Below the pieces are notes generated by a model that searched no databases, was not told the DNA's origin, and saw nothing but the letters and a program-made list of their open reading frames with translations. A DNA stretch of 64,000 nt. Origin: Rhodococcus jostii RHA1. Lineage in GTDB: Bacteria; Actinomycetota; Actinomycetes; Mycobacteriales; Mycobacteriaceae. The stretch spans positions 1,674,001 through 1,738,000 of the forward strand of contig NC_008268.1 of NCBI RefSeq assembly GCF_000014565.1, in the 5' to 3' direction. Positions 1 through 64,000 of the stretch are shown here, piece by piece. Positions within the stretch are counted from its first letter, which is position 1. Every line of letters begins with the position of its first letter. The position numbers and the translations under genes were made by a program.

Positions 1-319
1 GGTGTACGCCGGCTACAGCGCGGGGGCGTGTGTGATGACTCCGACGCTGCACGGTCTCGACTCCTCCGATGACCCGGCGGAGGTGGTCGCAACCTGCGGC
101 ATGGAGCCGCTCTGGGACGGCCTGGGCGTGGTGGGCTTCGCGATCGTGCCGCATCACCCGCCTGCGGAGCTTCCAGGGGCCGAAGACGCCGTGCCCTTGG
201 AGGACGCGGCAGCCGTTCGGCGCACTGTCACCGCTTTGAGGCTCGCCGGCATCGAGTACCGCACCTTGACGGACGATCAGGCGATCGTCGTGAACGGAGA
301 TCGAACCGAACTCGTGTGA
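1..319 (+). CDS. Peptidase S51-like protein, C-terminal part (5' end outside window)
   Basis: The reading frame is open from the window edge, so only the last ~105 residues are seen. The segment starts with a Gly-Tyr-Ser-Ala-Gly-Ala motif, which matches the nucleophile elbow (GxSAG) of the S51 peptidase E/cyanophycinase and class-I glutamine-amidotransferase-like fold; the Ser would be the nucleophile. Later residues (PHHPP, then a glutamate-rich stretch and a terminal VNG turn) fit the end of such a domain. The catalytic partner residues and true start lie upstream, so substrate cannot be inferred. It ends 29 bp before the end of the convergent next gene. Confidence 0.7.
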   Translation, partial: VYAGYSAGACVMTPTLHGLDSSDDPAEVVATCGMEPLWDGLGVVGFAIVPHHPPAELPGAEDAVPLEDAAAVRRTVTALRLAGIEYRTLTDDQAIVVNGDRTELV

Positions 320-348
320 CGACGGCGAGCCCTGCGGCGGGAAGGCCT

Positions 349-678
349 TCAGCCGAAGACGGCGACCGGAACGGACGGAGTGAACGGGGCGACGCGGTCG
401 AGTGCGGCCCAGGTGACCTCGCAGCGCTTGGCGGTGACTTCGTCCGCGTCGGCGAGGAGCGTGTTCAGGAGGGTCTTCGGGTTCAGGCGCCATTCCTGCA
501 CCATGGACCGAACTTCCTCGTTGGTGAACAATCCCGAACCGGCCAGTGCGAAGATCCATTCGTCGAACTCGCCACGGTGGATCTGTTCGATGGAATCGTA
601 GTCGATGCCACCGTCCAGGAACTCGTACGAGAACATCGCGGAGATGTAGCTGCTGGGATCTCGGTGGAGTGCATTCAT
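349..678 (-). CDS. Conserved-looking hypothetical protein, 109 aa
   Basis: I do not recognise the family. The start is the ATG at 678, preceded by a purine-rich GGAAGG about 10 bases upstream; an in-frame extension to 723 lacks a site. The product is soluble, acidic in its first half (Asp/Glu-rich around FLDGGIDYDSIEQ) and has no signal peptide or membrane segment. It stands alone, convergent with the S51-like gene, with a long intergenic region upstream. Codon use matches the neighbours, which supports it being coding. Confidence 0.6.
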   Translation of the reverse strand: MNALHRDPSSYISAMFSYEFLDGGIDYDSIEQIHRGEFDEWIFALAGSGLFTNEEVRSMVQEWRLNPKTLLNTLLADADEVTAKRCEVTWAALDRVAPFTPSVPVAVFG

Positions 679-723
679 CGGTGCGGGTCCTTCCAGGGTC
701 GGTGCGGCAAAACCCGGCCCCAA

Positions 724-1191
724 CCGTGTTCTAGCTCACATTTCGTGAGAATCTCCGTTTGGGTGTAACGCCTCGCCGGTGTTTGACGATGCAAGACGCT
801 AACCCGTAGAAGTGAGTTTTTGCATTGCCTGGTCGATACGATCCGGTAACAGAGTGACGAATGTGACCTGTGTTACACCCGATTTGTCCGGGTCCTCACG
901 GTTCACGGGACGCCCCTACCTGCATTTTCTCCTCCGGACCGACGTGCATACCCCATCGCCGGAACCCCGGAAAAAATTCACCCCCCTGATCCCACATCGT
1001 GAGACTCCTACGCGTAAGTAACTAACAGATGGACTATTGGGGTGTCGCTTCTGCACCGAACGTCCAGGTTGGAGCGATATCCGAACAATCGGGTCGGAAT
1101 CGGTTCAGTTGGACGTCTGACCAATTCGAGGACACCGGCGGCCCGCTGGGTTACCGTCGGGGCGCCCGACACCCGCATTTCAGGAGTCACG
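724..1191. other. Long intergenic region without a convincing gene
   Basis: This stretch is visibly lower in GC than its surroundings and holds the promoters of the small minus-strand gene and of the GlcD-type oxidase. The short open frames in it (for example 812-1021) have no ribosome site and no coding-like codon bias. A weak inverted repeat with TTGG/CCAA ends occurs at 1109-1124, about 70 bp before the oxidase start; it could be an operator for a GntR-type regulator, but no such gene is nearby. I see no other structure. Confidence 0.5.
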
Positions 1192-2565
1192 ATGACGGTC
1201 ACCGACGACGCACTCGCGACGCTCGCCGCCGCGCTCCCCCAGGGGTGCCTCGTCACCGATCCGGACATCCTGGTCTCCTATCGCCAGGACTGGGCGCGCG
1301 ACCCCGACGCCGTCCGCCCCCTCGCCGTCGCCCGCCCCGCGACCACCGAGGACGTCCAGGTGGTGATGCGCTGGGCGACCGAGCACCGGGTCCCCGTGAT
1401 CCCGCGCGGTGCGGGATCCGGGCTCAGCGGCGGCGCCACCGCCGTAGCGGGGTGCGTCGTGGTCAGCACCGAGCGCATGCGCCGGATCGATGTGGACCCG
1501 GTGACACGGATCGCCGTCGTCGAACCGGGACTGCTCAACGCGGAGGTCAAGGCCGCCGCCGCCGAGCACGGACTCTGGTACCCACCGGATCCGTCGTCGT
1601 TCGAGATGTGTTCGATCGGCGGCAACGTCGCGACCAACGCCGGCGGGCTGTGCTGCGTCAAGTACGGCGTCACCACCGACTACGTCCTCGCGCTGCGCGT
1701 GGTCCTCGCGGACGGGACGGACGTGCGCCTGGGCGGGCCGCGTCTGAAGGACGTGGCCGGCCTGTCGCTGACCAAGCTGTTCGTCGGGAGCGAGGGAACC
1801 CTCGGCATCGTCACGGAGGCGACGCTGAGGCTGATCCCGGCCCAGCCGCCGTCGAGCACCCTCGTCGCGTCGTTCGCCTCCGTCCAGGCCGCCGCCGACA
1901 CGGTGCTGGCCATCACCCGCACGCTGCGGCCGTCGATGCTCGAGTTCATGGATCGCGCCTCGATCGGCGCCGTCGAGGACGCGCTGAAGATGGGCCTGGA
2001 CCGGACGGCGGAGGCGATGCTCATCGCCCGCTCGGACGCGCCCGGTGCGATTGCGGCCGAAGAGATTTCCGTGATGGCGGACGCGTGCACGGCGAACGGC
2101 GCATCCGAGGTGTTCACCACCGACGACCCCGAGGAGGGCGAAGCCTTCGCCGCGGCAAGACGATTCGCGATCCCCGCGGTCGAGAGACTCGGCAGCCTGC
2201 TCCTCGAGGACGTCGGGGTCCCACTCCCGAAACTGCCTGCGCTGGTGGAGGGAATCGCTGCCATCTCCCGCGAGCGTGACGTGATGGTGGCGGTGATCGC
2301 GCACGCGGGCGACGGAAACACGCACCCGCTCATCGTGTTCGACCCTGAGGACGCCGCGATGGCCGAGCGTGCTCACCTCGCCTTCGGCGAGATCATGGAC
2401 CTCGCAATCTCTCTCGGCGGCACGATCACCGGCGAGCACGGCGTCGGCCGGCTGAAGAAGGCCTGGCTGCCCGACCAGTTGGGCGAGGACGTCATGGAAT
2501 TGACGCATCGAATCAAGAACGCACTGGACCCGCTGGGGATCCTCAACCCCGGAGCGATTCTGTAG
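1192..2565 (+). CDS. FAD-linked oxidase, GlcD/D-lactate dehydrogenase family
   Basis: 457 aa. Predicted to oxidise a 2-hydroxy acid (glycolate, D-lactate or D-2-hydroxyglutarate type) with FAD and pass electrons to the respiratory chain or another acceptor. The FAD-binding PCMH domain occupies roughly residues 40-215 (PRGAGSGLSGG, then GGNVATNAGG and GSEGTLGIVTEA). The C-terminal FAD-oxidase domain has the typical HAGDGNTHP metal/substrate motif and ends with GEHGVGRLKK. The ATG at 1192 was chosen over longer in-frame options because AGGAG lies five bases upstream. Length is normal for GlcD. No GlcE/GlcF partner is adjacent, so the exact substrate stays open. Confidence 0.85.
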   Translation: MTVTDDALATLAAALPQGCLVTDPDILVSYRQDWARDPDAVRPLAVARPATTEDVQVVMRWATEHRVPVIPRGAGSGLSGGATAVAGCVVVSTERMRRIDVDPVTRIAVVEPGLLNAEVKAAAAEHGLWYPPDPSSFEMCSIGGNVATNAGGLCCVKYGVTTDYVLALRVVLADGTDVRLGGPRLKDVAGLSLTKLFVGSEGTLGIVTEATLRLIPAQPPSSTLVASFASVQAAADTVLAITRTLRPSMLEFMDRASIGAVEDALKMGLDRTAEAMLIARSDAPGAIAAEEISVMADACTANGASEVFTTDDPEEGEAFAAARRFAIPAVERLGSLLLEDVGVPLPKLPALVEGIAAISRERDVMVAVIAHAGDGNTHPLIVFDPEDAAMAERAHLAFGEIMDLAISLGGTITGEHGVGRLKKAWLPDQLGEDVMELTHRIKNALDPLGILNPGAIL

Positions 2566-2675
2566 CTACGCCGGCGGGATGCGAGACCCAATGGTTACCC
2601 AAGGGACTGGTGTGGCAGGTGAGGTATTGCTAGCGTGACCGGACCCGACTCGATTCCTCGCAGAGAGGTGCGCTC

Positions 2676-3866
2676 GTGACCAGACTCCGCCGTGTCGCCT
2701 CCCTGGCGATGCCCGCCTTACTTGCTTCTACCTGCACGTTTTTCACGATGACGCCCCCCGTCGCGACGGCGGCGCCGTGCCTCGGCGGAACCGGCAGCCT
2801 CGGATCGAGCGGCTCCAACCAGGGCATCAACCCCATTCCCTGGCTCAACGGAAGCGACGGTCGCCTTCCCGAGTTGCGTGGCAAAACTCAGGCTATCGCG
2901 CACATCACCGGACCGCGCAGCTCCAACGACACGATCGGCAGGTTCCGGGTGCTCGGCACCGACCTCGGCATCATGTGGGACAACGGCGGCGGTGAGATCC
3001 TCACCGCGTTCGGTGACACCGTCGGGCTGAGCGACAACCCGCTGTGCGGTCTGGTCGGCGACTGGCGCAGCAACATCCTGTTGCGCAGCTCCGACAAGGA
3101 CCTCACCGACGGGATGCGCATCGACAATTCCCCGGTCGATACCCCGAACCATTCCAAGGAGATCATCCAGAGCAAGAAGATCCCGGGTGTGGAGCAGACC
3201 GTCATCCCCACCACCGGCATCTCGGTCGGCGAGGGTCCCGGCGCGACGCAGTACATCAACTACATGTCCGTGCGGAGCTGGGGTGCCCCCGGCGAGTGGG
3301 ACACCAACGCGTCCGGCATCGCGTACTCCGTGGACAACGGCGAGAACTGGGTCACCGATCCCCTGACGCTGCGGCCCAACGTGCCCGGCACGGGCGCCGA
3401 GAACTTCCAGATGGGCTCGTACGTCAAGCACGACGGGTTCGTCTACGGGTTCGGCACGCCGTCGGGTCGTTCCGGCGACGCCCGGTTGTCGCGGGTGAAG
3501 GAAGCGGACATCCGGAACCTCACGTTGTACGAGTACTGGGACGGCAAGGCGTGGGCGAAGGCCAACGCCACCGTCGCCGCACCCGTCATACCCGGACCCG
3601 TCAGCGAGTTGTCGGTGCAGTTCAACCAGTACCTCGGTCAGTTCGTGGCGATGTACACCGATGCCGGCAATTCGGTGGTCATGCGCCGGTCCGACCACCT
3701 CGAATCCGGCTGGAGCGAACCCGAGGTGCTGGTGAGCAGCCGGGACGTGCCCGAGCTGTACGGCGCTTACATGCACCCGTGGTCGCAGGGATCCGATCTG
3801 TATTTCCTGGCCACCACCTGGTCGGACTACAACGTCATGCTGCTGCGCACCAACCTCGCGGACTGA
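2676..3866 (+). CDS. Secreted DUF4185-domain protein
   Basis: 396 aa with a GTG start and a GAGAGG site about eight bases upstream. Residues 1-33 form a Sec-type signal peptide: Arg-rich start, hydrophobic core and Ala-x-Ala cleavage region, so the mature protein is exported. The rest matches the DUF4185 family common in mycolic-acid actinobacteria, which looks like a beta-propeller related to glycosyl-hydrolase-like sugar-binding folds (repeated WDNGGGEIL and YSVDNGENW type blades). Function is unknown; extracellular carbohydrate binding is an inference from the fold. Monocistronic by spacing. Confidence 0.75.
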   Translation: MTRLRRVASLAMPALLASTCTFFTMTPPVATAAPCLGGTGSLGSSGSNQGINPIPWLNGSDGRLPELRGKTQAIAHITGPRSSNDTIGRFRVLGTDLGIMWDNGGGEILTAFGDTVGLSDNPLCGLVGDWRSNILLRSSDKDLTDGMRIDNSPVDTPNHSKEIIQSKKIPGVEQTVIPTTGISVGEGPGATQYINYMSVRSWGAPGEWDTNASGIAYSVDNGENWVTDPLTLRPNVPGTGAENFQMGSYVKHDGFVYGFGTPSGRSGDARLSRVKEADIRNLTLYEYWDGKAWAKANATVAAPVIPGPVSELSVQFNQYLGQFVAMYTDAGNSVVMRRSDHLESGWSEPEVLVSSRDVPELYGAYMHPWSQGSDLYFLATTWSDYNVMLLRTNLAD

Positions 3867-3931
3867 CGGTAATCTGCGAGTGACAGCGTGCGCGGGTCAG
3901 CGCGCACGCCACACGAGCAGAGGAGCGGTCT

Positions 3932-4207
3932 GTGGCGGCCACGGTGGAGCACGACGTGTCGGAATCCCGGTTCGAGATCTACCTCGACGGCCAGCTGGCC
4001 GGATACGCCGACTATTTCGAGCGGAACGGTGCCCGCGACTTCCACCACACCGTCACGTACCCCCAGTTCCGCGGTCAGGGTCTGGCCGCGGAAGTGGTGA
4101 AGGCCGCCCTCGACGACACGAAGGCCAGCGGGCTCACCGTGATTCCGTCGTGCTCGTACGTCGAGAAGTACATCGCCGAGAATCCGAGCTATGCGGAGCT
4201 CGTCTGA
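3932..4207 (+). CDS. Small GNAT-like N-acetyltransferase (COG2388 type)
   Basis: 91 aa, GTG start with AGGAG nine bases upstream. It resembles the minimal YjdJ/COG2388 acetyltransferase-like proteins: a short antiparallel sheet (FEIYLDGQLAGYADY), then the acetyl-CoA-binding loop (FRGQGLAAEVVKAAL) and the closing IPSCSYVEKYI strand/helix. The FRGQGLA segment is the equivalent of the GNAT Q/RxxGxG/A motif. Such proteins are cytoplasmic and their substrate is unknown. The 3' end overlaps the downstream lipoprotein gene by 17 bp, so the two are probably cotranscribed. Confidence 0.75.
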   Translation: MAATVEHDVSESRFEIYLDGQLAGYADYFERNGARDFHHTVTYPQFRGQGLAAEVVKAALDDTKASGLTVIPSCSYVEKYIAENPSYAELV

Positions 4208-4733
4208 TCCGGTCCGCCTGACCGTCCGCGCGTCGTGTCTGGTCGCCGCGGCGGTCGTGCTGGCCGGCTGCGGTGCCGGCGACGGTTCCGAGACCGATCC
4301 GGCGGTGTCCACCCAGACCACGGCGGTGGCCGCGCAGCCCGGCGCGTTCGTGGGTGAATGCGGATCGCTGACCGACGCGGAGGTGTACGAGCGCGCCGGG
4401 ATCACCGCGCTCACCCCGGTGTCGCGCAACGGCATCAAGTGCCGGTGGGAAGCGGACGGCGGCGAACGGTACGTGATGTTCACCTGGTACCGCGGCAGCC
4501 CCATCGACCGGGAGCGGTCGGTGGCCAAGGGCATCGGTCACGAGGTCCACGACCTCGAGATCGCCGGGCACCGCGGGTTCTCCTCGCAGAACGTCGGATT
4601 CTGCGAGGTCGCGCTCGGCACGGGTTCCGACTTCGTGCACTGGCTGGTCCGCTACGGCACGGCCACCGCACCCTCCGATCCGTGCGCGGCCCCCACCGCG
4701 CTCGGCCGGCTGACGTTGGAGAAGGTCAAGTGA
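4191..4733 (+). CDS. DUF3558-type lipoprotein, first of a tandem pair
   Basis: 180 aa. The N-terminus has a positively charged start, a hydrophobic stretch and the lipobox LAGC, with Cys26 as the expected lipidated residue. The body has the DUF3558 pattern: an early CGSLTDAE, an internal KCRWE and a late SDPCAA cysteine, suggesting disulfide bonds outside the cell. DUF3558 proteins are widespread cell-envelope lipoproteins of Corynebacteriales with no settled function. It overlaps the acetyltransferase-like gene upstream and its stop overlaps the next lipoprotein start (GTGA), so the three form an operon. Confidence 0.75.
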   Translation: MRSSSDPVRLTVRASCLVAAAVVLAGCGAGDGSETDPAVSTQTTAVAAQPGAFVGECGSLTDAEVYERAGITALTPVSRNGIKCRWEADGGERYVMFTWYRGSPIDRERSVAKGIGHEVHDLEIAGHRGFSSQNVGFCEVALGTGSDFVHWLVRYGTATAPSDPCAAPTALGRLTLEKVK

Positions 4734-5263
4734 GCGCCGGCCGCCGGGTCGCCGCGGCGCTGGCGTCGGCGTCGGCGATGATCCTGGCCGGCTGCGGCAC
4801 CTCCGTCACCGGTAGTCCCCTGCCCGAGGGCGCCGCAACCACCGACGACGGCGGCTCGCCGCAGTTCGACAAACTCCTCCGCGAGTGCGACGCCGTCCCC
4901 AACGACAAGATCGCGGAGACCCTCCACGGCGCCGGCATCGACCAGTACTTCTTCGGCGCGGTGTGCATGTGGACGGTGTCGTCCGCCGCCGGTTCGATCG
5001 ACGTCACGTTCGGCTGGTTCGAGAACAACTCGCTGCAACGCGAGCGGAGTGTGGCGGATGGGCTGGGCTACCAGGTGGAAACAACGTCGATCGCGGGCAC
5101 GTCGGCGTTCAGCGCCCGGCGTCCGGGTGATTCGGCGACGTGCGGGATCACCGCCGCCTACTCGGGCGTCATCACCTGGTGGGTGCAGCAGCGGTCGGGC
5201 ACCGGCGACCCGTGCGACGGAGCGCGTACCCTCGCCGAACTGACCCTGCAACGCAACCAGTAG
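4730..5263 (+). CDS. DUF3558-type lipoprotein, second of the pair
   Basis: 177 aa, starting at the GTG that overlaps the stop of the preceding gene by four bases; the longer open frame upstream is a shadow of that gene. Signal peptide followed by lipobox LAGC at about residue 23. It shares with its neighbour the sequence order of lipobox, a CD/CG motif, a CMW or CRW motif in mid-protein, a QRERSVADGLG/DRERSVAKGIG segment and a final DPC, so the two are paralogues that diverged after a local duplication. Both should sit on the outer face of the cytoplasmic membrane. Confidence 0.75.
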   Translation: MSAGRRVAAALASASAMILAGCGTSVTGSPLPEGAATTDDGGSPQFDKLLRECDAVPNDKIAETLHGAGIDQYFFGAVCMWTVSSAAGSIDVTFGWFENNSLQRERSVADGLGYQVETTSIAGTSAFSARRPGDSATCGITAAYSGVITWWVQQRSGTGDPCDGARTLAELTLQRNQ

Positions 5264-5346
5264 CGGCCGAAATTCGCTCGCGGTGGCCCCGACCTCGCTG
5301 TTAGCGTCGAAGGACTACCGATCGAGCCGACCAGAGGACCCTTGCC

Positions 5347-6588
5347 GTGACCGCCACCGAGACGGCTGTGACTCGCCGGTTCGGGCCCCTGATCCTCCTG
5401 AACCTCGCGACGCTGTTCTCGTCCACCGGCAACGGCATCGCGATCGTCGTGCTGCCCTGGCTCGTGCTCGAGAGGACAGGTCGCGCGTCCGACGCCGCGA
5501 TCGTCGCGGGCGCGGCCACCCTTCCGCTGCTGGTGTCGAGCCTGTTCGCGGGCACGTTCGTCGACCTGTTCGGACGTCGTCGCACGTCGATGATCTCCGA
5601 CTGCCTGTCCGCCCTGTCCGTGGCGGCCATCCCGGTGATCGCGAACACGACGGGCCTCACCGTCACGGTGATCGCCGTCCTCGCCGCGATCGGCGCCGCG
5701 TTCGATCCGGCCGGAATTGCGGCGCGGGAGTCGATGCTGCCGGCCGCCACGAAGTCCGCGGGCTGGTCACTCGACCGGATGAACAGCCTCTACGAGGCCA
5801 ACTACAACGTGGCGTATCTCGTCGGACCGGGCATCGGCGGTGTCCTCATCGCGACGGTGGGTGCGGTGAACACGTTGTGGGTCACCGCCGTCGGCTTCGT
5901 GCTGTCCGTGGTGACCATCGCGTTCCTGCGACTGGAGAACGCCGGCAGACCCGACACCTCCACGCGCCCGACGTCCATCTGGCACGGCACGCTCGAGGGC
6001 CTGAAGTTCGTGTGGCACAACCGGCTCCTGCGCACGATCGCTCTCGTCGACATGGCGGTGGTCGCGCTGTACATGCCCGTCGAGTCGGTGGTGTTCCCGG
6101 TGTACTTCACCGAACTCGACAAGCCCGCGCAACTGGGTTCGGTGCTGATGGCACTCAGTATCGGCGGTGTGGTGGGTGCCCTCGCGTACGGACCGCTCGC
6201 GCCGTACGTGTCGCGCAGGATGCTGATGGTGGTGGCGGTGACGGTGCTGGGCGCGGCCATGGTCGCGATGGCGTTCCTGCCGCCGCTGTGGGCGATTCTG
6301 GCGCTGGCCCTCCTCCAGGGTCTCGTGTTCGGTCCGGTCGGCCCGATCGCCAACTACGCCATGCAAACTCGCAGTCCGGAGCACATGCGGGGGCGCGTCA
6401 CCGGGGTCATGACGTCCACCGCGTACGCCGCGGGTCCGCTGGGTTACCTGCTGGCCGGTCCGCTCCTCGACAAGTGGGGAATTCAGCCGACGTTCTTCGT
6501 GCTCGCGATCCCGGTCCTGATCATCGGGCTGGCCTGCTTCGCGCTGCCCGTTCTGAAGGAACTGGACGACAAGGTGCCCGTCAGTTGA
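5347..6588 (+). CDS. MFS transporter, drug/metabolite exporter type
   Basis: 413 aa with about 12 hydrophobic segments in two halves, GTG start at 5347. The loop between helices 2 and 3 contains GTFVDLFGRRRTS, the typical MFS motif A region, and the second half contains MRGRVTGV, similar to EntS/tetracycline-exporter-like proteins (MFS_3/MFS_1). It is an integral membrane protein, probably a proton antiporter exporting a small molecule. No linked regulator or biosynthetic gene identifies the substrate. Its last 8 bp overlap the end of the convergent esterase gene. Confidence 0.8.
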   Translation: MTATETAVTRRFGPLILLNLATLFSSTGNGIAIVVLPWLVLERTGRASDAAIVAGAATLPLLVSSLFAGTFVDLFGRRRTSMISDCLSALSVAAIPVIANTTGLTVTVIAVLAAIGAAFDPAGIAARESMLPAATKSAGWSLDRMNSLYEANYNVAYLVGPGIGGVLIATVGAVNTLWVTAVGFVLSVVTIAFLRLENAGRPDTSTRPTSIWHGTLEGLKFVWHNRLLRTIALVDMAVVALYMPVESVVFPVYFTELDKPAQLGSVLMALSIGGVVGALAYGPLAPYVSRRMLMVVAVTVLGAAMVAMAFLPPLWAILALALLQGLVFGPVGPIANYAMQTRSPEHMRGRVTGVMTSTAYAAGPLGYLLAGPLLDKWGIQPTFFVLAIPVLIIGLACFALPVLKELDDKVPVS

Positions 6589-8134
6589 AGCCCATGACGT
6601 CGTTGCCCCAGGCGATCCGCATCTCGTGGTCGGGGTCCTTCACGAGGGTGTCCGCGCCGTCGATCAGCAACGTCGAGCGGTTCTCCTCGTCGTAGGGGGC
6701 CCAGTGTTTGGACCCGTCCAGCGCGGCGGGGACACCGTGTCGCGCGAACGCGAGCCACCGGCGCTGGATCCGGCCCGACACCTCGAGCGCCGTCTTCCGG
6801 CCGCCGAGCCAGAACGTCGGGTCGATGTTGAGGGTGTCGAAATTGCCGAAGACGTACGGGAGTTCGGTGGCGTGGCCGGCTCCGATGCGCGCGGCCTTGA
6901 GCATCGGCGTGGCCTGATCGAACCGGTACATCCAGGTCGGCGAGTGCCTGCTGTGGGCGTCGGCCACCCACAGGGCGGGCATCCGGAACGCGGCGTCCCG
7001 CGACATCGCGAGCGCGCCCTTCGGCTTTCCGCGGTCCGGGTACGCCGACAGGATGTCGGCGAGGCGGGCGGCGGGCAGTTCGGGGTGATCGGCCGCGATC
7101 GCCCTCAGCATCTCCTGCACCGAATCCGACGTGACCGGCAGCAGAGGCGATTTCATGAACTTGAAGATCGACGACTCGTCCTTGTTGGAACCGATGATGA
7201 GAGGGATGCGGTGGGAGTGGCCCTTCTGGAACGCGGCCACCGGATAGCGGGGCAGGAAGTCGCGGTCCACCACGGGCGCCATGGCGAGCGTGCCCGGAAT
7301 CCTCGTCGGCACCTCGTTGACGAGTGTGTCGCTGGCCTCTATCACCGTGCGGTACGGAAGGTGCAGCAGTGTGTCGATCTGCGCGGGTTCCACCTCGAGG
7401 ATGTCGAGGAACTGTTTCGCGACGGTGGCCGCCCGCTCGCTCCCGTAGACCGACGTGGCGGGCGGGCTCTGGGCGATCGCGCGGTGGAAGAGCCCCTCCG
7501 CGCTCGGACACGTCATCAGCGTGGTGATCGATCCAGCCCCGGACGACTCCCCGAACACCGTCACCTCGTCCGGGTCACCGCCGAACGACGCGATGTTGTC
7601 GCGCACCCATTCGAGGGCCGCGACCTGGTCACGCAGCCCGCAGTTGGTCTCGAACACCCGCTCGGCCGTCGAGAACGACGACAGGTCGAGGAAGCCGAGC
7701 GCTCCCACCCGGTAGTTGAACGAGACCAGCACGACGTCGCCGAGAGTAGACAGGATGCGCCCGTTGTAGATGCCCTGAGCTGCTGTTCCCAGGCAGTAGG
7801 CACCGCCGTGGATCCACACCATCACCGGCCGCGGGGTGCCGTCGGGTTTCGGGGCCCAGACGTTGACGGACAGGCAGTCCTCGTCCATCTCGAGTCCGGC
7901 ATCGATGGGGACGGCGGTGCCGTGCCCCTGCGGCGCCATCGGGCCGAAGTCGACGCAGTCGCGCACACCGTCCCACGGTGTGGGCGGGGCCGGGGCGCGG
8001 AACCGCAGATCGCCGACGGGGGCCGCGGCGAACGGAATGCCCTTCCACGCGTAGACGTCGCCCTCGGGGTAGCCACGCACCTCACCGTCCCGGGCGCGGA
8101 CGACGAGCGTGTCGCCGGACTTGTCGACCTCCAC
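6581..8134 (-). CDS. Type-B carboxylesterase/lipase family protein
   Basis: 517 aa alpha/beta hydrolase of the carboxylesterase B family. The oxyanion-hole segment HGGAY lies at about residues 109-113 and the nucleophile elbow is GESSGAG with Ser197; the early DEDCLSVNVWAP motif is the family's diagnostic second signature. The Glu/Asp and His of the triad are expected near residues 310 (NKDESS) and 410 (GAGHATELPYVFG). No signal peptide, so probably cytoplasmic. It is divergent from the NrtR-like regulator 112 bp away, so that regulator may control it. Confidence 0.85.
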   Translation of the reverse strand: MEVDKSGDTLVVRARDGEVRGYPEGDVYAWKGIPFAAAPVGDLRFRAPAPPTPWDGVRDCVDFGPMAPQGHGTAVPIDAGLEMDEDCLSVNVWAPKPDGTPRPVMVWIHGGAYCLGTAAQGIYNGRILSTLGDVVLVSFNYRVGALGFLDLSSFSTAERVFETNCGLRDQVAALEWVRDNIASFGGDPDEVTVFGESSGAGSITTLMTCPSAEGLFHRAIAQSPPATSVYGSERAATVAKQFLDILEVEPAQIDTLLHLPYRTVIEASDTLVNEVPTRIPGTLAMAPVVDRDFLPRYPVAAFQKGHSHRIPLIIGSNKDESSIFKFMKSPLLPVTSDSVQEMLRAIAADHPELPAARLADILSAYPDRGKPKGALAMSRDAAFRMPALWVADAHSRHSPTWMYRFDQATPMLKAARIGAGHATELPYVFGNFDTLNIDPTFWLGGRKTALEVSGRIQRRWLAFARHGVPAALDGSKHWAPYDEENRSTLLIDGADTLVKDPDHEMRIAWGNDVMGFN

Positions 8135-8246
8135 GGACGAATCTCCTCACGCAGCACGTTCCGGGAATCTCTCGCCAAACTACCAACGATGAGTAGGCAG
8201 TACCGATCGAACGCGACATAGATCAACAGTGCGCTAACATTCCCGC

Positions 8247-8924
8247 GTGGCCGCATGGACCGATTCCGGGGGCAAGAGCCTCCTCGACTACCCGCGCCCG
8301 TCCGTGGCGGTCGACGTCGCCGTCCTCACCGTCGACGGCCCGGAACTGAAAGTTCTTGTGGTTCCGGATCGTTCGGGCCGGCTCGCCCTCCCCGGCACGT
8401 TTCTCCACGAGGGTGAGCGACTGCGGGACGCCGCCGAGCGGTGCCTGCGGATCAAGGCCGGCCTGACGGGCACCGAATTCCATCAGCTGGCGATGCTGGA
8501 CGATCCCGGCCGCGACGATCGCGGGTGGGTGCTGTCGATGACGCACGGCGCCGCGCTGCCCCGCACGGCGCTCCCCCGCGACACGATGTTGATCACCGTC
8601 GACGACGACCGGGTGACGCAGGACCTGGCGTTCGACCACGCGGACGGCGTCACCCTCGCCGTCGCCGACCTGAGAGAGCGATACGCGCGGGCCGTCGACC
8701 CGTCCGGCCTGGCCGGCGACACGTTCACGGTGCTCGAACTCCGCCGGGTGTACGAGGTGGTGTTCGGGCGTCCCCTGCCGAAGGACTCGTTCCGCCGGCA
8801 CCTGATGCCGGCCCTCGAGAACACCGGTGACATGGCCGTCGTCGGGACCGGCCGGCCCGCGGAGATCTACCGGCGCGGACCCGCACCCCTTCCGCCGAGC
8901 GCGGCCGCGTTCCTCGCCGGCTGA
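8247..8924 (+). CDS. NrtR-like regulator with degenerate Nudix domain and C-terminal winged helix
   Basis: 225 aa, GTG start. Residues ~15-140 form a Nudix fold and residues ~150-215 a winged helix (LRRVYEVVFGRPLPKDSFRRHL), the NrtR/YrfE arrangement. The Nudix box is broken: after PGTFLHEGE the expected REUxEE reads RCLRIK, so the metal-binding glutamates are missing and hydrolysis is unlikely. In the NrtR family such domains sense ADP-ribose-like ligands. Characterised members control NAD or sugar metabolism genes; here no NAD gene is adjacent, and the divergent esterase is the nearest candidate target. Confidence 0.75.
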   Translation: MAAWTDSGGKSLLDYPRPSVAVDVAVLTVDGPELKVLVVPDRSGRLALPGTFLHEGERLRDAAERCLRIKAGLTGTEFHQLAMLDDPGRDDRGWVLSMTHGAALPRTALPRDTMLITVDDDRVTQDLAFDHADGVTLAVADLRERYARAVDPSGLAGDTFTVLELRRVYEVVFGRPLPKDSFRRHLMPALENTGDMAVVGTGRPAEIYRRGPAPLPPSAAAFLAG

Positions 8925-8987
8925 GCCCCTCCACCGACCCGGGCCTTTCCGCCCGCGGCAGGGCCGGTGCTAGGGTCGGCTTGTTCT

Positions 8988-9061
8988 GACACGGGGTGCT
9001 CCGCACGGGCGGGGCTGAGAACACACCCGGGAACCTGCTCAGGTAATGCTGACGAAGGGAT
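8988..9061 (+). promoter_or_regulatory. TPP riboswitch (THI element)
   Basis: The conserved THI-box pieces are present in order: ACGGGGTGC (8991-8999), GGGCTGAGA at 9012-9020, ACCC near 9025, GAACCTG at 9031-9037, and CAGGTAATGCTGACGAAGGGA ending at 9061 (positions 9040-9061). It ends nine bases before the tenA start, and the GAAGGGA end segment overlaps the expected ribosome-binding region, so thiamine pyrophosphate probably represses translation of the operon directly, as in other actinobacteria. Confidence 0.92.
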
Positions 9062-9070
9062 GTCAACGTT

Positions 9071-9793
9071 GTGAATAGCTCTGTCCAAGATGCTGCCGGC
9101 GCCGGCCAGCACGCCCGATTCACGGACCACTTGTGGGACCGGACCAAGGTGCTGCGCGAGGCGATCGACGAACTCGAGTTCCTGCGCCGCCTCGGCGACG
9201 GAACGCTGCCGCTGGACGTGTTCCGCACGTACATCGAGCAGGATTTCCTGTACCTGACCGGGTACGCGAAGGCCCTCTCACTGGTGGCCGCGCACGCGCC
9301 GGGCCCGGTCGAGGCCGGCTTCTGGGCGGGTTCGGCCGCCGAGGCCGCCACGGTCGAGGCCACGCTGCACCAGAATCTGCTGACCAGCGGACAACTCCCC
9401 GAGTCGGACGTGGAGCCGCTGCATTCGCCGGCCTGCCTCGGGTACATCTCCTACCTGACGGCCGTCGCCGCCACCGAGCCGTACGCGGTGGCCGCCGCGG
9501 CGGTGCTGCCCTGCTTCTGGATCTACGCCGACGTCGGGCACCGGCTCGCGGCGAGCGCCCGCGAGGTGCTTTCCGCCGACCCGTCGCACCCGTACGCACA
9601 GTGGGTGACCACCTACGACGCGGAGGAGTTCCACGCCGCCGTCGCGAGGGCCCGCGAACTCGTGGATGCCGCGGCCGAGGCCGCGACCGACGCCCAGCGC
9701 GAGGCGATGACGGAGGCGTTCGTGATCGCCAGCCGCTACGAACTCATGTTCTGGGACACCGCTCTCAACAAGCAGGAATGGCCGGCGTCGTGA
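9071..9793 (+). CDS. tenA: TenA-family aminopyrimidine aminohydrolase
   Basis: 240 aa, GTG start right behind the TPP riboswitch. TenA hydrolyses 4-amino-5-aminomethyl-2-methylpyrimidine to HMP, salvaging base-degraded thiamine. The all-helical TenA/THI-4 fold is recognisable from FRTYIEQDFLYLTGYAKAL and from LPCFWIYADVG, where Cys148 matches the catalytic cysteine, followed by the YDAEEF and late YELMFWD segments. It is first in a riboswitch-controlled operon with a pyrimidine ABC transporter, which fits the known salvage route. The stop overlaps the next start (GTGA). Confidence 0.9.
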   Translation: MNSSVQDAAGAGQHARFTDHLWDRTKVLREAIDELEFLRRLGDGTLPLDVFRTYIEQDFLYLTGYAKALSLVAAHAPGPVEAGFWAGSAAEAATVEATLHQNLLTSGQLPESDVEPLHSPACLGYISYLTAVAATEPYAVAAAAVLPCFWIYADVGHRLAASAREVLSADPSHPYAQWVTTYDAEEFHAAVARARELVDAAAEAATDAQREAMTEAFVIASRYELMFWDTALNKQEWPAS

Positions 9794-10818
9794 CACTCTT
9801 CTCTCGTACCAAGCGCGCTGCCACCGCAGCCATCGTCCTGGTCTCCGCCCTGTCGCTGCTCACCGGTTGCGCCGGTGACTCGCAGTCCGGCGACACCATC
9901 CGGTTCGCACTCGACTGGACACCGAACACCAACCACACCGGCCTGTTCGTCGCCCAGCAGGAAGGCTGGTTCGCGGACGCCGGCCTCGATGTGCAGGTGC
10001 TGCCCTACAACGACACCTCGCCCGACACCCTGGTCGACGCCGGTAACGCGGAGTTCGGGGTGAGCTTCCAGAGTTCCGCGACGTTCTCGAAGGCCGCGGG
10101 CGCACAGACCACGTCGGTGATGGCTCCGCTGCAGCACTGGGCGACGGGCATCGCGGTGAAGGCGGATCGCGCCGACATCACCCGCCCCCGGGATCTGGAC
10201 GGCAAGATCTACGCCGGGTTCGCGGATCCGGACGGCGAGGAGACGCTGAAGCAGATCATCCGGAACGACGGCGGCAAGGGCGAATTCACCACCGTCACGC
10301 TCGGCACCTCGGCGTACGAGGCCGTGTACTCCGGCACCGCCGACTTCACCGTCTCGTTCTTCGGCTGGGAGGGCATCGAGGCCGAGCACCAGGGCACCCC
10401 GATGCGCTACTTCCACTACACCGACTACGGCTTCCCGGATGCGTACGCGCTCGTCATCGAGGGCAACGAGCAATGGATGGCCGACCATCCCGAGCAGGCC
10501 CGCAAGTTCGTCCAGGCCCTGCAGCGCGGATACCAGTTCGCCGCCGACCGGCCGGACGAGGCCGCGCAGATCCTGATCGACGCCAACCCCGGCGCCTTCA
10601 CCGACGAGTCCCTCGTGCGGGAGAGCCAGCAGATGCTGTCCTCCGAGTACATGAAGGACAGTTCCGGCAAGGTCGGGACCCAGACGGCCGAGCAGTGGGC
10701 GGGGTACTCCGGTTTCCTGTTCAAGCACGGCCTGCTCACCGGCCCCGACGGGGCACCGCTGACCACGGAACCCGACTGGTCGACGTATTTCACCAATGAG
10801 TACCTCACTCAGCCCTGA
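9790..10818 (+). CDS. thiY: Pyrimidine ABC transporter, NMT1/THI5-like binding lipoprotein
   Basis: 342 aa from the GTG at 9790, which overlaps the tenA stop; AGGAA lies ~11 bases upstream. An ATG at 9778 is possible but leaves no ribosome site. The signal peptide ends in lipobox LLTGC. The mature N-terminus FALDWTPNTNHTGLFVAQ is the hallmark of ThiY/THI5-like proteins that bind N-formyl or aminomethyl pyrimidine precursors of thiamine. The protein is tethered outside the membrane and delivers ligand to the permease encoded next. The symbol is given by family and context. Confidence 0.85.
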   Translation: MTLFSRTKRAATAAIVLVSALSLLTGCAGDSQSGDTIRFALDWTPNTNHTGLFVAQQEGWFADAGLDVQVLPYNDTSPDTLVDAGNAEFGVSFQSSATFSKAAGAQTTSVMAPLQHWATGIAVKADRADITRPRDLDGKIYAGFADPDGEETLKQIIRNDGGKGEFTTVTLGTSAYEAVYSGTADFTVSFFGWEGIEAEHQGTPMRYFHYTDYGFPDAYALVIEGNEQWMADHPEQARKFVQALQRGYQFAADRPDEAAQILIDANPGAFTDESLVRESQQMLSSEYMKDSSGKVGTQTAEQWAGYSGFLFKHGLLTGPDGAPLTTEPDWSTYFTNEYLTQP

Positions 10819-11617
10819 CCCGAGTCTGCGCACTACGGCCCCGGGCACCTCCCCGCTGCTGCGGCGGGTGCTGCCCGCGGTCGTGGTCGTGGCACTGCTG
10901 GTCGTCGCGTGGCAGGTGTACGTGACGGTCAGCGATATCCGGCCGCAGGTGCTGCCGTCGCCGCTGCGGGTGGTCCAGCAGGGTTGGCGGGCGCGGGACG
11001 CCATCTCCGGTCACGCCTCCGCGACACTGCAGGTGACGCTGATCGGGTTCGCCGTCTCCCTGCTCTTCGCGTGGGCCCTCGCGGTGCTCGTGGACTTCTC
11101 CCCGTGGCTGCGACGCGCGTTCGTTCCACTGTTCGTCGTGTCGCAGACGCTGCCGATCATCGCGATCGCGCCGCTGATGATCATCTGGTTCGGATTCGGT
11201 CTGCTGCCGAAGATTCTCGTGATCGCCCTCGCCACGTTCTTCCCGATGACGATCGGACTGATCGAGGGTTTCGCCGCGGCCGACCGGGAGGCGGGCGCGT
11301 TGTTGCGCAGCATGGGCGCCTCACGGTGGCAGGAATTCCGCTACGTGCGGCTTCCGTCGGCGATCCCCCGGTTCTTCACGGCCCTGCGCATCGGCATCAC
11401 GTACGCCGTGGTGGGTGCCGTGTTCGCCGAATACGTCGGGGCCACGTCCGGTCTCGGCATCTACATGGCGACGCAGAAGAACTCCTTCCGCACCGACCTC
11501 GTGCTGGCGGCGGTGCTCGTGACCGCCGTGATCAGCGTCAGCCTCTACCTGCTCACCTTCGCGGTCGAGCGTGTCGTCGCCCCGTGGATCAAGAACGAGA
11601 GGGCCCGGCATGAGTGA
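10796..11617 (+). CDS. thiX: Pyrimidine ABC transporter permease
   Basis: 273 aa, BPD_transp_1 permease with about six membrane helices. The coupling-loop EAA motif is visible (EGFAAADREAGALLRSMGAS), as in taurine/nitrate-type permeases to which ThiX belongs. The ATG overlaps the end of the binding-protein gene by 23 bp, and the downstream ATPase gene overlaps it by 8 bp, so translation is coupled along the operon. Expression should follow the TPP riboswitch upstream of tenA. Confidence 0.85.
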   Translation: MSTSLSPDPSLRTTAPGTSPLLRRVLPAVVVVALLVVAWQVYVTVSDIRPQVLPSPLRVVQQGWRARDAISGHASATLQVTLIGFAVSLLFAWALAVLVDFSPWLRRAFVPLFVVSQTLPIIAIAPLMIIWFGFGLLPKILVIALATFFPMTIGLIEGFAAADREAGALLRSMGASRWQEFRYVRLPSAIPRFFTALRIGITYAVVGAVFAEYVGATSGLGIYMATQKNSFRTDLVLAAVLVTAVISVSLYLLTFAVERVVAPWIKNERARHE

Positions 11618-12422
11618 GACCGCGCGCGTCGCACTGTCCGGCCTGAGCAAGGGATTCCCGGTCCGCGGCGGCATCCGGCCCGTCCTCGACGACGTCTCGT
11701 TCACCGTCGAACCGGGTGAGTTCGTGTCGGTGATCGGCCCCAGCGGGTGCGGGAAGAGCACCGCGTTCTCCATGCTCGCCGGTCTCGACCAACCCGACTC
11801 CGGCACCGTCACGATCGGCGGCGAACCGGTGCGTCCCGCGGGGAGAGGCCCCGCGAAATGCGCGTACATGCCGCAGAAGGACCTGCTGTTCCCGTGGCGC
11901 ACCGTCCTCGACAACACCACCCTCGGACTCGAGGTGCAGGGCGTGCCCCGGAAACAGGCGCGGGACAAGGCCCGGGAATTATTCTCCGTGTTCGGTCTCG
12001 GCGGGTTCGAGGACGCCCGTCCCAGCCAGCTGTCCGGCGGGATGCGGCAACGGGCCGCGATGCTGCGGACCGTCGTCCAGGACCGTCCGGTGCTGCTGCT
12101 CGACGAGCCGTTCGGCGCCCTGGATTCGTTGACCCGCACCGAGATGCAGACCTGGCTGCAGGATGTGTGGCAGCGCTACCGGTGGACCGTCCTGATGATC
12201 ACCCACGACATCCGGGAGGCCGTCTACCTGTCGGACCGGGTGGTCGTGCTGTCCGCGCGGCCCGCCACCGTGCGGCGCGAGGTGACGGTGGGACTGCCCC
12301 GTCCCCGCGAACTGTCGATGATGACGTCGCCCGAGTTCGCGGACGTCGAACACGAACTGCTCGGGGTGCTCCACGAGGAGTCGCGGCGAGCACTCGTCGA
12401 GCAGGAGTCGGCCCGGCACTGA
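11610..12422 (+). CDS. thiZ: Pyrimidine ABC transporter ATP-binding protein
   Basis: 270 aa from the ATG at 11610, supported by GAGAGGG eight bases upstream; an earlier in-frame start would lie deep in the permease gene. Walker A is GPSGCGKST (residues 43-51), the Q-loop is YMPQKDLL, the signature is LSGGMRQR and Walker B is VLLLDEPFGALD, followed by the H-loop MITHDI. It belongs to the nitrate/taurine/ThiZ class of ATPases and would energise import of the thiamine pyrimidine moiety. Last gene of the operon. Confidence 0.87.
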   Translation: MSETARVALSGLSKGFPVRGGIRPVLDDVSFTVEPGEFVSVIGPSGCGKSTAFSMLAGLDQPDSGTVTIGGEPVRPAGRGPAKCAYMPQKDLLFPWRTVLDNTTLGLEVQGVPRKQARDKARELFSVFGLGGFEDARPSQLSGGMRQRAAMLRTVVQDRPVLLLDEPFGALDSLTRTEMQTWLQDVWQRYRWTVLMITHDIREAVYLSDRVVVLSARPATVRREVTVGLPRPRELSMMTSPEFADVEHELLGVLHEESRRALVEQESARH

Positions 12423-12435
12423 AACAGGCCGCGCC

Positions 12436-13797
12436 TCAGAGCAATGCCGCCTCGAGCTCACCCAGAGCAGTCTCGAGATAGAAGAGGATGCGCTGCAGGC
12501 TCGGCACCGACCGACGGCACCCGATGACACCGAAATCGAGGTTGCCGCCGTTTGTGGTGAGCGTGATGTTGAGTGCCTGCCCGTCCAGCACCACCGACGT
12601 CGGGTAGATGCCGTCCAGCCGGGACCCGTTCCAGTACATGGTCTTCCGCGGTCCCGGGACGTTGGAGATGATCACGTTGAACGGCGGCGGCGTGAAGCGG
12701 ACGAACCCCGGCACCGGTGTCAGAGCGATCGGCGACATGTTGACCGCGGACCACGCCAGCGCCTGCATCGAGGTGAGGCTGCCGAACAGCTCCTTCCCCT
12801 GGGACATGGAGGCGGAGATCGCCGTCAGGCGCTCGGCCGGGTCGTCGACGTCCGTCGCCAGGTTGCACAACGTGACCCCCACCGCGTTGCCGCCGGCGTC
12901 GGCCTGCTGCTCGTCGCGCAGCGACACCGGAACCATCGCGATCAGCGGCTCGTCGGGCAGCGCGTTCTGTTCCTCCAGATACCCCCGCAACGCCCCGGCG
13001 CACATGGCCATCACGACGTCGTTGACACTGACCCCCGCCACCTTCCGGACGGCGTGGACGCGTTCGAGCGGCCAGGACTGCGCGGCGAACCGGCGCGCGC
13101 CACCGATCGGGACGTTCAGCATGGTGCGGGGCGCCTCGTACGGAAACCTCATGTCGTGCTGCCCCATCGCGGTGCGGGCGATGCGCAGCGACGCAGGCGC
13201 GAGACCGGCCACCTCACCGACCGTGCGGCGGACCCCGTTCATCACCGACCAGAGGTCGGGGGCGGGGGCGGCACCGTTGGCCGACGCCCTGCGCGGCAGG
13301 TTCCACGGCGGCGGTGCGTCACGCACGTCCGGGTCGGTCGACAGCGTCCGCATCAGCAGCCGCAAACCGGAGACCCCGTCCATCAGCGAGTGGTGCAGCT
13401 TGGTGTAGATCGCGAACCGGCCGTCGCTGAGACCCTCGATCAGATACATCTCCCACAGCGGGCGATGACGGTCCAGGAGCGTGCCGTGCAACCGAGACGT
13501 CAGCGTCAGCAGTTCCCGGACCCGATACGGGGCCGGCAGCGCCGAATGACGCACGTGGTATTCGAGATCGACGTCCGACTCGTCGGCCCACCACAGGTTC
13601 CCGAGACTGCCGACGGGGCCCGCAGGTTTCTTCCGAAAGGCGGGGTCGACGTCCGTGTGCTCGAGCAATGTTTCGTGCATCGACTTCACGTAGTCGGGGC
13701 CGGCATCCTCCGGCGGTGTGAACAATTCGAGCGATCCCACGTGCATCGGATGCTCTCGCGATTCGCCGAGAAGGAATATCGAATCGGTAACCGGCAT
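12436..13797 (-). CDS. WS/DGAT-type O-acyltransferase
   Basis: 453 aa. Wax-ester synthase/diacylglycerol acyltransferases esterify acyl-CoA to diacylglycerol or fatty alcohol for storage lipid. The catalytic HHxxxDG motif is KLHHSLMDG (His135, His136, Asp140), the N-terminal MPVTDSIFLL is the usual PLSPxDxxFL-like start, and the late ISNVPGPRKTMYWNG segment is a second family hallmark. The ATG at 13797 was preferred because AGGTGGGG precedes it; a GTG at 13818 has no site. It converges with the pyrimidine transporter operon and is divergent from an HSL-type esterase, suggesting a lipid-turnover pair. Confidence 0.88.
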   Translation of the reverse strand: MPVTDSIFLLGESREHPMHVGSLELFTPPEDAGPDYVKSMHETLLEHTDVDPAFRKKPAGPVGSLGNLWWADESDVDLEYHVRHSALPAPYRVRELLTLTSRLHGTLLDRHRPLWEMYLIEGLSDGRFAIYTKLHHSLMDGVSGLRLLMRTLSTDPDVRDAPPPWNLPRRASANGAAPAPDLWSVMNGVRRTVGEVAGLAPASLRIARTAMGQHDMRFPYEAPRTMLNVPIGGARRFAAQSWPLERVHAVRKVAGVSVNDVVMAMCAGALRGYLEEQNALPDEPLIAMVPVSLRDEQQADAGGNAVGVTLCNLATDVDDPAERLTAISASMSQGKELFGSLTSMQALAWSAVNMSPIALTPVPGFVRFTPPPFNVIISNVPGPRKTMYWNGSRLDGIYPTSVVLDGQALNITLTTNGGNLDFGVIGCRRSVPSLQRILFYLETALGELEAALL

Positions 13798-13975
13798 GAT
13801 CCCCACCTGGACGTTCACCCCCGCTCGGTCACTATCCCATTACGACTTCCGTCTGGATGCTACGTCGGGCGTAGCGTCCGTGCGACCAACTTCGATGTAG
13901 ACCGTACGGCGCAAAGAGGTGGAAAACCTAAAGGAAGCAAGTCGACGGGCACCGAGGCCGGATCGGAGGCAGGCA

Positions 13976-14965
13976 ATGAGCACTGCGACTTACGAATTCT
14001 GCCCGTCACCCCTCCCGGTGACGCGGCGGGAGTTCGCCGGAGCCAGCCTGCAGTCGACGGCCCTCGCCCACACACTCCGACGCACGGTCCGGCCGTTCCT
14101 GGACGGGTGGGCGCGCTACCCCGAACTGCCGTGGCCCACGGGAGTCGTCGACCTGTTCGGGTACTCGCTCGGTCCCATCCGCGGAACCGTGCGCAGGCCC
14201 ATCCGGCTGCCGCACTGCCGCGCCGAATGGATCCGGCCGCCGGGTGAGCTCGGCGACCGGGCGATCCTCTACCTCCACGGCGGGGCGTTCCTGTGCTGCG
14301 GGATCAACTCCCACCGCCAGATGGTGTCCCGGATCTCGGCGGAGTCGCAGGCGTCGACGCTGAACGTCGCGTACCGGATGATCCCGCGGAATCCCATCCG
14401 GGCGGCCGTCGAGGACGGTGTCGACGGGTACCGGTGGCTGCTCTCGCACGGCTACACCGCAGACCGGATCGTCATCGCCGGCGACTCGGCGGGCGGGTTC
14501 CTGACGTTCATGGTGACGCTCGAAGCGCTGCGCCAGGGGTTGCCGCGTCCCGCCGCCGACGTCGCGCTGTCGCCGCTGACCGACCTCGATCCGGTGAACA
14601 AGCTGGCCCATCCCAACGCCGACCTCTGCGCTGTCTTCCCCAAACGCGCGGTCGGTGCCCTGTCCAGGCTGATCGAAAGGCTGGACACCAGGGGCGGGCA
14701 CGAGCCGTCCACGTCACCCGTGGACGGCTCCCTCGCCGCCATGCCGCCGGCGCTGATCCAGACCGGCTCGCAGGAAATGGTCTACGTCGACGCGGAACTG
14801 ATGTCCGAGCGGCTGTCCCAGGCGGGTGTGCCGTGCGAACTGCAGGTGTGGGAACGGCAGGTGCACGTCTTCCAGGCCGCCGCCGGACTGCTCCCCGAGG
14901 GCACCCGCGCCATCCGCGAGATCGGCCGGTTCATCCGCAAGGCCACACCCGTGAGTACTTCTTAA
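13976..14965 (+). CDS. Alpha/beta hydrolase, hormone-sensitive-lipase-like
   Basis: 329 aa. HGG at residues 101-103 forms the oxyanion hole and GDSAGG (169-174) holds the nucleophile Ser171; the pattern is the HSL/family IV esterase class. The triad His is probably in the late VHVFQ segment. GGAGG lies six bases before the chosen ATG at 13976, and an upstream GTG frame at 13919 lacks a site. Divergent from the WS/DGAT acyltransferase, so it may hydrolyse the ester products or related lipids. The final codons run into a hairpin shared with the convergent ferredoxin gene. Confidence 0.85.
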   Translation: MSTATYEFCPSPLPVTRREFAGASLQSTALAHTLRRTVRPFLDGWARYPELPWPTGVVDLFGYSLGPIRGTVRRPIRLPHCRAEWIRPPGELGDRAILYLHGGAFLCCGINSHRQMVSRISAESQASTLNVAYRMIPRNPIRAAVEDGVDGYRWLLSHGYTADRIVIAGDSAGGFLTFMVTLEALRQGLPRPAADVALSPLTDLDPVNKLAHPNADLCAVFPKRAVGALSRLIERLDTRGGHEPSTSPVDGSLAAMPPALIQTGSQEMVYVDAELMSERLSQAGVPCELQVWERQVHVFQAAAGLLPEGTRAIREIGRFIRKATPVSTS

Positions 14966-14995
14966 CCGCCCCGGACGTTGACAAGTACTCACGGG
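14948..14995. terminator. Long hairpin between two convergent genes
   Basis: Perfect 13-bp arms, CCCGTGAGTACTT (14948-14960) and its complement (14983-14995), around a 22-bp loop. The esterase stop lies in the loop and the ferredoxin stop at 14989-14991 lies in the right arm, so the structure ends both transcripts. Its outer bases CCCGTGAGT match the dispersed 48-bp palindromes found further along, although the inner part differs. Confidence 0.65.
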
Positions 14996-15321
14996 GTGAA
15001 GAGGTGGTTCCGGTCGAGCGTGGACCCCGGCGTGCGACGGCCACCCCACCCGATCACGGCGCGGTAGGCGCCGAGCGCCCCGGACTCCGCCAAACCCTCG
15101 GCGTCGGTGTGCGTCGAGTCCTCGGGAACCGGGGTGTCGAACGGCGCGACATACAGCGCGTCGGTCGGACAATTCGCTTCACACATGAAGCATGTCTGAC
15201 AGTCCTCCTGATGCGCGACGACGGGAACCCCGTCCGTGCCGCGGCGGAAGACGTCCGTCGGGCAGACCTTGATGCAGATGTCGCACTGCACGCAGCGGTC
15301 GGCGACGACGACCTCGATCAC
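14989..15321 (-). CDS. Two-cluster [4Fe-4S] ferredoxin-type subunit (pair A)
   Basis: 110 aa from a GTG overlapping the flavoprotein stop (GTGA). Two Cys motifs, CVQCDICIKVCP and CQTCFMCEANCP, should bind two [4Fe-4S] clusters; the rest is a short tail. Fusion-free flavoprotein plus diferredoxin pairs resemble the AprA/AprB and fumarate-reductase-like layout, where the ferredoxin carries electrons to or from the flavin subunit. It is a paralogue of the ferredoxin at 51.8-52.1 kb. The function of either pair is unknown to me. No membrane segment is present. Confidence 0.82.
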   Translation of the reverse strand: MIEVVVADRCVQCDICIKVCPTDVFRRGTDGVPVVAHQEDCQTCFMCEANCPTDALYVAPFDTPVPEDSTHTDAEGLAESGALGAYRAVIGWGGRRTPGSTLDRNHLFTP

Positions 15322-16895
15322 GACGCGACCGTCCGGGCCTCGGCGGTTCCGTGTTCCGGCCGCACCCACACCTCGCCCAGTCCGCCCGACAGCAGTCGAC
15401 GGGTCTGCGCCGGATCGGTGTCGGGCAGGTCGGTGCGCACGTGCATTCCCCTGGTCTCGGTCCGCGCCAGCGCGGAGTGCGTCGACCACCGCGCGACGGC
15501 GAGCATCGCGGCGGCCGAACGTGCCTGCAGCAGCTCCCGTTCGGTGCCGCCGAGCAGATCGGCGGCACCCGACCAGGCCTCGTCGAGGGCGGTCACGCTG
15601 TCCTGCAGGCTCGTCGCGCTGCGCCGGTAGCTGCGTCGCAGCGGCAGGGTGTGCTCCTGCACCAGTCCGACGATGGAGCGCGACGCCTGCCGGCGGGCCG
15701 ACGGTCCGCGCAGTCCCGCCGCGCCCGCGCCGCGCACCCTGTCGGGGACGGGACGCGTCCGCGCGAACCGGGCGGCACCCGCGCCGGCCCACGTCCCCGA
15801 GGAGATGGCCCACGCCCCGTTGTGGCTGCCGCCGCCGCTGCGACCGCCGGTGATGAGCTCCCGGGTTGCCGCGTCGCCCGCCACGAACAGGCCGGGAACG
15901 TCGCTGGCGCAGTCGGTGCCGGCGACCCGGATGCCGCCGGTTCCGCGCACCGTACCCTCCAATACGGCTCGCACGGGATACTTCTGCGTGAACGGGTCGA
16001 TGCCCGCCTTGTCCAGCGGCAGAAAGTAGTTCGGTTGCGAGGTGCGCATGGCTGCGCGAATGTCGGGTCTGGCCCGGTCCAGTCGCGCATACACGGGGCG
16101 GCCGGCGGCGAGGTGCGCCATCGCGGCGCCGCGTGCGGAGAAGCCGCCGTCGCCCAGCGTCCGACCGTCCGCGTCGTAGTAGGTGGCGAACTGCATCATC
16201 AAACCCTTGGTGTGGCCACTCCACGCCGGTGCCAGCGCGTAGGCCGTCGAGAATTCCATGCCCGAGAACGATGCCCCGACCTCGGCGGCCATCAGCAGTC
16301 CGTCGCCGGTGTCGACGTTCGTCCCGAAGCTTCCGGACATGAAGGCGCAGCCGCCGGTCGCGACGACCACTGCCCCGGCGCGCACCGACCACGGCGCGTA
16401 TCCGTTCTGCCGTTGCAGACCCGCGGCACCGGACACGACGCCGTCACCGGTGGTGAGCAGTTCCAGGGCGGGGCTGTGGTCGAGGATGGTGACCCCGGCG
16501 CGGTGCACGCGCCTGCGCATCCGACGCATGTACTCCGGCCCCTGCAGGCTGGTGCGCACCTCCCGGCCGTCGTCGCCGGACGGAAACCGGTAGCCGGCGC
16601 CTGCCAGTTCGTCCACCCGGTGGTGGGTCTCCTCGAGGACCCGGTACATCCAGGCCGGCTCCGACAGCCTGCCGCCGTCCTCGAAGCGAGCCTGCACCGA
16701 CCGTTCGCGTGCCGGCCCGGGCGGGACATTCCACAGGTTGTTGCCGCCCGACGCGGTGGGACCGCTGGTGCCGCAGTACCCCTTGTCGGCGAGGACGACC
16801 CGCGCGCCGTCCCGGGCCGCCGCCAGTGCCGCCCACGTTCCGGCGGGTCCGCCGCCGAGGACGAGGACGTCGGCGTCGATCTCGAGCCGGCTCAC
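15318..16895 (-). CDS. FAD-dependent oxidoreductase, fumarate reductase/AprA-like (pair A)
   Basis: 525 aa, GTG start that overlaps the stop of a 29-codon ORF by four bases. N-terminal dinucleotide fold VLVLGGGPAGTWAALAAA binds FAD, followed by DKGYCGTSGPTASGG, an FRD/SDH flavoprotein-like loop. A later VPGLFVAGDAA segment is the second FAD-binding motif and GGGSHNGAWA sits near the active site. C-terminal residues ~400-525 form the helical domain of this superfamily. It is encoded with a diferredoxin and strongly resembles the protein at 52.1-53.7 kb. Substrate unknown; an AprA-like or dehydrogenase role is only structural analogy. Confidence 0.8.
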   Translation of the reverse strand: MSRLEIDADVLVLGGGPAGTWAALAAARDGARVVLADKGYCGTSGPTASGGNNLWNVPPGPARERSVQARFEDGGRLSEPAWMYRVLEETHHRVDELAGAGYRFPSGDDGREVRTSLQGPEYMRRMRRRVHRAGVTILDHSPALELLTTGDGVVSGAAGLQRQNGYAPWSVRAGAVVVATGGCAFMSGSFGTNVDTGDGLLMAAEVGASFSGMEFSTAYALAPAWSGHTKGLMMQFATYYDADGRTLGDGGFSARGAAMAHLAAGRPVYARLDRARPDIRAAMRTSQPNYFLPLDKAGIDPFTQKYPVRAVLEGTVRGTGGIRVAGTDCASDVPGLFVAGDAATRELITGGRSGGGSHNGAWAISSGTWAGAGAARFARTRPVPDRVRGAGAAGLRGPSARRQASRSIVGLVQEHTLPLRRSYRRSATSLQDSVTALDEAWSGAADLLGGTERELLQARSAAAMLAVARWSTHSALARTETRGMHVRTDLPDTDPAQTRRLLSGGLGEVWVRPEHGTAEARTVAS

Positions 16896-16981
16896 GAAGC
16901 GAACAGCATCGCCGACGCGACGACGGCCGCCCCGGTTCGTTCGGACAGCGGGCGGCGGAACAACCAGTCGAGTAGAGACAT
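16892..16981 (-). CDS. Possible 29-residue small protein coupled to the flavoprotein
   Basis: An ATG at 16981 is preceded by GGGGGT with a five-base gap. The frame runs 29 codons and its TGA overlaps the GTG of the flavoprotein gene, the same coupling used between flavoprotein and ferredoxin. The peptide begins MSLLDWLFRRPLSE and ends in a short hydrophobic stretch (AAVVASAMLFAS), so it could be a tiny membrane-associated subunit or just a translational leader. The second flavoprotein pair has no such ORF that I can see. Support is the start site, spacing and overlap only. Confidence 0.45.
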   Translation of the reverse strand: MSLLDWLFRRPLSERTGAAVVASAMLFAS

Positions 16982-17184
16982 CGTTACCCCCGGTCGGAGC
17001 GGTATGGACACCGCTCGATCGTCGGCTGACCGGCTCGTCCGAACAAGGGTTCTCGTCAGCGTGCGCCGAACCCCGGCAACCATCCAGCGAACCCGCCCCG
17101 ACGACTTACCTTCCGGACACATGCGGCAGCAGGCGGCACCGCCCTCTATGGTGGACGCATTTGCACGCCGAGGACGGGTAGCGC

Positions 17185-17736
17185 ATGGACGACAGGACTG
17201 TAGCGATCGGGGCACTCGCGATTGCCACCGTGTCGGCGGTCTCCGGCCTGATGATCGGCGCCGCGGGCGGCGCGTTCGGCAACCGCGGGCCGGCAGTCGC
17301 GCCACCGCCGCTGACGTCGGAGGGCCTGCAAGCCGCCGGGCCCTACAGCGCCGCACCGGCCACCTTCCAGGTGTTCGTCCCGCCGACCCCCACCTGGCAG
17401 ATGGCCGACCTCACCACCCCGCGGGCCGTCACGCTCACCACCGAACCGGCGCCGGTGACCACGGCGCCGCCGCCCGCGCCCTCGACGACCCCCGCCCCGC
17501 CTCCGCCGGTCCGGACCACGGTCGCGCCGCCTCCGCCGACGATCAGCCTGGCCCCGGTCACCACACCCGTCACCCGGCCTCCCGTGATCGCGACGACCGA
17601 GCAGTCCGTGCCCCGGATCGCCGCCCCGCCGTCCGCGGCACCCGCGGAGCCGACGCTGCCGCCGGTCACCACCACTACGACGACGACGCGTCCGGTGATC
17701 ACCATCCCGCCCGTCACCACCAGACCGCGGGGCTGA
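17185..17736 (+). CDS. Membrane-anchored or secreted Pro/Thr-rich protein
   Basis: 183 aa. Residues ~6-33 are a hydrophobic segment rich in Ala/Gly that would act as an uncleaved anchor or signal peptide. The rest is low complexity, dominated by Pro, Thr, Ala and Val (APPPAPSTT, PPPPVRTTVAPP and a Thr run near the end), as in cell-wall-spanning or glycosylated actinobacterial proteins. No enzyme motif. It lies directly upstream of WXG and EspG-like genes on the same strand, so it could be an envelope component of that ESX-related group, but that is inference. Confidence 0.6.
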   Translation: MDDRTVAIGALAIATVSAVSGLMIGAAGGAFGNRGPAVAPPPLTSEGLQAAGPYSAAPATFQVFVPPTPTWQMADLTTPRAVTLTTEPAPVTTAPPPAPSTTPAPPPPVRTTVAPPPPTISLAPVTTPVTRPPVIATTEQSVPRIAAPPSAAPAEPTLPPVTTTTTTTRPVITIPPVTTRPRG

Positions 17737-17838
17737 CGCTCACCCGAGCCTTTCCGAGAGCAGCAGTCGGTAAGGTGGCTTCCCGCCGGATTGGGGGGTC
17801 CACTCCGGGACCGTGAGTGTCCAGTATCGGAGGTCGGG

Positions 17839-18756
17839 ATGAATGGCGGGGAGAATTTTCGGTCGGGCGAGTGGGATCACCACGCCATCAGGAGTGCGGT
17901 CGACGCGCTGAGGCCCGCCGAGTCCGGTGCGGTCGCCGCGGCCTGGGACGACCTCGGACGGCGATTCCAGGAGTCGGTGACCGCGTTCCACGACGCGACC
18001 CGGGCCGCGGTCGACACCGGCTGGCGTGGGCCGACCGCGACCGCGGTGGCTTCTTCACTCGACGACTACGCCGCCCGCGCCGGGCAGGTCGGTGGCCGGT
18101 TCACCGATGTGGGCGATGCGTTGCGGCACGCGACGGCCGGAGCCGAAGCGGTGCGCGGCGCGGTCGGCAGGCCCGGCGACCACCCGGCCGACTGGACCCG
18201 GGTGCTGCCCGTCAACTGGACCGCGGAAGCCGACGCCGATGCCGCGGAACAGAACGCGAAGGCCGCCATGGACAACCTCTACACCTCGGCGTATCGCGTT
18301 GCGGACGAACAACTCCCCGCTGCCGGCCTCGCCGCGACCCACGCCGCGGCAACGGCCCACGGTCAGCCGGTGGGCTTCGACATCGGACCGAACGGGGTGC
18401 ACGGCATACCCAGCGATCAGCAGGTGGCCGAGCCCGAATCCGATTCCGTCCCGCGCAATGAGCACCGCAGGAGCGGCGAGGTGCCGCTCGAAGACTCGCC
18501 GGCGACCGCCCAGGCCGCGCCGGGTTCGATCGCGGGTGCGGCGCTGGCCGGGGCCGTCGGCGGCGGGGTGGCGCAGTACGCGCGCAGCATCGTGTCCGCT
18601 CACCGGACGATCACCCCCGAGCGGCCGGGCGGCCCGGTCCTGCCCGCCGCCCGGGAGGACGAGGCGGAACCCCCGACCTACCTCGAAAGCATCGACGAGG
18701 AAAGCGAACTCGTCGGGAAACTGCCCCTCGTCACACCCGCGGTGATCGGCGAATAG
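17839..18756 (+). CDS. WXG100/PPE-like ESX substrate candidate
   Basis: 305 aa from the ATG at 17839, with GGAGG six bases upstream. The first ~130 residues are helical with a WRG motif (Trp62-x-Gly64) in the turn between two helices, as in WXG100 and PPE proteins exported by type VII secretion. A late YESID-like acidic region and an Ala/Gly-rich stretch near residue 235 follow. The next gene encodes an EspG-like protein two bases downstream, the usual chaperone partner of PE/PPE substrates, which strengthens the call. No PE partner and no ESX core genes are in the window. Confidence 0.65.
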   Translation: MNGGENFRSGEWDHHAIRSAVDALRPAESGAVAAAWDDLGRRFQESVTAFHDATRAAVDTGWRGPTATAVASSLDDYAARAGQVGGRFTDVGDALRHATAGAEAVRGAVGRPGDHPADWTRVLPVNWTAEADADAAEQNAKAAMDNLYTSAYRVADEQLPAAGLAATHAAATAHGQPVGFDIGPNGVHGIPSDQQVAEPESDSVPRNEHRRSGEVPLEDSPATAQAAPGSIAGAALAGAVGGGVAQYARSIVSAHRTITPERPGGPVLPAAREDEAEPPTYLESIDEESELVGKLPLVTPAVIGE

Positions 18757-18758
18757 AC

Positions 18759-19436
18759 GTGGGGCACTGGGTGTTGAGCGGTCCGCAGTTCTCGGCGTTG
18801 TGGGCACTGACCGGACAGGACCGCATTCCGTATCCGTTCAAGGTCACGAGCACGCTGGCCACCGCCGACGAGTACGCGGCGGAGCAGCGTCGGATCCGCG
18901 CCGACTTCTCCGGCCCCGAACACGACCCGCTCGGGTCGGCGCTGCTGGTGCTCGCCGAACCCGACCTCCGGATCGAGATCTCCGGTTCGGCAGGTGCGGA
19001 CGGCGGTACCTCGATCCGCATGACGGGCGCCCTGGCACGCGGGCACGGGATCGCGGCGATGCAGCATCCGGGCGCCGAAGTGGTGATCCGGAGCTGCGAA
19101 CCGTACGACGTCGGCCGGCAGCTGATCGCTCAGCTCCCCGACACCGACGCGGGCACGGCGGCGGGCATCGTGGTCCCGCCGACACCGGCCGGGAGCACAC
19201 GGGCAGCCCGGATCCTCGACAGGCCCTCGACGAGCCAGGGGGTCGTCACCGTCGTCCGCGGCTCGCGGCACTCACCACGCCCCGTCGGCGGTCTGGCGTG
19301 GCGGGACATCGAGGGCGACGGCCGGTACCTCGTGTGGGGCGACACCGCCGTGGCGGTGGAACCGGGCACGTCGTGGCACCTCCTCGACGCCGTCACCCGG
19401 CTGACCGGACGGATCGCGGCCGGTCACCCCGTCTGA
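18759..19436 (+). CDS. EspG-family ESX secretion-associated protein
   Basis: 225 aa, GTG start two bases after the previous stop. The sequence matches the EspG family: an N-terminal LSGPQFSALWALTG segment, a central PEHDPLGSALLVLAEPDLRIEI strand pair, a SCEPYDVGRQLIAQLP helix and a C-terminal half with a similar order of strands. EspG proteins are cytoplasmic chaperones that bind PE/PPE pairs and deliver them to a cognate ESX machine. The genetic coupling to a WXG-motif protein fits. Which ESX system it serves cannot be read from here. Confidence 0.72.
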   Translation: MGHWVLSGPQFSALWALTGQDRIPYPFKVTSTLATADEYAAEQRRIRADFSGPEHDPLGSALLVLAEPDLRIEISGSAGADGGTSIRMTGALARGHGIAAMQHPGAEVVIRSCEPYDVGRQLIAQLPDTDAGTAAGIVVPPTPAGSTRAARILDRPSTSQGVVTVVRGSRHSPRPVGGLAWRDIEGDGRYLVWGDTAVAVEPGTSWHLLDAVTRLTGRIAAGHPV

Positions 19437-19506
19437 GCCCGCCACCCCCTCCTGCGCTGCGGTCTCGGCGATCGCCGCTACCGTATAGAGCGGAAGTAGG
19501 TGACTC

Positions 19507-20865
19507 GTGGTCGACCCGGACGGAGCAGACATGCAGGACTTCGATCTGGATTCGAGCGTGAACCGCGACTGGGCCGAGTTCCAGCGGCGCCTCGCGGACT
19601 ATCTGGCAGCGATGCAGGACGAGGACCTTCTGGTCCTCGAATCGGGGTTCGAGGAGCTCGACGAATCCCAGGGGCTGATGCCGTGCATCCAGTTCGTCGT
19701 GTGGGACGGGGACACGGTGCGCTGCGAGGTGCCGTCGAACCATTACCTGCACCCCGACCGCGCACTGACCGAGGCCGAACAGACGTACCTCACCGAGCTG
19801 GGCTGGAACCGGCCGACCCGCGGTCCGGACGACGAACCCGACGACGGCTCCCCCGCGTTCTACGTCGACAAGAAACTGTCGTGGTCGGATCAGCTGGCCG
19901 CGATGGCCGTGGCCGCGTTCCGCGACGTCTGGGGAATCACCCATCCCGCGTTCCTGAGCACCGAGACGTCGAGTACGGATCCCGAGGCCACGTTCGACCC
20001 GGTTGCGGTGCGGCCACCGCTGGTCGCGCAGCTCGACCCCGCAGCCGCCGTGGTCCCGCGCGACGTCGAGCACCTCCACGAACTGATCACACTCGCGTTG
20101 GTCCCGATGCTCGGGCTGCTGCCCGAACGCGACCCGGACGGCGACGTCCCGATCCGGATGGGCAACACCATCCTGTTCGTCGGCCCGCTCGCCGACACCG
20201 TCGACGTGCAACTGTTCGCGCCGCTGGTGCACGACATCAGCGACCGCACCCGGGCCGCCGAGGTCACCGCCGACCTCAACCGCACGTGGTCGCGGATCAA
20301 GTTCGTGCTGGTCGACGACCGGTTGTCGGCGTTCCTGGAAGTGTCGGGCAACCCGTTCGTCCCGCAGCACCTCACCGACAGCTGCAAGGCGTTCTCCGAT
20401 TTCCTGCGCACCGTCGACAACGAGTTCGCGTCGCGGTTCGGTGGCGAACTGTTCTTCAACCGCGACTCCGGCCCCGACGAGGAACCCGAACCGGACGCGT
20501 CGCCTGGCACCGAGAGCCGGATGTCGTCGACCGACCTGCCGAAGGAACTTCAGACGCTGTTCCATCTCGACCCCGGGCCCGGAAGCGACACCGATCCGGC
20601 TGTCGTCGCCGACGTCTGCGGTCACGACCGCGATCGGATCCTCGTGCTCCTGGACACCGGCACCGCCTGGGTGTCCCGGTTGCGGGAGACCGACGACGCG
20701 TCCGCCGACCAGTGGGAGCGCATCGTCGGCGCCCTCCGCCACGCCCTCCGGACCGTCGTGCTGCCACCGACGACGGGCGCTCCCGACACCAAGCCACGGC
20801 CCGAGCAGATGGGACTGTTCACCAATCCCGAGGAGCAGACCCTGTTCGACGATCCGTCGTCCTAG
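19507..20865 (+). CDS. YbjN/TY-Chap-like domain protein
   Basis: 452 aa, GTG start with AGGTGAC just upstream. The central part (HELITLALVPMLGLLPERDPDGDVPIRM then LFVGPLADTVDVQLFAPLVHDI) has the alternating strand/helix pattern of the YbjN and type III secretion chaperone-like (TY-Chap) domains that actinobacteria carry in multidomain proteins; a similar order may occur in both the N- and C-terminal thirds. It is acidic and lacks a signal peptide. Position after a WXG/EspG pair suggests a peptide-binding role near ESX secretion, but this is not established. The family call is from memory of the fold pattern. Confidence 0.6.
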   Translation: MVDPDGADMQDFDLDSSVNRDWAEFQRRLADYLAAMQDEDLLVLESGFEELDESQGLMPCIQFVVWDGDTVRCEVPSNHYLHPDRALTEAEQTYLTELGWNRPTRGPDDEPDDGSPAFYVDKKLSWSDQLAAMAVAAFRDVWGITHPAFLSTETSSTDPEATFDPVAVRPPLVAQLDPAAAVVPRDVEHLHELITLALVPMLGLLPERDPDGDVPIRMGNTILFVGPLADTVDVQLFAPLVHDISDRTRAAEVTADLNRTWSRIKFVLVDDRLSAFLEVSGNPFVPQHLTDSCKAFSDFLRTVDNEFASRFGGELFFNRDSGPDEEPEPDASPGTESRMSSTDLPKELQTLFHLDPGPGSDTDPAVVADVCGHDRDRILVLLDTGTAWVSRLRETDDASADQWERIVGALRHALRTVVLPPTTGAPDTKPRPEQMGLFTNPEEQTLFDDPSS

Positions 20866-20960
20866 AAGCCGCCCTTTCGACGATCGATCCGGGTTTCCCG
20901 GGATGTGGCGTACTGTCAGCACTATCGGAGCCGTCCAGGTTCCGCATTCAGGGATGGTCC

Positions 20961-21095
20961 ATGGCTGACAAATCGCCCCGCAATTCCATGTCGAAGAAAT
21001 CCGGTAAGTCGCTGAAGGAGAAGCGCGCCGACAAGAAGATGAAGACGAACGGACAGAGCGATCCGGAAATCGTCTCGCACGTCAAGAAGCGCTAG
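20961..21095 (+). CDS. Small basic protein, 44 aa
   Basis: Starts at an ATG with GGGATGG-type purines upstream; 44 residues, very rich in Lys (KKSGKSLKEKRADKKMK) and ending in VKKR. Short Lys-rich proteins of this type occur widely in Corynebacteriales; function unknown, nucleic-acid or ribosome contact is a guess. The IS630 element inserted exactly at its stop: the TA of the TAG belongs to the target duplication and the G is the first base of the element. The bases beyond the element regenerate TAG, so the protein is unchanged with or without the insertion. Confidence 0.65.
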   Translation: MADKSPRNSMSKKSGKSLKEKRADKKMKTNGQSDPEIVSHVKKR

Positions 21096-22241
21096 TGGTG
21101 TGTCTCGCAAATAAATATGGATTGATTCGATAGAATCCGTGCATGAGGAATCCGGTACCCGCTTTGCAGATTTCCGATGGGCAGCGTGTTGTGCTCGAGT
21201 CGTTGGCGCGGTCGCAGACGGGTGCGCACCGGGAGGTGGTGCGGGCCAAGGCGCTGTTGATGGCGTCCGAGGGTGTGGCCAACACGGCTATCGCGCAGGC
21301 GTTGTCGGTATCGCCGGGATCGGTGGCGAACTGGCGGACACGGTTCGCTGAAGATGGCATGGCGCGGTTGGGCGAGGTGCGCAAGGGTCGAGGTCGCAAG
21401 CCCTCGATCCCGCAGGAGAAGATCGACGAGATCGTGGACCTGACGCAGAACTACCGCCCGAAAGGCGAGACTCATTGGAGTTGCCGGACGATGGCCGAGT
21501 ATGTCGGAGTCTCGAAGGACACGGTCCAGCGCGTGTGGTCCGCTCGTGGACTCAAGCCGCACCGGGTCGAGACGTTCAAGCTGTCGAATGATCCGCGATT
21601 CGAGGACAAGCTCGTCGACGTCGTCGGTCTGTATCTGAACCCGCCCGAGCGGGCGATCGTGTTGTGCGCGGACGAGAAGTCGTCGGTGCAGGCCCTCGAC
21701 CGGACGCAGGCCTCGCTCCCGATGATCAAGGGCCGCGGCGAGACGATGACCCACGACTACAAGCGTCACGGCACCACCACCTTGTTCGCCGCGCTCGACG
21801 TCCTCACCGGCACCGTGATCGGCCAGTGCCTGCCGCGCCACCGCCATCAGGAGTTCCTGCGATTTCTGCGAACCATCGACCGTGAGGTGCCCAAGGACCT
21901 GGAAATCCACCTGATCCTGGACAACTACGCCACCCACAAACACGAGAAGGTCCGGGCCTGGCTCGACAAGCATCCACGGTTCCACCTGCACTTCACTCCC
22001 ACCTCCTCCTCATGGCTCAACCTCGTCGAACGTTGGTTCCGAGAGCTGACCGATAAAGCTCTGCGACGCGGGGTCTTTCACTCCGTACCGCACCTCATCG
22101 CCTCGATCGAGGAATACCTCGACGCCCACAACGAAAACCCCCGACCCTACGAATGGACCGCGACCGCCGAATCCATCCTCGCCAAGGTCGCCCGCGGCCG
22201 CGTCGCACTCGAAAAGATCAGCTAAATCAGAGACACACCAC
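21095..22241 (+). mobile_element. IS630-family insertion sequence
   Basis: About 1147 bp. Perfect 12-bp terminal inverted repeats (GTGGTGTGTCTC at 21095-21106 and its complement at 22230-22241) are flanked by TA on each side (21093-21094 and 22242-22243), the TA target duplication typical of IS630/Tc1-like elements. It holds one intact transposase gene. Base composition near the ends is AT-richer than the host DNA. It looks complete and possibly still active. Confidence 0.92.
21143..22225 (+). CDS. IS630-family transposase
   Basis: 360 aa in a single open frame. The N-terminal ~110 residues carry two helix-turn-helix-like units (ALSVSPGSVANWRTRF and YVGVSKDTVQRVWSARG) that bind the terminal repeats. 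The catalytic DDE domain has Asp177 in LCADEKS, Asp260 in LILDNYATHKH and Glu296 in NLVERWF, with 35 residues between the last two. All three are present, so the enzyme should be functional. Unlike fused-frame IS630 members it needs no frameshift. Confidence 0.93.
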   Translation: MRNPVPALQISDGQRVVLESLARSQTGAHREVVRAKALLMASEGVANTAIAQALSVSPGSVANWRTRFAEDGMARLGEVRKGRGRKPSIPQEKIDEIVDLTQNYRPKGETHWSCRTMAEYVGVSKDTVQRVWSARGLKPHRVETFKLSNDPRFEDKLVDVVGLYLNPPERAIVLCADEKSSVQALDRTQASLPMIKGRGETMTHDYKRHGTTTLFAALDVLTGTVIGQCLPRHRHQEFLRFLRTIDREVPKDLEIHLILDNYATHKHEKVRAWLDKHPRFHLHFTPTSSSWLNLVERWFRELTDKALRRGVFHSVPHLIASIEEYLDAHNENPRPYEWTATAESILAKVARGRVALEKIS

Positions 22242-22249
22242 TAGCGCCC

Positions 22250-22289
22250 GTGCGCCTTTCTGGTAGCGGCAGCAACCACAAAGGCGCAC
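22250..22289. terminator. Intergenic hairpin after the IS630 element
   Basis: Arms of 15 bp with one mismatch: GTGCGCCTTTCTGGT (22250-22264) and ACCACAAAGGCGCAC (22275-22289), 10-bp loop. Before the IS landed, this hairpin lay directly after the stop of the 44-residue protein gene and faces the end of the prpC pseudogene, so it is a bidirectional terminator. It begins with GCGCCCGTGCGC just as the dispersed palindromes do. Confidence 0.65.
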
Positions 22290-22295
22290 AAGCCG

Positions 22296-23694
22296 TCAGG
22301 CGACGACGGAGCGCTGGGGGACACCCGAGTACTCGCTGAGCGGGCGAATCGAACTGTTCGACGCGCCCTGCTCGATGATGTGGGCGGTCCACCCGGTGAT
22401 CCGGCTCATCACGAACATCGGCGTGAACATTTCCACGTCGAATCCCGTCAGGTAGTTCGCCGGACCGGTCGGGAAGTCGAGATTCGGCGCGATCCCGGTG
22501 GCGCCGGCCATCGTCTTCTCCAGGATGTCGTACATCCGCATCCACTTCTCGCCGCCGGTGGCGGCGGCGATGTCGAGCAGTGCCGCCTTGATCGTCGGCA
22601 CCCGCGAGTCACCGTTCTTGTAGACCCGGTGACCGAAACCCATCACCTTCTCCTTGGCAGCGAGTTTGCCCAGCAGCCACTCCTCGGCGCGGTCGGGCTC
22701 GCCGATCTCGAGCATGTCGTGCATGACGGCCTCGTTGGCGCCGCCGTGCAGCGGACCCTTCAACGCCCCGATCGCCGCGGTGACCGCACTGTAGATGTCG
22801 GACAGTGTCGACGTCACCACGCGGGCCGCGAACGTGGACGCGTTGAAACTGTGCTCCGCATACAGGATCAGCGACACCTCGAACGCTGTGACGACGGCCG
22901 CATCGGGCACGTCCCCGAAGCACATGTTCAGAAAGTTCTCCGCGAACCCCAGGTGCGAGTGCGGTGCGATCGGGTCCTGTCCGCGCCTGCGCCGGATGTC
23001 TGCGGTCACGATCGTGGGCAGCACCGCCGTCATGCGCAGCGCCTTCGCGAGGTTCTCGGACGGCGAATTGTCGTCCCCCGCCGGGTCTTCCGCGCCGAGT
23101 AGCTGATCGCCGTGCGCACCACGTCCATGGGGTGGCAGTTGTCGGGCATCTTCGCCAGCAGTGGCAGCAGGGAGCGGTCGACCCGGCGTGCCGCCCGCTC
23201 ACGCTGGCAGAGTAGTTCCAGTTGCGCAGGGTAGGGAGTTCGCCGTACCAGTGCAGATACGCCACCTCCTCGAAGCTGCAGTGCGCTGCCAGGTCCTGCA
23301 CCGCGTAGCCCCGGTAGGTCAGCGAATTGGTCTCCGGCACCACCTTGGAGATGGCGGTGGTGTCGAGGACGGTGACGGTGCACGCCGCGCTCATCGGTTC
23401 CCCGAACCCGGTGTCGGCGTCGATCAGGACCGTCAGGTCGGTGACGCGGGCGATCTGCTGCCCCCGTCCCGCGACCTCGGTCAGAGTGGTCAGCCCGATG
23501 TCGGGCAGGGCGAGATCCGCGGAGACGACGGCGCCTGAGACGTACACGCCCTCGAAGCCGATCCCCTGGATCGGTTTGGCCACCAACGGGTTGAACGCTC
23601 CGGGCAGACGTTGCAGCGTGCCCGAGTCGAGCCCGGCCCGGAATGCTTTCCACTTGTCCGCCGCCGACGTGGCCGCGGCGATCAGCCCGCTCAT
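22296..23694 (-). pseudogene. Chimeric prpB::prpC pseudogene (methylisocitrate lyase/2-methylcitrate synthase)
   Basis: From the ATG at 23694 the first ~111 codons are methylisocitrate lyase (PAFNPLVAK-type start, FEGVYVSGAVVSADLALPD, LIDADTGFGEP), lacking the catalytic Cys region further on. At about 23361 the frame passes directly into 2-methylcitrate/citrate synthase (TTAISKVVPETNSLTYRGYAVQDLAAH). The synthase part then has two frameshifts, near 23230 and near 23100, and continues in a third frame with the catalytic segments GPLHGGANEAV and VMGFGHRVYK and a normal C-terminus. So a deletion fused the middle of prpB to prpC, and later single-base losses killed the product. prpD is absent. 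Confidence 0.85.
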
Positions 23695-23699
23695 CGGAA

Positions 23700-24873
23700 C
23701 AGTCCCGTGTCGTTGGCGGAGATCGACGAACTCGTCGCCCGGATGCCCGCCGTGGGGCGCACGCTCGTGACGCTGCACCGCCGGTTGCGGGCGACCACCG
23801 ATCAGCTCGACCAGTTCTCGGCGCAGATCTCCGGGGACGCGGCGCCGGACCCGGCGCACGTTCCGATGCCCTACGAGGAGGTGCGGGACTTCCTCTAAGA
23901 TCGGCGCAACCATATCGGCCGCCTCGACGACGCCGCCGCCGCCGAGGAGATGTTCAGGGGCAACGGACTGTCGATCGGCGCGCTGGACCTCCAGTTGGCC
24001 CGCATCCTCCGCGACCGGCACGGGGTGACGGTGCGCATCCGCACCGACTAACCGGATCAGCTGGGCCCCAAGCGGCTTTACGACGCCGAGGCGGGAATGC
24101 TGACGCTGCCCGTCGGCTCTCCGCCGGTCAGCGCGCATTCCAGATCGCGATGCAGGTGGCGTTCTTCACGCAGTCGGAGACGATCGACGCGATCGTCGCG
24201 GAGGACGAGTCGCTGACCGCCGAATCCGCCGCGCTCGCGCGAATCGGGTTGGCTCACTACTTCGCCGGGGCGCTGATCCTGCCGTATACGCTGTTCCTGG
24301 GTGCCGCCGAATCGCTCCACTACGACATCGACCTGCTGAGCCTGAAGTTCGAGGTGGGGTTCGAGACGATTTTGTCACCGGCTGTCGACGCTGCAACGGC
24401 CGGGTCAACGCGGCGTCCCGTTCTTCTTCGCCCGCACCGACCGCGCCGGGAACATCTCGAAGCGACAGTCCGCCACAGCGTTCCACTTCTCCCGGGTGGG
24501 CGGCAGCTGCCCGCTGTGGGTGGTCCACGAGGCGTTCGCGAGTCCGGGGAGGATCCTCACGCAGGTGTCGAAGATGCCCGACGGGCGCGCCTACCTGTGG
24601 ATCGCGCGCACCACCCACAGCGGCGGTCTGGGATATCTCGCCCCGGAACGCAATTTCGCGATCGGCCTCGGCTGCGACATCGGGTACGCCGATCGGCTGG
24701 TCTATTCACGCGGAATCCAGACGGACGACCCGAGCACGGTCGTCCCGATCGGCGCGGGCTGCAAGGTGTGCGACCGGCCCGCGTGCGCGCAACGCGCCTT
24801 CCCGCAACTGGGCCGGGCCGTCCTCGTCAACGAGAACAGCAGCGGCCATCTCCCGTATCCGCAGGGCCGGTAG
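23700..24873 (+). pseudogene. Degraded PrpR/RamB-type regulator pseudogene
   Basis: Fragments of the short-chain acyl-CoA-responsive regulator family (ScfR; PrpR, RamB). Readable pieces in order: LAEIDELVARMPAVGRTL (from 23710), stop at 23896, DDAAAAEEMFRGNGLSIGALDLQLARIL, stop at 24049, frameshift near 24115, AFQIAMQVAFFTQSETID and HYFAGALILPYTLFL, frameshift near 24370, then FFFARTDRAGNISKRQSA through to CDRPACAQRAFPQLGR at the end. The N-terminal XRE-type HTH that should precede is missing; the gene abuts the prpB' start with no promoter region. In relatives PrpR is divergent from prpDBC, matching this orientation. Confidence 0.82.
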
Positions 24874-24882
24874 GCGCTCCGC

Positions 24883-24930
24883 GCCCGTGCGCGGTTAACG
24901 AGTCCAGGGACTCGTCAACCACTCACGGGC
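24883..24930. repeat. 48-bp dispersed palindrome, copy 1
   Basis: Begins GCCCGTGCGCGGTTAACGAGT, loop CCAGGG, ends with the near-complement ending CACGGGC. It follows the stop of the prpR pseudogene by a short GGCGCTCCGC linker. Member of the family described at 38803-38850, the most perfect copy. Confidence 0.85.
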
Positions 24931-25014
24931 GGTAACGCTGCTCGCAACCGTGACGACTAGGACTTCGGATGCTCCTTCGTTCGGGGTGAGCGCCTGCGAC
25001 ACGGGTGGGGGCAC

Positions 25015-26367
25015 ATGGGCGACGGCGCGGACAGGCGCAAGGACCGCTGGACGACGGGACTCGTCGTGGTGTCGATCATGGCGTGCGGGGTGATCGTCGC
25101 GGGACTGCTCGATTCCGGATCCGGCCCGGCGACCGTCGACCTCAACGCGGACAGTCCCGCCGGAGCCCCGTCGTACGTCACCCCGACGGTCGAGTATCCC
25201 GTCGACATTCCCGGTTGTGCGACGGTGGAACCGCCGTCGGAGGGGGAAACCGTCGCCATGTGGGTCGGAGGTGAGCAGAGTTACGACAACCCGCGCTACC
25301 CGTGGTTCTCGGCGCTCAAGGCCTCGGCCATGACTGCCGCCGTCCTCGACGCCCTGCCGGAGGCCGTGGAGATCCCCCTCGTCAGCCCCACGGAGTCGTT
25401 GCTGTTCGAGCCGATTCCGGAGTACGAGCAGCCACCGGACGTCGAGGACGACTTCGGCGGCGTCACCAGCGCCCGGGGACCACTGCTCCGGGACTCGACT
25501 CCCGGGTCGCTGTGGTTGTCGGTCAGCAAGGCGGGCAGGCCGATTCCGCCGTGCGTGGCCGGCGAACTCGACCGTCGCACGACGCTGCCCGACGGCACGG
25601 TGCTGGATGCGGACGACACGTGGTCCGAGTACGACGGCCACCGCACCCTGTCCCGGAGCGTCGCCGGCTACTTCCCGGACGGCACGTGGATCCATGCCGA
25701 CGCCACCGACGAGAACTTCGCCGAGGCCGACCCCGGCGCGAAGTACAGCGGCACCATCCCACTGAGCCTCGACGAACTCACCGCCATCGTGCTGCGCCCC
25801 GAACTGAGGGTGAGCACACCGGTTCCGCCGGGCACCCCGCCTCCTCCGACGGCATGCGGGTCGGGGGACGGTTCCGAGGACGAAGGACCGGCGCTGACCC
25901 GCGCCGATCTGGACCGGTTGAATGCCGTGCTCGACGACGCGTGGCGCGATCATCGCGTCGCGCTGTCGAGACCGCTCGGGTCGCTGCAACTGGCCGAGTA
26001 CAGCGACAACGCGGTGTGTGAGAGCATCGACGTCACCACACGAGGATCCGAGGGGACTCTGCGGATCTCGATCGAGGGCGGCTACACCGTTCCGCCCGAG
26101 CCGGACAAGTACGACCCGTCCTACGACCCGCAGGCCGCGAAGGCCACCCGACTGCCGGACGGTTCCGTATTGGAGCGACGGGACGGGTACACCTCCGCGG
26201 CGTCCGAGCCCGGTGAACCCACCGTCGACGAGGCCGGCCGTTACGTGACACTGACACGGCCGTCGGGTACCCGGGTGTCGGTCAGCTCGACCTCCACGCT
26301 GCCGGCCACTCCGCTCCCCTACGAGCTTCTCGAATCCCTGGCCACGACCCCCGGACTGGAGCTGTAG
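25015..26367 (+). CDS. Membrane-anchored exported protein of unknown function
   Basis: 450 aa, ATG after GTGGGGGC. Residues ~13-33 form one membrane helix with positive residues before it, so the remaining ~415 residues should face outside. The exterior is acidic and Pro-rich, with two loosely similar halves that each contain an LPDGxVLxxxDxxxxxxG block (around residues 190 and 380), hinting at an internal repeat. Directly behind the helix is VEYPVDIPG, also found as PEYPEVNIPG in the next gene's product. No known catalytic motif. The next gene starts five bases downstream, so they form an operon. Confidence 0.65.
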   Translation: MGDGADRRKDRWTTGLVVVSIMACGVIVAGLLDSGSGPATVDLNADSPAGAPSYVTPTVEYPVDIPGCATVEPPSEGETVAMWVGGEQSYDNPRYPWFSALKASAMTAAVLDALPEAVEIPLVSPTESLLFEPIPEYEQPPDVEDDFGGVTSARGPLLRDSTPGSLWLSVSKAGRPIPPCVAGELDRRTTLPDGTVLDADDTWSEYDGHRTLSRSVAGYFPDGTWIHADATDENFAEADPGAKYSGTIPLSLDELTAIVLRPELRVSTPVPPGTPPPPTACGSGDGSEDEGPALTRADLDRLNAVLDDAWRDHRVALSRPLGSLQLAEYSDNAVCESIDVTTRGSEGTLRISIEGGYTVPPEPDKYDPSYDPQAAKATRLPDGSVLERRDGYTSAASEPGEPTVDEAGRYVTLTRPSGTRVSVSSTSTLPATPLPYELLESLATTPGLEL

Positions 26368-26372
26368 CCGAC

Positions 26373-27821
26373 ATGGGACTCGACACGAGCACCCGAAATC
26401 TTTGGGCCGCAGCGCTCGTGGCGGTCGTGATCGTCGCCGGCGCCGTCACCACCGTGATCGTGCACGAACCGGAGTATCCGGAGGTGAACATCCCCGGGCT
26501 CACCGGTTTCGTGGGCCCCGACGCACCGGAGGCGTCGCCCGATGCACCGGGCGCCGAGTGGTCGCTCGATGCGGCCGCCACCTACGATCGACAGTTCGCC
26601 GTCTTCCGCAACCCGGTGTACGGCAGCGGATTCGACTCGGGCGAGCCGGGATTCGTCGACGCCGGACAGGTGCTGGTCACCATGATCGGGCTGGTGAACC
26701 AGCAGACGTCGGGGCTGGACGAGACGCGGTTGGTCGGGGTGGACGCCGACACCGGATCGGTGCGCTGGGAGACGCCCGTCGAGTCGCTGGGCGGGTGCGC
26801 CGACACCCTCGCTGCCGGGCGGATGGTCTGTTACACGACTCCCTTCGAGGACGCACCCGTCATCCTGGCGGTCGACACCGAGAACGGCTCCGTGACCCGC
26901 ACTCCCACCGACTGGACGATCCTCGCGATGACGGCTGCCGACGACTGGCTGTACGTGATGGAGGGCGACCCGGAATCCGAGGACGTCCAGGTCCACAGCG
27001 GTGTGCCCACCGACCCCGATGCGAGCTGGTCGCAGCGCTTCGACCTCGGCTCGGCGTGGGAGGACGCGTTCGGTCACCTCATGAGCACCGAGCACGGTCA
27101 GGGTGTGCTCGAACTCGGCGGGGAGATGGCGGGGTTCGACCTCGCGACCGGGACACCGACGTTTACCCGCACCCTGCCCGACTGCACGCAGTCCGCCCGG
27201 GCCACCGAGGGCGGGGTGGTCGTCCGAGTCCACAGCGACTGCACCCTCAGCAAGGTGCTGGGCTCCGAGGCCGTCGATCGCACCGGTCGAGTCCTCGCGG
27301 CATCGGATGTGGAGGCCGCACACACCCTCGCCGTCGATCGCCCCGCCGACAGTACGATTCCGGTGCTTCTCGGTGACGGCGCCTACGACCGGACGACGGG
27401 CGAACTGCGATGGACGAGCCCCGCTCTCGTATCGACGCCACGTGTCGACACTGCGGAGTCGTATGGCCCGAACACCACGCAGGGCACCGCCGTGGCCGTG
27501 CTGGGCGATGTGGCATTGCTGCGCGACTACGAGGGCAAGACGGAAGCCGCACTCGACCTGAGGTCCGGAGAACGGTTGTGGCAACGACACTCCGACTCGT
27601 ACGGCACCGTCGTCGTCGCGGAGGGGGATACCGCAGTGTTGCTGGAATCCGATGTCCTGCGCGCCGAGAACGTCCGGTCCGGCGAGGAACTGTGGGTACT
27701 CCCCCTGCAGACCGTGATCGACGACGACTCGTGGGGCAGCACACCCGTCGTCGCGGCGTCGAGCAGCCGCCTGGTCTACCTGACGTCGGGGACGATGGTC
27801 GGGTTGGGCGCGTCCGAGTGA
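26373..27821 (+). CDS. Membrane-anchored PQQ-like beta-propeller protein
   Basis: 482 aa. One N-terminal membrane helix (residues ~9-30), then an extracellular domain built of repeats such as LVGVDADTGSVRWETPV, ILAVDTENGSVTR and ALDLRSGERLWQRH, the blade signature (xxAxDxxTGxxxW) of PQQ-like propellers. PQQ ligands are not obvious, so it is probably a non-enzymatic propeller of the BamB/serine-kinase-sensor type. It shares the EYPxxxIPG motif next to the helix with the preceding gene's product, suggesting a joint envelope complex. Confidence 0.72.
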   Translation: MGLDTSTRNLWAAALVAVVIVAGAVTTVIVHEPEYPEVNIPGLTGFVGPDAPEASPDAPGAEWSLDAAATYDRQFAVFRNPVYGSGFDSGEPGFVDAGQVLVTMIGLVNQQTSGLDETRLVGVDADTGSVRWETPVESLGGCADTLAAGRMVCYTTPFEDAPVILAVDTENGSVTRTPTDWTILAMTAADDWLYVMEGDPESEDVQVHSGVPTDPDASWSQRFDLGSAWEDAFGHLMSTEHGQGVLELGGEMAGFDLATGTPTFTRTLPDCTQSARATEGGVVVRVHSDCTLSKVLGSEAVDRTGRVLAASDVEAAHTLAVDRPADSTIPVLLGDGAYDRTTGELRWTSPALVSTPRVDTAESYGPNTTQGTAVAVLGDVALLRDYEGKTEAALDLRSGERLWQRHSDSYGTVVVAEGDTAVLLESDVLRAENVRSGEELWVLPLQTVIDDDSWGSTPVVAASSSRLVYLTSGTMVGLGASE

Positions 27822-27833
27822 ATCACTCCGGGG

Positions 27834-28967
27834 CTATCCGGTCGGCGCGGCCCGCGCGCCGAGCCGCCACAGCGACGTCACTTCCCGTTTGCGCGCGGCG
27901 TGCAGCGCATCCGAGCGGTCCGCGACCTTGCCGTGCCGGGGCGCCACGTCCCGGCGTCCGAGGACGGTCAGTCCGGCGTCGTCGATCAGGGTCAGTAATT
28001 CCTCGCGGGTCCGCAGTCCGAGGTGCTCGGCGATGTCGGACAGGATGAGCCAGCCCTCTCCCCCGGGCTCGAGGTGCTCGGCCAGGCCGCCCAGGAATCC
28101 GCGGAGCATCCGGCTGTCCGGGTCGTAGATCGCGTACTCGATCGGCGAGGTGGGACGGGCGGGAATCCACGGCGGGTTGCACACGACCAGCGGTGCCCGG
28201 CCCTCGGGGAACAGATCGGTTTCCACCACCTGCACCTGACCGCCGTAGCCGAGCCGGTCCAGATTCGCCCGGGCGCAGGCGAGCGCATTCGCGTCGAGTT
28301 CGGTCGCGATCACCTTCTCGACACCGCGGTGCGCGAGGACGGCGGCCAGCACACCGGTGCCGGTGCCGATGTCGAACGCCTGCGTGTGCGACGGCAGCGG
28401 GGTGTCGGCGACGAGGTCGACGTATTCGCCGCGAATCGGCGAGAACACGCCGTAGGCGGGGTGGATGCGCGCACCGAGGGCCGGAATGTCGACGCCCTTC
28501 TTCTGCCACTCGTGGGCGCCGATCGCACCGAGCAGGTCGCGCAGGGTGGTGACGGTGGGCTGGTCAGTCGGTCCGTACGCCTCGAGCACCGCTTGCCGCA
28601 CGTCGGGGGCGCGCCGCAGCGGGACGGTCTGGTCGGCGTCGAACGGCACCAGCAGCATCCCGAGGATCCCCGCCCGCCGCGACTGCGTCTGCCGGTGCAG
28701 GTGGAACGCGGTGGCGGGGTCGGTGGACGTCTTGCGGGTCTTGCGGTCGGTGCGGGCGGCGACGGCGGTGCCGAGCTGGCGGGCGTTGTGGAAGTCGCCA
28801 CGCCACAGCAGCGCCGTCCCCTCGCACGCGAGGCGGTAGGCCTCGTCGGCGGTCATCGAGTCGTCGGCCACCCGGATCTTCTTCGGGGGCGTCGCCCCGC
28901 TGGTGGACCGCCACACCGCCGAATGCTCGGTGCCCTCCTCGGTCCAGCGGACGAACTCGGTTTCCAT
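27834..28967 (-). CDS. Class I SAM-dependent methyltransferase with NPPW motif
   Basis: 377 aa. Residues ~1-180 are an N-terminal extension of unknown role. The Rossmann methyltransferase core starts with AFDIGTGTGVLAAVLA (motif I), then VIATELDANALACARANL, and the catalytic LVVCNPPWIP (NPPY/W), which marks enzymes that methylate exocyclic or amide nitrogens: adenine or guanine N in nucleic acid, or glutamine N5 as in HemK. Similar long-form proteins act on rRNA or release factors, but the target here cannot be chosen. Convergent with the propeller gene. Confidence 0.8.
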   Translation of the reverse strand: METEFVRWTEEGTEHSAVWRSTSGATPPKKIRVADDSMTADEAYRLACEGTALLWRGDFHNARQLGTAVAARTDRKTRKTSTDPATAFHLHRQTQSRRAGILGMLLVPFDADQTVPLRRAPDVRQAVLEAYGPTDQPTVTTLRDLLGAIGAHEWQKKGVDIPALGARIHPAYGVFSPIRGEYVDLVADTPLPSHTQAFDIGTGTGVLAAVLAHRGVEKVIATELDANALACARANLDRLGYGGQVQVVETDLFPEGRAPLVVCNPPWIPARPTSPIEYAIYDPDSRMLRGFLGGLAEHLEPGGEGWLILSDIAEHLGLRTREELLTLIDDAGLTVLGRRDVAPRHGKVADRSDALHAARKREVTSLWRLGARAAPTG

Positions 28968-28988
28968 GAGGGAGAGCCTAGGCCTACG

Positions 28989-29036
28989 GCCCGTGAGTGG
29001 TTAACGAGTGCAGGCACTCGTCAACCGCGCACGGGC
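28989..29036. repeat. 48-bp dispersed palindrome, copy 2
   Basis: GCCCGTGAGTGGTTAACGAGT then loop GCAGGC then ACTCGTCAACCGCGCACGGGC. It lies between the start of the methyltransferase gene and the end of the quinone oxidoreductase gene, both on the minus strand, so it follows the 3' end of the latter. It has two mismatches between arms at the GTTAAC/GTCAAC and the AGT/CGC positions. Confidence 0.85.
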
Positions 29037-29048
29037 GGCGGAGCCGCC

Positions 29049-30041
29049 TCACCGGAGGGTGAGGACACTCTTCCCGACGGTTCGGCGGTGTTCGAGGTCG
29101 AGCAGGGCCTCGGCTGCCGCTCCGAACGGGTACCGGGTCGGCTCCGGAATCGTCAACGCGCCAGACGCGAGCAAGGGACACAATTCGCTCCACTGCGCGG
29201 ACAGCCGTTGGGGGTCCTCGGCCCACCACGAGCCCCACGCGACTCCGACTGCGGACGCGTTCTTCAGGAGCAGTCGGTTCACTTTCACCGAGGGGATGTC
29301 CCGGCCGGTGAAGCCCATCACGAGAATCCTCCCGCCCGTCGCCAGGGATCGGACGCTGTCGGTGAATCGATCGCCCCCGACCGGGTCGACCACGACGTCC
29401 ACCCCGCGGCCGTCGGTGATCGCGAGGACCTCGTCCCGCCAGTTCCCGGTGGCCACGACGTCGGAGGCGCCGAGACTCCGCACGTACTCCGCCTTCTCCT
29501 CACTGCTGACGACCGCGATGGTCCGCGACGCGCCGAGGTGAGGCGCCAGTGTGACCCCGGCGGTGCCGATGCCTCCAGCCGCACCCTGGACGAGCACCGA
29601 CTCCCCCGCCTCGAGGCGTCCACGACATACCAGCGCGAAATGCACGGTGAGGTAGTTGAACAGCACGGCGGCTCCCGCGGCCATCGAAATCGTGTCCGGG
29701 AGGGAGAACGTCGTCTCCGGCGGCAGTGCGACCACTTCGGCCATCGCGCCGCCCACACCGGTCAATCCGACGACCCGGTCGCCCGGAGAATATCCGCTGC
29801 CGTCAGGGGCTGACCGCACGATCCCGGCGACCTCGCCGCCCGGGACGAACGGCAGTTCCGGCTTGTACTGGTACCTGCCCTGGGTGAGAAGCAGATCCGG
29901 GAACGACACCCCGACCGCGTGAACCTCGACGAGGATCGCGGATTCGTCCGCGACGGGTTCGTCGACCTCGACCGCGGCGAGCGCCCGGGGACCGTCGAGC
30001 GCGGTGACCATCAGTGCGCGCATGCGGTTGTGCCCGTTCAT
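29049..30041 (-). CDS. Zinc-free NADPH:quinone oxidoreductase (MDR family)
   Basis: 330 aa. Medium-chain dehydrogenase/reductase of the quinone oxidoreductase/Yhdh-like class: GVSFPDLLLTQGRYQYKP at the N-terminus, NADPH-binding VQGAAGGIGTAGVTLA, and no zinc-ligand cysteines. Related proteins beside acyl-CoA genes reduce enoyl groups or quinones. Starts at the ATG overlapping the acyl-CoA synthetase stop (ATGA), so it is the last gene of a three-gene operon with an MHS transporter and acyl-CoA synthetase. It may act on an unsaturated intermediate of the same pathway. Confidence 0.82.
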   Translation of the reverse strand: MNGHNRMRALMVTALDGPRALAAVEVDEPVADESAILVEVHAVGVSFPDLLLTQGRYQYKPELPFVPGGEVAGIVRSAPDGSGYSPGDRVVGLTGVGGAMAEVVALPPETTFSLPDTISMAAGAAVLFNYLTVHFALVCRGRLEAGESVLVQGAAGGIGTAGVTLAPHLGASRTIAVVSSEEKAEYVRSLGASDVVATGNWRDEVLAITDGRGVDVVVDPVGGDRFTDSVRSLATGGRILVMGFTGRDIPSVKVNRLLLKNASAVGVAWGSWWAEDPQRLSAQWSELCPLLASGALTIPEPTRYPFGAAAEALLDLEHRRTVGKSVLTLR

Positions 30042-31678
30042 GTGACCGGGAGTTCGCGGACGGCCGCCCGGCGCAGCTTGCCGACTTCGGTGCGCGGAAG
30101 GTCGGGCCGGAAGTCGACGACTTTGGGTGCCGCGTAGGGTCCGACGCGCTGCGCGACGAGGTGTGTGAGTTGCGTGACGAGGTCGCTGTCGTCGGCCCGG
30201 GTGTCCGCGCGGACGACGACGGCCCGGACCACTCCGCCGCGGATCGGATCGTCGTACGCGACTGCCGCGGCGTCGGCGACCGCCGGGTGCTGTAACAGCG
30301 CGTTCTCGACCTCGACCGGGCTGATGTTGTGGCCCGACGCGATGATCATGTCGTCGTCCCGGCCCAGTATCTGCCACCGTCCCTCGGGGTCTGTGACGGC
30401 TCGGTCCTCGGTGAGGAATACGTCGCCGCGCCAGCGGTCGGCCCACAGGTCGGGGGTGTTCTCGTAGCCGCTGGACATCTGGTACCGGGGCTGCCGTACC
30501 GCGATCAATCCCGGTTGCCCGTCGGCCACCGGTTGCCCGTCCCGGTCGGCGAGGAAGGTGTCGAACCCCGGAATCGTGGCGGACATCCAGCCCGGACCGG
30601 ACCTCGTTTCGGTGCCCTGGGTGTCGCCCAGGAGCATGCCGACCTCGGACAGTCCGTACCCGTTGCGCACGGCGGGTGCACCGGTGCCGGCCCAGGTTGA
30701 GGCGACCGCTGCGGTGAGCGGTTCGCCGGCAGCGGCGACGGTGCGGAGCGTCGGCGGCACCCCGTCCTGCGCGAAGGTCGCCGTCAGGCGCCGCAGGGCG
30801 GCCGGCGCGGTGGTGAGGATCGTGGCCTTCTCTTCCCGGATGACGCGATGCCAGGCCTCGGGGACGAACTTCCCCGAGTACATGACGCGCGGCACGCCCA
30901 GCGCCATGACGGCAGCACCGGTGCTGTACAGCCCGAACGCCCACGCCGGGTCCGACGTCGAGAAGACGACGCTGCCGCGGGTCGCCCCGAGAACGCTCTT
31001 CGCGTAGGGCATGACGGAGACGAAGGTGGCGTGGGTCATGGTGCACGCCTTCGGCGTTCCGGATGTTCCGCTGGTGAACAGCAGGGTGGCGGCGTCCCCG
31101 AGTGCCGTCGTCGCGAGCGGGCCGTCGGCGTCGGCCCCGTCGATCTCGGTCCAGAAGGACCGGTCGCCCGTGCCGGCCGCGACGTCGCCGACGACGAACA
31201 CGGCGGGATCGAGTCCGTGGGTCGCCTGCGCCTGCGCGAGCGCAGGCCGGTACTGCTGATCGACGACGACCGCGCGGACTCCCGCCGCGTCGAGGCGCAG
31301 GCCGATCGCATCCGGGGCGAACCCGCCGAACAAGGGCACGTACACCAGCCCGGAGCGCCACACCGCAATTGCGGTGATCCAACTCTCGACCTGTCGCGAG
31401 AGGAGTCCGCCGACGCGATCTCCCCGCTTCAGCCCCGCGCGTGCGAACACCCGTGCCGCCTTGGCGGCGAGCCTGTCGAGTTCGCGGTACGTCCAGCGGT
31501 CGGCCGAGCCGTCCTCGTGCCGGACGGTCAGCGCCACCCGATTCGGGTCGGCCGCGTAGCGGGTGCAGATTTCGTGGGCGGTGTTGAAGTCGCCGCCGAA
31601 CGGGTCGCGGTCCAACAGGGATTCGATGTCCTGCCAGGCATCGGCGAGTGTGGACGATGCGAGTCTGTCGAGAGACAT
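30038..31678 (-). CDS. Acyl-CoA synthetase (AMP-binding)
   Basis: 546 aa. ANL-superfamily enzyme that activates a carboxylic acid with ATP to the acyl-CoA. The P-loop LLFTSGTSGTPKACTMTH, the ANxYGxTE-equivalent RNGYGLSEVG, the hinge ILGRDDDMIIASGHNISP and the C-terminal PRTEVGKLRRAAV with its catalytic Lys are all present. Best match by pattern is the acetyl-CoA-synthetase-like/medium-chain group. ATG at 31678 overlaps the transporter stop by one base. Clustered with an organic-acid symporter and beta-oxidation genes, so it probably activates the imported acid. Confidence 0.86.
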   Translation of the reverse strand: MSLDRLASSTLADAWQDIESLLDRDPFGGDFNTAHEICTRYAADPNRVALTVRHEDGSADRWTYRELDRLAAKAARVFARAGLKRGDRVGGLLSRQVESWITAIAVWRSGLVYVPLFGGFAPDAIGLRLDAAGVRAVVVDQQYRPALAQAQATHGLDPAVFVVGDVAAGTGDRSFWTEIDGADADGPLATTALGDAATLLFTSGTSGTPKACTMTHATFVSVMPYAKSVLGATRGSVVFSTSDPAWAFGLYSTGAAVMALGVPRVMYSGKFVPEAWHRVIREEKATILTTAPAALRRLTATFAQDGVPPTLRTVAAAGEPLTAAVASTWAGTGAPAVRNGYGLSEVGMLLGDTQGTETRSGPGWMSATIPGFDTFLADRDGQPVADGQPGLIAVRQPRYQMSSGYENTPDLWADRWRGDVFLTEDRAVTDPEGRWQILGRDDDMIIASGHNISPVEVENALLQHPAVADAAAVAYDDPIRGGVVRAVVVRADTRADDSDLVTQLTHLVAQRVGPYAAPKVVDFRPDLPRTEVGKLRRAAVRELPVT

Positions 31679-32967
31679 CAGTGATTCACCTTTGCAGTTT
31701 TCGTCAGGGTCAGGACCAGGACCGTGATGGCACACGCCGCGGCGATATACGCGGCCAGGGCCCACGCACCGTCCGTCTCTGCAGCGATCGCCACCGCGAT
31801 GAACGGTGCGGGAGCACTGAACACGACACCACCGAACTGATAGGCGACGGACGCGCCGGTGTACCGGACTTCGGCCGGGAACAGACCGGTTACGTATCCG
31901 GCCACCGCGGAATAGGTGACGGCGTGACCGATGGTGATGATCAGAATCATCGCCAGCAGGACGGCGACACCCACGCCGGTGGACAGCAACCAGAAGAACG
32001 GATACGCGATCGCGGCCATGTAGAGGGACCCGTAGATCAACATCTTCCGTGCTCCGATCCGGTCCGCGATCATCGACGCGTAGGGCACGGACAGGATGTC
32101 GAGGACACACGCGACGAGGATGCTCAACAGAATCGTCTGCCGCGAGATGCCGAGTTCCTTCGGACCGTACGACAGCACGAAGACGGTGACAAGGTAGAAC
32201 GGCACGAGGGAGGCGGCCTGGGTGAGAATCCCGACGCCCAGCGCGCGCTTCTCACCCCGCAGGACCGCGAGGATCGGGAAGTCGGCAATCTTCTTGTTGC
32301 GCTTGACGTTCTCGAACTCCGGCGATTCGACGACCTTCAGTCGCACGTACATGCCGACCGCGACCAACCCGGCGCTGGCCAGGAACGGAAGCCTCCATCC
32401 CCACGCCTGGACCTGGTCCTCCGGAAGCTGCTCGACCAGGAGGAACGCGAGCGTCGCGAGAACGAGTCCGGCTGGCACGCCGGCCTGCGGCCAGCTGCCG
32501 TAGAACGCCCGCTTCTCGCGCGGTGCGTGTTCGACTGCCATCAGCACCGCACCGCCCCATTCTCCGCCGACCGCGAAGCCCTGTGCGAGGCGCGCGAGGA
32601 CGAGCAGCACGGGTGCCGCGAGACCGATGGCTCCGTAGGTGGGGATGAGTCCGATCGCGACCGTCGACGACCCCATCAGCACCAGGGAGAACACCAGCAT
32701 CTTTTTGCGGCCGATCCGGTCTCCGAAGTGCCCGAAGACGATCGCGCCTGCGGGACGCGACACGAACGCGACACCGAACGTCGCGAAGGCTGCCAGCGTT
32801 CCCGACAGCGGACTCAATGACGGGAAGAACGCCTTCCCGAATACCAGGGCGGCCGCGGTCCCGAAGATGAAGAAGTCGTACCACTCGATTGCCGTTCCGA
32901 CGAAGGATGCGAAGGCAACCTTCCGGGGTTTGACCCGAGTGACCTCCAGGTCGTCGATGACTCTCAT
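31678..32967 (-). CDS. MHS-family organic acid:proton symporter (MFS)
   Basis: 429 aa from the ATG at 32967, with GGGAGA upstream; the longer frame lacks a site. The start KVAFASFVGTAIEWYDFFIFG is the signature of the metabolite:H+ symporter family (ShiA, ProP, KgtP), and GHFGDRIGRKKML is the MFS motif A loop; GGEWGGAVLMAVEHAP is the MHS helix-5 motif. It should import a carboxylate. First gene of the minus-strand operon and divergent from the SDR gene, with candidate operators between them. Confidence 0.87.
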   Translation of the reverse strand: MRVIDDLEVTRVKPRKVAFASFVGTAIEWYDFFIFGTAAALVFGKAFFPSLSPLSGTLAAFATFGVAFVSRPAGAIVFGHFGDRIGRKKMLVFSLVLMGSSTVAIGLIPTYGAIGLAAPVLLVLARLAQGFAVGGEWGGAVLMAVEHAPREKRAFYGSWPQAGVPAGLVLATLAFLLVEQLPEDQVQAWGWRLPFLASAGLVAVGMYVRLKVVESPEFENVKRNKKIADFPILAVLRGEKRALGVGILTQAASLVPFYLVTVFVLSYGPKELGISRQTILLSILVACVLDILSVPYASMIADRIGARKMLIYGSLYMAAIAYPFFWLLSTGVGVAVLLAMILIITIGHAVTYSAVAGYVTGLFPAEVRYTGASVAYQFGGVVFSAPAPFIAVAIAAETDGAWALAAYIAAACAITVLVLTLTKTAKVNH

Positions 32968-33145
32968 ATCGAATCTCCCATCGCTGCTGATGTGGGGCGG
33001 TGCGGCAGCCGTGTGTCGATCCGGTGCCACCGCGGTTGTGATCGGGCCATCGGGCCTCGTCCGGGGTTCGCCGATCGGACATCGTCCGCCCCGTGTGGCC
33101 ACGGTCACAGGTCTAGCACATCCCGGACGTCGACCGCAAGCATTT

Positions 33146-33163
33146 TTGTACCGATCGATACAA
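33146..33163. promoter_or_regulatory. Candidate TetR operator, site 1
   Basis: An 18-bp near-palindrome, TTGTACCGATCGATACAA, in which only one base pair of the nine breaks symmetry. It lies in the divergent promoter region of the transporter/synthetase operon and the SDR/ACAD/thiolase/TetR operon. A second copy in the opposite orientation with 15 of 18 matching bases is 70 bp away at the SDR start. Shape and length are usual for TetR-family dimers, two of which are encoded in the operon. Confidence 0.5.
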
Positions 33164-33234
33164 GTCGCGACTACACCTAAGTTCCGGGGGAATACGACGT
33201 CTAGACGGACTTTCACGAACTCTCTGGACTATTA

Positions 33235-33252
33235 TTGGATCGATCAGTACAT
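33235..33252. promoter_or_regulatory. Candidate TetR operator, site 2
   Basis: TTGGATCGATCAGTACAT matches the complement of site 1 at 15 of 18 positions. It ends nine bases before the SDR start codon, where a bound repressor would block transcription initiation. The SDR gene has no clear Shine-Dalgarno sequence, so a leaderless or very short leader transcript starting within this site is possible. Confidence 0.45.
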
Positions 33253-33260
33253 TTCTGAAC

Positions 33261-34004
33261 ATGAACGAGAACGATCACGACGATCCCCGCGTCGCGCTGG
33301 TCTCCGGCGGTTCCCGCGGCATCGGAGCCGCCGTCACCACGGCCCTGACGCAGCGCGGCTGCCGGGTGGGCTGCACGTACCGGACGAGACGTGAGGACGC
33401 CGAGAAGCTCGCCGCGGACGCTCCCGAACAGGTACTTCCGATCCGCTTCGACCTGCACGACGGCACCACGGCGCCCACGGCGGTGGAGCGCGTCGTCTCC
33501 CGCTGGGGACACCTCGATTCGCTCGTCCTGAACGCGGGCCAATGGTCGGGCGGGCGGCTCGTCGAGACGGACCCGGACGCCTGGTGGAGCGTGATAGAGA
33601 CGAACCTTCGCGGCACCGTCGCCCTCGCGCGGGCAGCGCTGCCCCACCTCGTGCACGGCAGGTCACCGAGCATCGTGCTGGTGTCGTCGGTCGTCGGCGT
33701 GATCGGTCACGCCGGCGACACCGCGTACGCGGGTGCGAAGTCCGCGATGATCGGCTTCGGTCGTTCACTCGCCAAGGAGGTTGCACGGGACGGCATCCGG
33801 GTCAACGTGCTGGCCCCCGGCTTCGTCAGCACGGACATGACCGACGCGGTGCCCGACTCCGCACGCAGGCGCATCGAACGGGAAACCGTCCTCGGCCGAT
33901 TCGGCACCGTCGACGAAATCGCCAAGGCCGCAGTCTTCCTCAGCGAAGACGCCACATTCTGCACCGGCTCCGTCCTCACCGTCGACGGTGGCTGGGCGCT
34001 GTGA
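33261..34004 (+). CDS. Short-chain dehydrogenase/reductase (FabG-like)
   Basis: 247 aa, classical SDR. Cofactor motif SGGSRGIG (residues 15-22), NAG in the mid-sheet, catalytic Ser in VSSVVG, Tyr156 and Lys160 in YAGAK, and the PG-rich loop after. Length is typical for FabG or 3-hydroxyacyl-CoA dehydrogenase type SDRs. With an acyl-CoA dehydrogenase and thiolase downstream it probably oxidises a 3-hydroxyacyl-CoA rather than serving fatty acid synthesis. First gene of the plus-strand operon. Confidence 0.83.
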   Translation: MNENDHDDPRVALVSGGSRGIGAAVTTALTQRGCRVGCTYRTRREDAEKLAADAPEQVLPIRFDLHDGTTAPTAVERVVSRWGHLDSLVLNAGQWSGGRLVETDPDAWWSVIETNLRGTVALARAALPHLVHGRSPSIVLVSSVVGVIGHAGDTAYAGAKSAMIGFGRSLAKEVARDGIRVNVLAPGFVSTDMTDAVPDSARRRIERETVLGRFGTVDEIAKAAVFLSEDATFCTGSVLTVDGGWAL

Positions 34005-34047
34005 CACACCACGACCGCAACGACCAACAACGAAGGGACACAACACC

Positions 34048-35235
34048 ATGACCGCGACACTCACGCATTCGGTCGGCATTCCGGAGTCGGAGTACCTGGC
34101 GCTCCGGGACCGCATTTTCGAGGCGATCTGGGCCGAACTCGATCCACTCGAACAGCGGATCGAGGACGACGAGCAGGTTCCGCACGACATCGTCATGCCC
34201 ATCCTCGAGCGGATCGGCGCGCTCGGCCTGCTCGTCCCCCGCGAGTACGGCGGCAGCGGCCTGTCGATCGCCCAGTACCTGCCGATCATCGCCGAGTTCG
34301 CCAAGGTGCAGGGCGCGCTCCGGGTCATCGTCCACGTGCACAACTCCTTCGCCCACGCGCTCTCCGAGATCGGCAGCGACCGGCAGAAGGCGGACGTCCT
34401 CCCGGGCACGGCCACGGGCCGGAACTCGGTCGCGTTCGCGCTGACGGAACCGGGCTTCGGGACGGGCGCCGACCTCGGGTCGACCGCGGTGCGCGAGGGC
34501 GACGGCTACATCCTGAACGGCGAGAAGTGGTTGATCACCAACTCCGACATCGCTTCTCACTTCATCGTCTTCGCGAAGACGACCGCGACCGACGTCTCCG
34601 CGTTCCTCGTTCCCCGCGAGACCGATGGTCTCTCGATCGCAGCGCTTCCCGAGACGATGGGATGCAAGGGCACCGAGCACGGACGCGTCACCCTCGACTC
34701 CGTCCGGGTGCCCGCCACCGCCCTCGTCGGCGTGGAGGGACAGGGAAACGAGCACCTCGAACGCGCACTGGAGATCAGCCGGGTGTTCATCGCGGCAAGC
34801 TCCCTCGGCACGTCCGAGCGCGCCCTCGAACTGTCGATCGCCCACGCGAAGAGCCGTGTCACGTTCGGCAAGCCGATCGGTACACGGCAGGCCATCCAGC
34901 GCTACCTCGCGGAGATGGCCACCGACGTATACGCCCTGCGCGGGATCCTGGCCGACGCAGCGCAGAAGTGGGATGCCGGCGAACGGATACCCGCCGAGGC
35001 CAGCATGTGCAAGCTGTTCGGCCTCGAGGCCGTCGGCCGGGTGACCGACCGCGCTCTACTCATCCACGGCGGAATCGGATACACGCGCGCGCATCCGATC
35101 GAACGCCTCTACCGGGATGCCCGCCTCAATTGGCTCGAGGAGGGCACCCCGACGATCCAGTACCTGGTCACGGCGGGCCGTCTACTCGACGGGTACGCGT
35201 TCTCCGACGCCTTCGAGACGTCGCGCACCAACTGA
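34048..35235 (+). CDS. Acyl-CoA dehydrogenase
   Basis: 395 aa from the ATG at 34048, with GAAGGGA upstream. Flavoenzyme that makes the alpha,beta double bond of an acyl-CoA. N-terminal helical domain, then the FAD-binding sheet (FALTEPGFGTGADLGS, YILNGEKWLITNSDIA), and the C-terminal helices with TFGKPIGTRQAIQRYLAEM and IHGGIGYTRAHPIERLYRDAR. The catalytic base is probably the second Glu of LEEGTPTIQ, the family's YEG position. Substrate chain length is not readable. Middle of the SDR-ACAD-thiolase operon. Confidence 0.87.
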   Translation: MTATLTHSVGIPESEYLALRDRIFEAIWAELDPLEQRIEDDEQVPHDIVMPILERIGALGLLVPREYGGSGLSIAQYLPIIAEFAKVQGALRVIVHVHNSFAHALSEIGSDRQKADVLPGTATGRNSVAFALTEPGFGTGADLGSTAVREGDGYILNGEKWLITNSDIASHFIVFAKTTATDVSAFLVPRETDGLSIAALPETMGCKGTEHGRVTLDSVRVPATALVGVEGQGNEHLERALEISRVFIAASSLGTSERALELSIAHAKSRVTFGKPIGTRQAIQRYLAEMATDVYALRGILADAAQKWDAGERIPAEASMCKLFGLEAVGRVTDRALLIHGGIGYTRAHPIERLYRDARLNWLEEGTPTIQYLVTAGRLLDGYAFSDAFETSRTN

Positions 35236-35298
35236 CATCAGCCGCCCTGCGGCCGGAACGGGCGCAGGGCGGCACCACGCTCTCGAAGGAGACGAACA

Positions 35299-36492
35299 AT
35301 GACGGACCACGACCCCACCGTCCTCGTCGCGGGGGCACGAACCCCGTTCGGACGCTTCATGGGATCGCTGTCGAGCCTGAGCGCCCAGGAACTGGGTGGC
35401 CACGCGATCAGCGGTGCGCTGCAATCCGCCGGCGTCGACGCAAGCGCCGTCGACCACGTCGTCATGGGTCAGGTGCTCACGGCAGGCAGCGGCCAACTGC
35501 CGGCGCGCGTCGCAGCGGCGGCCGCCGGAATCCCCATGACGACACCGGCACTGAACATCAACCGGATGTGCCTCTCCGGAATCGATGCGATAACGCTGGC
35601 GCACCAGATGATCGTCGCCGGCGACGCGGACGTCGTGGTCGCCGGCGGTCAGGAATCGATGAGCACCGCGCCGCACCTCCTGGCGAACAGCCGTCGCGGG
35701 CACAAGTACGGCGACACGGTTCTGATCGACCACCTCGCGTTCGACGGGCTCCAGGACGCCTTCACCGGGTCGTCGATGGGGGCGCTGACCGAGTCGAGGA
35801 ATCCCGAGTACGGGATCACCCGGGAGGCCCAGGACGACTGGGCCGCACGCTCGCACCGTGCGGCCGCACGCGCGCGCAAGGACGGCGTCTTCGCCGCCGA
35901 GATCGTTCCCGTTCCGATCACGTCCGGCAGGGGTGAGACGACCGACGTGAGCCACGACGAGGGCATCCGGGCCGACACCTCGGCAGCGGACCTCGCCGGG
36001 CTGCGTCCGGCTTTCGCCGCGGGCGGCTCGCTGACTCCGGGCAACTCGTCACCGATCTCCGACGGTGCCTGCGCCGTCGTGGTCACGCGGAAGTCGACGG
36101 CCGTCCGGCTCGGCCTGTCGTGGCTGGCCGAGATCGGATCACGCGCCGTGGTCGCCGGACCCGATTCGGGTCTGCACGAGCAGCCGTCGAACGCCATCCA
36201 GGCCGCGTGCCGACGCGAGGGGATCGCGCCCCGCGAACTCGATCTCGTCGAGATCAACGAGGCGTTCGCCGCGGTCACACTCGTCTCGTCCGAACACCTC
36301 GGTCTCGACGCGGACCGGGTGAACGTCAACGGCGGCGCGATCGCGCTCGGCCACCCGATCGGTGTCTCCGGGGCACGGATCGTCCTGCATCTCGCGCTCG
36401 AACTGCGCCGCCGCGGCGGTGGTGTCGGCGCAGCGGCGCTGTGCGGGGGCGGCGGCCAGGGGCAGGCCCTGATCGTGCACGTCGAACGGTGA
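35299..36492 (+). CDS. Acetyl-CoA acetyltransferase (thiolase)
   Basis: 397 aa. Thiolase that cleaves a 3-ketoacyl-CoA with CoA (or condenses two acyl-CoAs). Nucleophile Cys91 in NRMCLSG, the His loop [17 protein letters not shown] and the second Cys in CGGGGQGQA are all in place, together with VEINEAFA. Length is standard. GAAGGAG precedes the ATG. Follows the acyl-CoA dehydrogenase by 63 bp and is followed within 4 bp by a TetR gene, so it closes the enzymatic part of the operon. Confidence 0.9.
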
Positions 36493-36496
36493 TTCG

Positions 36497-37081
36497 ATGA
36501 GCACCAAGTACGACCTCAACCGCACCGAGATTCTGCGCGTGTCCGCCGAGCTGTTCGCGAGGTCGGGCTACCACGGCACCGGGATCGCCGACCTGGGCAC
36601 GGCGGTGGGGCTCGGCCGCGGGGCCCTGTACCACTACATCGGCAGCAAGGAGGAAGTCCTGTTCGCGATCAGCAGCCGACAACTCGCGCAGATGAACGAC
36701 GTGGCCGACGAACTCGCCCTGACCGAACCGGATCCGGAGCTACGCCTCCGCGGTCTCGCCCGGGCCCTGCTCCGCAACATCGCCGAGCACCGCGCGGAGT
36801 GGACGGTGTTCTTCCGCGAGTACCACGCCCTGACCGGTGATCGGCGGGTGCGGGTCGTCGCGGCGCGCGAACGGTACGAATCACATTGGCGGCATGCGTT
36901 CGAGCAGGGCGTCCGGGACGGCGCGTTCACCCTGTTGCCGCCGTTGATGATCAAGGGTGTACTCGGCATGTTCAACTACAGCTACCTCTGGCTCACCGCC
37001 GACGGCGCCCGCACCCCCGAGGAGATCGCCGACGGCTTTCTCGACGCCCTGATCACCGGGCTGGCCGCGCCGAACCCGTGA
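36497..37081 (+). CDS. TetR-family regulator, tandem copy 1
   Basis: 194 aa. N-terminal TetR HTH: RTEILRVSAELFARSGYHGTG and TAVGLGRGALYHYIGSKEEVL, residues ~8-55. The ligand domain (TetR_C of the FadR/AcrR-like sort) follows. It starts four bases after the thiolase stop, so it is in the same operon. Its protein is highly similar to the next gene's product along its whole length, including LYHYIGSKE, FSSRQLAQMN and SYLWxTxxGAxTPEEIAD, so these are recent duplicates. Likely ligand is an acyl-CoA of the pathway. Confidence 0.85.
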   Translation: MSTKYDLNRTEILRVSAELFARSGYHGTGIADLGTAVGLGRGALYHYIGSKEEVLFAISSRQLAQMNDVADELALTEPDPELRLRGLARALLRNIAEHRAEWTVFFREYHALTGDRRVRVVAARERYESHWRHAFEQGVRDGAFTLLPPLMIKGVLGMFNYSYLWLTADGARTPEEIADGFLDALITGLAAPNP

Positions 37082-37135
37082 TCTGGGCCGTCTAGACTCA
37101 CATCTTCGACCGCCGGGAGACAAAGGGGCCCTTCG

Positions 37136-37711
37136 ATGAGCGACAAGTACGACGCCAACCGGGACCGAGTCCTGCAGGTGGCCGCCGAATTGTTCGCGAA
37201 GTCTGGCTACCACGGCACCGGGGTCGCCGAGATCGGTGAGGCCACCGGGCTGGGCCGGGGCGCGCTGTACCACTACATCGGCAGCAAGGAGGCAATCCTC
37301 TACGAGATCAGCAGCCGGCAACTCGCGCAAATGAACACGGTCGCCGACGAACTCGCGCTGTCCGAGGCCGACCCGGAGAAACGGCTGCGCGGCCTCGCAC
37401 GGGCGCTCATGCGGAACATCGCCGAGCACCGTGCCGAGTGGACGGTCTTCTTCCGCGAGTACCACGCCCTGACGGACGAGCGTCGCGATCGCATCATCGC
37501 CGAACGTGAACGCTACGAATCCCATTGGCGGAACGCGCTGGAGCAGGGCATCCGCGACGGACAGTTCCGTGCCCTCCCGCGGCTGATGGTCAAGGGCCTG
37601 CTGGGCATGTTCAACTACAGCTACCTCTGGATCACCCCCGCGGGCGCCGAGACACCCGAGGAGATCGCGGACGAGTTCCTCGACGCCGTTGTCACGGGGA
37701 TGCGGGCGTGA
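37136..37711 (+). CDS. TetR-family regulator, tandem copy 2
   Basis: 191 aa, ATG start 54 bp after copy 1. The HTH is almost the same as in copy 1 (VAAELFAKSGYHGTGVAEIGEATGLGRGALYHYIGSKEAIL), so both should recognise the same or nearly the same operator; differences collect in the C-terminal ligand domain (LPRLMVKGLLGMFNYSYLWITP). Copies could form heterodimers or divide ligand responses. The gene ends directly at palindrome copy 3. Confidence 0.85.
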   Translation: MSDKYDANRDRVLQVAAELFAKSGYHGTGVAEIGEATGLGRGALYHYIGSKEAILYEISSRQLAQMNTVADELALSEADPEKRLRGLARALMRNIAEHRAEWTVFFREYHALTDERRDRIIAERERYESHWRNALEQGIRDGQFRALPRLMVKGLLGMFNYSYLWITPAGAETPEEIADEFLDAVVTGMRA

Positions 37712-37721
37712 GGCGCTCCGC

Positions 37722-37769
37722 GCCCGTGCGCGGTTAGCGAGTCTCTGCACTCGTTCGCCACGCACGGGC
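37722..37769. repeat. 48-bp dispersed palindrome, copy 3
   Basis: GCCCGTGCGCGGTTAGCGAGT, loop CTCTGC, then ACTCGTTCGCCACGCACGGGC. It follows the second TetR stop after the linker GGCGCTCCGC, the same linker as copy 1. Confidence 0.85.
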
Positions 37770-37780
37770 GGCGTAGCCGC

Positions 37781-37801
37781 TGGCTTGGACGCACCAAGCC
37801 A
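37781..37801. promoter_or_regulatory. Candidate HxlR operator upstream of its own gene
   Basis: Perfect 8-bp inverted repeat TGGCTTGG/CCAAGCCA separated by ACGCA, located 21 bp before the HxlR ATG. The core CTTGG-N5-CCAAG is identical to that of the larger palindrome at 38339-38363. This suggests autoregulation. Confidence 0.55.
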
Positions 37802-37821
37802 GTAGGGACTATCCTCGTCGC

Positions 37822-38295
37822 ATGAGTCCGTCATCGGCCACCCCTGCCCGTTGCTCGATCGCGCGCACCCTCGAACTCCTGGGCGACAAATGGACGCTGC
37901 TCATCGTCCGCGACGCCTTCTGGGGCCACAGCCGATTCTCGGAGTTCACCCGCAGCCTCGGCGTGGCGTCCGACGTCCTCACCGCACGGTTGGCGATGCT
38001 CGTCGACGAAGGAATCCTCGAACGCCGCGCCTATCGCCAGGAAGGGTCGCGGGAACGTCTGGAGTACGTGCTGACCGAAAAGGGCAAGCAGTTGCATGTC
38101 GTGATCGGCGCTCTGGGCCAGTTCGGTCGCGACCATCTGCCGCGTCCGGGTAGCACCTCCCCCGAGTACTCCGACGAGACCACCGGCGAGGCCGTGTCCC
38201 TCGCGTTCGTCACCGACGACGGTCGACGCGTCTCGGCATCGACTCTGCATGTACAGCAGGGCACTCCGGCCCCGGCGGCCGATCCCCAGGGTTAA
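37822..38295 (+). CDS. HxlR-family winged-helix regulator
   Basis: 157 aa. HxlR signature: CSIARTLELLGDKWTLLIVRDAFWG (Cys near residue 10), then FSEFTRSLGVASDVLTARLAMLVDEGILERR, the recognition helix and wing with YVLTEKGKQL. Members sense thiol-reactive or carbonyl compounds through the conserved N-terminal Cys. Two CTTGG-N5-CCAAG palindromes flank the gene, one before it and one before the SnoaL-like gene, giving a probable two-target local circuit. Confidence 0.85.
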   Translation: MSPSSATPARCSIARTLELLGDKWTLLIVRDAFWGHSRFSEFTRSLGVASDVLTARLAMLVDEGILERRAYRQEGSRERLEYVLTEKGKQLHVVIGALGQFGRDHLPRPGSTSPEYSDETTGEAVSLAFVTDDGRRVSASTLHVQQGTPAPAADPQG

Positions 38296-38338
38296 CCGGA
38301 ACTCGTGAAGAACGGGAGCGCGACCTCGCCGTATCCAT

Positions 38339-38363
38339 GCTAACTTGGAAATTCCAAGTTAGC
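38339..38363. promoter_or_regulatory. Candidate HxlR operator upstream of SnoaL-like gene
   Basis: A perfect palindrome with 12-bp arms (GCTAACTTGGAA and TTCCAAGTTAGC) around one central A. It ends 16 bp before the ATG of the SnoaL-like gene and lies 43 bp after the HxlR stop, so it must control that gene rather than terminate HxlR transcription only. The core is CTTGG-N5-CCAAG as at 37781-37801. Confidence 0.65.
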
Positions 38364-38379
38364 GAGAGGCAAGGAAGCC

Positions 38380-38793
38380 ATGTCTGCACAACACGGAGTT
38401 CACGCAGTCGAGAATTTCTGGGCCCGGGTGTGGCAGTCACCCCAGGACCCCCATGCGATCGACGAGCTCGTCGTCGACGACTTCGTCATCGTCACCGGTG
38501 GAGAGGCGATCCGCGGCCGGGACGCCTTCAAGGAATGGGTGCTGAAGTTTCAGTCGACCGTCGAGGACCTGGAGTTCATCCCCGTCGAAACGTTCCAGAA
38601 CGAGGACGGTTCCCGCGTCGCGTCGCTGTGGGAGATGACCGGCCGCAATCGCGGATTCATGGGCACCGAGCCCGACGGGCAACCCATTCACCTGACGGGC
38701 ACCGCGGTGTGGAACGTCCGCGCCGACGGGATGCTCGAATCCAACCGCGTCGAGCGCAATGCCTGGGAGCTGCACCGGCGGCTGACGGCCTAG
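38380..38793 (+). CDS. SnoaL/NTF2-like polyketide-cyclase-fold protein
   Basis: 137 aa with the NTF2-like alpha+beta barrel pattern: an opening helix (AVENFWARVWQSPQDPHAIDELVVDDFVIVT), GREAFKEWV, then strands with GTAVWNVRADGMLESNRVER. Such proteins either isomerise/cyclise small ligands or simply bind them; no catalytic residue can be assigned. AAGGAA precedes the ATG. It is the apparent target of the upstream HxlR regulator, which suggests expression in response to an electrophilic or aromatic compound. Confidence 0.75.
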   Translation: MSAQHGVHAVENFWARVWQSPQDPHAIDELVVDDFVIVTGGEAIRGRDAFKEWVLKFQSTVEDLEFIPVETFQNEDGSRVASLWEMTGRNRGFMGTEPDGQPIHLTGTAVWNVRADGMLESNRVERNAWELHRRLTA

Positions 38794-38802
38794 GCGCTTC
38801 GC

Positions 38803-38850
38803 GCCCGTGCGTGGTTAACGAGTGCAGAGACTCGTTAACCACGCACGGGC
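38803..38850. repeat. 48-bp dispersed palindrome, copy 4 (best copy)
   Basis: Perfect 21-bp arms: GCCCGTGCGTGGTTAACGAG plus T on the left (38803-38823), exact complement on the right (38830-38850), loop GCAGAG. It follows the SnoaL-like stop (TAG at 38791) by the linker GCGCTTCGC and is followed by GGCGGAGCCGCC leading to the convergent dehydrogenase gene end. The strong stem should terminate transcription from both sides. Confidence 0.9.
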
Positions 38851-38861
38851 GGCGGAGCCGC

Positions 38862-39956
38862 CTACCTGGCTGCAGCGATGCGGGCCTCGGCGACGGCGTC
38901 GGCTGCGGCGCCGGCGAGGATGCCGTCCCGCTTCGCGACGTCGAGGATCTGTACGACGGTGGCGAAGATCTTCTCGACCTGCGCGCGGACGTCGTCGGCG
39001 GACGTGCCGAGCCGCTCGCCTGCGACCTGGATGAGTCCGCCGCCGTTGGCGACGTAGTCGGGAACCCAGGTGATGCCGCGTTCGCCGAGGTCGTGCTCGA
39101 CCGCGGGGTGGGCGAGCTGGTTGTTCGCGGCCCCGCAGATCACCTGGGCGGTGATCGCGGCGACGGACTCGTCGGTGAGCGTGGCGCCCATCGCGCAGGG
39201 TGCGTAGACGTCGAGTTCCTGGCCGATGACGCTGGACGCGATCTTGACCTCGGGGAAGTCGCGGGCCACCCGGTCGAGTGCGGCGGCGTTGACGTCGGTG
39301 GCGACCACCGACGCGCCGTCGGCGAGCAGAAGCTTGATCAGCTGGTAGCCGACCTTGCCGGTGCCCTCGACGCCGACGGTACGGCCGGCGAGGCTCGCGG
39401 TGCCCCACTTGGCCTGGGCGGCGGCGCGCATGCCCTGGAACACGCCGAGGGCGGTCATCGGGGCGCTGTCGCCGGACCCGCCGGCGGACGTGTTGCGTCC
39501 GACGACGTAGTCGGTGGCGCGGCCCATCACGTCGAGGTCGTCGGAGTTGGTGCCCACGTCGCCGGCGGTGATGTACCGGCCGCCGAGTGTCTGAACGAAC
39601 CGGGCGTACGCCTCGAGCAGCGCCTCCGACTTTCCGGTGGCCGGGTCGCCGATGATGACGGCCTTACCGCCGCCGAGGTCGACTCCGGCGATCGCCGACT
39701 TGTAGGTCATGCCCCGCGACAGGCGCAGGACGTCCTTGAGGGCGGCGGCTTCGTCGGCGTACGGGTAGAAGCGGGTTCCGCCGAGAGCCGGCCCGAGGGT
39801 GGTGTCGTGGATCGCGACGATCGCCTTGAGTCCGGTGGCGGGGTCCTGGAAGAACGTCACCTGCTCGTGGGCGGTGTCGGTGGGGAAATCGGTGCGCTCG
39901 AACACTCCAGCGTTTTCGGGCTGTGCGGTGTCGTGACGTTCCGCGGTGAGAGTCAT
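38862..39956 (-). CDS. Leucine/valine-type amino acid dehydrogenase (Glu/Leu/Phe/Val family)
   Basis: 364 aa. NAD-dependent oxidative deamination of a branched-chain or aromatic amino acid to its 2-keto acid. The catalytic region reads ALGGTRF, MTYKSAIAGVDLGGGKAVI (two key Lys residues), and the Rossmann fold GVEGTGKVGYQLIKLLL follows. Length and the GGGKAVI motif fit leucine/valine dehydrogenase better than glutamate dehydrogenase. It lies six bases behind the indolepyruvate oxidoreductase gene in one operon, so its keto-acid product is the natural substrate of that enzyme. Confidence 0.87.
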   Translation of the reverse strand: MTLTAERHDTAQPENAGVFERTDFPTDTAHEQVTFFQDPATGLKAIVAIHDTTLGPALGGTRFYPYADEAAALKDVLRLSRGMTYKSAIAGVDLGGGKAVIIGDPATGKSEALLEAYARFVQTLGGRYITAGDVGTNSDDLDVMGRATDYVVGRNTSAGGSGDSAPMTALGVFQGMRAAAQAKWGTASLAGRTVGVEGTGKVGYQLIKLLLADGASVVATDVNAAALDRVARDFPEVKIASSVIGQELDVYAPCAMGATLTDESVAAITAQVICGAANNQLAHPAVEHDLGERGITWVPDYVANGGGLIQVAGERLGTSADDVRAQVEKIFATVVQILDVAKRDGILAGAAADAVAEARIAAAR

Positions 39957-39962
39957 GTCTTC

Positions 39963-42900
39963 TCAGGACCTTTCCGGAGTGGTGGCAATCGTGATGGTGG
40001 AGGTGTCGACGCCGAGTTCGGCGAGACGCTGGAGGTAGACGGTGACGTTGCGCAGTTTCACGTCCTCGTAGCCCCGGACGAGGTCGGGGGTCGCGGCGAT
40101 CAGCGTTGCGGTGTCGTAGGTGTCGGCGGAGAGGTCGGCGACGAGGCGGGTCACCGTGGTCTCGTAGTGTGCGAGCAGCTGACGCTCGAGGCGACGGACC
40201 TTGGCGTAGCCGAAGGGGTCGAACGCGGTGCCGCGCAGGAACTTCGCCTTGGCGAGCGTCTTGAGCGCGACGTGCGAGCGGGGGCCGAATCCGATCTTGG
40301 TCTTGCGGCCCATGGCCTTGAGGACGGGCGGGTGCAGCTTGTAGGTGAGCTTGCCCGCGCCGGGGACCTCGCCGGCGGCGGCGTCGAGGAACGCCTGGTC
40401 GGTGAGCATCCGGGCCACCTCGTATTCGTCCTTGTAGGCGGTGAGCTTGTGCAGGCCGGCGGCGACGGCCTCGCTGAACTCGGTCCGGCTGCCCAGCTCG
40501 CGTTCGGCGTCCCATGCCTGCTGCACCAGGGCGATGTAGCGGGCGGCGACGCGGTCGCCCTGGAAGGCAACGAGGTTCGCGGCGCGGCGTTCGGTGAGCT
40601 CGAGCGTCGTGCCGTCCAGGGTGGATCCGGCGAACAGGTGCGTCGGGACGACGGTGTCGCTGCGCTGCGGCACGGCGGCCGAGCTGGTGGCGGCGAGGAA
40701 GGCTTCCCGGTCGGCGACGGCGACGCGTCCCCAGTGGAACGCGGCCTTGTTGGACTCGACGGCCACGCCGTTGATCTCGAGGGCCTCCTCGATGAACCGG
40801 GCGGGGACGGGCAGTCCGCCGGCCTGGTAGGCCGCGCCGACCAGCAGGAAGTTGGCGGCGGCCGTGCTGCCGAACAGTGCGGTGGCGGCGGCGAGCCCGT
40901 CGATCGCGGTCAGTTCGCGGGCTGAGACGTCGAGACGCTCGAGCAGCTTGTCCTCGTCCGGGTAGCGGACGGCGGGGTCGTAGACCATGTCGCCGGTCGG
41001 GGTCTGGCTGGTCGACGCGACGGTGATGGTGCGCTCGGAGCTGCCGAAGCCGGCGTACTTGGCGTCGGCCGCCGTCAGCAGGTCGAATGCGAGGACGCAG
41101 TCGGCGGTCGCGGGGCTGATCCGGTTGGACGGCGCCGAGCTTCCCGACCGCGTCTTCTGATCGCTGAGCCGCAGGTGCGACGTGACGGGCCCGGCCTTCT
41201 GGCTGAGACCGGTCTGGTCGAGTCCCTCGACGTGCAGCCCGGCGCGCAGCGCGGCCATGCCGAGCACCTGGTTGACGGTGACGATGCCGGTACCACCGAC
41301 GCCGGCCATGAACAGGTTGTGCGTTCCGGTCCACACGGCGGGGTCGGGGTCGCCGACCTCCGGCGGAACCGGGATCTCGCGCAACGTCTTCGGTGCGCCT
41401 TCCTCGGGCAGCTCGACCGTCACGAACGACGGGCAGTCGCCCTCGAGGCAGGAGTAGTCGGTGTTGCAGCTGGTCTGGTCGATCTTGGTCTTGCGGCCGA
41501 ATTCGGTGTCGACGGGCTGCACGGACAGGCAGTTGGACTTGACGCCGCAGTCGCCGCAACCCTCGCAGACGGCCTCGTTGATGACGACGCGGGTGCGGCG
41601 GGCGGGCAGCTTGCCGCGCTTGCGCTTGCGGCGGGCCTCGGCGGCGCACTGCTGGTCGAAGATCAGCACGGTGACGCCCTCGATGTCGCGGAGGACGCGC
41701 TGCGCCTCGTCGAGGCGGGTCCGGTCCCACAGCAGCGTGTTGGCGGCGAAGTGGGCGCCCTTGTGCCGCTTGGGATCCTCGGCGCACACGATGATCTGCT
41801 TGACACCCTCGGACGCCAGCTTGTGGGTCAGCTGAGGCACGGTCAGCCCGGCCTCGGCGTCCTGCGCGCCGGTCATCGCGACGGCGGAGTTGTAGAGCAC
41901 CTTGTACGTGATGTTGACGCCGGCGGCGACGCATGCCTGCACGGCGAGCTGGCCGGAGTGGAAGTAGGTGCCGTCGCCGACGTTCTGGAACATGTGCTTG
42001 ACGTCGCTGAACGGGGCCTGCCCGATCCACTGCGCGCCCTCACCGCCCATCTGGGTGAGCATCGTGACGGCGCTGTCGGTGCGGCCGGACATCGTGACCA
42101 GAGTGTGGCAGCCGATGCCGCCACCCGCGATCGATCCCTCGGGCACCGCGGTGGAGCGGTTGTGCGGGCAGCCGGAGCAGAAGTACGGGGTGCGCGACGT
42201 CGGCAGGACGGTCAGCTCGAGACGCGGCGGCGGGGCCGGTGTCAGCGCGACCCGGTCCTTGAGGACGCGGCGCAGCGGTCCGGTGAGCCGGGCGGCGGTC
42301 AGTTCGCCGTCGACGGGGATCAGGTTCTTGCCCTGCGCGTTCTTCTTCCCCAGCACGGCGGGCGCGCTGGCGCCGCCGTAGAGGATGTCCTTGAGCTGCG
42401 ACTCGACGAACGGCATCTTCTCCTCGACGACGAGGACCTGCTCGACGCCGTCGGCGAGTTCGCGAACCTTGTCGGCGCCCAGCGGGTAGGGCATGCCGAC
42501 GCGGAGGATGCGGATGCCGGCGTCCTCGAGCTGGGAGTCGCCGAGCCCGAGGTCGAGCAGGGCCTGGCGCAGCGAGTCGTAGGCGGTGCCGACGGCGGCG
42601 ATGCCCAGCCACGCGCTGCGCGGGTTCACCTCGATCTTGTCGATCTCGTTGGCGGCGTTGAACGCCTCGACCATCGCCCAGCGCGGCCCGTACAGGTCGG
42701 CCTCGGCGTAGACGCTGTCGGGCGGGGACGCGAGCACGCGCTGCCGGTACGACCACGGCTTGCCGTTCCACTCGATCTCGGGGAGCACGATGTCGAGGTC
42801 GGCGAAGTTGCGGTCGAGGGTCCAGAGTCCGTCGGCCACGTCGGCGACGATCTTCATGCCCGACCAGCAGCCGGAGATCCGCGACAGCGCCACGCCGTAG

Positions 42901-43475
42901 AGGCCGAACGTGATGACCTCCTCGGCGTTGCGCGGGAAGAACACGGGCATGCCCATCGCGGCCATGGACCGCTCACTGGCGCAGGGGATGGTGGAGGACT
43001 TGGCGTTGGGGTCGTCGCCGACGAGGACGAGGACGCCGCCGCGGGCGTTCGCGCCGTACATGGCGGCGTGCCGGATGGAGTCGCTGGCGCGGTCGAGGCC
43101 GGGGCCCTTGCCGTACCAGACGCCGACGACGCCGTCGTGGGTGCGCTCGCCCTGCGGGAGGTCGACCTGGCTGCCCCAGACGGAGGTCGCGGCGAGTTCC
43201 TCGTTCATGCCGGGCACGAACTTCACGTCGTGGTCGGTGCTCAACGTGGGGATGGCGGCGATGGTGCGGTCGAGGCCGGCGAGGGGGCTGCCCTGGTAGC
43301 CGGAGACGAACGTCGCGACGTTCAGTCCCGCGCGGCGGTCGCGTTCGTGCTGCTCCACCAGCTGGCGGGCGATGGCCTGGACACCGGTCATCAACACCGG
43401 GCCCGAGTCGGCCCGGTATCGGTCGGCGAGATCAAAGGATGCTGCACTGGTGCGAGCGTCGTCTAGCTGAGTCAT
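39963..43475 (-). CDS. Fused indolepyruvate:ferredoxin oxidoreductase
   Basis: 1170 aa, the long single-chain form combining IorA and IorB parts. It converts an aryl or branched 2-keto acid to acyl-CoA with CoA, TPP and ferredoxin. Order: pyrimidine-binding domain (~1-200), central TPP domain with YFCSGCPHNRST and GGGIGCHTL, Cys-rich CEGCGDCG and DYSCLEGDCPSF [4Fe-4S] ligands around residue ~650, then gamma-like domain (GVGGTGIVTVNQVLG) and C-terminus. ATG at 43475 was chosen; an ATG ten codons earlier has no ribosome site. Divergent from an Lrp regulator. Confidence 0.88.
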   Translation of the reverse strand: MTQLDDARTSAASFDLADRYRADSGPVLMTGVQAIARQLVEQHERDRRAGLNVATFVSGYQGSPLAGLDRTIAAIPTLSTDHDVKFVPGMNEELAATSVWGSQVDLPQGERTHDGVVGVWYGKGPGLDRASDSIRHAAMYGANARGGVLVLVGDDPNAKSSTIPCASERSMAAMGMPVFFPRNAEEVITFGLYGVALSRISGCWSGMKIVADVADGLWTLDRNFADLDIVLPEIEWNGKPWSYRQRVLASPPDSVYAEADLYGPRWAMVEAFNAANEIDKIEVNPRSAWLGIAAVGTAYDSLRQALLDLGLGDSQLEDAGIRILRVGMPYPLGADKVRELADGVEQVLVVEEKMPFVESQLKDILYGGASAPAVLGKKNAQGKNLIPVDGELTAARLTGPLRRVLKDRVALTPAPPPRLELTVLPTSRTPYFCSGCPHNRSTAVPEGSIAGGGIGCHTLVTMSGRTDSAVTMLTQMGGEGAQWIGQAPFSDVKHMFQNVGDGTYFHSGQLAVQACVAAGVNITYKVLYNSAVAMTGAQDAEAGLTVPQLTHKLASEGVKQIIVCAEDPKRHKGAHFAANTLLWDRTRLDEAQRVLRDIEGVTVLIFDQQCAAEARRKRKRGKLPARRTRVVINEAVCEGCGDCGVKSNCLSVQPVDTEFGRKTKIDQTSCNTDYSCLEGDCPSFVTVELPEEGAPKTLREIPVPPEVGDPDPAVWTGTHNLFMAGVGGTGIVTVNQVLGMAALRAGLHVEGLDQTGLSQKAGPVTSHLRLSDQKTRSGSSAPSNRISPATADCVLAFDLLTAADAKYAGFGSSERTITVASTSQTPTGDMVYDPAVRYPDEDKLLERLDVSARELTAIDGLAAATALFGSTAAANFLLVGAAYQAGGLPVPARFIEEALEINGVAVESNKAAFHWGRVAVADREAFLAATSSAAVPQRSDTVVPTHLFAGSTLDGTTLELTERRAANLVAFQGDRVAARYIALVQQAWDAERELGSRTEFSEAVAAGLHKLTAYKDEYEVARMLTDQAFLDAAAGEVPGAGKLTYKLHPPVLKAMGRKTKIGFGPRSHVALKTLAKAKFLRGTAFDPFGYAKVRRLERQLLAHYETTVTRLVADLSADTYDTATLIAATPDLVRGYEDVKLRNVTVYLQRLAELGVDTSTITIATTPERS

Positions 43476-43559
43476 CTGCGATTCCCGATCCGTCGCGTTG
43501 AGCATTTCGTGAGCTTGATCCTGTATCTGGTCTAAGATTTGGTCAACGCAAATCGGATC

Positions 43560-43571
43560 AACTGATCAGTT
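43560..43571. promoter_or_regulatory. Candidate Lrp-type operator
   Basis: A perfect 12-bp palindrome, AACTGATCAGTT, in the 137-bp divergent region between the oxidoreductase operon and the Lrp gene; the segment around it is AT-rich. Palindromic sites of this size are usual for Lrp/AsnC dimers, which often autoregulate and control the neighbouring catabolic operon. Only one copy is seen. Confidence 0.4.
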
Positions 43572-43612
43572 CACGCAACAGGTGACGGTCGTCACTCCTC
43601 GGAGGTACCAAA

Positions 43613-44125
43613 GTGCTCAGCATCGACAAGCTCGACGTGCAGTTGCTCGGACTGCTCGGCCAGGACTCACGCATGAGCGTGGCCGAACTCGCCAACTCGC
43701 TGGGCGTCGCCCGCAACACCGTGCAGTCCCGGATGAAGCGCATGGAGACCAGCGGACTACTCACCGGCTTCCGCCCCAACCTCGACCTCGCCGAGGTCGG
43801 GATTCCCATCCAGGCGTTCGTCGGGCTCGAACTCGAACAGGGCAAGCTCACCGCCGTCGGCAACCGCCTCGTCGACCTGCCGGAGGTCATCGAGATCCAC
43901 GCGACCACCGGCCGCGAAGACCTGCTGGTGCGGGTGGCCACGTCCACGCACGCGGAACTTCAGAAGTTGCTCGAGAAGATCGCGAACCTGCCCGGCATCA
44001 CGCACTCGACCACCACGATCGCGCTGACCAGCCCGCTGCCGTACCGGATTCAGCCGCTGCTCGAGCACCTCACCGACGACTCCGGGTGGGGCCGGTCCAC
44101 GGCACTGCCCCGTTCACAGCGCTAG
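43613..44125 (+). CDS. Lrp/AsnC-family transcriptional regulator
   Basis: 170 aa, GTG start. N-terminal HTH (LDVQLLGLLGQDSRMSVAELANSLGVARNTVQSRMKRM) followed by a C-terminal RAM-like domain that binds amino acids (AFVGLELEQGKLTAVGNRL, VIEIHATTGREDLLVRVATST). It is divergent from the amino acid dehydrogenase/2-oxoacid oxidoreductase operon and is the expected sensor of their substrate. Length slightly above the typical ~150 because of the C-terminal tail. Confidence 0.85.
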   Translation: MLSIDKLDVQLLGLLGQDSRMSVAELANSLGVARNTVQSRMKRMETSGLLTGFRPNLDLAEVGIPIQAFVGLELEQGKLTAVGNRLVDLPEVIEIHATTGREDLLVRVATSTHAELQKLLEKIANLPGITHSTTTIALTSPLPYRIQPLLEHLTDDSGWGRSTALPRSQR

Positions 44126-44148
44126 CACCGGTGCAGTAGTTTCAGACC

Positions 44149-44610
44149 ATGAGTGAGAGTCAGGGACGGATCGCGTTCATCCAGGCCACGTGGCACCGCA
44201 ACATCGTCGATCGCGCACGCGAGGGCTTCACCGACGAGGTGACCACGCTGGGGTATTCGAAGGACGAACTGGACTTCTTCGAGGTGCCGGGCGCGTTCGA
44301 GATCCCGCTGCACGCACGCCGCCTCGCCCTCACCGGGCGTTACGACGCCATCGTCGCCGCTGCGCTCGTCGTGGACGGTGGCATCTACCGGCACGAGTTC
44401 GTCGCGACCGCGGTGATCGACGGCCTCATGCGCGTGCAACTCGACACGGACGTGCCGGTGTTCTCGGTTGTGCTGACGCCGCACCACTTCCACGAGCACG
44501 ACGAGCACCTCAACTACTTCCACGACCACTTCGTGAAGAAGGGCGCCGAGGCCGCTCGCGCCTGCGTCGCCACCGTCACGTCGCTGAAGTCGCTGCCGAC
44601 CGCGAACTGA
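44149..44610 (+). CDS. ribH: Type II lumazine synthase-like protein (RibH2)
   Basis: 153 aa. 6,7-dimethyl-8-ribityllumazine synthase joins the ribityl-pyrimidine and dihydroxybutanone phosphate in riboflavin synthesis. Identified by IAFIQATWHRNIVDRAREGF with Trp at the aromatic position, FEVPGAFEIPLHARRL, and DGGIYRHEFVATAVIDGL, as in the RibH2 type known from Brucella and relatives. No other riboflavin gene is nearby, so it is an orphan copy. The end is followed by a strong hairpin. Confidence 0.8.
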   Translation: MSESQGRIAFIQATWHRNIVDRAREGFTDEVTTLGYSKDELDFFEVPGAFEIPLHARRLALTGRYDAIVAAALVVDGGIYRHEFVATAVIDGLMRVQLDTDVPVFSVVLTPHHFHEHDEHLNYFHDHFVKKGAEAARACVATVTSLKSLPTAN

Positions 44611-44636
44611 GATTCGCCCACTCCGAACCGCAACGA

Positions 44637-44670
44637 GAAACCACCGTCAGTACGGACTGACGGTGGTTTC
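44637..44670. terminator. Strong hairpin terminator after ribH
   Basis: 15-bp perfect arms GAAACCACCGTCAGT and ACTGACGGTGGTTTC with an ACGG tetraloop. It sits 26 bp behind the ribH stop and 7 bp from the end of the convergent nuclease-like gene, so it can serve both directions. Confidence 0.8.
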
Positions 44671-44676
44671 CTCGTG

Positions 44677-45318
44677 TTATCGGTCCTTCGCGTGCCGGTG
44701 CTGGACGTAGAGGAGCCAGAACACCGGTGCGCCGACGACGGCGAGGATCGTCGCGAACACCCGCAGCCCGACGTTCCCTTCGCCGAAGGGGGCGATCATG
44801 AGGACAATCGTGCAGACGACGGCGCCGAGGAGTTGCCAGTGCGCGCCGAAGAAGCCTGCGACCATCGCCCATGCGTTGCGGGCGACGATGCGCGCCGGCG
44901 ACTCGGGCTCCGGTGGGGGCGGCGGGGACGGGGCCACCGCAACCGTCGAGTTACGCGCGGCGGCCACCAGTTTCGGGGCGTGGGCGCCGACTGGCGGGGT
45001 TTCGCCGTCGGGCTCGCACCGGAACAGGGCGATGCCCACCGTGTCCGCGTAGTCGACGGCCTCGTCGGTGTATCCCGGGCCGGAGAAGTACAGGAGTTTC
45101 CGGGCGTGGCTGGTTCCGCGGGTGCCGTAGAGGTTCGCGAGGTCTGACTTGCCTGCACTGCCGCCACGCCACTTCACCTGCGCGTACGCGCGTGACGAGT
45201 AGACGTCGATGCCGCCGTCCGCGCCTCCGAGTAGCGCTGTGGCGTCGCCGTAGCCGAGCTTCTGCATCTGCTCGGCGGCGTTGATTTCGGCTTCAGCCGC
45301 CGTGCGTATGCGTGCCAT
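44677..45318 (-). CDS. Membrane-tethered Mrr-like restriction endonuclease fold protein
   Basis: 213 aa. Residues ~10-115 fit the Mrr_cat/PD-(D/E)xK fold: GGADGGIDVYSSRAYAQVKWR holds Asp38 and Gln47-x-Lys49, the typical D...QxK active site, preceded by EINAAEQMQKLGY. Then comes a Pro-rich linker and two membrane helices (~152-172 and ~182-202), ending in a basic tail. The nuclease domain should stay cytoplasmic, held at the membrane. Possible roles are defence against incoming modified DNA or DNA repair; no methylase or other defence gene is adjacent. Confidence 0.78.
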   Translation of the reverse strand: MARIRTAAEAEINAAEQMQKLGYGDATALLGGADGGIDVYSSRAYAQVKWRGGSAGKSDLANLYGTRGTSHARKLLYFSGPGYTDEAVDYADTVGIALFRCEPDGETPPVGAHAPKLVAAARNSTVAVAPSPPPPPEPESPARIVARNAWAMVAGFFGAHWQLLGAVVCTIVLMIAPFGEGNVGLRVFATILAVVGAPVFWLLYVQHRHAKDR

Positions 45319-45419
45319 GCCTCACTCCCCCAGATCGAACCAGTCTTTCCCCTCGAAGGTACCCGCAGATCCGGTCAAACCAGCTATCGGCCGGTGAACG
45401 TCACACCGGCGCCACCGAA

Positions 45420-45435
45420 TTGCAACACACTGCAA
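45420..45435. promoter_or_regulatory. Candidate operator upstream of the butanediol-type dehydrogenase
   Basis: Inverted repeat TTGCA-N6-TGCAA, 75 bp before the dehydrogenase start, between it and the divergent nuclease-like gene. A 5-bp arm can occur by chance; it is listed because it is symmetrical and well placed. Confidence 0.3.
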
Positions 45436-45509
45436 CTCTTCCCGCCCCCGGCCGCGCGACCGTACCGTTGCCCGAATCAGCACATTCACAATGTAGTGAG
45501 GGCGGATTC

Positions 45510-46565
45510 ATGAGGGCAGCACGCTTCCACGGCCGACGCGACATCCGGATCGACGACATCCCGGAGCCTGAATTGCGGCCGGGCGCCGTGAAACTCCGGG
45601 TCGCGTGGTGCGGCATCTGCGGCACCGACCTCCACGAGTATCTGGAGGGCCCGATCTTCATCTCCCCGCCGGGGCATCCGCATCCGCTGTCGCACGAGAA
45701 CGCGCCGGTGACGATGGGCCACGAGTTCTCCGGGACGGTCGAGGAGGTCGGTGAGGGCGTCACCGATGTCGCCGTGGGTGACAACGTGGTGGTGGAGCCG
45801 TACTTCGTGTGCAACGAGTGCGCGTCCTGCAAGGCAGGCAACTACCACCTGTGTACGAAGATGGGTTTCATCGGATTGGCCGGTGGCGGAGGCGGACTCA
45901 GCGAGAAGGTGGTGGTCGACCGCCGGTGGGTGCACAAGATCGGCGACATCCCGCTCGACGAGGCGGCCCTGATCGAACCGCTGAGCGTCGCGCATCATGC
46001 GGTCGTCCGCAGCGGGGCCAAGGCCGGTGATGTCGCGCTCGTCGGCGGCGCGGGGCCGATCGGACTCCTGGTGGCCGCGGTCCTGAAGGGCCTGGGTGTC
46101 ACCACGATCGTCGCGGAACTCAGCGACGCCCGGAAGCAGAAGGCCCTGTCCAGCGGGGTCGCGCATCACGTGATCGACCCGTCGTCGGAGGACGTGAGGG
46201 CCCGGGTGCTCGAGCTGACCGACGGTGTCGGCGCCGACCTCGGGTTCGAGTGCGCCGGGGTCAACGCTGTCCTCGACACCCTCCTCGACGCCGTCCGGCC
46301 CGCAGCGGTTGTGGTGAACGTGTCGATCTGGGGAAAGCCCGCGACGGTCGACATGCAGAAGCTCGTCCTCAAGGAGATCGACCTGCGCGGCACCATCGCC
46401 TACGTCCGCGATCACGAGGCGGTGATCGAGCTGGTGCGCCGCGGCGTGATCGACCTGGCCCCGTTCATCACCGGCCGGATCGAACTCGACAACCTGGTCT
46501 CCGAGGGCCTCACGACGTTGATCGAGCACAACGACACGGCGGTGAAGATCCTGGTCCGGGCGTGA
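45510..46565 (+). CDS. Zinc-dependent (R,R)-butanediol/sorbitol-type dehydrogenase
   Basis: 351 aa from the ATG at 45510 with GAGGGCGG upstream; the longer frame is a shadow. Medium-chain zinc dehydrogenase: catalytic CGICGTD (Cys37), GHE (His71, Glu72), structural cysteines in CNECASCKAGNYHLC, NAD-binding VGGAGPIGLLVAAVL. Closest by motif is 2,3-butanediol dehydrogenase, which oxidises butanediol or acetoin. An enzyme for another polyol cannot be excluded. Convergent with a PucR-type regulator, 3 bp apart. Confidence 0.83.
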   Translation: MRAARFHGRRDIRIDDIPEPELRPGAVKLRVAWCGICGTDLHEYLEGPIFISPPGHPHPLSHENAPVTMGHEFSGTVEEVGEGVTDVAVGDNVVVEPYFVCNECASCKAGNYHLCTKMGFIGLAGGGGGLSEKVVVDRRWVHKIGDIPLDEAALIEPLSVAHHAVVRSGAKAGDVALVGGAGPIGLLVAAVLKGLGVTTIVAELSDARKQKALSSGVAHHVIDPSSEDVRARVLELTDGVGADLGFECAGVNAVLDTLLDAVRPAAVVVNVSIWGKPATVDMQKLVLKEIDLRGTIAYVRDHEAVIELVRRGVIDLAPFITGRIELDNLVSEGLTTLIEHNDTAVKILVRA

Positions 46566-46568
46566 CCG

Positions 46569-48080
46569 TCAGTCGGGTTCGTCCGTCGACGGTGTCACCG
46601 CCCTGGCCTTGAGCGCCAGCCACAGCTCCATGCGATCGTCGGCCTGGTCGAGGTTCCGCCCGGTCAGCGCCGCGATCTTGTCGATCCGGTTCCGGACGGT
46701 GTTGCGGTGCACGGAGAGGGCGGCCGCCGCGGGGTCCCAGGCCCCGTTGGCTCGCAGCCATTCCTCGAGCGTTCGCTGGAGTTCGACGCGTTCGCGCGGC
46801 TCGAGCTGATCGAGGGGTGCGAGGACAGCGGTCGAGAAGCCGCTGAGCACGTCAGCCGAGCCGAGTCGCAGCAGCAACTGCACCGTCTCGCCCTCCTTGG
46901 CGTCGACGGCGCGGCCCAGGCGGGCACTGACGGCGACGAGGGATCGCGCCTGCATCGCCGACACGGCCAGCGCGTCCACCGGAACCAGGGCGCCGATCCC
47001 GATGGCGCATCCCTCCGCGACGCCCGACAGCAGGTCCGCGAGCCCGGCGACCTCGGGGTGCGCGATCTCGATGTCCGAATTGCGCTGTCTCAGGACGGAA
47101 TCCGGAAGGACCGAACCGATCCGGACGGTGAGGTCGGCCAGCGCCTCGGGAGTGGAGCGCACGACGGCGATCTGCAGGGGATCGCGGGACAGCCCGATGC
47201 CGGCCGCGATCTGATGTGCGCGCTCCCGCCGGAGTCCGGGTCTGAGCAGCTGCGCCAGCGCCGCCGCCCGCCGCTGCCGCTCCGGTTCGCCGGCCACGTG
47301 GCGGCGTTCGAGTTCGAGCGACAGCAGCGAGACGAGAACATTGGACGCGTGCCGCAGCGCGCTGTCCGCCGACCGCTCGAGCACGACGAACGCGAGCGGG
47401 TTCTCGATGCGCACGGGGTGCAGTTCGAGTTGCCGCCGACCGGCGCCGCCGAACGCCGTCCAGCCCTTCGCGCGGGTGGTGTAGCGACCCACCTGGTCCT
47501 GAGCGTCCTGCAGGAACGCCGCATCGACGCCGTCGGAGAGTTGGACCACCCCGCCCGACGCGTCCAGCACCGCGCAGAGGGAGCCGCTGACGGACCGCCA
47601 CGTGTCGAGCAGTCCGCTCAGGGGCGACGGTCCGGCCGCGACCGCGGTGAGTTGATAGCTCAGTTCGATGGCGTCCTCGAGGGCGCGCTTCTCCTCCTCG
47701 GCGATCCGGGAGAAGATCCATTTGGTGATGGCGATGAACGGCACCGAGTCGGGGGCGATGAGCAGCGGGACACCGAATTCACGCGCCGCCGCGACGAGGG
47801 GCGCCGGTGGCGCCTGGTAGGGCAGCCCGTGCCCCAGACCGAGGCACAGTGCGGCGACCCCGCCCGCGACGCAGTCCCGGACGTAGTCGCGGCATCCGGA
47901 TTCGGTGGTGGGAAGCATCAGGCCGACGGTCATCAGCAACTCGCCGCCCTGCAGCCAGTCCCGCGGACGCGTCAGTTCGGACACGTGCGCTGCGGTGATG
48001 GGGTTGTCGACTCCCGCCGTCCCGCTCATCGACGTGAGCCGCAGCGTGGGGGCGGACAGGACGTCCTGGACGGTGATCAC
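46569..48080 (-). CDS. PucR-family transcriptional regulator
   Basis: 503 aa from the GTG at 48080, with GAGGT six bases upstream; a TTG start at 48107 is a weaker option. N-terminal PucR domain (~1-120, ITVQDVLSAPTLRL then NPITAAHVSEL), a central GGDEF-like/CdaR-type region and the C-terminal HTH_30 (LEEWLRANGAWDPAAAALSVHRNTVRNRIDKIAALTG). Members activate purine, allantoin or amino acid catabolic genes. It is divergent from an NCS1 purine/cytosine-type permease, its probable target. Confidence 0.85.
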   Translation of the reverse strand: MITVQDVLSAPTLRLTSMSGTAGVDNPITAAHVSELTRPRDWLQGGELLMTVGLMLPTTESGCRDYVRDCVAGGVAALCLGLGHGLPYQAPPAPLVAAAREFGVPLLIAPDSVPFIAITKWIFSRIAEEEKRALEDAIELSYQLTAVAAGPSPLSGLLDTWRSVSGSLCAVLDASGGVVQLSDGVDAAFLQDAQDQVGRYTTRAKGWTAFGGAGRRQLELHPVRIENPLAFVVLERSADSALRHASNVLVSLLSLELERRHVAGEPERQRRAAALAQLLRPGLRRERAHQIAAGIGLSRDPLQIAVVRSTPEALADLTVRIGSVLPDSVLRQRNSDIEIAHPEVAGLADLLSGVAEGCAIGIGALVPVDALAVSAMQARSLVAVSARLGRAVDAKEGETVQLLLRLGSADVLSGFSTAVLAPLDQLEPRERVELQRTLEEWLRANGAWDPAAAALSVHRNTVRNRIDKIAALTGRNLDQADDRMELWLALKARAVTPSTDEPD

Positions 48081-48201
48081 CGGCGACCTCTTGTACGAAT
48101 TGCCCAACCGTAATAGACGAACTGTACATCTCGCCTCTGGTGCCGGGGCGGCGAAGTGCGCAGAGTGGTGATCAGAGCCACAGCACCTCCTAGGAGTTTC
48201 A

Positions 48202-49653
48202 GTGTCAGATCACCCCGGCGACACCGCCGCGACCCTCGGTGGCACCATCGAGACCCGCTCGATCGACTACGTCCCCGAGGACGAACGTCACGGGAAGGTC
48301 CGCGACCAGGGCCCCTTCTGGTTCGTCGGAAACTTCCAGCCCTTCACGGTGGCCATCGGCTTCGTCGGCCCCGCCCTCGGCCTGTCGCTGGGCTGGACGG
48401 TTGTCGCGGGCATTCTCGGCATCTTCTTCGGAACGTTGTTCATGGCGTTCCACGCGTCGCAGGGACCGGTTCTCGGACTCCCGCAGATGGTGCAGTCCCG
48501 CGCGCAGTTCGGCTATCGCGGTGTCGTCCTCGCGCTCTTCGGGACGTTGTTCACGTACGTCGGGTTCAACGTCGTGGACGTCGTCATCATCAAGGCGGGC
48601 CTGCACAGCATCTTCGGGTGGAACGCGGCCGTCATCGCCGTCGTCATCACCGCGGTCGCCACTCTGCTCGCGATCTACGGTCACGATCTGCTGCACCTGT
48701 CGTTCCGTGTGCTGTTCTGGCTGTCGCTGCCGCTGTGGGCCATCCTCACGTGGGGTGTCGTGTTCGGGCACGCAGGCGGCGACGCGGGCGCGGCGACCGG
48801 CGGGTTCACCCTGCTGGCGTTCATCGCCCAGTTCAGTGTCGCGGCCTCCTACAACATCACCTACGCGCCGTACGTGTCGGACTACTCGCGGTACCTGCCG
48901 CGCAACACGCGGACGTCGGCCATCGTGTCGGCCGTGTTCCTCGGCGCCTCCGCGTCGCCGGTCTGGCTGATCCCGGTGGGTGCGTGGATGGCCACCCGGC
49001 TCGGAGCCACGGATGCGCTCGCCGGCATCCACGACGCCGGCAACTCGGTGGTCCCGTTCCTCGGCAGTGCGCTCGCCCTCGTCGCGACGCTCGTGCTGGT
49101 GGCCACCATGGGCCTGAACGCGTACAGCGGCATGCTCACCGTGATCACCGGCATCGACTCCTTCCGGAAGGTGACCCCGTCCCGCCGGATCCGGGTGGTG
49201 ACCGTCCTCGCGCTGGCCGCGGTCTGGCTGGTGCTGAGCCTGCTGTTCACCGATTCGACGACCGTCCTGAACACGACGCTGCTGATCATGCTGTACCTCC
49301 TCGTGCCGTGGACCGCCGTCAATCTCACCGACTTCTTCTTCGTACGCCGCGGGCACTACGCCATCACCGACCTGTTCACGCCGGACGGGCTGTACGGAAT
49401 GTGGTCGTGGCGGGGCATGACGGCCTTCTTCGCCGGCATCGTCGCGTCCGTTCCGTTCATGGTGCTGCCGTTCTACGTCGGACCGATCGCCGCGGCCCTC
49501 GGTGACGTCGACGTCGCGTTCGCGGTCGGACTCGCCGTGTCGGGGATCGTGTACTGGGTCCTGTCCCGGTCGCTGGACCTCGACACCGAGGAACGGTTCA
49601 TCGAAGACAGCGAAGCCGCACTGGCAGTCGAGGAGACCCCCGCTCATGGCTGA
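48202..49653 (+). CDS. NCS1-family nucleobase permease
   Basis: 483 aa, GTG start with TAGGAG upstream. About 12 membrane helices, the purine-cytosine permease family: NFQPFTVAIGFVGPALGLSLGWT near the start, MVQSRAQFGYRGVVLALFGTLFTYVGFN, and ITYAPYVSDYSRYLPRNTR in the middle, where NCS1 proteins bind the nucleobase or hydantoin. It should import a nucleobase-like compound with sodium or protons. Divergent from PucR and overlapping an NTF2-like gene by 8 bp. Confidence 0.86.
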   Translation: MSDHPGDTAATLGGTIETRSIDYVPEDERHGKVRDQGPFWFVGNFQPFTVAIGFVGPALGLSLGWTVVAGILGIFFGTLFMAFHASQGPVLGLPQMVQSRAQFGYRGVVLALFGTLFTYVGFNVVDVVIIKAGLHSIFGWNAAVIAVVITAVATLLAIYGHDLLHLSFRVLFWLSLPLWAILTWGVVFGHAGGDAGAATGGFTLLAFIAQFSVAASYNITYAPYVSDYSRYLPRNTRTSAIVSAVFLGASASPVWLIPVGAWMATRLGATDALAGIHDAGNSVVPFLGSALALVATLVLVATMGLNAYSGMLTVITGIDSFRKVTPSRRIRVVTVLALAAVWLVLSLLFTDSTTVLNTTLLIMLYLLVPWTAVNLTDFFFVRRGHYAITDLFTPDGLYGMWSWRGMTAFFAGIVASVPFMVLPFYVGPIAAALGDVDVAFAVGLAVSGIVYWVLSRSLDLDTEERFIEDSEAALAVEETPAHG

Positions 49654-50050
49654 CACGACGACGGCAGACGTCCAGCACGCGATCGACGCGCTGATCCGGG
49701 CATTCGGCGAGCACGACACGACCGCCTACTTCGAGGCGTTCAGCCCGGACGCGACGTTCGTCTTCTACACCCACCCGGTGCCGCTGCCCAGTCGCGAGGC
49801 CTACCGCGACCTGTGGACCGAGTGGGAGTCGGACGGGTTCCGCGTCCTCGCGTGCCTTTCCAGCGAGCAGAACGTCACGTTCCCGGCCCCGGATGTCGCG
49901 GTGCTGACGCATCGGGTCGGCACCACCGTGCGGGATTCGACGGGAACGGTCGAGCTCGACGAACGGGAGACGATCCTGTTTCGGCGGCGCGAGGACTCGG
50001 GCTGGATCGCCGTCCACGAGCACTTGTCGCCCCAGTCGATCACAGCCTGA
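49646..50050 (+). CDS. SnoaL/ketosteroid isomerase-like protein
   Basis: 134 aa from the ATG at 49646, overlapping the permease stop. NTF2-like fold: DVQHAIDALIRAFGEHDTTAYFEAFSPDATFVFYTHPVPLPSREAYRDLW, then strands with VLTHRVGTTVRDSTGTVELDERETILFRR and a His-rich end. Because it is cotranscribed with a nucleobase-type permease it may act on the imported substrate or a derivative, but the fold alone gives no reaction. Confidence 0.75.
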   Translation: MADTTTADVQHAIDALIRAFGEHDTTAYFEAFSPDATFVFYTHPVPLPSREAYRDLWTEWESDGFRVLACLSSEQNVTFPAPDVAVLTHRVGTTVRDSTGTVELDERETILFRRREDSGWIAVHEHLSPQSITA

Positions 50051-50178
50051 TAGCTGACAGATAGCTGGCCCGAGGTGGACCGCGTCACATCAGGATCCCG
50101 TGGAGTTGCGGAGGCAGACTCCTGACGGTGTACTGGTCAGTAAACCTGCCCGGCTCGGCCTATCGCGAAGGTGCACAG

Positions 50179-50331
50179 ATGACGGACGAACGGCCCGGCA
50201 AGAATCAGACCCCACCGGACAAGGCGACGCGACCGACACCGAAGGAGGCGACCCCGGACGTCTCCAAGACCGATCTCGCGGCCGTCGTCGACGCGCTCAC
50301 CGCGACGAACGAGAAGAATTTCGACTTCTGA
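50179..50331 (+). CDS. Small hydrophilic protein, 50 aa
   Basis: ATG at 50179 with GAAGG seven bases upstream. Pro/Lys/Thr-rich with a short amphipathic C-terminal helix (KTDLAAVVDALTATNEKNF). No recognised family. Reads like a small conserved actinobacterial protein; support is start site and codon use. An upstream in-frame GTG at 50128 would extend it by 17 residues but lacks a ribosome site. Confidence 0.5.
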   Translation: MTDERPGKNQTPPDKATRPTPKEATPDVSKTDLAAVVDALTATNEKNFDF

Positions 50332-50340
50332 CCTCGCGCC

Positions 50341-51702
50341 TCAGGCCCGCTCCCGGTGCGGCACGAACTCGAACGTCAGGCACGCGAACGCCACGGGCAG
50401 CAGGTAGCGGAAACGCAGGAGGACGTATCGCCGGTTCCCCGTGGAATGGAACTTGCCGAGGTAGCGGTACAGCGACTCGAGCGAGATCAGCACGTCGCCG
50501 AGGTGCAGGACACGGCGGAAGAGCCGCGCCCCCGCGCCGGGTGCGTCGGGGGCGAGGAGTTCGGGGAACGCCGCGAACGACAGCGAGACGTATCGCGCAC
50601 CGGTGTGCTCCGCGTACCGGATGACGTCGACGGTCATGCGTTCGTCGGTGCCGTTCGGCGCGCCGTCGCCGCGCCACGGAACGTCGAGACTCAGTTCGCG
50701 GGCGGAATCGGCGGTGCCGTAACGCTGGAAGGCGATGGCCCGCCCGGTGGAGTCGCGCGCGATGACGAGCAGAATGCCGGGGAGTGCGCCGTCCAGCAGG
50801 TGGTCGAGGATCATCGAGAACCCGCGGCGCTGATGTCCGGCGCGGGCGACCTCGACGATGTCCGACAACTCCCGGCGCGTCGGTTCGTCGAGCGCGGCTT
50901 CCGGGACGATCTCGGTGGTGAGCCCGGCGTTGTGGGTGCGCTGCACGGCCTGCCGGAGGTTGCGGAACTTCCTGCCGTGCAGGGTGAAGTGTCCGACGTC
51001 GATCACCACGTCACGGCCGATCGGGACCGCCGACAACGGCTTTCGGGTGTCGCCGCCGAACCCCCACAACCGGGCGACGCGCTCCCCCGCTCCGAGCACG
51101 GCGACGCGCCAACCGCGTTCGGCCGCGAACTCGGAGAACTCGTCGAGGAGGGCGCCGAATTCGAGCGCGTTGCCGATGGGATCGCCGGAGACGACCGCGA
51201 TTCCGGATCGCGCCCGGTAGGCGATTGCCGCGGTGCCCGACGCGTTGAAGTAGTACGACTTCGCCGAATTGAGGGCGAACGGCGACAGCGGATCGTCCGT
51301 GGTCTGCTGGATCAGCGAGAAGACGCGGGCACGGTCCTCGGGTTGCGGCACACTGCGCACCGGCAGCATCAGGACGGGTCCGGTGGCCACGAGGAGGAGA
51401 AATCCCGGAGTCGAATGTGCGCTCGTGTACGCCACATCTGCGGCGGCCACGAACAGCACCGCCGCCGCCGAATGTGTCGTGGTGACGGGCCGCCGCAGAT
51501 GCAGTCCCCGGGCCACCAGCAGGACGGCGATTCCGGCCGCGACCATCCACGTGCGAACGGGCCCCGACCGCCCGGCCATCCACATGAGTACGAGGCCGAC
51601 CACGACGGTTGCGCCGACGAGCGCCATCCGCGCCGCGGGCGATTCGGGCCGGTACACCCGCAGCCCGGGCACGGTCATCGGTGTCGACTTCGAATTCTGC
51701 AT
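50341..51702 (-). CDS. DUF2156 protein, MprF/LysX-type transferase-like
   Basis: 453 aa from the ATG at 51702. Several membrane helices in the first ~130 residues, then a cytoplasmic GNAT-like DUF2156 domain (SALNSAKSYYFNASGTAAIAYRARSGIAVVSGDPIG at ~residue 150, GRKFRNLRQAVQRTHNAG and MTVDVIRYAEHTGARYVSLSFAAFPE). It resembles the C-terminal part of MprF, which transfers lysine to phosphatidylglycerol, but lacks the full flippase region, so the substrate may differ. Function is likely envelope lipid modification. Confidence 0.75.
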   Translation of the reverse strand: MQNSKSTPMTVPGLRVYRPESPAARMALVGATVVVGLVLMWMAGRSGPVRTWMVAAGIAVLLVARGLHLRRPVTTTHSAAAVLFVAAADVAYTSAHSTPGFLLLVATGPVLMLPVRSVPQPEDRARVFSLIQQTTDDPLSPFALNSAKSYYFNASGTAAIAYRARSGIAVVSGDPIGNALEFGALLDEFSEFAAERGWRVAVLGAGERVARLWGFGGDTRKPLSAVPIGRDVVIDVGHFTLHGRKFRNLRQAVQRTHNAGLTTEIVPEAALDEPTRRELSDIVEVARAGHQRRGFSMILDHLLDGALPGILLVIARDSTGRAIAFQRYGTADSARELSLDVPWRGDGAPNGTDERMTVDVIRYAEHTGARYVSLSFAAFPELLAPDAPGAGARLFRRVLHLGDVLISLESLYRYLGKFHSTGNRRYVLLRFRYLLPVAFACLTFEFVPHRERA

Positions 51703-51759
51703 CCGCACCCCTGCCCCAGGTGACGACTGTTCCGGTGCCTCCAATCTAGCGGCTCCGCC

Positions 51760-51807
51760 GCCCGTGAGTGGTTGACGAGTCCCTGCACTCGCTACGCACT
51801 CACGAGT
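51760..51807. repeat. 48-bp dispersed palindrome, copy 5 (degenerate)
   Basis: GCCCGTGAGTGGTTGACGAGT, loop CCCTGC, then ACTCGCTACGCACTCACGAGT. The right arm has drifted: the usual final GGGC is missing. The stop of the ferredoxin gene (CTA on this strand at 51792-51794) lies in the right arm, so the gene's last codons come from the repeat. Confidence 0.75.
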
Positions 51808-52139
51808 GCAGCCGTGGCGGCGGTGCCCCCGTGCGGCAGGGACGGCCCGACCGCCGTGAGTGAGCCTGCGGTGCGCCCCTTCCCCCAGCCGAGTTTCTCG
51901 CGGTAGCGGCCGATGTGGTCCTCGGGGATGTTCTGCCCGTCGACGAGCGGCGTGGACTGCGGGTCCACGTACAGCGCGTCGACCGGGCAGTACGCCTCGC
52001 ACATGAAGCACGTCTGGCAGTCCGATTGCCGCGCGATCACGGGGATCCCGGTGTCGGTGCGGTCGAAGACGTTGGTGGGGCACGCGTCGACGCACTTGTC
52101 GCAGCCGATGCACGCCTCGGCCAGCAGCACCTCGATCAC
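51792..52139 (-). CDS. Two-cluster [4Fe-4S] ferredoxin-type subunit (pair B)
   Basis: 115 aa, GTG overlapping the flavoprotein stop (GTGA), as in pair A. Cys motifs CIGCDKCVDACP and CQTCFMCEAYCP predict two [4Fe-4S] clusters. It has the same DCQTCFMCEAxCPxDALYV core as the pair A ferredoxin, with a longer tail. The final residues (AALVSA) are encoded inside palindrome copy 5. Confidence 0.83.
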   Translation of the reverse strand: MIEVLLAEACIGCDKCVDACPTNVFDRTDTGIPVIARQSDCQTCFMCEAYCPVDALYVDPQSTPLVDGQNIPEDHIGRYREKLGWGKGRTAGSLTAVGPSLPHGGTAATAALVSA

Positions 52140-53731
52140 GAGGCCACCCGCAACAGCCCACTGTGTGCCGCGCCGGTCGCAGTCCACACGTCGTCCAGCC
52201 CACCGGTGAGCACATGGTGGTGCTGCGCCGGGTCGAGGTCCGGGTAGTCGGCGCGCTTACTCATTCCGCGGGTTTCCGTCCGCGCGAGCGTCGAGTGGTA
52301 CATCCACCGGCCCACCGCGGTGATCGCCGCGGCCTGACGGGCCCGGACACGTTCGTCGCCGGAGTCGCCGCCGAGGCCCAGCGACAACGCCGTCCACAAC
52401 GACTCCAGCTCGTCGAGCGCACCCTGCACCCGCACACCGTCCCGCAGATAGTTCTTCTCGTACGGGATGAGTTCGGCCTGCGCGGCCGCGACGACCGCGG
52501 ACGCCTCCAGCCCCGACCGCCCCGTGGGCCGCAGTCCGGCCCGGCCGGCGGGACGCAGTTCGCCCGCCCGGACCCGACGTTCGGTTCGCGCGAACCGCGC
52601 GGCCCCCGTGCCCGCCCAGCTGCCGGACGACATCGCCCACGCCGAGTTGTGGCTGCCGCCGCCGGTGAAGCCGCCGCAGATGCGTTCGCGGGTCGCGGCG
52701 TCACCCGCCGCGAACAGGCCGGGAACGGATGTGGCGCAGGTGTCGTCGACCACGTCGATGCCGCCGGTTCCGCGCACCGTCCCCTCGGCGAGCATGCTGA
52801 CCTCGAAGCGGTCGGTGAACGGGTTGATGCCGCGCCGGTCGAATTGCAGGAAGAAGTTGGGCTGGCCGAGTCGCATCTGGCGCTGCACGTCGTCGTCGGC
52901 GCGGTCCAGCTGGGCGAACACTGGCTCGGACAGCAGCGTTTTCGCGATCACCGAGCGTCCCTTGGTGGAGCCGGCGCCCTCGAGGACGCGTCCGTCGGCG
53001 TGGAAGAACGTGGCGTAGCCGTAGTAGGCGGTCTTGGTGATGGTGGAGTTTGCGGGGACGATCGCGTACGCGTTGGAGAATTCCATGCCGGAGAACGTCG
53101 CGCCCACCTCGGCGGCCATCAGCGCGCCGTCGCCGGTGTCGACGTTCGTGCCCAGTGCGCGGGACAGGAACGCGCAGCCGCCGCTCGCGATCACGACGGC
53201 GCCCGCGGTGATCCGGTAGTCGCGGTCGTCCTGGCGCTGGTAGCCCGCCGCGCCGCGCACCTGGCCGTCGGCGTCGACGAGCAGTTCGAGGGCCGGCGAG
53301 TGGTCGAGAATCCGGACGCCCGCTTTCTTCACCCACGCCCGCATCCGCCGCATGTATTCGGGCCCTTGGAGTCCGGTGCGGATCTGCCTGCCGGTGTCGG
53401 GGTCGACGGGGAACGGGTACCGGCCTTCCTCGGCGAGGAGGTTCATGTTCGCGTATGTCTGGTCGAGGACGCGGTCCATCCAGTGGTGATCGGCGAGATG
53501 GCCGCCGAGCGTTTCGCGGCTGGCCTTGGCCTTCGCCCGGGCGGACGGGTCGGGGTCGACGTACCAGACACCGGTGCCCGAAGGCGCGGTGGCGCCGCTG
53601 GTTCCGCAGTACCCCTTGTCTACGAGGACGACGTCCGCCCCGGATTGCCGTGCGCGCAGCGCAGCCCACGTTCCTGCGGGGCCGCCGCCGATGACGAGGA
53701 CGTCGGTGCTCAGGTCGAGAAGTTCGGTCAT
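52136..53731 (-). CDS. FAD-dependent oxidoreductase, fumarate reductase/AprA-like (pair B)
   Basis: 531 aa from the ATG at 53731, with AGGAG upstream. Same layout as the pair A flavoprotein: VLVIGGGPAGTWAALRAR, VDKGYCGTSGATAPSG, GGGSHNSAWAMSSGSWAGTGAARFAR and the helical C-terminal domain. The two share most of their motifs and both are followed by a coupled diferredoxin. Electrons could pass between flavin and the ferredoxin clusters. Substrate unknown; no sulfur-assimilation or respiratory genes adjoin. Confidence 0.82.
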   Translation of the reverse strand: MTELLDLSTDVLVIGGGPAGTWAALRARQSGADVVLVDKGYCGTSGATAPSGTGVWYVDPDPSARAKAKASRETLGGHLADHHWMDRVLDQTYANMNLLAEEGRYPFPVDPDTGRQIRTGLQGPEYMRRMRAWVKKAGVRILDHSPALELLVDADGQVRGAAGYQRQDDRDYRITAGAVVIASGGCAFLSRALGTNVDTGDGALMAAEVGATFSGMEFSNAYAIVPANSTITKTAYYGYATFFHADGRVLEGAGSTKGRSVIAKTLLSEPVFAQLDRADDDVQRQMRLGQPNFFLQFDRRGINPFTDRFEVSMLAEGTVRGTGGIDVVDDTCATSVPGLFAAGDAATRERICGGFTGGGSHNSAWAMSSGSWAGTGAARFARTERRVRAGELRPAGRAGLRPTGRSGLEASAVVAAAQAELIPYEKNYLRDGVRVQGALDELESLWTALSLGLGGDSGDERVRARQAAAITAVGRWMYHSTLARTETRGMSKRADYPDLDPAQHHHVLTGGLDDVWTATGAAHSGLLRVAS

Positions 53732-53824
53732 GAAGGGCGCTCCTGTCGAGGCGGAACAACTGCCCTTCAACGCTTCCGCACATCGGCCCACGCCGCCATC
53801 GTCAGAATCAGCGTGAACCGAATC

Positions 53825-53872
53825 GCCCGTGAGCGGTTAACGAGTCCAGGGACTCGCTAACCACGCACGGGC
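53825..53872. repeat. 48-bp dispersed palindrome, copy 6
   Basis: GCCCGTGAGCGGTTAACGAGT, loop CCAGGG, then ACTCGCTAACCACGCACGGGC. It sits between the flavoprotein start side and the end of the PPOX-fold gene; the PPOX stop (53874-53876) is one base beyond its edge. Confidence 0.85.
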
Positions 53873-53873
53873 G

Positions 53874-54302
53874 CTACGCGCCTTTGCCGTAGTCGACGCT
53901 CAGCCAGTGCTCCGGCCGCATACGGATGACGATCGCGCTGTCGTCGTAGGCCTCCTCCACGAAACTGTCGACCTCCTCGGCGGGCAGGTAGCGGGTGGCG
54001 AGTCTGCGGACGACGTCGGCGGTGGGTGATTCGTCGAACTCCGCCGGACCTTCGACGCTGACGTACCGGTACGGCGGCTTCTCGTCCTGGGCGACGAGGC
54101 TGAAGCGGCCGGCGGCCCGGATCAGCCGCTCTTTCAGCGACCCGCGTCCGGTCCAGACGTAGACGTGGCCGCCGGGTTCGTAGCCGTACCAGATGGGCAC
54201 GGCGAGCGGTGCCCGCCCGTCGCGGTCGACGGCGATCACCCCCACGTGTACGTCGGCGAGGAACTTCTCGCGCTGTTCACTGGTCATCGACAACTGCGAC
54301 AT
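53874..54302 (-). CDS. Pyridoxamine 5'-phosphate oxidase-fold protein
   Basis: 142 aa, ATG one base away from the stop of the next (upstream) gene. The split-barrel flavin-binding fold is seen in GVIAVDRDGRAPLAVPIWYGYEPGGHVYVWTGRGSLKERLI and RFSLVAQDEKPPYRYVSVEGPAEF. Members bind FMN or coenzyme F420 and reduce various substrates; actinobacterial relatives are often F420-dependent. It is in an operon with the large FAD/Fe-S dehydrogenase. Substrate unknown. Confidence 0.8.
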   Translation of the reverse strand: MSQLSMTSEQREKFLADVHVGVIAVDRDGRAPLAVPIWYGYEPGGHVYVWTGRGSLKERLIRAAGRFSLVAQDEKPPYRYVSVEGPAEFDESPTADVVRRLATRYLPAEEVDSFVEEAYDDSAIVIRMRPEHWLSVDYGKGA

Positions 54303-54303
54303 G

Positions 54304-57213
54304 TCAGTCTCCGCTCTGGTGTTCGGGTTTCGACGGTGGTGCGGGGTCGAGCAGCTGGGCGAGGTGTTGCGACGATCGGGTCGGGTCGAGTTGCCGTACC
54401 TGCATGTGGCAGCTGAATCCGTCGGTCAGCACGACTGCGTCTTCGGGACTGTCGCGCAGTGCGGGGGCGAGTGCCTGTTCCGCCACTTGCATGCTGAGGT
54501 CGTAGTGGTCGGCCTCGAACCCGAAGTTTCCTGCGACGCCGCAGCATCCGGTGGCCTCGCGGACGCGTTCGACGCCGACCGCCTGCAGGGCCTTCCGCTG
54601 GCCGGCCGCGCCGAACACGGCGTATTCGTGGCAGTGGGTCTGCACGGTGACGTCCTCGGGCAGCGCCACGCTCGGGGTCCAGCCTGCCTGGGCGCGCTCG
54701 AGGACCGCACCCGCGAAACTCTGGACGCGGGCGGCTACGCGTCGTGCGGCGTCGGTGTGGACGAGTTCGGGCAGGTCCTTGCGGAACGCGGCGGCGCAGC
54801 TCGGTTCGAGGACGACGATGGGGCGGTCGGTGCCGTCGTCGAGGAGTTCGGCCGCCTTGGCGAGGGTCTTCTTGGCCTGCTTCAGCTGTCCGGTGGAGAT
54901 CCAGGTGAGCCCGCAGCACACGTCGCTGCGACACTGGGAACTGAGTCCCGCCTCGGCGAGTACCCGCGACGCGGCGCCGACCACCTCGGGGCGGAATCCG
55001 CGGGTGAACGTGTCGGCAAGCATCACGACGTCCGCGGTGCCGTTCTGTGAGGTCTCCCCGACCTCGCGCCGGATCTGCTTGCGGGACGCGAACTCCGGCA
55101 TCGACCGGTGCGGGGTGAGACCACCCAGTTTTGCCGCGACCTTCGCCAGCCTGCCCGCGGTGAGCCGATTCACCACGGGGGCGGACCGTTCGGCGATCTT
55201 CAGCCATACCGGCAGCCACCCGAGGGAGTAGTGCGACAGCGGACGCATCCGGCCGCGGTAGTGGTGGTCGAGGAATTCGGACTTGTACGTGGCCATGTCG
55301 ACGCCCACCGGGCAGTCGGTGGAGCAGGCCTTGCAGGACAGGCAGAGGTCGAGGGATTCCTTGACGTCCTCGGAGCGCCATCCGTCGGCGACGGTCGGCG
55401 AGTTGCGGACCATCTCCTGCAGGGCGCGGGCCCGGCCGCGGGTGGAGTCTTTCTCGTCGCCGGTCGCGCGGAAGCTGGGGCACATCACCCCGCCGGTCGA
55501 GGCGCGGCAGCGGCCCACCCCGATGCACCCCTGGACGGCGTGGACGAACGGTGCGACGGGGACGTCGCTGGTGGGGGTGAGGTCGAAAGTCGTCTGCCAC
55601 GCCCGCGGGTTCACGCCGTCGAGGGCCAGGCTGCCCAGCAGCGGTTCGGGGTCGACGATGCTGCCCGGGTTCAGCACGGCTGCCGGATCCCAGAGCCGCT
55701 TGAACGTCGCGAACGCCGCCATCATGGTCGGGGTGTACATGATCGGCAGCAGCGCCGACCGTGCGCGACCGTCGCCGTGCTCCCCCGACATCGATCCGCC
55801 GAACCGCACGCACAGTTCCGCGGCGCGGTGGATGAACCGCGACATGACGTCCCGGCCCTCCTCGGTGCGCTGGTCGAAGTTGATGCGGATGTGCATGCAG
55901 CCGGCGCCGAAGTGCCCGTACATCACGCCGGTGAGCCCGAATTCGGCGAGCAGGGCCTTGATGTCGACGAGGTAGTCGGCCAGCTGGTCGGGCGCGACGG
56001 CGGAATCCTCCCAGCCCGTCCAGGATTCGCCGCCCTCGACGAGTCGGGCCGACAGTCCGGCGCCGTCCTCGCGTACCCGCCACAGCGACGCGCGTTCCGC
56101 CGGGTCCCCGACCACCCGCGAGTCGACGAGCCGCCCGGCCGCCCGCAGCTTCGAGACCAGTTCGGTGCCGCGCAGTTTCACCTCGTCGAGGTCCTCACCG
56201 TCGAGGTCGACGTACAGCCAGGCCTCGCCGTCGGGCAGCCCGACAACGGAGTCGGCGCCGCGCAGGTGCCGCATGGTGTCGACGATCGCCGAGTCGATGC
56301 CTTCGATCGCGGCGGGCGAGTACGCGAGGATCAGCGCGTTGTCGCGGGCGGCGTCCACCAGGTCGCTGTATCCGAGGCACAGCAGCATGGCCGCGGGCGG
56401 CACCGGCACCAGCGCGACGGTCGCAGCCACGATCACCGCGCACGTCCCCTCGCTTCCCACCAGGGCGCGGGCCACGTCGAAGCCGTTCTCGGGCAACAGG
56501 TTCGCTAGGTGAAATCCGGATACCTGCCGCGGGATGCGGCCCAGCTCGAGGCGGAACTCGCCGAGATGCTCCTGCGTCAGCTCGTCGAGTCCGGCGGCGA
56601 TCCGTTCAGCCTCGCTCGCCGCAGATGAGTCTTCCGGGTCGGTGGCGCGCAGTCCGTCGCGGGTGGCGGTCAGCCGGTGCCCGTTCGCGGTCACGAGATC
56701 GAGTGCGACGACGTGATCGGACGTGCGGCCGTACCGCACGGAGTGGTTGCCGCAGGCGTCGTTGCCGATCGCACCGCCGACGGTCGCGCGGGACTTGCTG
56801 GACGGGTCGGGTGCGAAGGTGAACGCGCCGTCCGTCGCCAGTTGCACGTCTTTCTGCAGGTCCGTGAGGACGATTCCGGGTTCGACGACGGCGGTTCGGG
56901 CGGACGCGTCGACGGCCCGCACCTGATTCATGTGCCGGGAGAAGTCGAGTACCACTCCCCTGCCGATCGCGTTGCCCGCGAGTGACGTACCGCCACCCCG
57001 GCTGGTGATGGGGATGCCGCGGTCGGTGCAGGCCCGGACGATCGCCACCACGTCGCCGGCGCTGCGTGGAAATGCGACGGCCAGCGGCGGCACCCGGTAA
57101 TTGGAGGCGTCGAAGGAGTATTCGGCACGCCGCCGCGATCCGGTGTCGAGGTCGATGCCCAGCTCGGCGAGCTCGGCGTGCAGGTCGGCGGCGGGACGTG
57201 TCAGCTCAGCCAC
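54304..57213 (-). CDS. Fused FAD oxidase/Fe-S 2-hydroxyacid dehydrogenase (GlcD+GlpC/YdiJ type)
   Basis: 969 aa, GTG start. N-terminal half is a GlcD-like FAD oxidase (SRGGGTSLAGNAIGRG, GGAIGNDACGNHSVRYG, GSEGTCAVI). The middle carries an Fe-S module: CIGVGRCRASTGGVMCP and CLSCKACSTDCPVGVD. The C-terminal part has two CCG cysteine-rich motifs (CCGLTWIST, CCGVAGNFGFE) as in GlpC. Such single-chain enzymes oxidise D-lactate, D-2-hydroxyglutarate or related acids at the membrane face. Upstream genes are unrelated; the PPOX-fold gene follows in the same operon. Confidence 0.88.
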   Translation of the reverse strand: MAELTRPAADLHAELAELGIDLDTGSRRRAEYSFDASNYRVPPLAVAFPRSAGDVVAIVRACTDRGIPITSRGGGTSLAGNAIGRGVVLDFSRHMNQVRAVDASARTAVVEPGIVLTDLQKDVQLATDGAFTFAPDPSSKSRATVGGAIGNDACGNHSVRYGRTSDHVVALDLVTANGHRLTATRDGLRATDPEDSSAASEAERIAAGLDELTQEHLGEFRLELGRIPRQVSGFHLANLLPENGFDVARALVGSEGTCAVIVAATVALVPVPPAAMLLCLGYSDLVDAARDNALILAYSPAAIEGIDSAIVDTMRHLRGADSVVGLPDGEAWLYVDLDGEDLDEVKLRGTELVSKLRAAGRLVDSRVVGDPAERASLWRVREDGAGLSARLVEGGESWTGWEDSAVAPDQLADYLVDIKALLAEFGLTGVMYGHFGAGCMHIRINFDQRTEEGRDVMSRFIHRAAELCVRFGGSMSGEHGDGRARSALLPIMYTPTMMAAFATFKRLWDPAAVLNPGSIVDPEPLLGSLALDGVNPRAWQTTFDLTPTSDVPVAPFVHAVQGCIGVGRCRASTGGVMCPSFRATGDEKDSTRGRARALQEMVRNSPTVADGWRSEDVKESLDLCLSCKACSTDCPVGVDMATYKSEFLDHHYRGRMRPLSHYSLGWLPVWLKIAERSAPVVNRLTAGRLAKVAAKLGGLTPHRSMPEFASRKQIRREVGETSQNGTADVVMLADTFTRGFRPEVVGAASRVLAEAGLSSQCRSDVCCGLTWISTGQLKQAKKTLAKAAELLDDGTDRPIVVLEPSCAAAFRKDLPELVHTDAARRVAARVQSFAGAVLERAQAGWTPSVALPEDVTVQTHCHEYAVFGAAGQRKALQAVGVERVREATGCCGVAGNFGFEADHYDLSMQVAEQALAPALRDSPEDAVVLTDGFSCHMQVRQLDPTRSSQHLAQLLDPAPPSKPEHQSGD

Positions 57214-57351
57214 GCGTCGATCTGTCCCGTCTCGTCGGAGTCAGCTACCGGAATTCTCGTCAGCGGGGCCATGGCTACATGGTCGAGCCGCTCCCGAAGA
57301 TTGTCAACAATCCTCTCGGTGAGCCGGGTACGGTTCGGAGGGGTGAGCGTC

Positions 57352-58020
57352 GTGCGAACGCCTTCACCCGCCCAGCGACTGTTGGCTGTGCGGGTCGGAG
57401 CCACGGCCTGGGTGCTCATCGCCCTGTATTTCCTCGCGGAGGTCGTGACCGCGCGCGCCTGGCCGCGGCCGTACGAGGTGCGGACCAACTCGGTCAGCAA
57501 TCTGGGCGTCACGGGTTGCGACGGCTCCGCGGCCCAGGTCGCGGCCGCGCGACTGTGTTCGCCTCTGCACACTGTGATCAACAGCGCCTTCGTGATGACC
57601 GGGGTGCTCATCGTCGCGGGGGCCGTGGGTCTGCGCGAGTTCCTCCCGCCGGGACGCGTGCGCCGGGTGGCGTTGACGTTGCTCGCACTGGCCTCCGTCA
57701 GCGCATCACTGACGGGCGTCGTGCCCGTCAACGTTGACGCTCACCTGCACCAACTGGTCGCGACCCCGACGTTCGTCGCGCGCAACGCCGCGATGATCGT
57801 CATCGCGATCGCGCTCCACCGGCGATGGCGCGTCTTCGCGCTCTGGACCGGTCTCTGCTGCCTCGTCGGGGTCGTCGGGATGGCGGCGATCCTCCTCCCC
57901 GGCGCGCCGTTCGGCATCACCGAACGCCTGGCCCTCTATCCGTTCACGGTGTGGGTCGTGACCGCCGGTGTCGCGGCGCTCCGCACCCGTGCGTGGTTAA
58001 CGAGTCCAGAGCCTCCTTAA
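57352..58020 (+). CDS. DUF998 membrane protein with a repeat-derived C-terminus
   Basis: 222 aa from the GTG at 57352 (GGAGG 10 bases upstream); a GTG at 57343 is also possible. About six hydrophobic segments fit DUF998. The last 10 codons (RAWLTSPEPP) and the TAA lie in palindrome copy 7, whose linker GGCGCTCCGC is already inside the gene, so the original stop seems lost. Function unknown. Confidence 0.65.
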   Translation: MRTPSPAQRLLAVRVGATAWVLIALYFLAEVVTARAWPRPYEVRTNSVSNLGVTGCDGSAAQVAAARLCSPLHTVINSAFVMTGVLIVAGAVGLREFLPPGRVRRVALTLLALASVSASLTGVVPVNVDAHLHQLVATPTFVARNAAMIVIAIALHRRWRVFALWTGLCCLVGVVGMAAILLPGAPFGITERLALYPFTVWVVTAGVAALRTRAWLTSPEPP

Positions 58021-58032
58021 CCCCGCACGGGG
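57985..58032. repeat. 48-bp dispersed palindrome, copy 7 (partly coding)
   Basis: ACCCGTGCGTGGTTAACGAGT, loop CCAGAG, then a drifted right arm CCTCCTTAACCCCGCACGGGG. The left arm is translated as the end of the DUF998 gene and its TAA (58018-58020) is in the right arm. Confidence 0.8.
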
Positions 58033-58055
58033 CGCCGAAGGCGCACCATGGAGTG

Positions 58056-58838
58056 ATGTCCACAGCTCTCACGCATGCCGCCGCCACTCAGCAGTTCGCG
58101 GAGAACGGCCGCATCTCGATCGAACCCAATCACAAGCGCATCCGGGTGTTCTTCGGCGGTCAGGCGGTCGCCGACACCACCCGTTCGGTGTACCTGTTCG
58201 AGAAGGGTCACCTGCCCGTCTATTACATTCCCCGCGACGACGTGAACTTCGACCTCCTCGAGCCCGTCGACGCGACCACGACCTGCCCATGGAAGGGCAA
58301 GGCCCGGTACTGGGATCTCGTCGTCGGCGACCGTCGCGCGGAGCAATCCGTGTGGGGTTACGACGCCAAACTGGAGGATTCCCTCGACCTCAGCCCGTAC
58401 GTCGCGTTCTACTGGCACAGGATGGACGCCTGGTACGAGGAGGATCAGCAGGTGTTCGTCCACGCCCGCGACCCGTATGTCCGCGTCGACGTGCTGCCGT
58501 CGTCCCGGCACGTCGAGGTGTTCGTCGGCGACACGCTCGTCGCCGACACCGTCCGCCCGCGGCTGCTGTTCGAGACGTCGCTGCCGGTGCGCTACTACGT
58601 GCCCCGCATCGACGTGCGGTCCGAGTTCTTCACCGCCTCCGACACCAGGACGTCCTGCCCGTACAAGGGGACGGCGTCGTATCTGTCGTTCACCGGGGCG
58701 GACGGCTCCGACCCCGTCGTGGACGCCGCCTGGTTCTACCCGTTCACCACCGCGGAGGCGTCGGGCATCGACGACCACGTGTCGTTCTACCCCGACCGCG
58801 TGCGGGTCGTCGTGGACGGCATAGAGGTGGAGAACTGA
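58056..58838 (+). CDS. Tandem DUF427-domain protein
   Basis: 260 aa with two copies of DUF427. In each the pattern is strand-rich: RIRVFFGGQAVADTTRSVYLFEKGHLPVYYIPRDDV, then CPWKGKARYWDLVV for copy 1, and HVEVFVGDTLVADTVRPRLLFETSLPVRYYVPRIDV, then CPYKGTASYLSF for copy 2. DUF427 proteins are cytoplasmic with no established role. The fusion of two copies is a known arrangement. Monocistronic. Confidence 0.8.
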   Translation: MSTALTHAAATQQFAENGRISIEPNHKRIRVFFGGQAVADTTRSVYLFEKGHLPVYYIPRDDVNFDLLEPVDATTTCPWKGKARYWDLVVGDRRAEQSVWGYDAKLEDSLDLSPYVAFYWHRMDAWYEEDQQVFVHARDPYVRVDVLPSSRHVEVFVGDTLVADTVRPRLLFETSLPVRYYVPRIDVRSEFFTASDTRTSCPYKGTASYLSFTGADGSDPVVDAAWFYPFTTAEASGIDDHVSFYPDRVRVVVDGIEVEN

Positions 58839-59869
58839 TGTCAGTCCCGAGCGGGCAGCGGGGGTAGTTCCAGATTGTCCCGGAACGTGTCGCCCGCGTA
58901 GTCGTTGCCGACGATTCCGCGACGCCGTAGTTCGGGCAGCAGCCCGTTGACGACGAAGTCCCGGCTTCGTTCCTCGGCGAGCCCGCCGAGGGAGATGACG
59001 TCGAGGACACCGGCGTCGTAGCGCTCCTGGACGGCGTCGGCGAGTTGTTCGGGTGTTCCCGCGACCGCCCAGTGGCCGGTGTCCTTGGACGCGATGATCA
59101 GTTCGCGCAGGGTCCGCCCGGACGCGGCGAGCCGGCTGAAGATTTCGACCCGGCCCCGGCGGCGGTTCACCGACCGGACGTCGGGCAGGACGCCGGCCGG
59201 GATCGGCTTGTCGAGCGGCAGCCCGGACAGGTCGACGTCGCCACCGAGCATGTCCTCCAGCCGGATCCGGCCGGCGTCGAGGTCCGTCGCCTCCTCCTGT
59301 TCCCGCACCAGCCGGCGCACTTCTTCCTCGGACGCGCCGTAGGTGGCGTGGAAGGAGCTCATGATCAGCGGCAGCCCGTCGGCGCGGCCCAGTTCGGCGG
59401 CCCGCGCCCGGATGCTCTTGGTGTAGGTGACGGCGTCCACGAGGGTCGGCAGCGACGTGAACACGACCTCCGCGAACCGGGCCCCGAATTCGACGCCGGC
59501 CGCGGATTGGCCGGCCTGGAACTGCACGGGACGACGCTGCGGCAGCGGCGGGATGTTCAACGGGCCCTTCACCGTGAAGTACGTGCCCGCGTGGTCGATC
59601 GGGCGCACTCGATCGGCGTCGAGCGTGGTTCCCCCGGCACCGTCGGAAGTGAGCGCTCCGGGTTGCCAACTGTCGAACAAGGCGTTGATCACCTCGAGGG
59701 ATTCCGTGGCGCGGGCGTAGCGTTCCTCAGGGCTCGGCAGGTCGCGGTCGCTGTAGTTCTCCTCGCTGAGTGACGACGTGACGGCGTTCCAGGCGGCGCG
59801 ACCGTTGCTGACGTGGTCGAGGGTGCCGAACAGCCGCGCGAGGTTGTACGGGTTACCTACTTTGTCGGC

Positions 59870-60020
59870 GCAAGGTCGTACCCTGCTCGTGTTGGCCGAC
59901 GATGGGGGTGGTTGATGATCTGGTGCGGGAGATGACCGGGGTGATGAAGTCGCTGTGTGCGCCCGCCTGTACGGGTAGCGCAGTGCCCGTCGCCGTGCTG
60001 CCGCCGCCGTGGCGCCCATG
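59870..60020 (+). pseudogene. Remnant of IS607-type tnpA (serine recombinase)
   Basis: Fragments of the resolvase C-terminus: TLLVLADDGGG (frame 1), then VVDDLVREMTGVMKSLCA after a frameshift, then RLYG-stop-RSARRRAAAAVAP after another. This resembles the DDLVRDMIEVLTSMCARLYGRR tail of IS607 TnpA and runs straight into tnpB, as in intact elements. The catalytic N-terminal domain is absent, so the element cannot move by itself. Confidence 0.6.
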
Positions 60021-61541
60021 AGGGCCACCGCGGTATTCGCGGATCGGACTGCCGACATCGCTGCGCCGGATCCGTCCCGAAAGGTGATCCGGGCGTTCGT
60101 GTACGTCCTCGATCCCACGCCGGAACAGGTCGAGGCACTGCGGTCGCACTGTGGGGCGCAGCGCTTCGCCTACAACTGGGCACTGTCGCAGGTGAAAGCG
60201 AACCTCGACCAACGGGCGGCGGAACGCTCCTACGGTGTTCCCGAGGCGGAGCTGACCCCGGCGATGTCATGGTCGGCGTACAGCCTGCGCAAACACTGGA
60301 ACACCGTCAAAGACGACATCGCTGTCAACCCTGAGACCAGGCAGCCGTGGTGGCCGGAGAACTCGAAGGAGGCCTACAGTTCCGGGATCGCGAACTGTGC
60401 TGCAGCCCTGTCGAACTGGTCCGATACTCGGTCCGGGAAACGTAAAGGCTCGATGGGGTTTCCCCGATTCAAGAGCAAACGGGCGGCGCTCTCCTGCCGG
60501 TTCACTACGGATGCTTTCGGTTTGGTCACCGACGGCGGTGACCGCCGTCATGTGAAGTTGCCTCGGATCGGGGCGATCCGGACGTGTGAATCCACCCGCA
60601 AACTGGCCCGCAAGACGATCGCCGGGTCGGCTCGGATCCGGTCGGCGACCCTGTCGTACCGTCGGGGCCGGTGGCAGGTGTCGTTCTCCGTCGAGACCAC
60701 GCTCCCCGCCAGGGCACTCCCACCCACCGGTGCCGCCGCGGTCGCCGATCGTGGTGTGGGCGGTTGGTTAGTCGGAGTCGATGTGGGGGTCAAACACCTC
60801 GCTGTTCTCTCGACTGGGGAGATGATCGAGAATCCGAAACATGCACGGAAGCAGGCGAAAAAACTTCGTCGTCTGGAGCACCGCGCATCGCGGCGGGTCG
60901 GCCCGGATCGTCGCACAGGTCAACAGCCCTCCCGGCGGTGGCAGCGCACCCAGGACCAGATCCGGGCAGTGCACACCCGCATCGCCGCCGGACGCTGCGA
61001 TCACCTGCACAAACTCACCACTCGGTTGGTGCGGGACTTCGATACCGTCGTTGTCGAAGGTCTCAACATCGCGGGAATGACCCGATCCGGTGGCGCCTAC
61101 AAACGCGGGCTGAATCGGGCCCTACATGATGCGGGGCTCGCCGAGATCCGGCGACAACTGGCCTACAAGACCGAGTGGACCGGCACCGGACTGCATGTGG
61201 CGGATCGTTGGTATCCGTCGAGTAAGACCTGCTCGAACTGTCAGGTAGTGAAAACCAAACTGCCTTTGAAGGTTCGGGTGTTCACCTGCGATGCGTGCGG
61301 TTACCGCGCTGATCGTGATCACAACGCTGCCCTCAACCTTGCTGCCCTCGCAGCGGTTGTTGACGGTTGTGCGTCTTCGGCGAGTTGCGGACGAGACGTA
61401 AAAGAAGCCCGACAGAAACCAACCATAAGACCCGCCACTCGGCGGGCTGACGGTATCGCTGCGGGAACACCACACAGTGGTGAACGTGGCCGGGGTAACC
61501 CGGACACTCATGCCGAGTGCACTAAACAACACTCAGCGTGA
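60018..61541 (+). CDS. TnpB, RNA-guided nuclease of the IS605/IS607 group
   Basis: 507 aa from the ATG at 60018 (a GTG three codons earlier is possible). N-terminal wedge/REC-like region (FVYVLDPTPEQVEALRSHCGAQRFAYNWALSQ), then the RuvC-like domain with Asp255 (GVDVGVKHLAVL), Glu347 (VVVEGLNIAGM) and Asp434 (RDHNAALNLA), and a zinc ribbon with Cys pairs (CSNCQVV and CDACGYRA). All catalytic residues are present. TnpB uses an RNA made from the 3' end of its own transcript to cut target DNA. In this element that region is 61380-61570. Confidence 0.9.
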   Translation: MRATAVFADRTADIAAPDPSRKVIRAFVYVLDPTPEQVEALRSHCGAQRFAYNWALSQVKANLDQRAAERSYGVPEAELTPAMSWSAYSLRKHWNTVKDDIAVNPETRQPWWPENSKEAYSSGIANCAAALSNWSDTRSGKRKGSMGFPRFKSKRAALSCRFTTDAFGLVTDGGDRRHVKLPRIGAIRTCESTRKLARKTIAGSARIRSATLSYRRGRWQVSFSVETTLPARALPPTGAAAVADRGVGGWLVGVDVGVKHLAVLSTGEMIENPKHARKQAKKLRRLEHRASRRVGPDRRTGQQPSRRWQRTQDQIRAVHTRIAAGRCDHLHKLTTRLVRDFDTVVVEGLNIAGMTRSGGAYKRGLNRALHDAGLAEIRRQLAYKTEWTGTGLHVADRWYPSSKTCSNCQVVKTKLPLKVRVFTCDACGYRADRDHNAALNLAALAAVVDGCASSASCGRDVKEARQKPTIRPATRRADGIAAGTPHSGERGRGNPDTHAECTKQHSA

Positions 61542-61812
61542 ACGGTGGTGGAACGTGGTGGTCTCGCGGCGCGTCGAACTTGTTCGCCTCGGCGATCTTC
61601 GCGATCTCGATCGACGACGCGACGGTCGACTGCTGCGGATCGATGGCAGCGGCATAGGTGCTCACGGCGCCGCTGACTCCCGTGACCGTCTTCAGCGGCC
61701 GGCGACGTGGGGTGCTCATCGTCGATAGCCTAGGAACGACGGCCCGGTCCGCCCAGCGTTACGATCAGGCGGATTCTGACCGCCTGCGGGACGTTCCGGT
61801 TACCGTCGGGGT

Positions 61813-63324
61813 GTGCTGTTCTCGCAGATCGTCGCGACGTCCCGGGACGTGGGGGCCACGCGGTCGCGCAAGGTGAAGGTCGGGGCGCTGCGCGAGGTCC
61901 TCATCCAACTGGAGCCGGCCGAGGTGGAACCGGTGGTGGCGTGGTTGTCCGGGGAGCTTCGGCAGGGCCGGATCGGGATCGGCTGGCGGACACTCGGCGA
62001 CATTCCCGCCACCCCGGCCGACGTCCCGGCCGTGACGGTGTCGGACCTCGACGGGACCGTCACCGCCGTCGCCGGGATCTCCGGTTCCGGATCCGCCGCC
62101 CGCCGACGCAAACTGCTCGCGGACCTCTTCGCCCGCACCACCGCCGACGAGCGGGACTTCCTGCTGCGACTGCTCACCGGCGACCTTCGCCAGGGTGCGC
62201 TCGAGGGGGTGATGACCGACGCGATCGCGGCGGCCGCCGACCTTCCCGTCGAACCGGTGCGCCGGGCGTTCATGCTGTCGGGACGCCTTCCCGCGACGGC
62301 GGTCGCGGCGTTCGACGGCGGCGTCGACGCCCTCACCGCGTTCCGGCTGGAGGTCGGTCGTCCGGTCCGGCCCATGCTGGCCTCCCCCGCCGAATCACTC
62401 ACCGACGCGTGGACCGAACTCGGCGGCGACGTCAGCGTCGAATACAAACTCGACGGCGCGCGCATCCAGGTGCACCGCAACGGCGACGACGTGCACGTCT
62501 TCACCCGCACCCTGCGTGAGATCACCGGCAGCGTGCCGGAACTCGTCGAACTCGTCGCCGGCCTGCCCTGCACGTCGGCGGTGTTCGACGGGGAGACACT
62601 GGCGCTCACCGACAGCGGCCGGCCCCGACCGTTCCAGGAGACGATGAGCCGCTTCGGCGCCGAGTCCGCCCGCGACCTGCTGCTGCACCCCTACTTCTTC
62701 GACTGCCTGCACCTCGACGGCGTCGACCTTCTGGACGCGCCGCTGGAGGAGCGGCTGGCGGCCCTGGAACGCGTTGCCCCGCAACACCGCATCCCCGGGC
62801 TGATCCGCCCCGACAGCGACGGCGCCGCAACCCATTTCGACGACGCCCTTGCCGCCGGGCACGAAGGGGTGATGGTCAAATCGCTCGCCGCGCCGTATGC
62901 GGCGGGACGACGCGGCCGCGCCTGGCAGAAGGTGAAACCGGAGCACACGCTCGATCTGGTGGTGCTCGGCGCCGAATGGGGTTACGGGCGACGCACCGGC
63001 TACCTGTCCAACCTGCACCTCGGCGCACGCGACCCGGACGGCGGCGAACCCATCATGGTGGGCAAGACGTTCAAGGGCCTCACCGACGCGCTACTGCAGT
63101 GGCAGACGGACGAATTCCCGCGCCACGAACGCGACCGCGACGATCACACCGTGTACCTGCACCCCGACCTCGTCGTGGAGATCGAACTCGACGGCGTCCA
63201 GGTCAGCACGCGTTACCCCGGCGGCCTCGCGCTGCGATTCGCGCGCGTCCTGCGCTACCGCCCCGACAAGACTGCCGCCGAAGCCGACACCATCGACGCC
63301 GTGCGAGCCCTGCTGCCGGGTTGA
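61813..63324 (+). CDS. ligB: ATP-dependent DNA ligase (LigB-type)
   Basis: 503 aa, GTG start. N-terminal DNA-binding domain (~1-200), then nucleotidyltransferase with motif I EYKLDGARIQVH (Lys212 forms the AMP adduct), motif III FDGETLAL, motif IV EGVMVKS and motif V WQKVKPEHTLDLVV; the OB-fold follows. Length agrees with mycobacterial LigB/LigC-size ATP ligases rather than the NAD-dependent LigA. It repairs or seals nicks in addition to the essential NAD ligase elsewhere. The next gene follows after 88 bp. Confidence 0.87.
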   Translation: MLFSQIVATSRDVGATRSRKVKVGALREVLIQLEPAEVEPVVAWLSGELRQGRIGIGWRTLGDIPATPADVPAVTVSDLDGTVTAVAGISGSGSAARRRKLLADLFARTTADERDFLLRLLTGDLRQGALEGVMTDAIAAAADLPVEPVRRAFMLSGRLPATAVAAFDGGVDALTAFRLEVGRPVRPMLASPAESLTDAWTELGGDVSVEYKLDGARIQVHRNGDDVHVFTRTLREITGSVPELVELVAGLPCTSAVFDGETLALTDSGRPRPFQETMSRFGAESARDLLLHPYFFDCLHLDGVDLLDAPLEERLAALERVAPQHRIPGLIRPDSDGAATHFDDALAAGHEGVMVKSLAAPYAAGRRGRAWQKVKPEHTLDLVVLGAEWGYGRRTGYLSNLHLGARDPDGGEPIMVGKTFKGLTDALLQWQTDEFPRHERDRDDHTVYLHPDLVVEIELDGVQVSTRYPGGLALRFARVLRYRPDKTAAEADTIDAVRALLPG

Positions 63325-63412
63325 CGCCGCCCCGCTCGTCCTGCGCGGCGAGCGTGTGCGCGGTAACCTCCCCGGCACAGATAAGGACGCCGCGCCGCGA
63401 GGGGGTCGACTG

Positions 63413-63889
63413 GTGATCTTCGTTTCCCGTTTCGTGCCGTCCCCCGTCGAGCGCACCGTCCGGAGGGCGGCCTCGGCTGCCGAGGGGCCGGTCCGCGTCG
63501 CCGTATGTGCGGTGACCGTGCCGATCGAGGTCGCGAAGACGTCGTTCCACATCCTCCGGCTCACCGAGGAACTGCTCGAGGAGGTCGTGTTCCTGTTGCG
63601 GACGATGCGGCCGGTGGTCGAGGCGGTGAGCACCACCCAGCAGTCCGACAATTTCGACACGGTGTTCCGGACGCTCGAACAGATCCAGCAGTCGGCCGAC
63701 GCGATCGCCCGCACGCCGATCGGGGTCGTCCGGAGCGTGTTCGCGCCGGCCCGTCCGTCGCCCGAGCAGATCGACTATCACCCCACGATCATCGACGCCG
63801 AGCCGCCGAAGCCGTCCGGCGTCGCGGTCCGGATCGCGTCCCTCACCGTGACGGCGCCGAGCATCACGTTCGGCAGTCCGAAACGCTGA
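63413..63889 (+). CDS. Hypothetical protein, 158 aa
   Basis: GTG start with GAGGGGG upstream. A predicted amphipathic helical stretch (ILRLTEELLEEVVFLLRTMRPVVEAVSTT) covers residues ~45-80, and a second QSDNFDTVFRTLEQIQQSADAI follows; the C-terminal 40 residues are Pro-rich. No signal peptide. I do not recognise the family. Located after the DNA ligase gene, possibly cotranscribed with it. Confidence 0.6.
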   Translation: MIFVSRFVPSPVERTVRRAASAAEGPVRVAVCAVTVPIEVAKTSFHILRLTEELLEEVVFLLRTMRPVVEAVSTTQQSDNFDTVFRTLEQIQQSADAIARTPIGVVRSVFAPARPSPEQIDYHPTIIDAEPPKPSGVAVRIASLTVTAPSITFGSPKR

Positions 63890-63895
63890 CCCGGG

Positions 63896-64000
63896 CTATC
63901 GTCCGGGAAAGAAGTCGGCGCTCTGCACGTAATCCATTGCGGCGGTGAACGTCGGGTCACTCATGCGCCTGGTCATCTCCGCCCCCTCGACGTCCTCGAT
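63896..64000 (-). CDS. C-terminal fragment of a gene continuing past the window
   Basis: Read from the window edge, the last 34 residues are IEDVEGAEMTRRMSDP then TFTAAMDYVQSADFFPGR followed by TAG. The frame is open to the edge with coding-like codon use. Too short to identify. It converges with the hypothetical gene, 6 bp apart. Confidence 0.5.
   Translation of the reverse strand: MEDVEGAEMTRRMSDPTFTAAMDYVQSADFFPGR

Follow-up and report, generated by a model that had tools for sequence, protein, structure and literature searches.

A decayed methylcitrate cycle locus (prpR/prpDBC) in Rhodococcus jostii RHA1

A short stretch of the Rhodococcus jostii RHA1 chromosome, positions 22296-24873 of the window analysed here, is almost certainly the scar of a formerly complete, divergently arranged prpR / prpDBC locus of the methylcitrate cycle. 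The window is a stretch of 64,000 nucleotides on contig C1 (positions 1674001-1738000) of a genome of 9,702,737 bp in 4 contigs, of which C1 has 7,804,765 bp and C2 1,123,075 bp. In the RHA1 lineage, one deletion would have fused prpB to prpC, probably via a 4-bp TCGA microhomology, and a second would have taken prpD, the divergent promoter and the DNA-binding domain of prpR; frameshifts, stop codons and an IS630-type insertion are further lesions. The methylcitrate cycle is predicted to be non-functional in RHA1. Propionyl-CoA would be handled through methylmalonyl-CoA, and this route would explain why the loss of prp was tolerated. Our high confidence covers this explanation as a whole: the scar, the two deletions, the point lesions and the IS630-type insertion. 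The features are as follows (window positions).

21095-22241, plus strand: IS630-type element, transposase at 21143-22225, lying between the neighbouring gene and prpC
22296-23371, minus strand: prpC remnant (2-methylcitrate synthase), first approximately 25 residues absent, two 1-bp losses
23363-23371, minus strand: joint 1, prpB to prpC in frame, 635 bp missing, TCGA on both sides
23363-23694, minus strand: prpB remnant (methylisocitrate lyase), approximately the first 110 residues, start codon kept
23706-23707, no strand: joint 2, flush, 1,922 bp missing compared to R. wratislaviensis
23707-24873, plus strand: prpR remnant of the ScfR/RamB type, helix-turn-helix (HTH) missing (tblastn, NCBIfam and alignment)

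A sequence-only reading of the window had described a methylcitrate locus scar with a prpB::prpC chimera beside an HTH-less prpR, and every anatomical claim in it was borne out. The remnant pieces matched their own protein families in NCBIfam with E values of 6e-10 to 4e-131, and three remnant segments showed 93-96% DNA identity to a syntenic intact locus; chance resemblance is therefore excluded. The known Rhodococcus locus consists of a PRK14033 PrpC, a TIGR02317 PrpB, an NF042438 PrpD and a ScfR/RamB-type regulator. R. wratislaviensis NCTC 13229 (G026), R. jostii NBRC 16295 (G004, the type strain) and a plasmid of Rhodococcus sp. PD04 carry these four genes with the same divergent arrangement. 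In the two chromosomal relatives, prpR and prpDBC are complete and divergent with identical neighbours, and their PrpC, PrpB and PrpD score above the NCBIfam cut-offs. The RHA1 flanks (14001-21095 and 23707 onward) are collinear with both at 87-95% identity. Compared to this intact locus, RHA1 has lost all of prpD and most of prpB, and its prpC and prpR are truncated and frameshifted. Alignment to the intact Rhodococcus genes, proposed earlier as a check, found the joints and lesions in RHA1 and in neither relative. At least two separate deletions and point decay, as the earlier reading had it, are thus seen against intact syntenic loci of two relatives. Disabling lesions in RHA1 face intact orthologues at the identical site, which identifies the RHA1 genes as pseudogenes.

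The prpB-prpC remnant was examined by tblastn with the four proteins of the intact locus on the plasmid of Rhodococcus sp. PD04. PrpB residues 1-116 matched at 23694-23347 and PrpC residues 26-75 at 23370-23221, both in frame -3, in agreement with the in-frame joint described from the sequence. PrpC residues 75-116 and 117-383 matched in two further frames, leaving PrpC as three fragments in three frames. The two frameshifts expected in prpC correspond to 1-bp losses near 23231 and 23099, which neither intact relative has. By NCBIfam, the C-terminal two thirds of a bifunctional 2-methylcitrate/citrate synthase lies at 22296-23033 on the minus strand; a second minus-strand ORF contains the methylisocitrate lyase N-terminus followed by a synthase piece, and a third synthase piece is found on the same strand in a different frame. 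No single frame encodes a full-length PrpC, the best fragment reaching 437 bits against a cut-off of 479, and PrpB covers 102 of 285 model positions with 104 bits against a cut-off of 354. The missing 635 bp and 1,922 bp were computed from alignment coordinates against R. wratislaviensis.

Because the frame is kept at joint 1, and a 361-codon ORF begins at the prpB start, we considered whether either product, the prpB::prpC fusion or the regulator lacking its HTH, is retained as a protein with a new function. The substitution pattern described below also offers no proof of relaxed selection. However, the ORF encodes PrpB residues 1-110 and about 50 residues of PrpC before it runs on out of frame, and an in-frame joining has a one-in-three chance of arising anyway. 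Two stops and two frameshifts interrupt the regulator. The same fusion in relatives, named beforehand as a result that would speak against decay, did not appear: no joint-spanning match was present among the matches listed in the other 27 genomes of the genus. A retained function is very improbable for either protein. Among 209 matching plasmid records, none covered 80% of the stretch in one place.

At joint 2, the sequence absent relative to R. wratislaviensis is prpD together with the divergent intergenic region and prpR codons 1-88. This agrees with the proposal that a deletion took prpD, the divergent promoter and the HTH. The intact R. wratislaviensis PrpR combines HTH (residues 10-63), IrrE-like and ScfRs domains. 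In RHA1, PrpR was matched by tblastn from approximately residue 93 onward, in two frames; since the match starts beyond residues 10-63, the HTH has been lost from RHA1 prpR, as had been noted from the sequence. Pieces of a RamB-type regulator were found by NCBIfam in three plus-strand ORFs. The HTH, IrrE-like and ScfRs domains do not occur together in any single frame of the remnant, and the ScfRs domain was detected in one of the two remnant ORFs scanned. The predicted two stops and two frameshifts were located: the stops lie at 23896 and 24049, and the frameshifts are a 1-bp loss at 24108 and a 1-bp gain at 24370. The remnant also has a 6-bp gain at 23931. The stops and indels are absent from R. 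wratislaviensis and R. jostii NBRC 16295. The intact PrpR homologues match the RamB model over its full length with 575 and 574 bits, below the equivalog cut-off of 700, so it is gene position and domain content that justify the name PrpR.

Single-base indels are a common class of error, and an intact locus could in principle be made to look broken by faulty sequencing or assembly, with the joints and frameshifts as artefacts. The lesions in RHA1 are too many and too varied for this: two joints (635 and 1,922 bp), two stops, a 6-bp gain, an IS insertion, and two genes with two frameshifts apiece. The assembly shows open reading frames for four flanking genes, and the sister genome G007 has a scar of its own at the site. 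We regard an artefact as extremely unlikely.

The earlier reading did not mention the IS630-type element beside prpC. TA is the target and the mark of IS630 elements. Here, the TA is doubled at 21093-21094 and 22242-22243, 12-bp inverted repeats can be read from the sequence, and the transposase carries a DDE_3 domain; the element thus has the DDE transposase, terminal inverted repeats and doubled TA target of the IS630 type. RHA1 contains seven copies including that in the window, the six others at 94-95% (four on C2, two on C1 and one on C3 for all seven). Neither R. wratislaviensis nor R. jostii NBRC 16295 has the element at this point. It was considered as the cause of the deletions and rejected: because neither joint falls within it, and the comparison with the relatives shows nothing but the doubled TA at the insertion point, the insertion is an additional lesion.

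A dispersed palindromic repeat of about 60 bp was also observed in the window, at 24871-24934, 28979-29049, 37711-37771, 38791-38864, 51752-51804, 53824-53883 and 57975-58031, and many more copies occur in RHA1 and its relatives among the matches listed. The opening bases of the copy at prpR form the prpR stop codon; in two other genomes, G008 and G027, a similar palindromic element opens with the stop codon of the neighbouring gene. Such repeats could conceivably have caused deletion in G008 and G027, whose sites are clean and empty (see below), but not at the RHA1 joints. Elsewhere in the window, a TPP riboswitch (RF00059) was found at 8982-9077 with 57.5 bits.

The sequence-only reading had proposed that propionyl-CoA disposal rests either on another prp copy or on the methylmalonyl route. 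The search for a second intact prpDBC in the genome that it called for yielded none with PF00285, PF03972, PF13714, the PrpD protein and NCBIfam applied to candidate stretches. Because NCBIfam scored the matched stretches of candidates and not whole proteins, full-length scores could differ slightly. The PrpD protein search gave no match in the RHA1 genome, which accordingly lacks the PrpD of a functional prpDBC, while PrpD was present in 18 of 28 genomes of the genus with E values of 2.8e-199 or better. The sole PF03972 match in RHA1 reached 74 bits over part of the model, and its 146-residue stretch matched no NCBIfam family at 0.001. With PF00285 and NCBIfam, no other citrate-synthase relative in RHA1 had the PrpC model as best match; these relatives are GltA, three PRK12350-type proteins, one truncated PRK12350-type piece and a citryl-CoA lyase. 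The PRK12350-type match at L006 1501-1902 (C1:426022-426423) covers the C-terminal part of the model in a 221-aa open frame and is perhaps truncated. For PrpB, the closest stretch found with PF13714 had 78 bits against the cut-off of 354, and the best models of the remaining two matches were isocitrate lyase and PanB.

On the score of its PrpF-family protein, the AcnD/PrpF variant of the cycle was likewise rejected. The PrpF-family protein of RHA1 scored 200 bits against the PrpF cut-off of 441 and 244 bits against a 4-oxalomesaconate tautomerase cut-off of 440; it is nearer to the tautomerase and below both. By eye, none of the three further ORFs of 250 aa or more listed for its locus (L203) resembled AcnD.

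The mutA-mutB-meaB set is intact in RHA1, with MutA, MutB and MeaB each above its family cut-off. Judged from gene content, propionyl-CoA in RHA1 most likely leaves by the methylmalonyl route. The choice that the earlier proposal left between two routes is thereby tipped firmly towards the methylmalonyl route. The suggestion of redundancy in a large genome fits in part: the redundancy is that of a second pathway and not of a second copy, and family genomes of many sizes are without a PrpD match.

Within the genus, 10 of 28 genomes are without a full PrpD and all of these have both mutase subunits (one of them, G016, is 74% complete). Two of the 28 have no mutase, G013 and the 75% complete G019, and both have PrpD. 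With PrpD and no methylmalonyl-CoA mutase match, G013 (4.5 Mb) is the mirror image of RHA1. We also counted both functions in a family sample of 151 genomes that are at least 95% complete, with a PrpD cut-off of E 1e-100. PrpD was present in 73 and had no match at this cut-off in 78, of which 58 were counted without names. The mutase was present in 140 among the matches listed. On this basis, 63 genomes have both, 10 PrpD only, 77 the mutase only and one neither, so that PrpD occurs in 10 of 11 mutase-less genomes and in 63 of 140 mutase-bearing genomes among the matches listed (Fisher P = 0.004). The test counts relatives: seven of the 11 mutase-less genomes belong to one genus, and the independent evidence is therefore thinner than this P value suggests. 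Because absence of PrpD is common in the family, the loss of prp is in itself unremarkable. The RHA1 case is an ordinary gene loss that is well resolved, and it is of a known kind, a decaying operon backed by a second pathway.

Loss at the prp site is not unique to RHA1. G007 resembles RHA1 in having identical flanks with a prpC tail and the middle of prpR still in place (G007:C66, L048 9458-10244, which also holds a further prpC scrap). Unlike RHA1, it has deeper deletions with different joints, a 1-bp loss of its own and no extra base at 24370, and two genes downstream of prpR are also gone. Within the prpR stretch that the two share, to which the comparison is limited, no lesion was common to both. 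G007 contains a second prp remnant, a short prpD fragment in two pieces (G007:C34, L171 3655-3866). In R. koreensis DSM 44498 (G005), the left flank and a terminator were found with no prp, and the two following genes are nearly all missing. G008 and G027 are like RHA1 in that the native site holds no working prp locus; their sites are clean and empty, and prpDBC lies elsewhere, in G027 on a 306-kb contig. Unlike RHA1, these two and G010 possess a complete locus elsewhere, and its prpC belongs to a different clade. The prpC tree (18 rows, without G019 and G021, for which no fetched locus in use supplied a prpC) unites RHA1, R. wratislaviensis and R. jostii in one clade (100/100) and places the copies of G008, G010 and G027 in another (96/96). 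The latter copies therefore represent a different prp lineage, which was perhaps acquired.

We compared these states with a mutAB tree of 26 of the 28 genomes; G013 and G019, without a mut match, were left out, and the tree reflects one locus only. RHA1 pairs with G007 (80/72); R. wratislaviensis joins this pair (100/99), and R. jostii NBRC 16295 lies further out. On this tree, PrpD presence requires at least seven changes, and well supported branches impose five of these. Its clustering does not exceed that of shuffled labels: 118 of 500 shuffles gave a value as low. Since RHA1 sides in mutAB (loci L141-L166) with R. wratislaviensis NCTC 13229 rather than R. jostii NBRC 16295, its species name may not fit.

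This distribution raises the question of whether the prp locus was an old resident of the site or a short-lived arrival, gained and then lost in some lineages. In R. tibetensis the neighbouring genes are 385 bp apart with no prp between them, and in R. marinonascens the neighbouring gene at the fetched locus was accompanied by no prp match. The clean empty sites of G008 and G027 also fit a late arrival, as do the prp loci on plasmids and on the 306-kb contig of G027. Against it, R. jostii NBRC 16295 and R. wratislaviensis share the site despite their distance on the mutAB tree. A late arrival is thus a reasonable possibility, but we do not favour it.

The identity of RHA1 to R. wratislaviensis is 95.7% in prpC, 93.6% in prpB and 93.2% in prpR with the downstream sequence. 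We counted codon changes at positions 1+2 against position 3. The ratio was 29:41 for the RHA1 remnants, compared to 12:36 for the same segments on the R. wratislaviensis side (Fisher P = 0.08) and 46:82 for four flanking genes on the RHA1 side (Fisher P = 0.45). Neither contrast is significant, and relaxed selection is not evident in the substitutions. Either the decay is recent or the codon-position test is too weak.

In work on storage-lipid, aromatic and steroid metabolism, RHA1 serves as a reference strain.

A 2011 comparison grew both RHA1 and R. opacus PD630 on propionate as the sole carbon source and named the methylcitrate cycle as a propionyl-CoA degradation route (PMC3169528). On glucose, lipid with odd carbon numbers reached up to 40% in RHA1 and 30% in PD630 (PMC3169528). 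Odd-chain fatty acids of RHA1 exceeded 40% on benzoate and were below 30% on gluconate, and an up-regulated methylmalonyl-CoA pathway was proposed as the source of propionyl-CoA (PMC4850399). An efficient propionyl-CoA source was also inferred for RHA1 (PMC2667194). The parts of PMC3169528, PMC4850399, PMC2667194, PMC4676930 and PMC3068626 consulted here do not mention prp gene loss, and no title or abstract opening reporting prp loss in RHA1 was found in the open-licence literature.

These lipid data bear on whether removal of the cycle was favoured, sparing propionyl-CoA for odd-chain storage lipid. The figures for RHA1 on glucose and benzoate are in the direction expected from such an advantage, and prp has been lost repeatedly in the group. 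On the other hand, PrpD is without a match at the cut-off in 78 of the 151 family genomes, a commonness for which drift with a second pathway suffices; the difference between RHA1 and PD630 need not stem from the RHA1 scar, and prpDBC of a different lineage is present at another site in two relatives. Adaptive loss in RHA1 is therefore unlikely. We hold the wider form of the idea to be equally doubtful, namely that in the R. jostii/opacus/wratislaviensis group the cycle was lost repeatedly, and sometimes replaced, since its loss spares the propionyl-CoA that primes odd-chain fatty acids.

With ordinary loss backed by the methylmalonyl route as our preferred reading, the published growth of RHA1 on propionate contrasts with a genome that shows no working methylcitrate cycle. 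Growth on propionate should consequently depend on the B12-dependent mutase. The high odd-chain fatty acid content of the strain is to be read without a methylcitrate sink, and the cycle should be removed from metabolic models of RHA1 that include it. The relatives with an intact locus at the same site are ready comparisons. The interest of the case lies in its occurrence in a lipid-model strain and in close relatives that repeatedly lack the locus or have it replaced: RHA1 serves as an odd-chain oil model, and the cycle it lost is a competing sink for propionyl-CoA. If the adaptive idea were true, RHA1 would amount to a prpDBC knock-out made by nature, and its odd-chain storage lipid would be raised.
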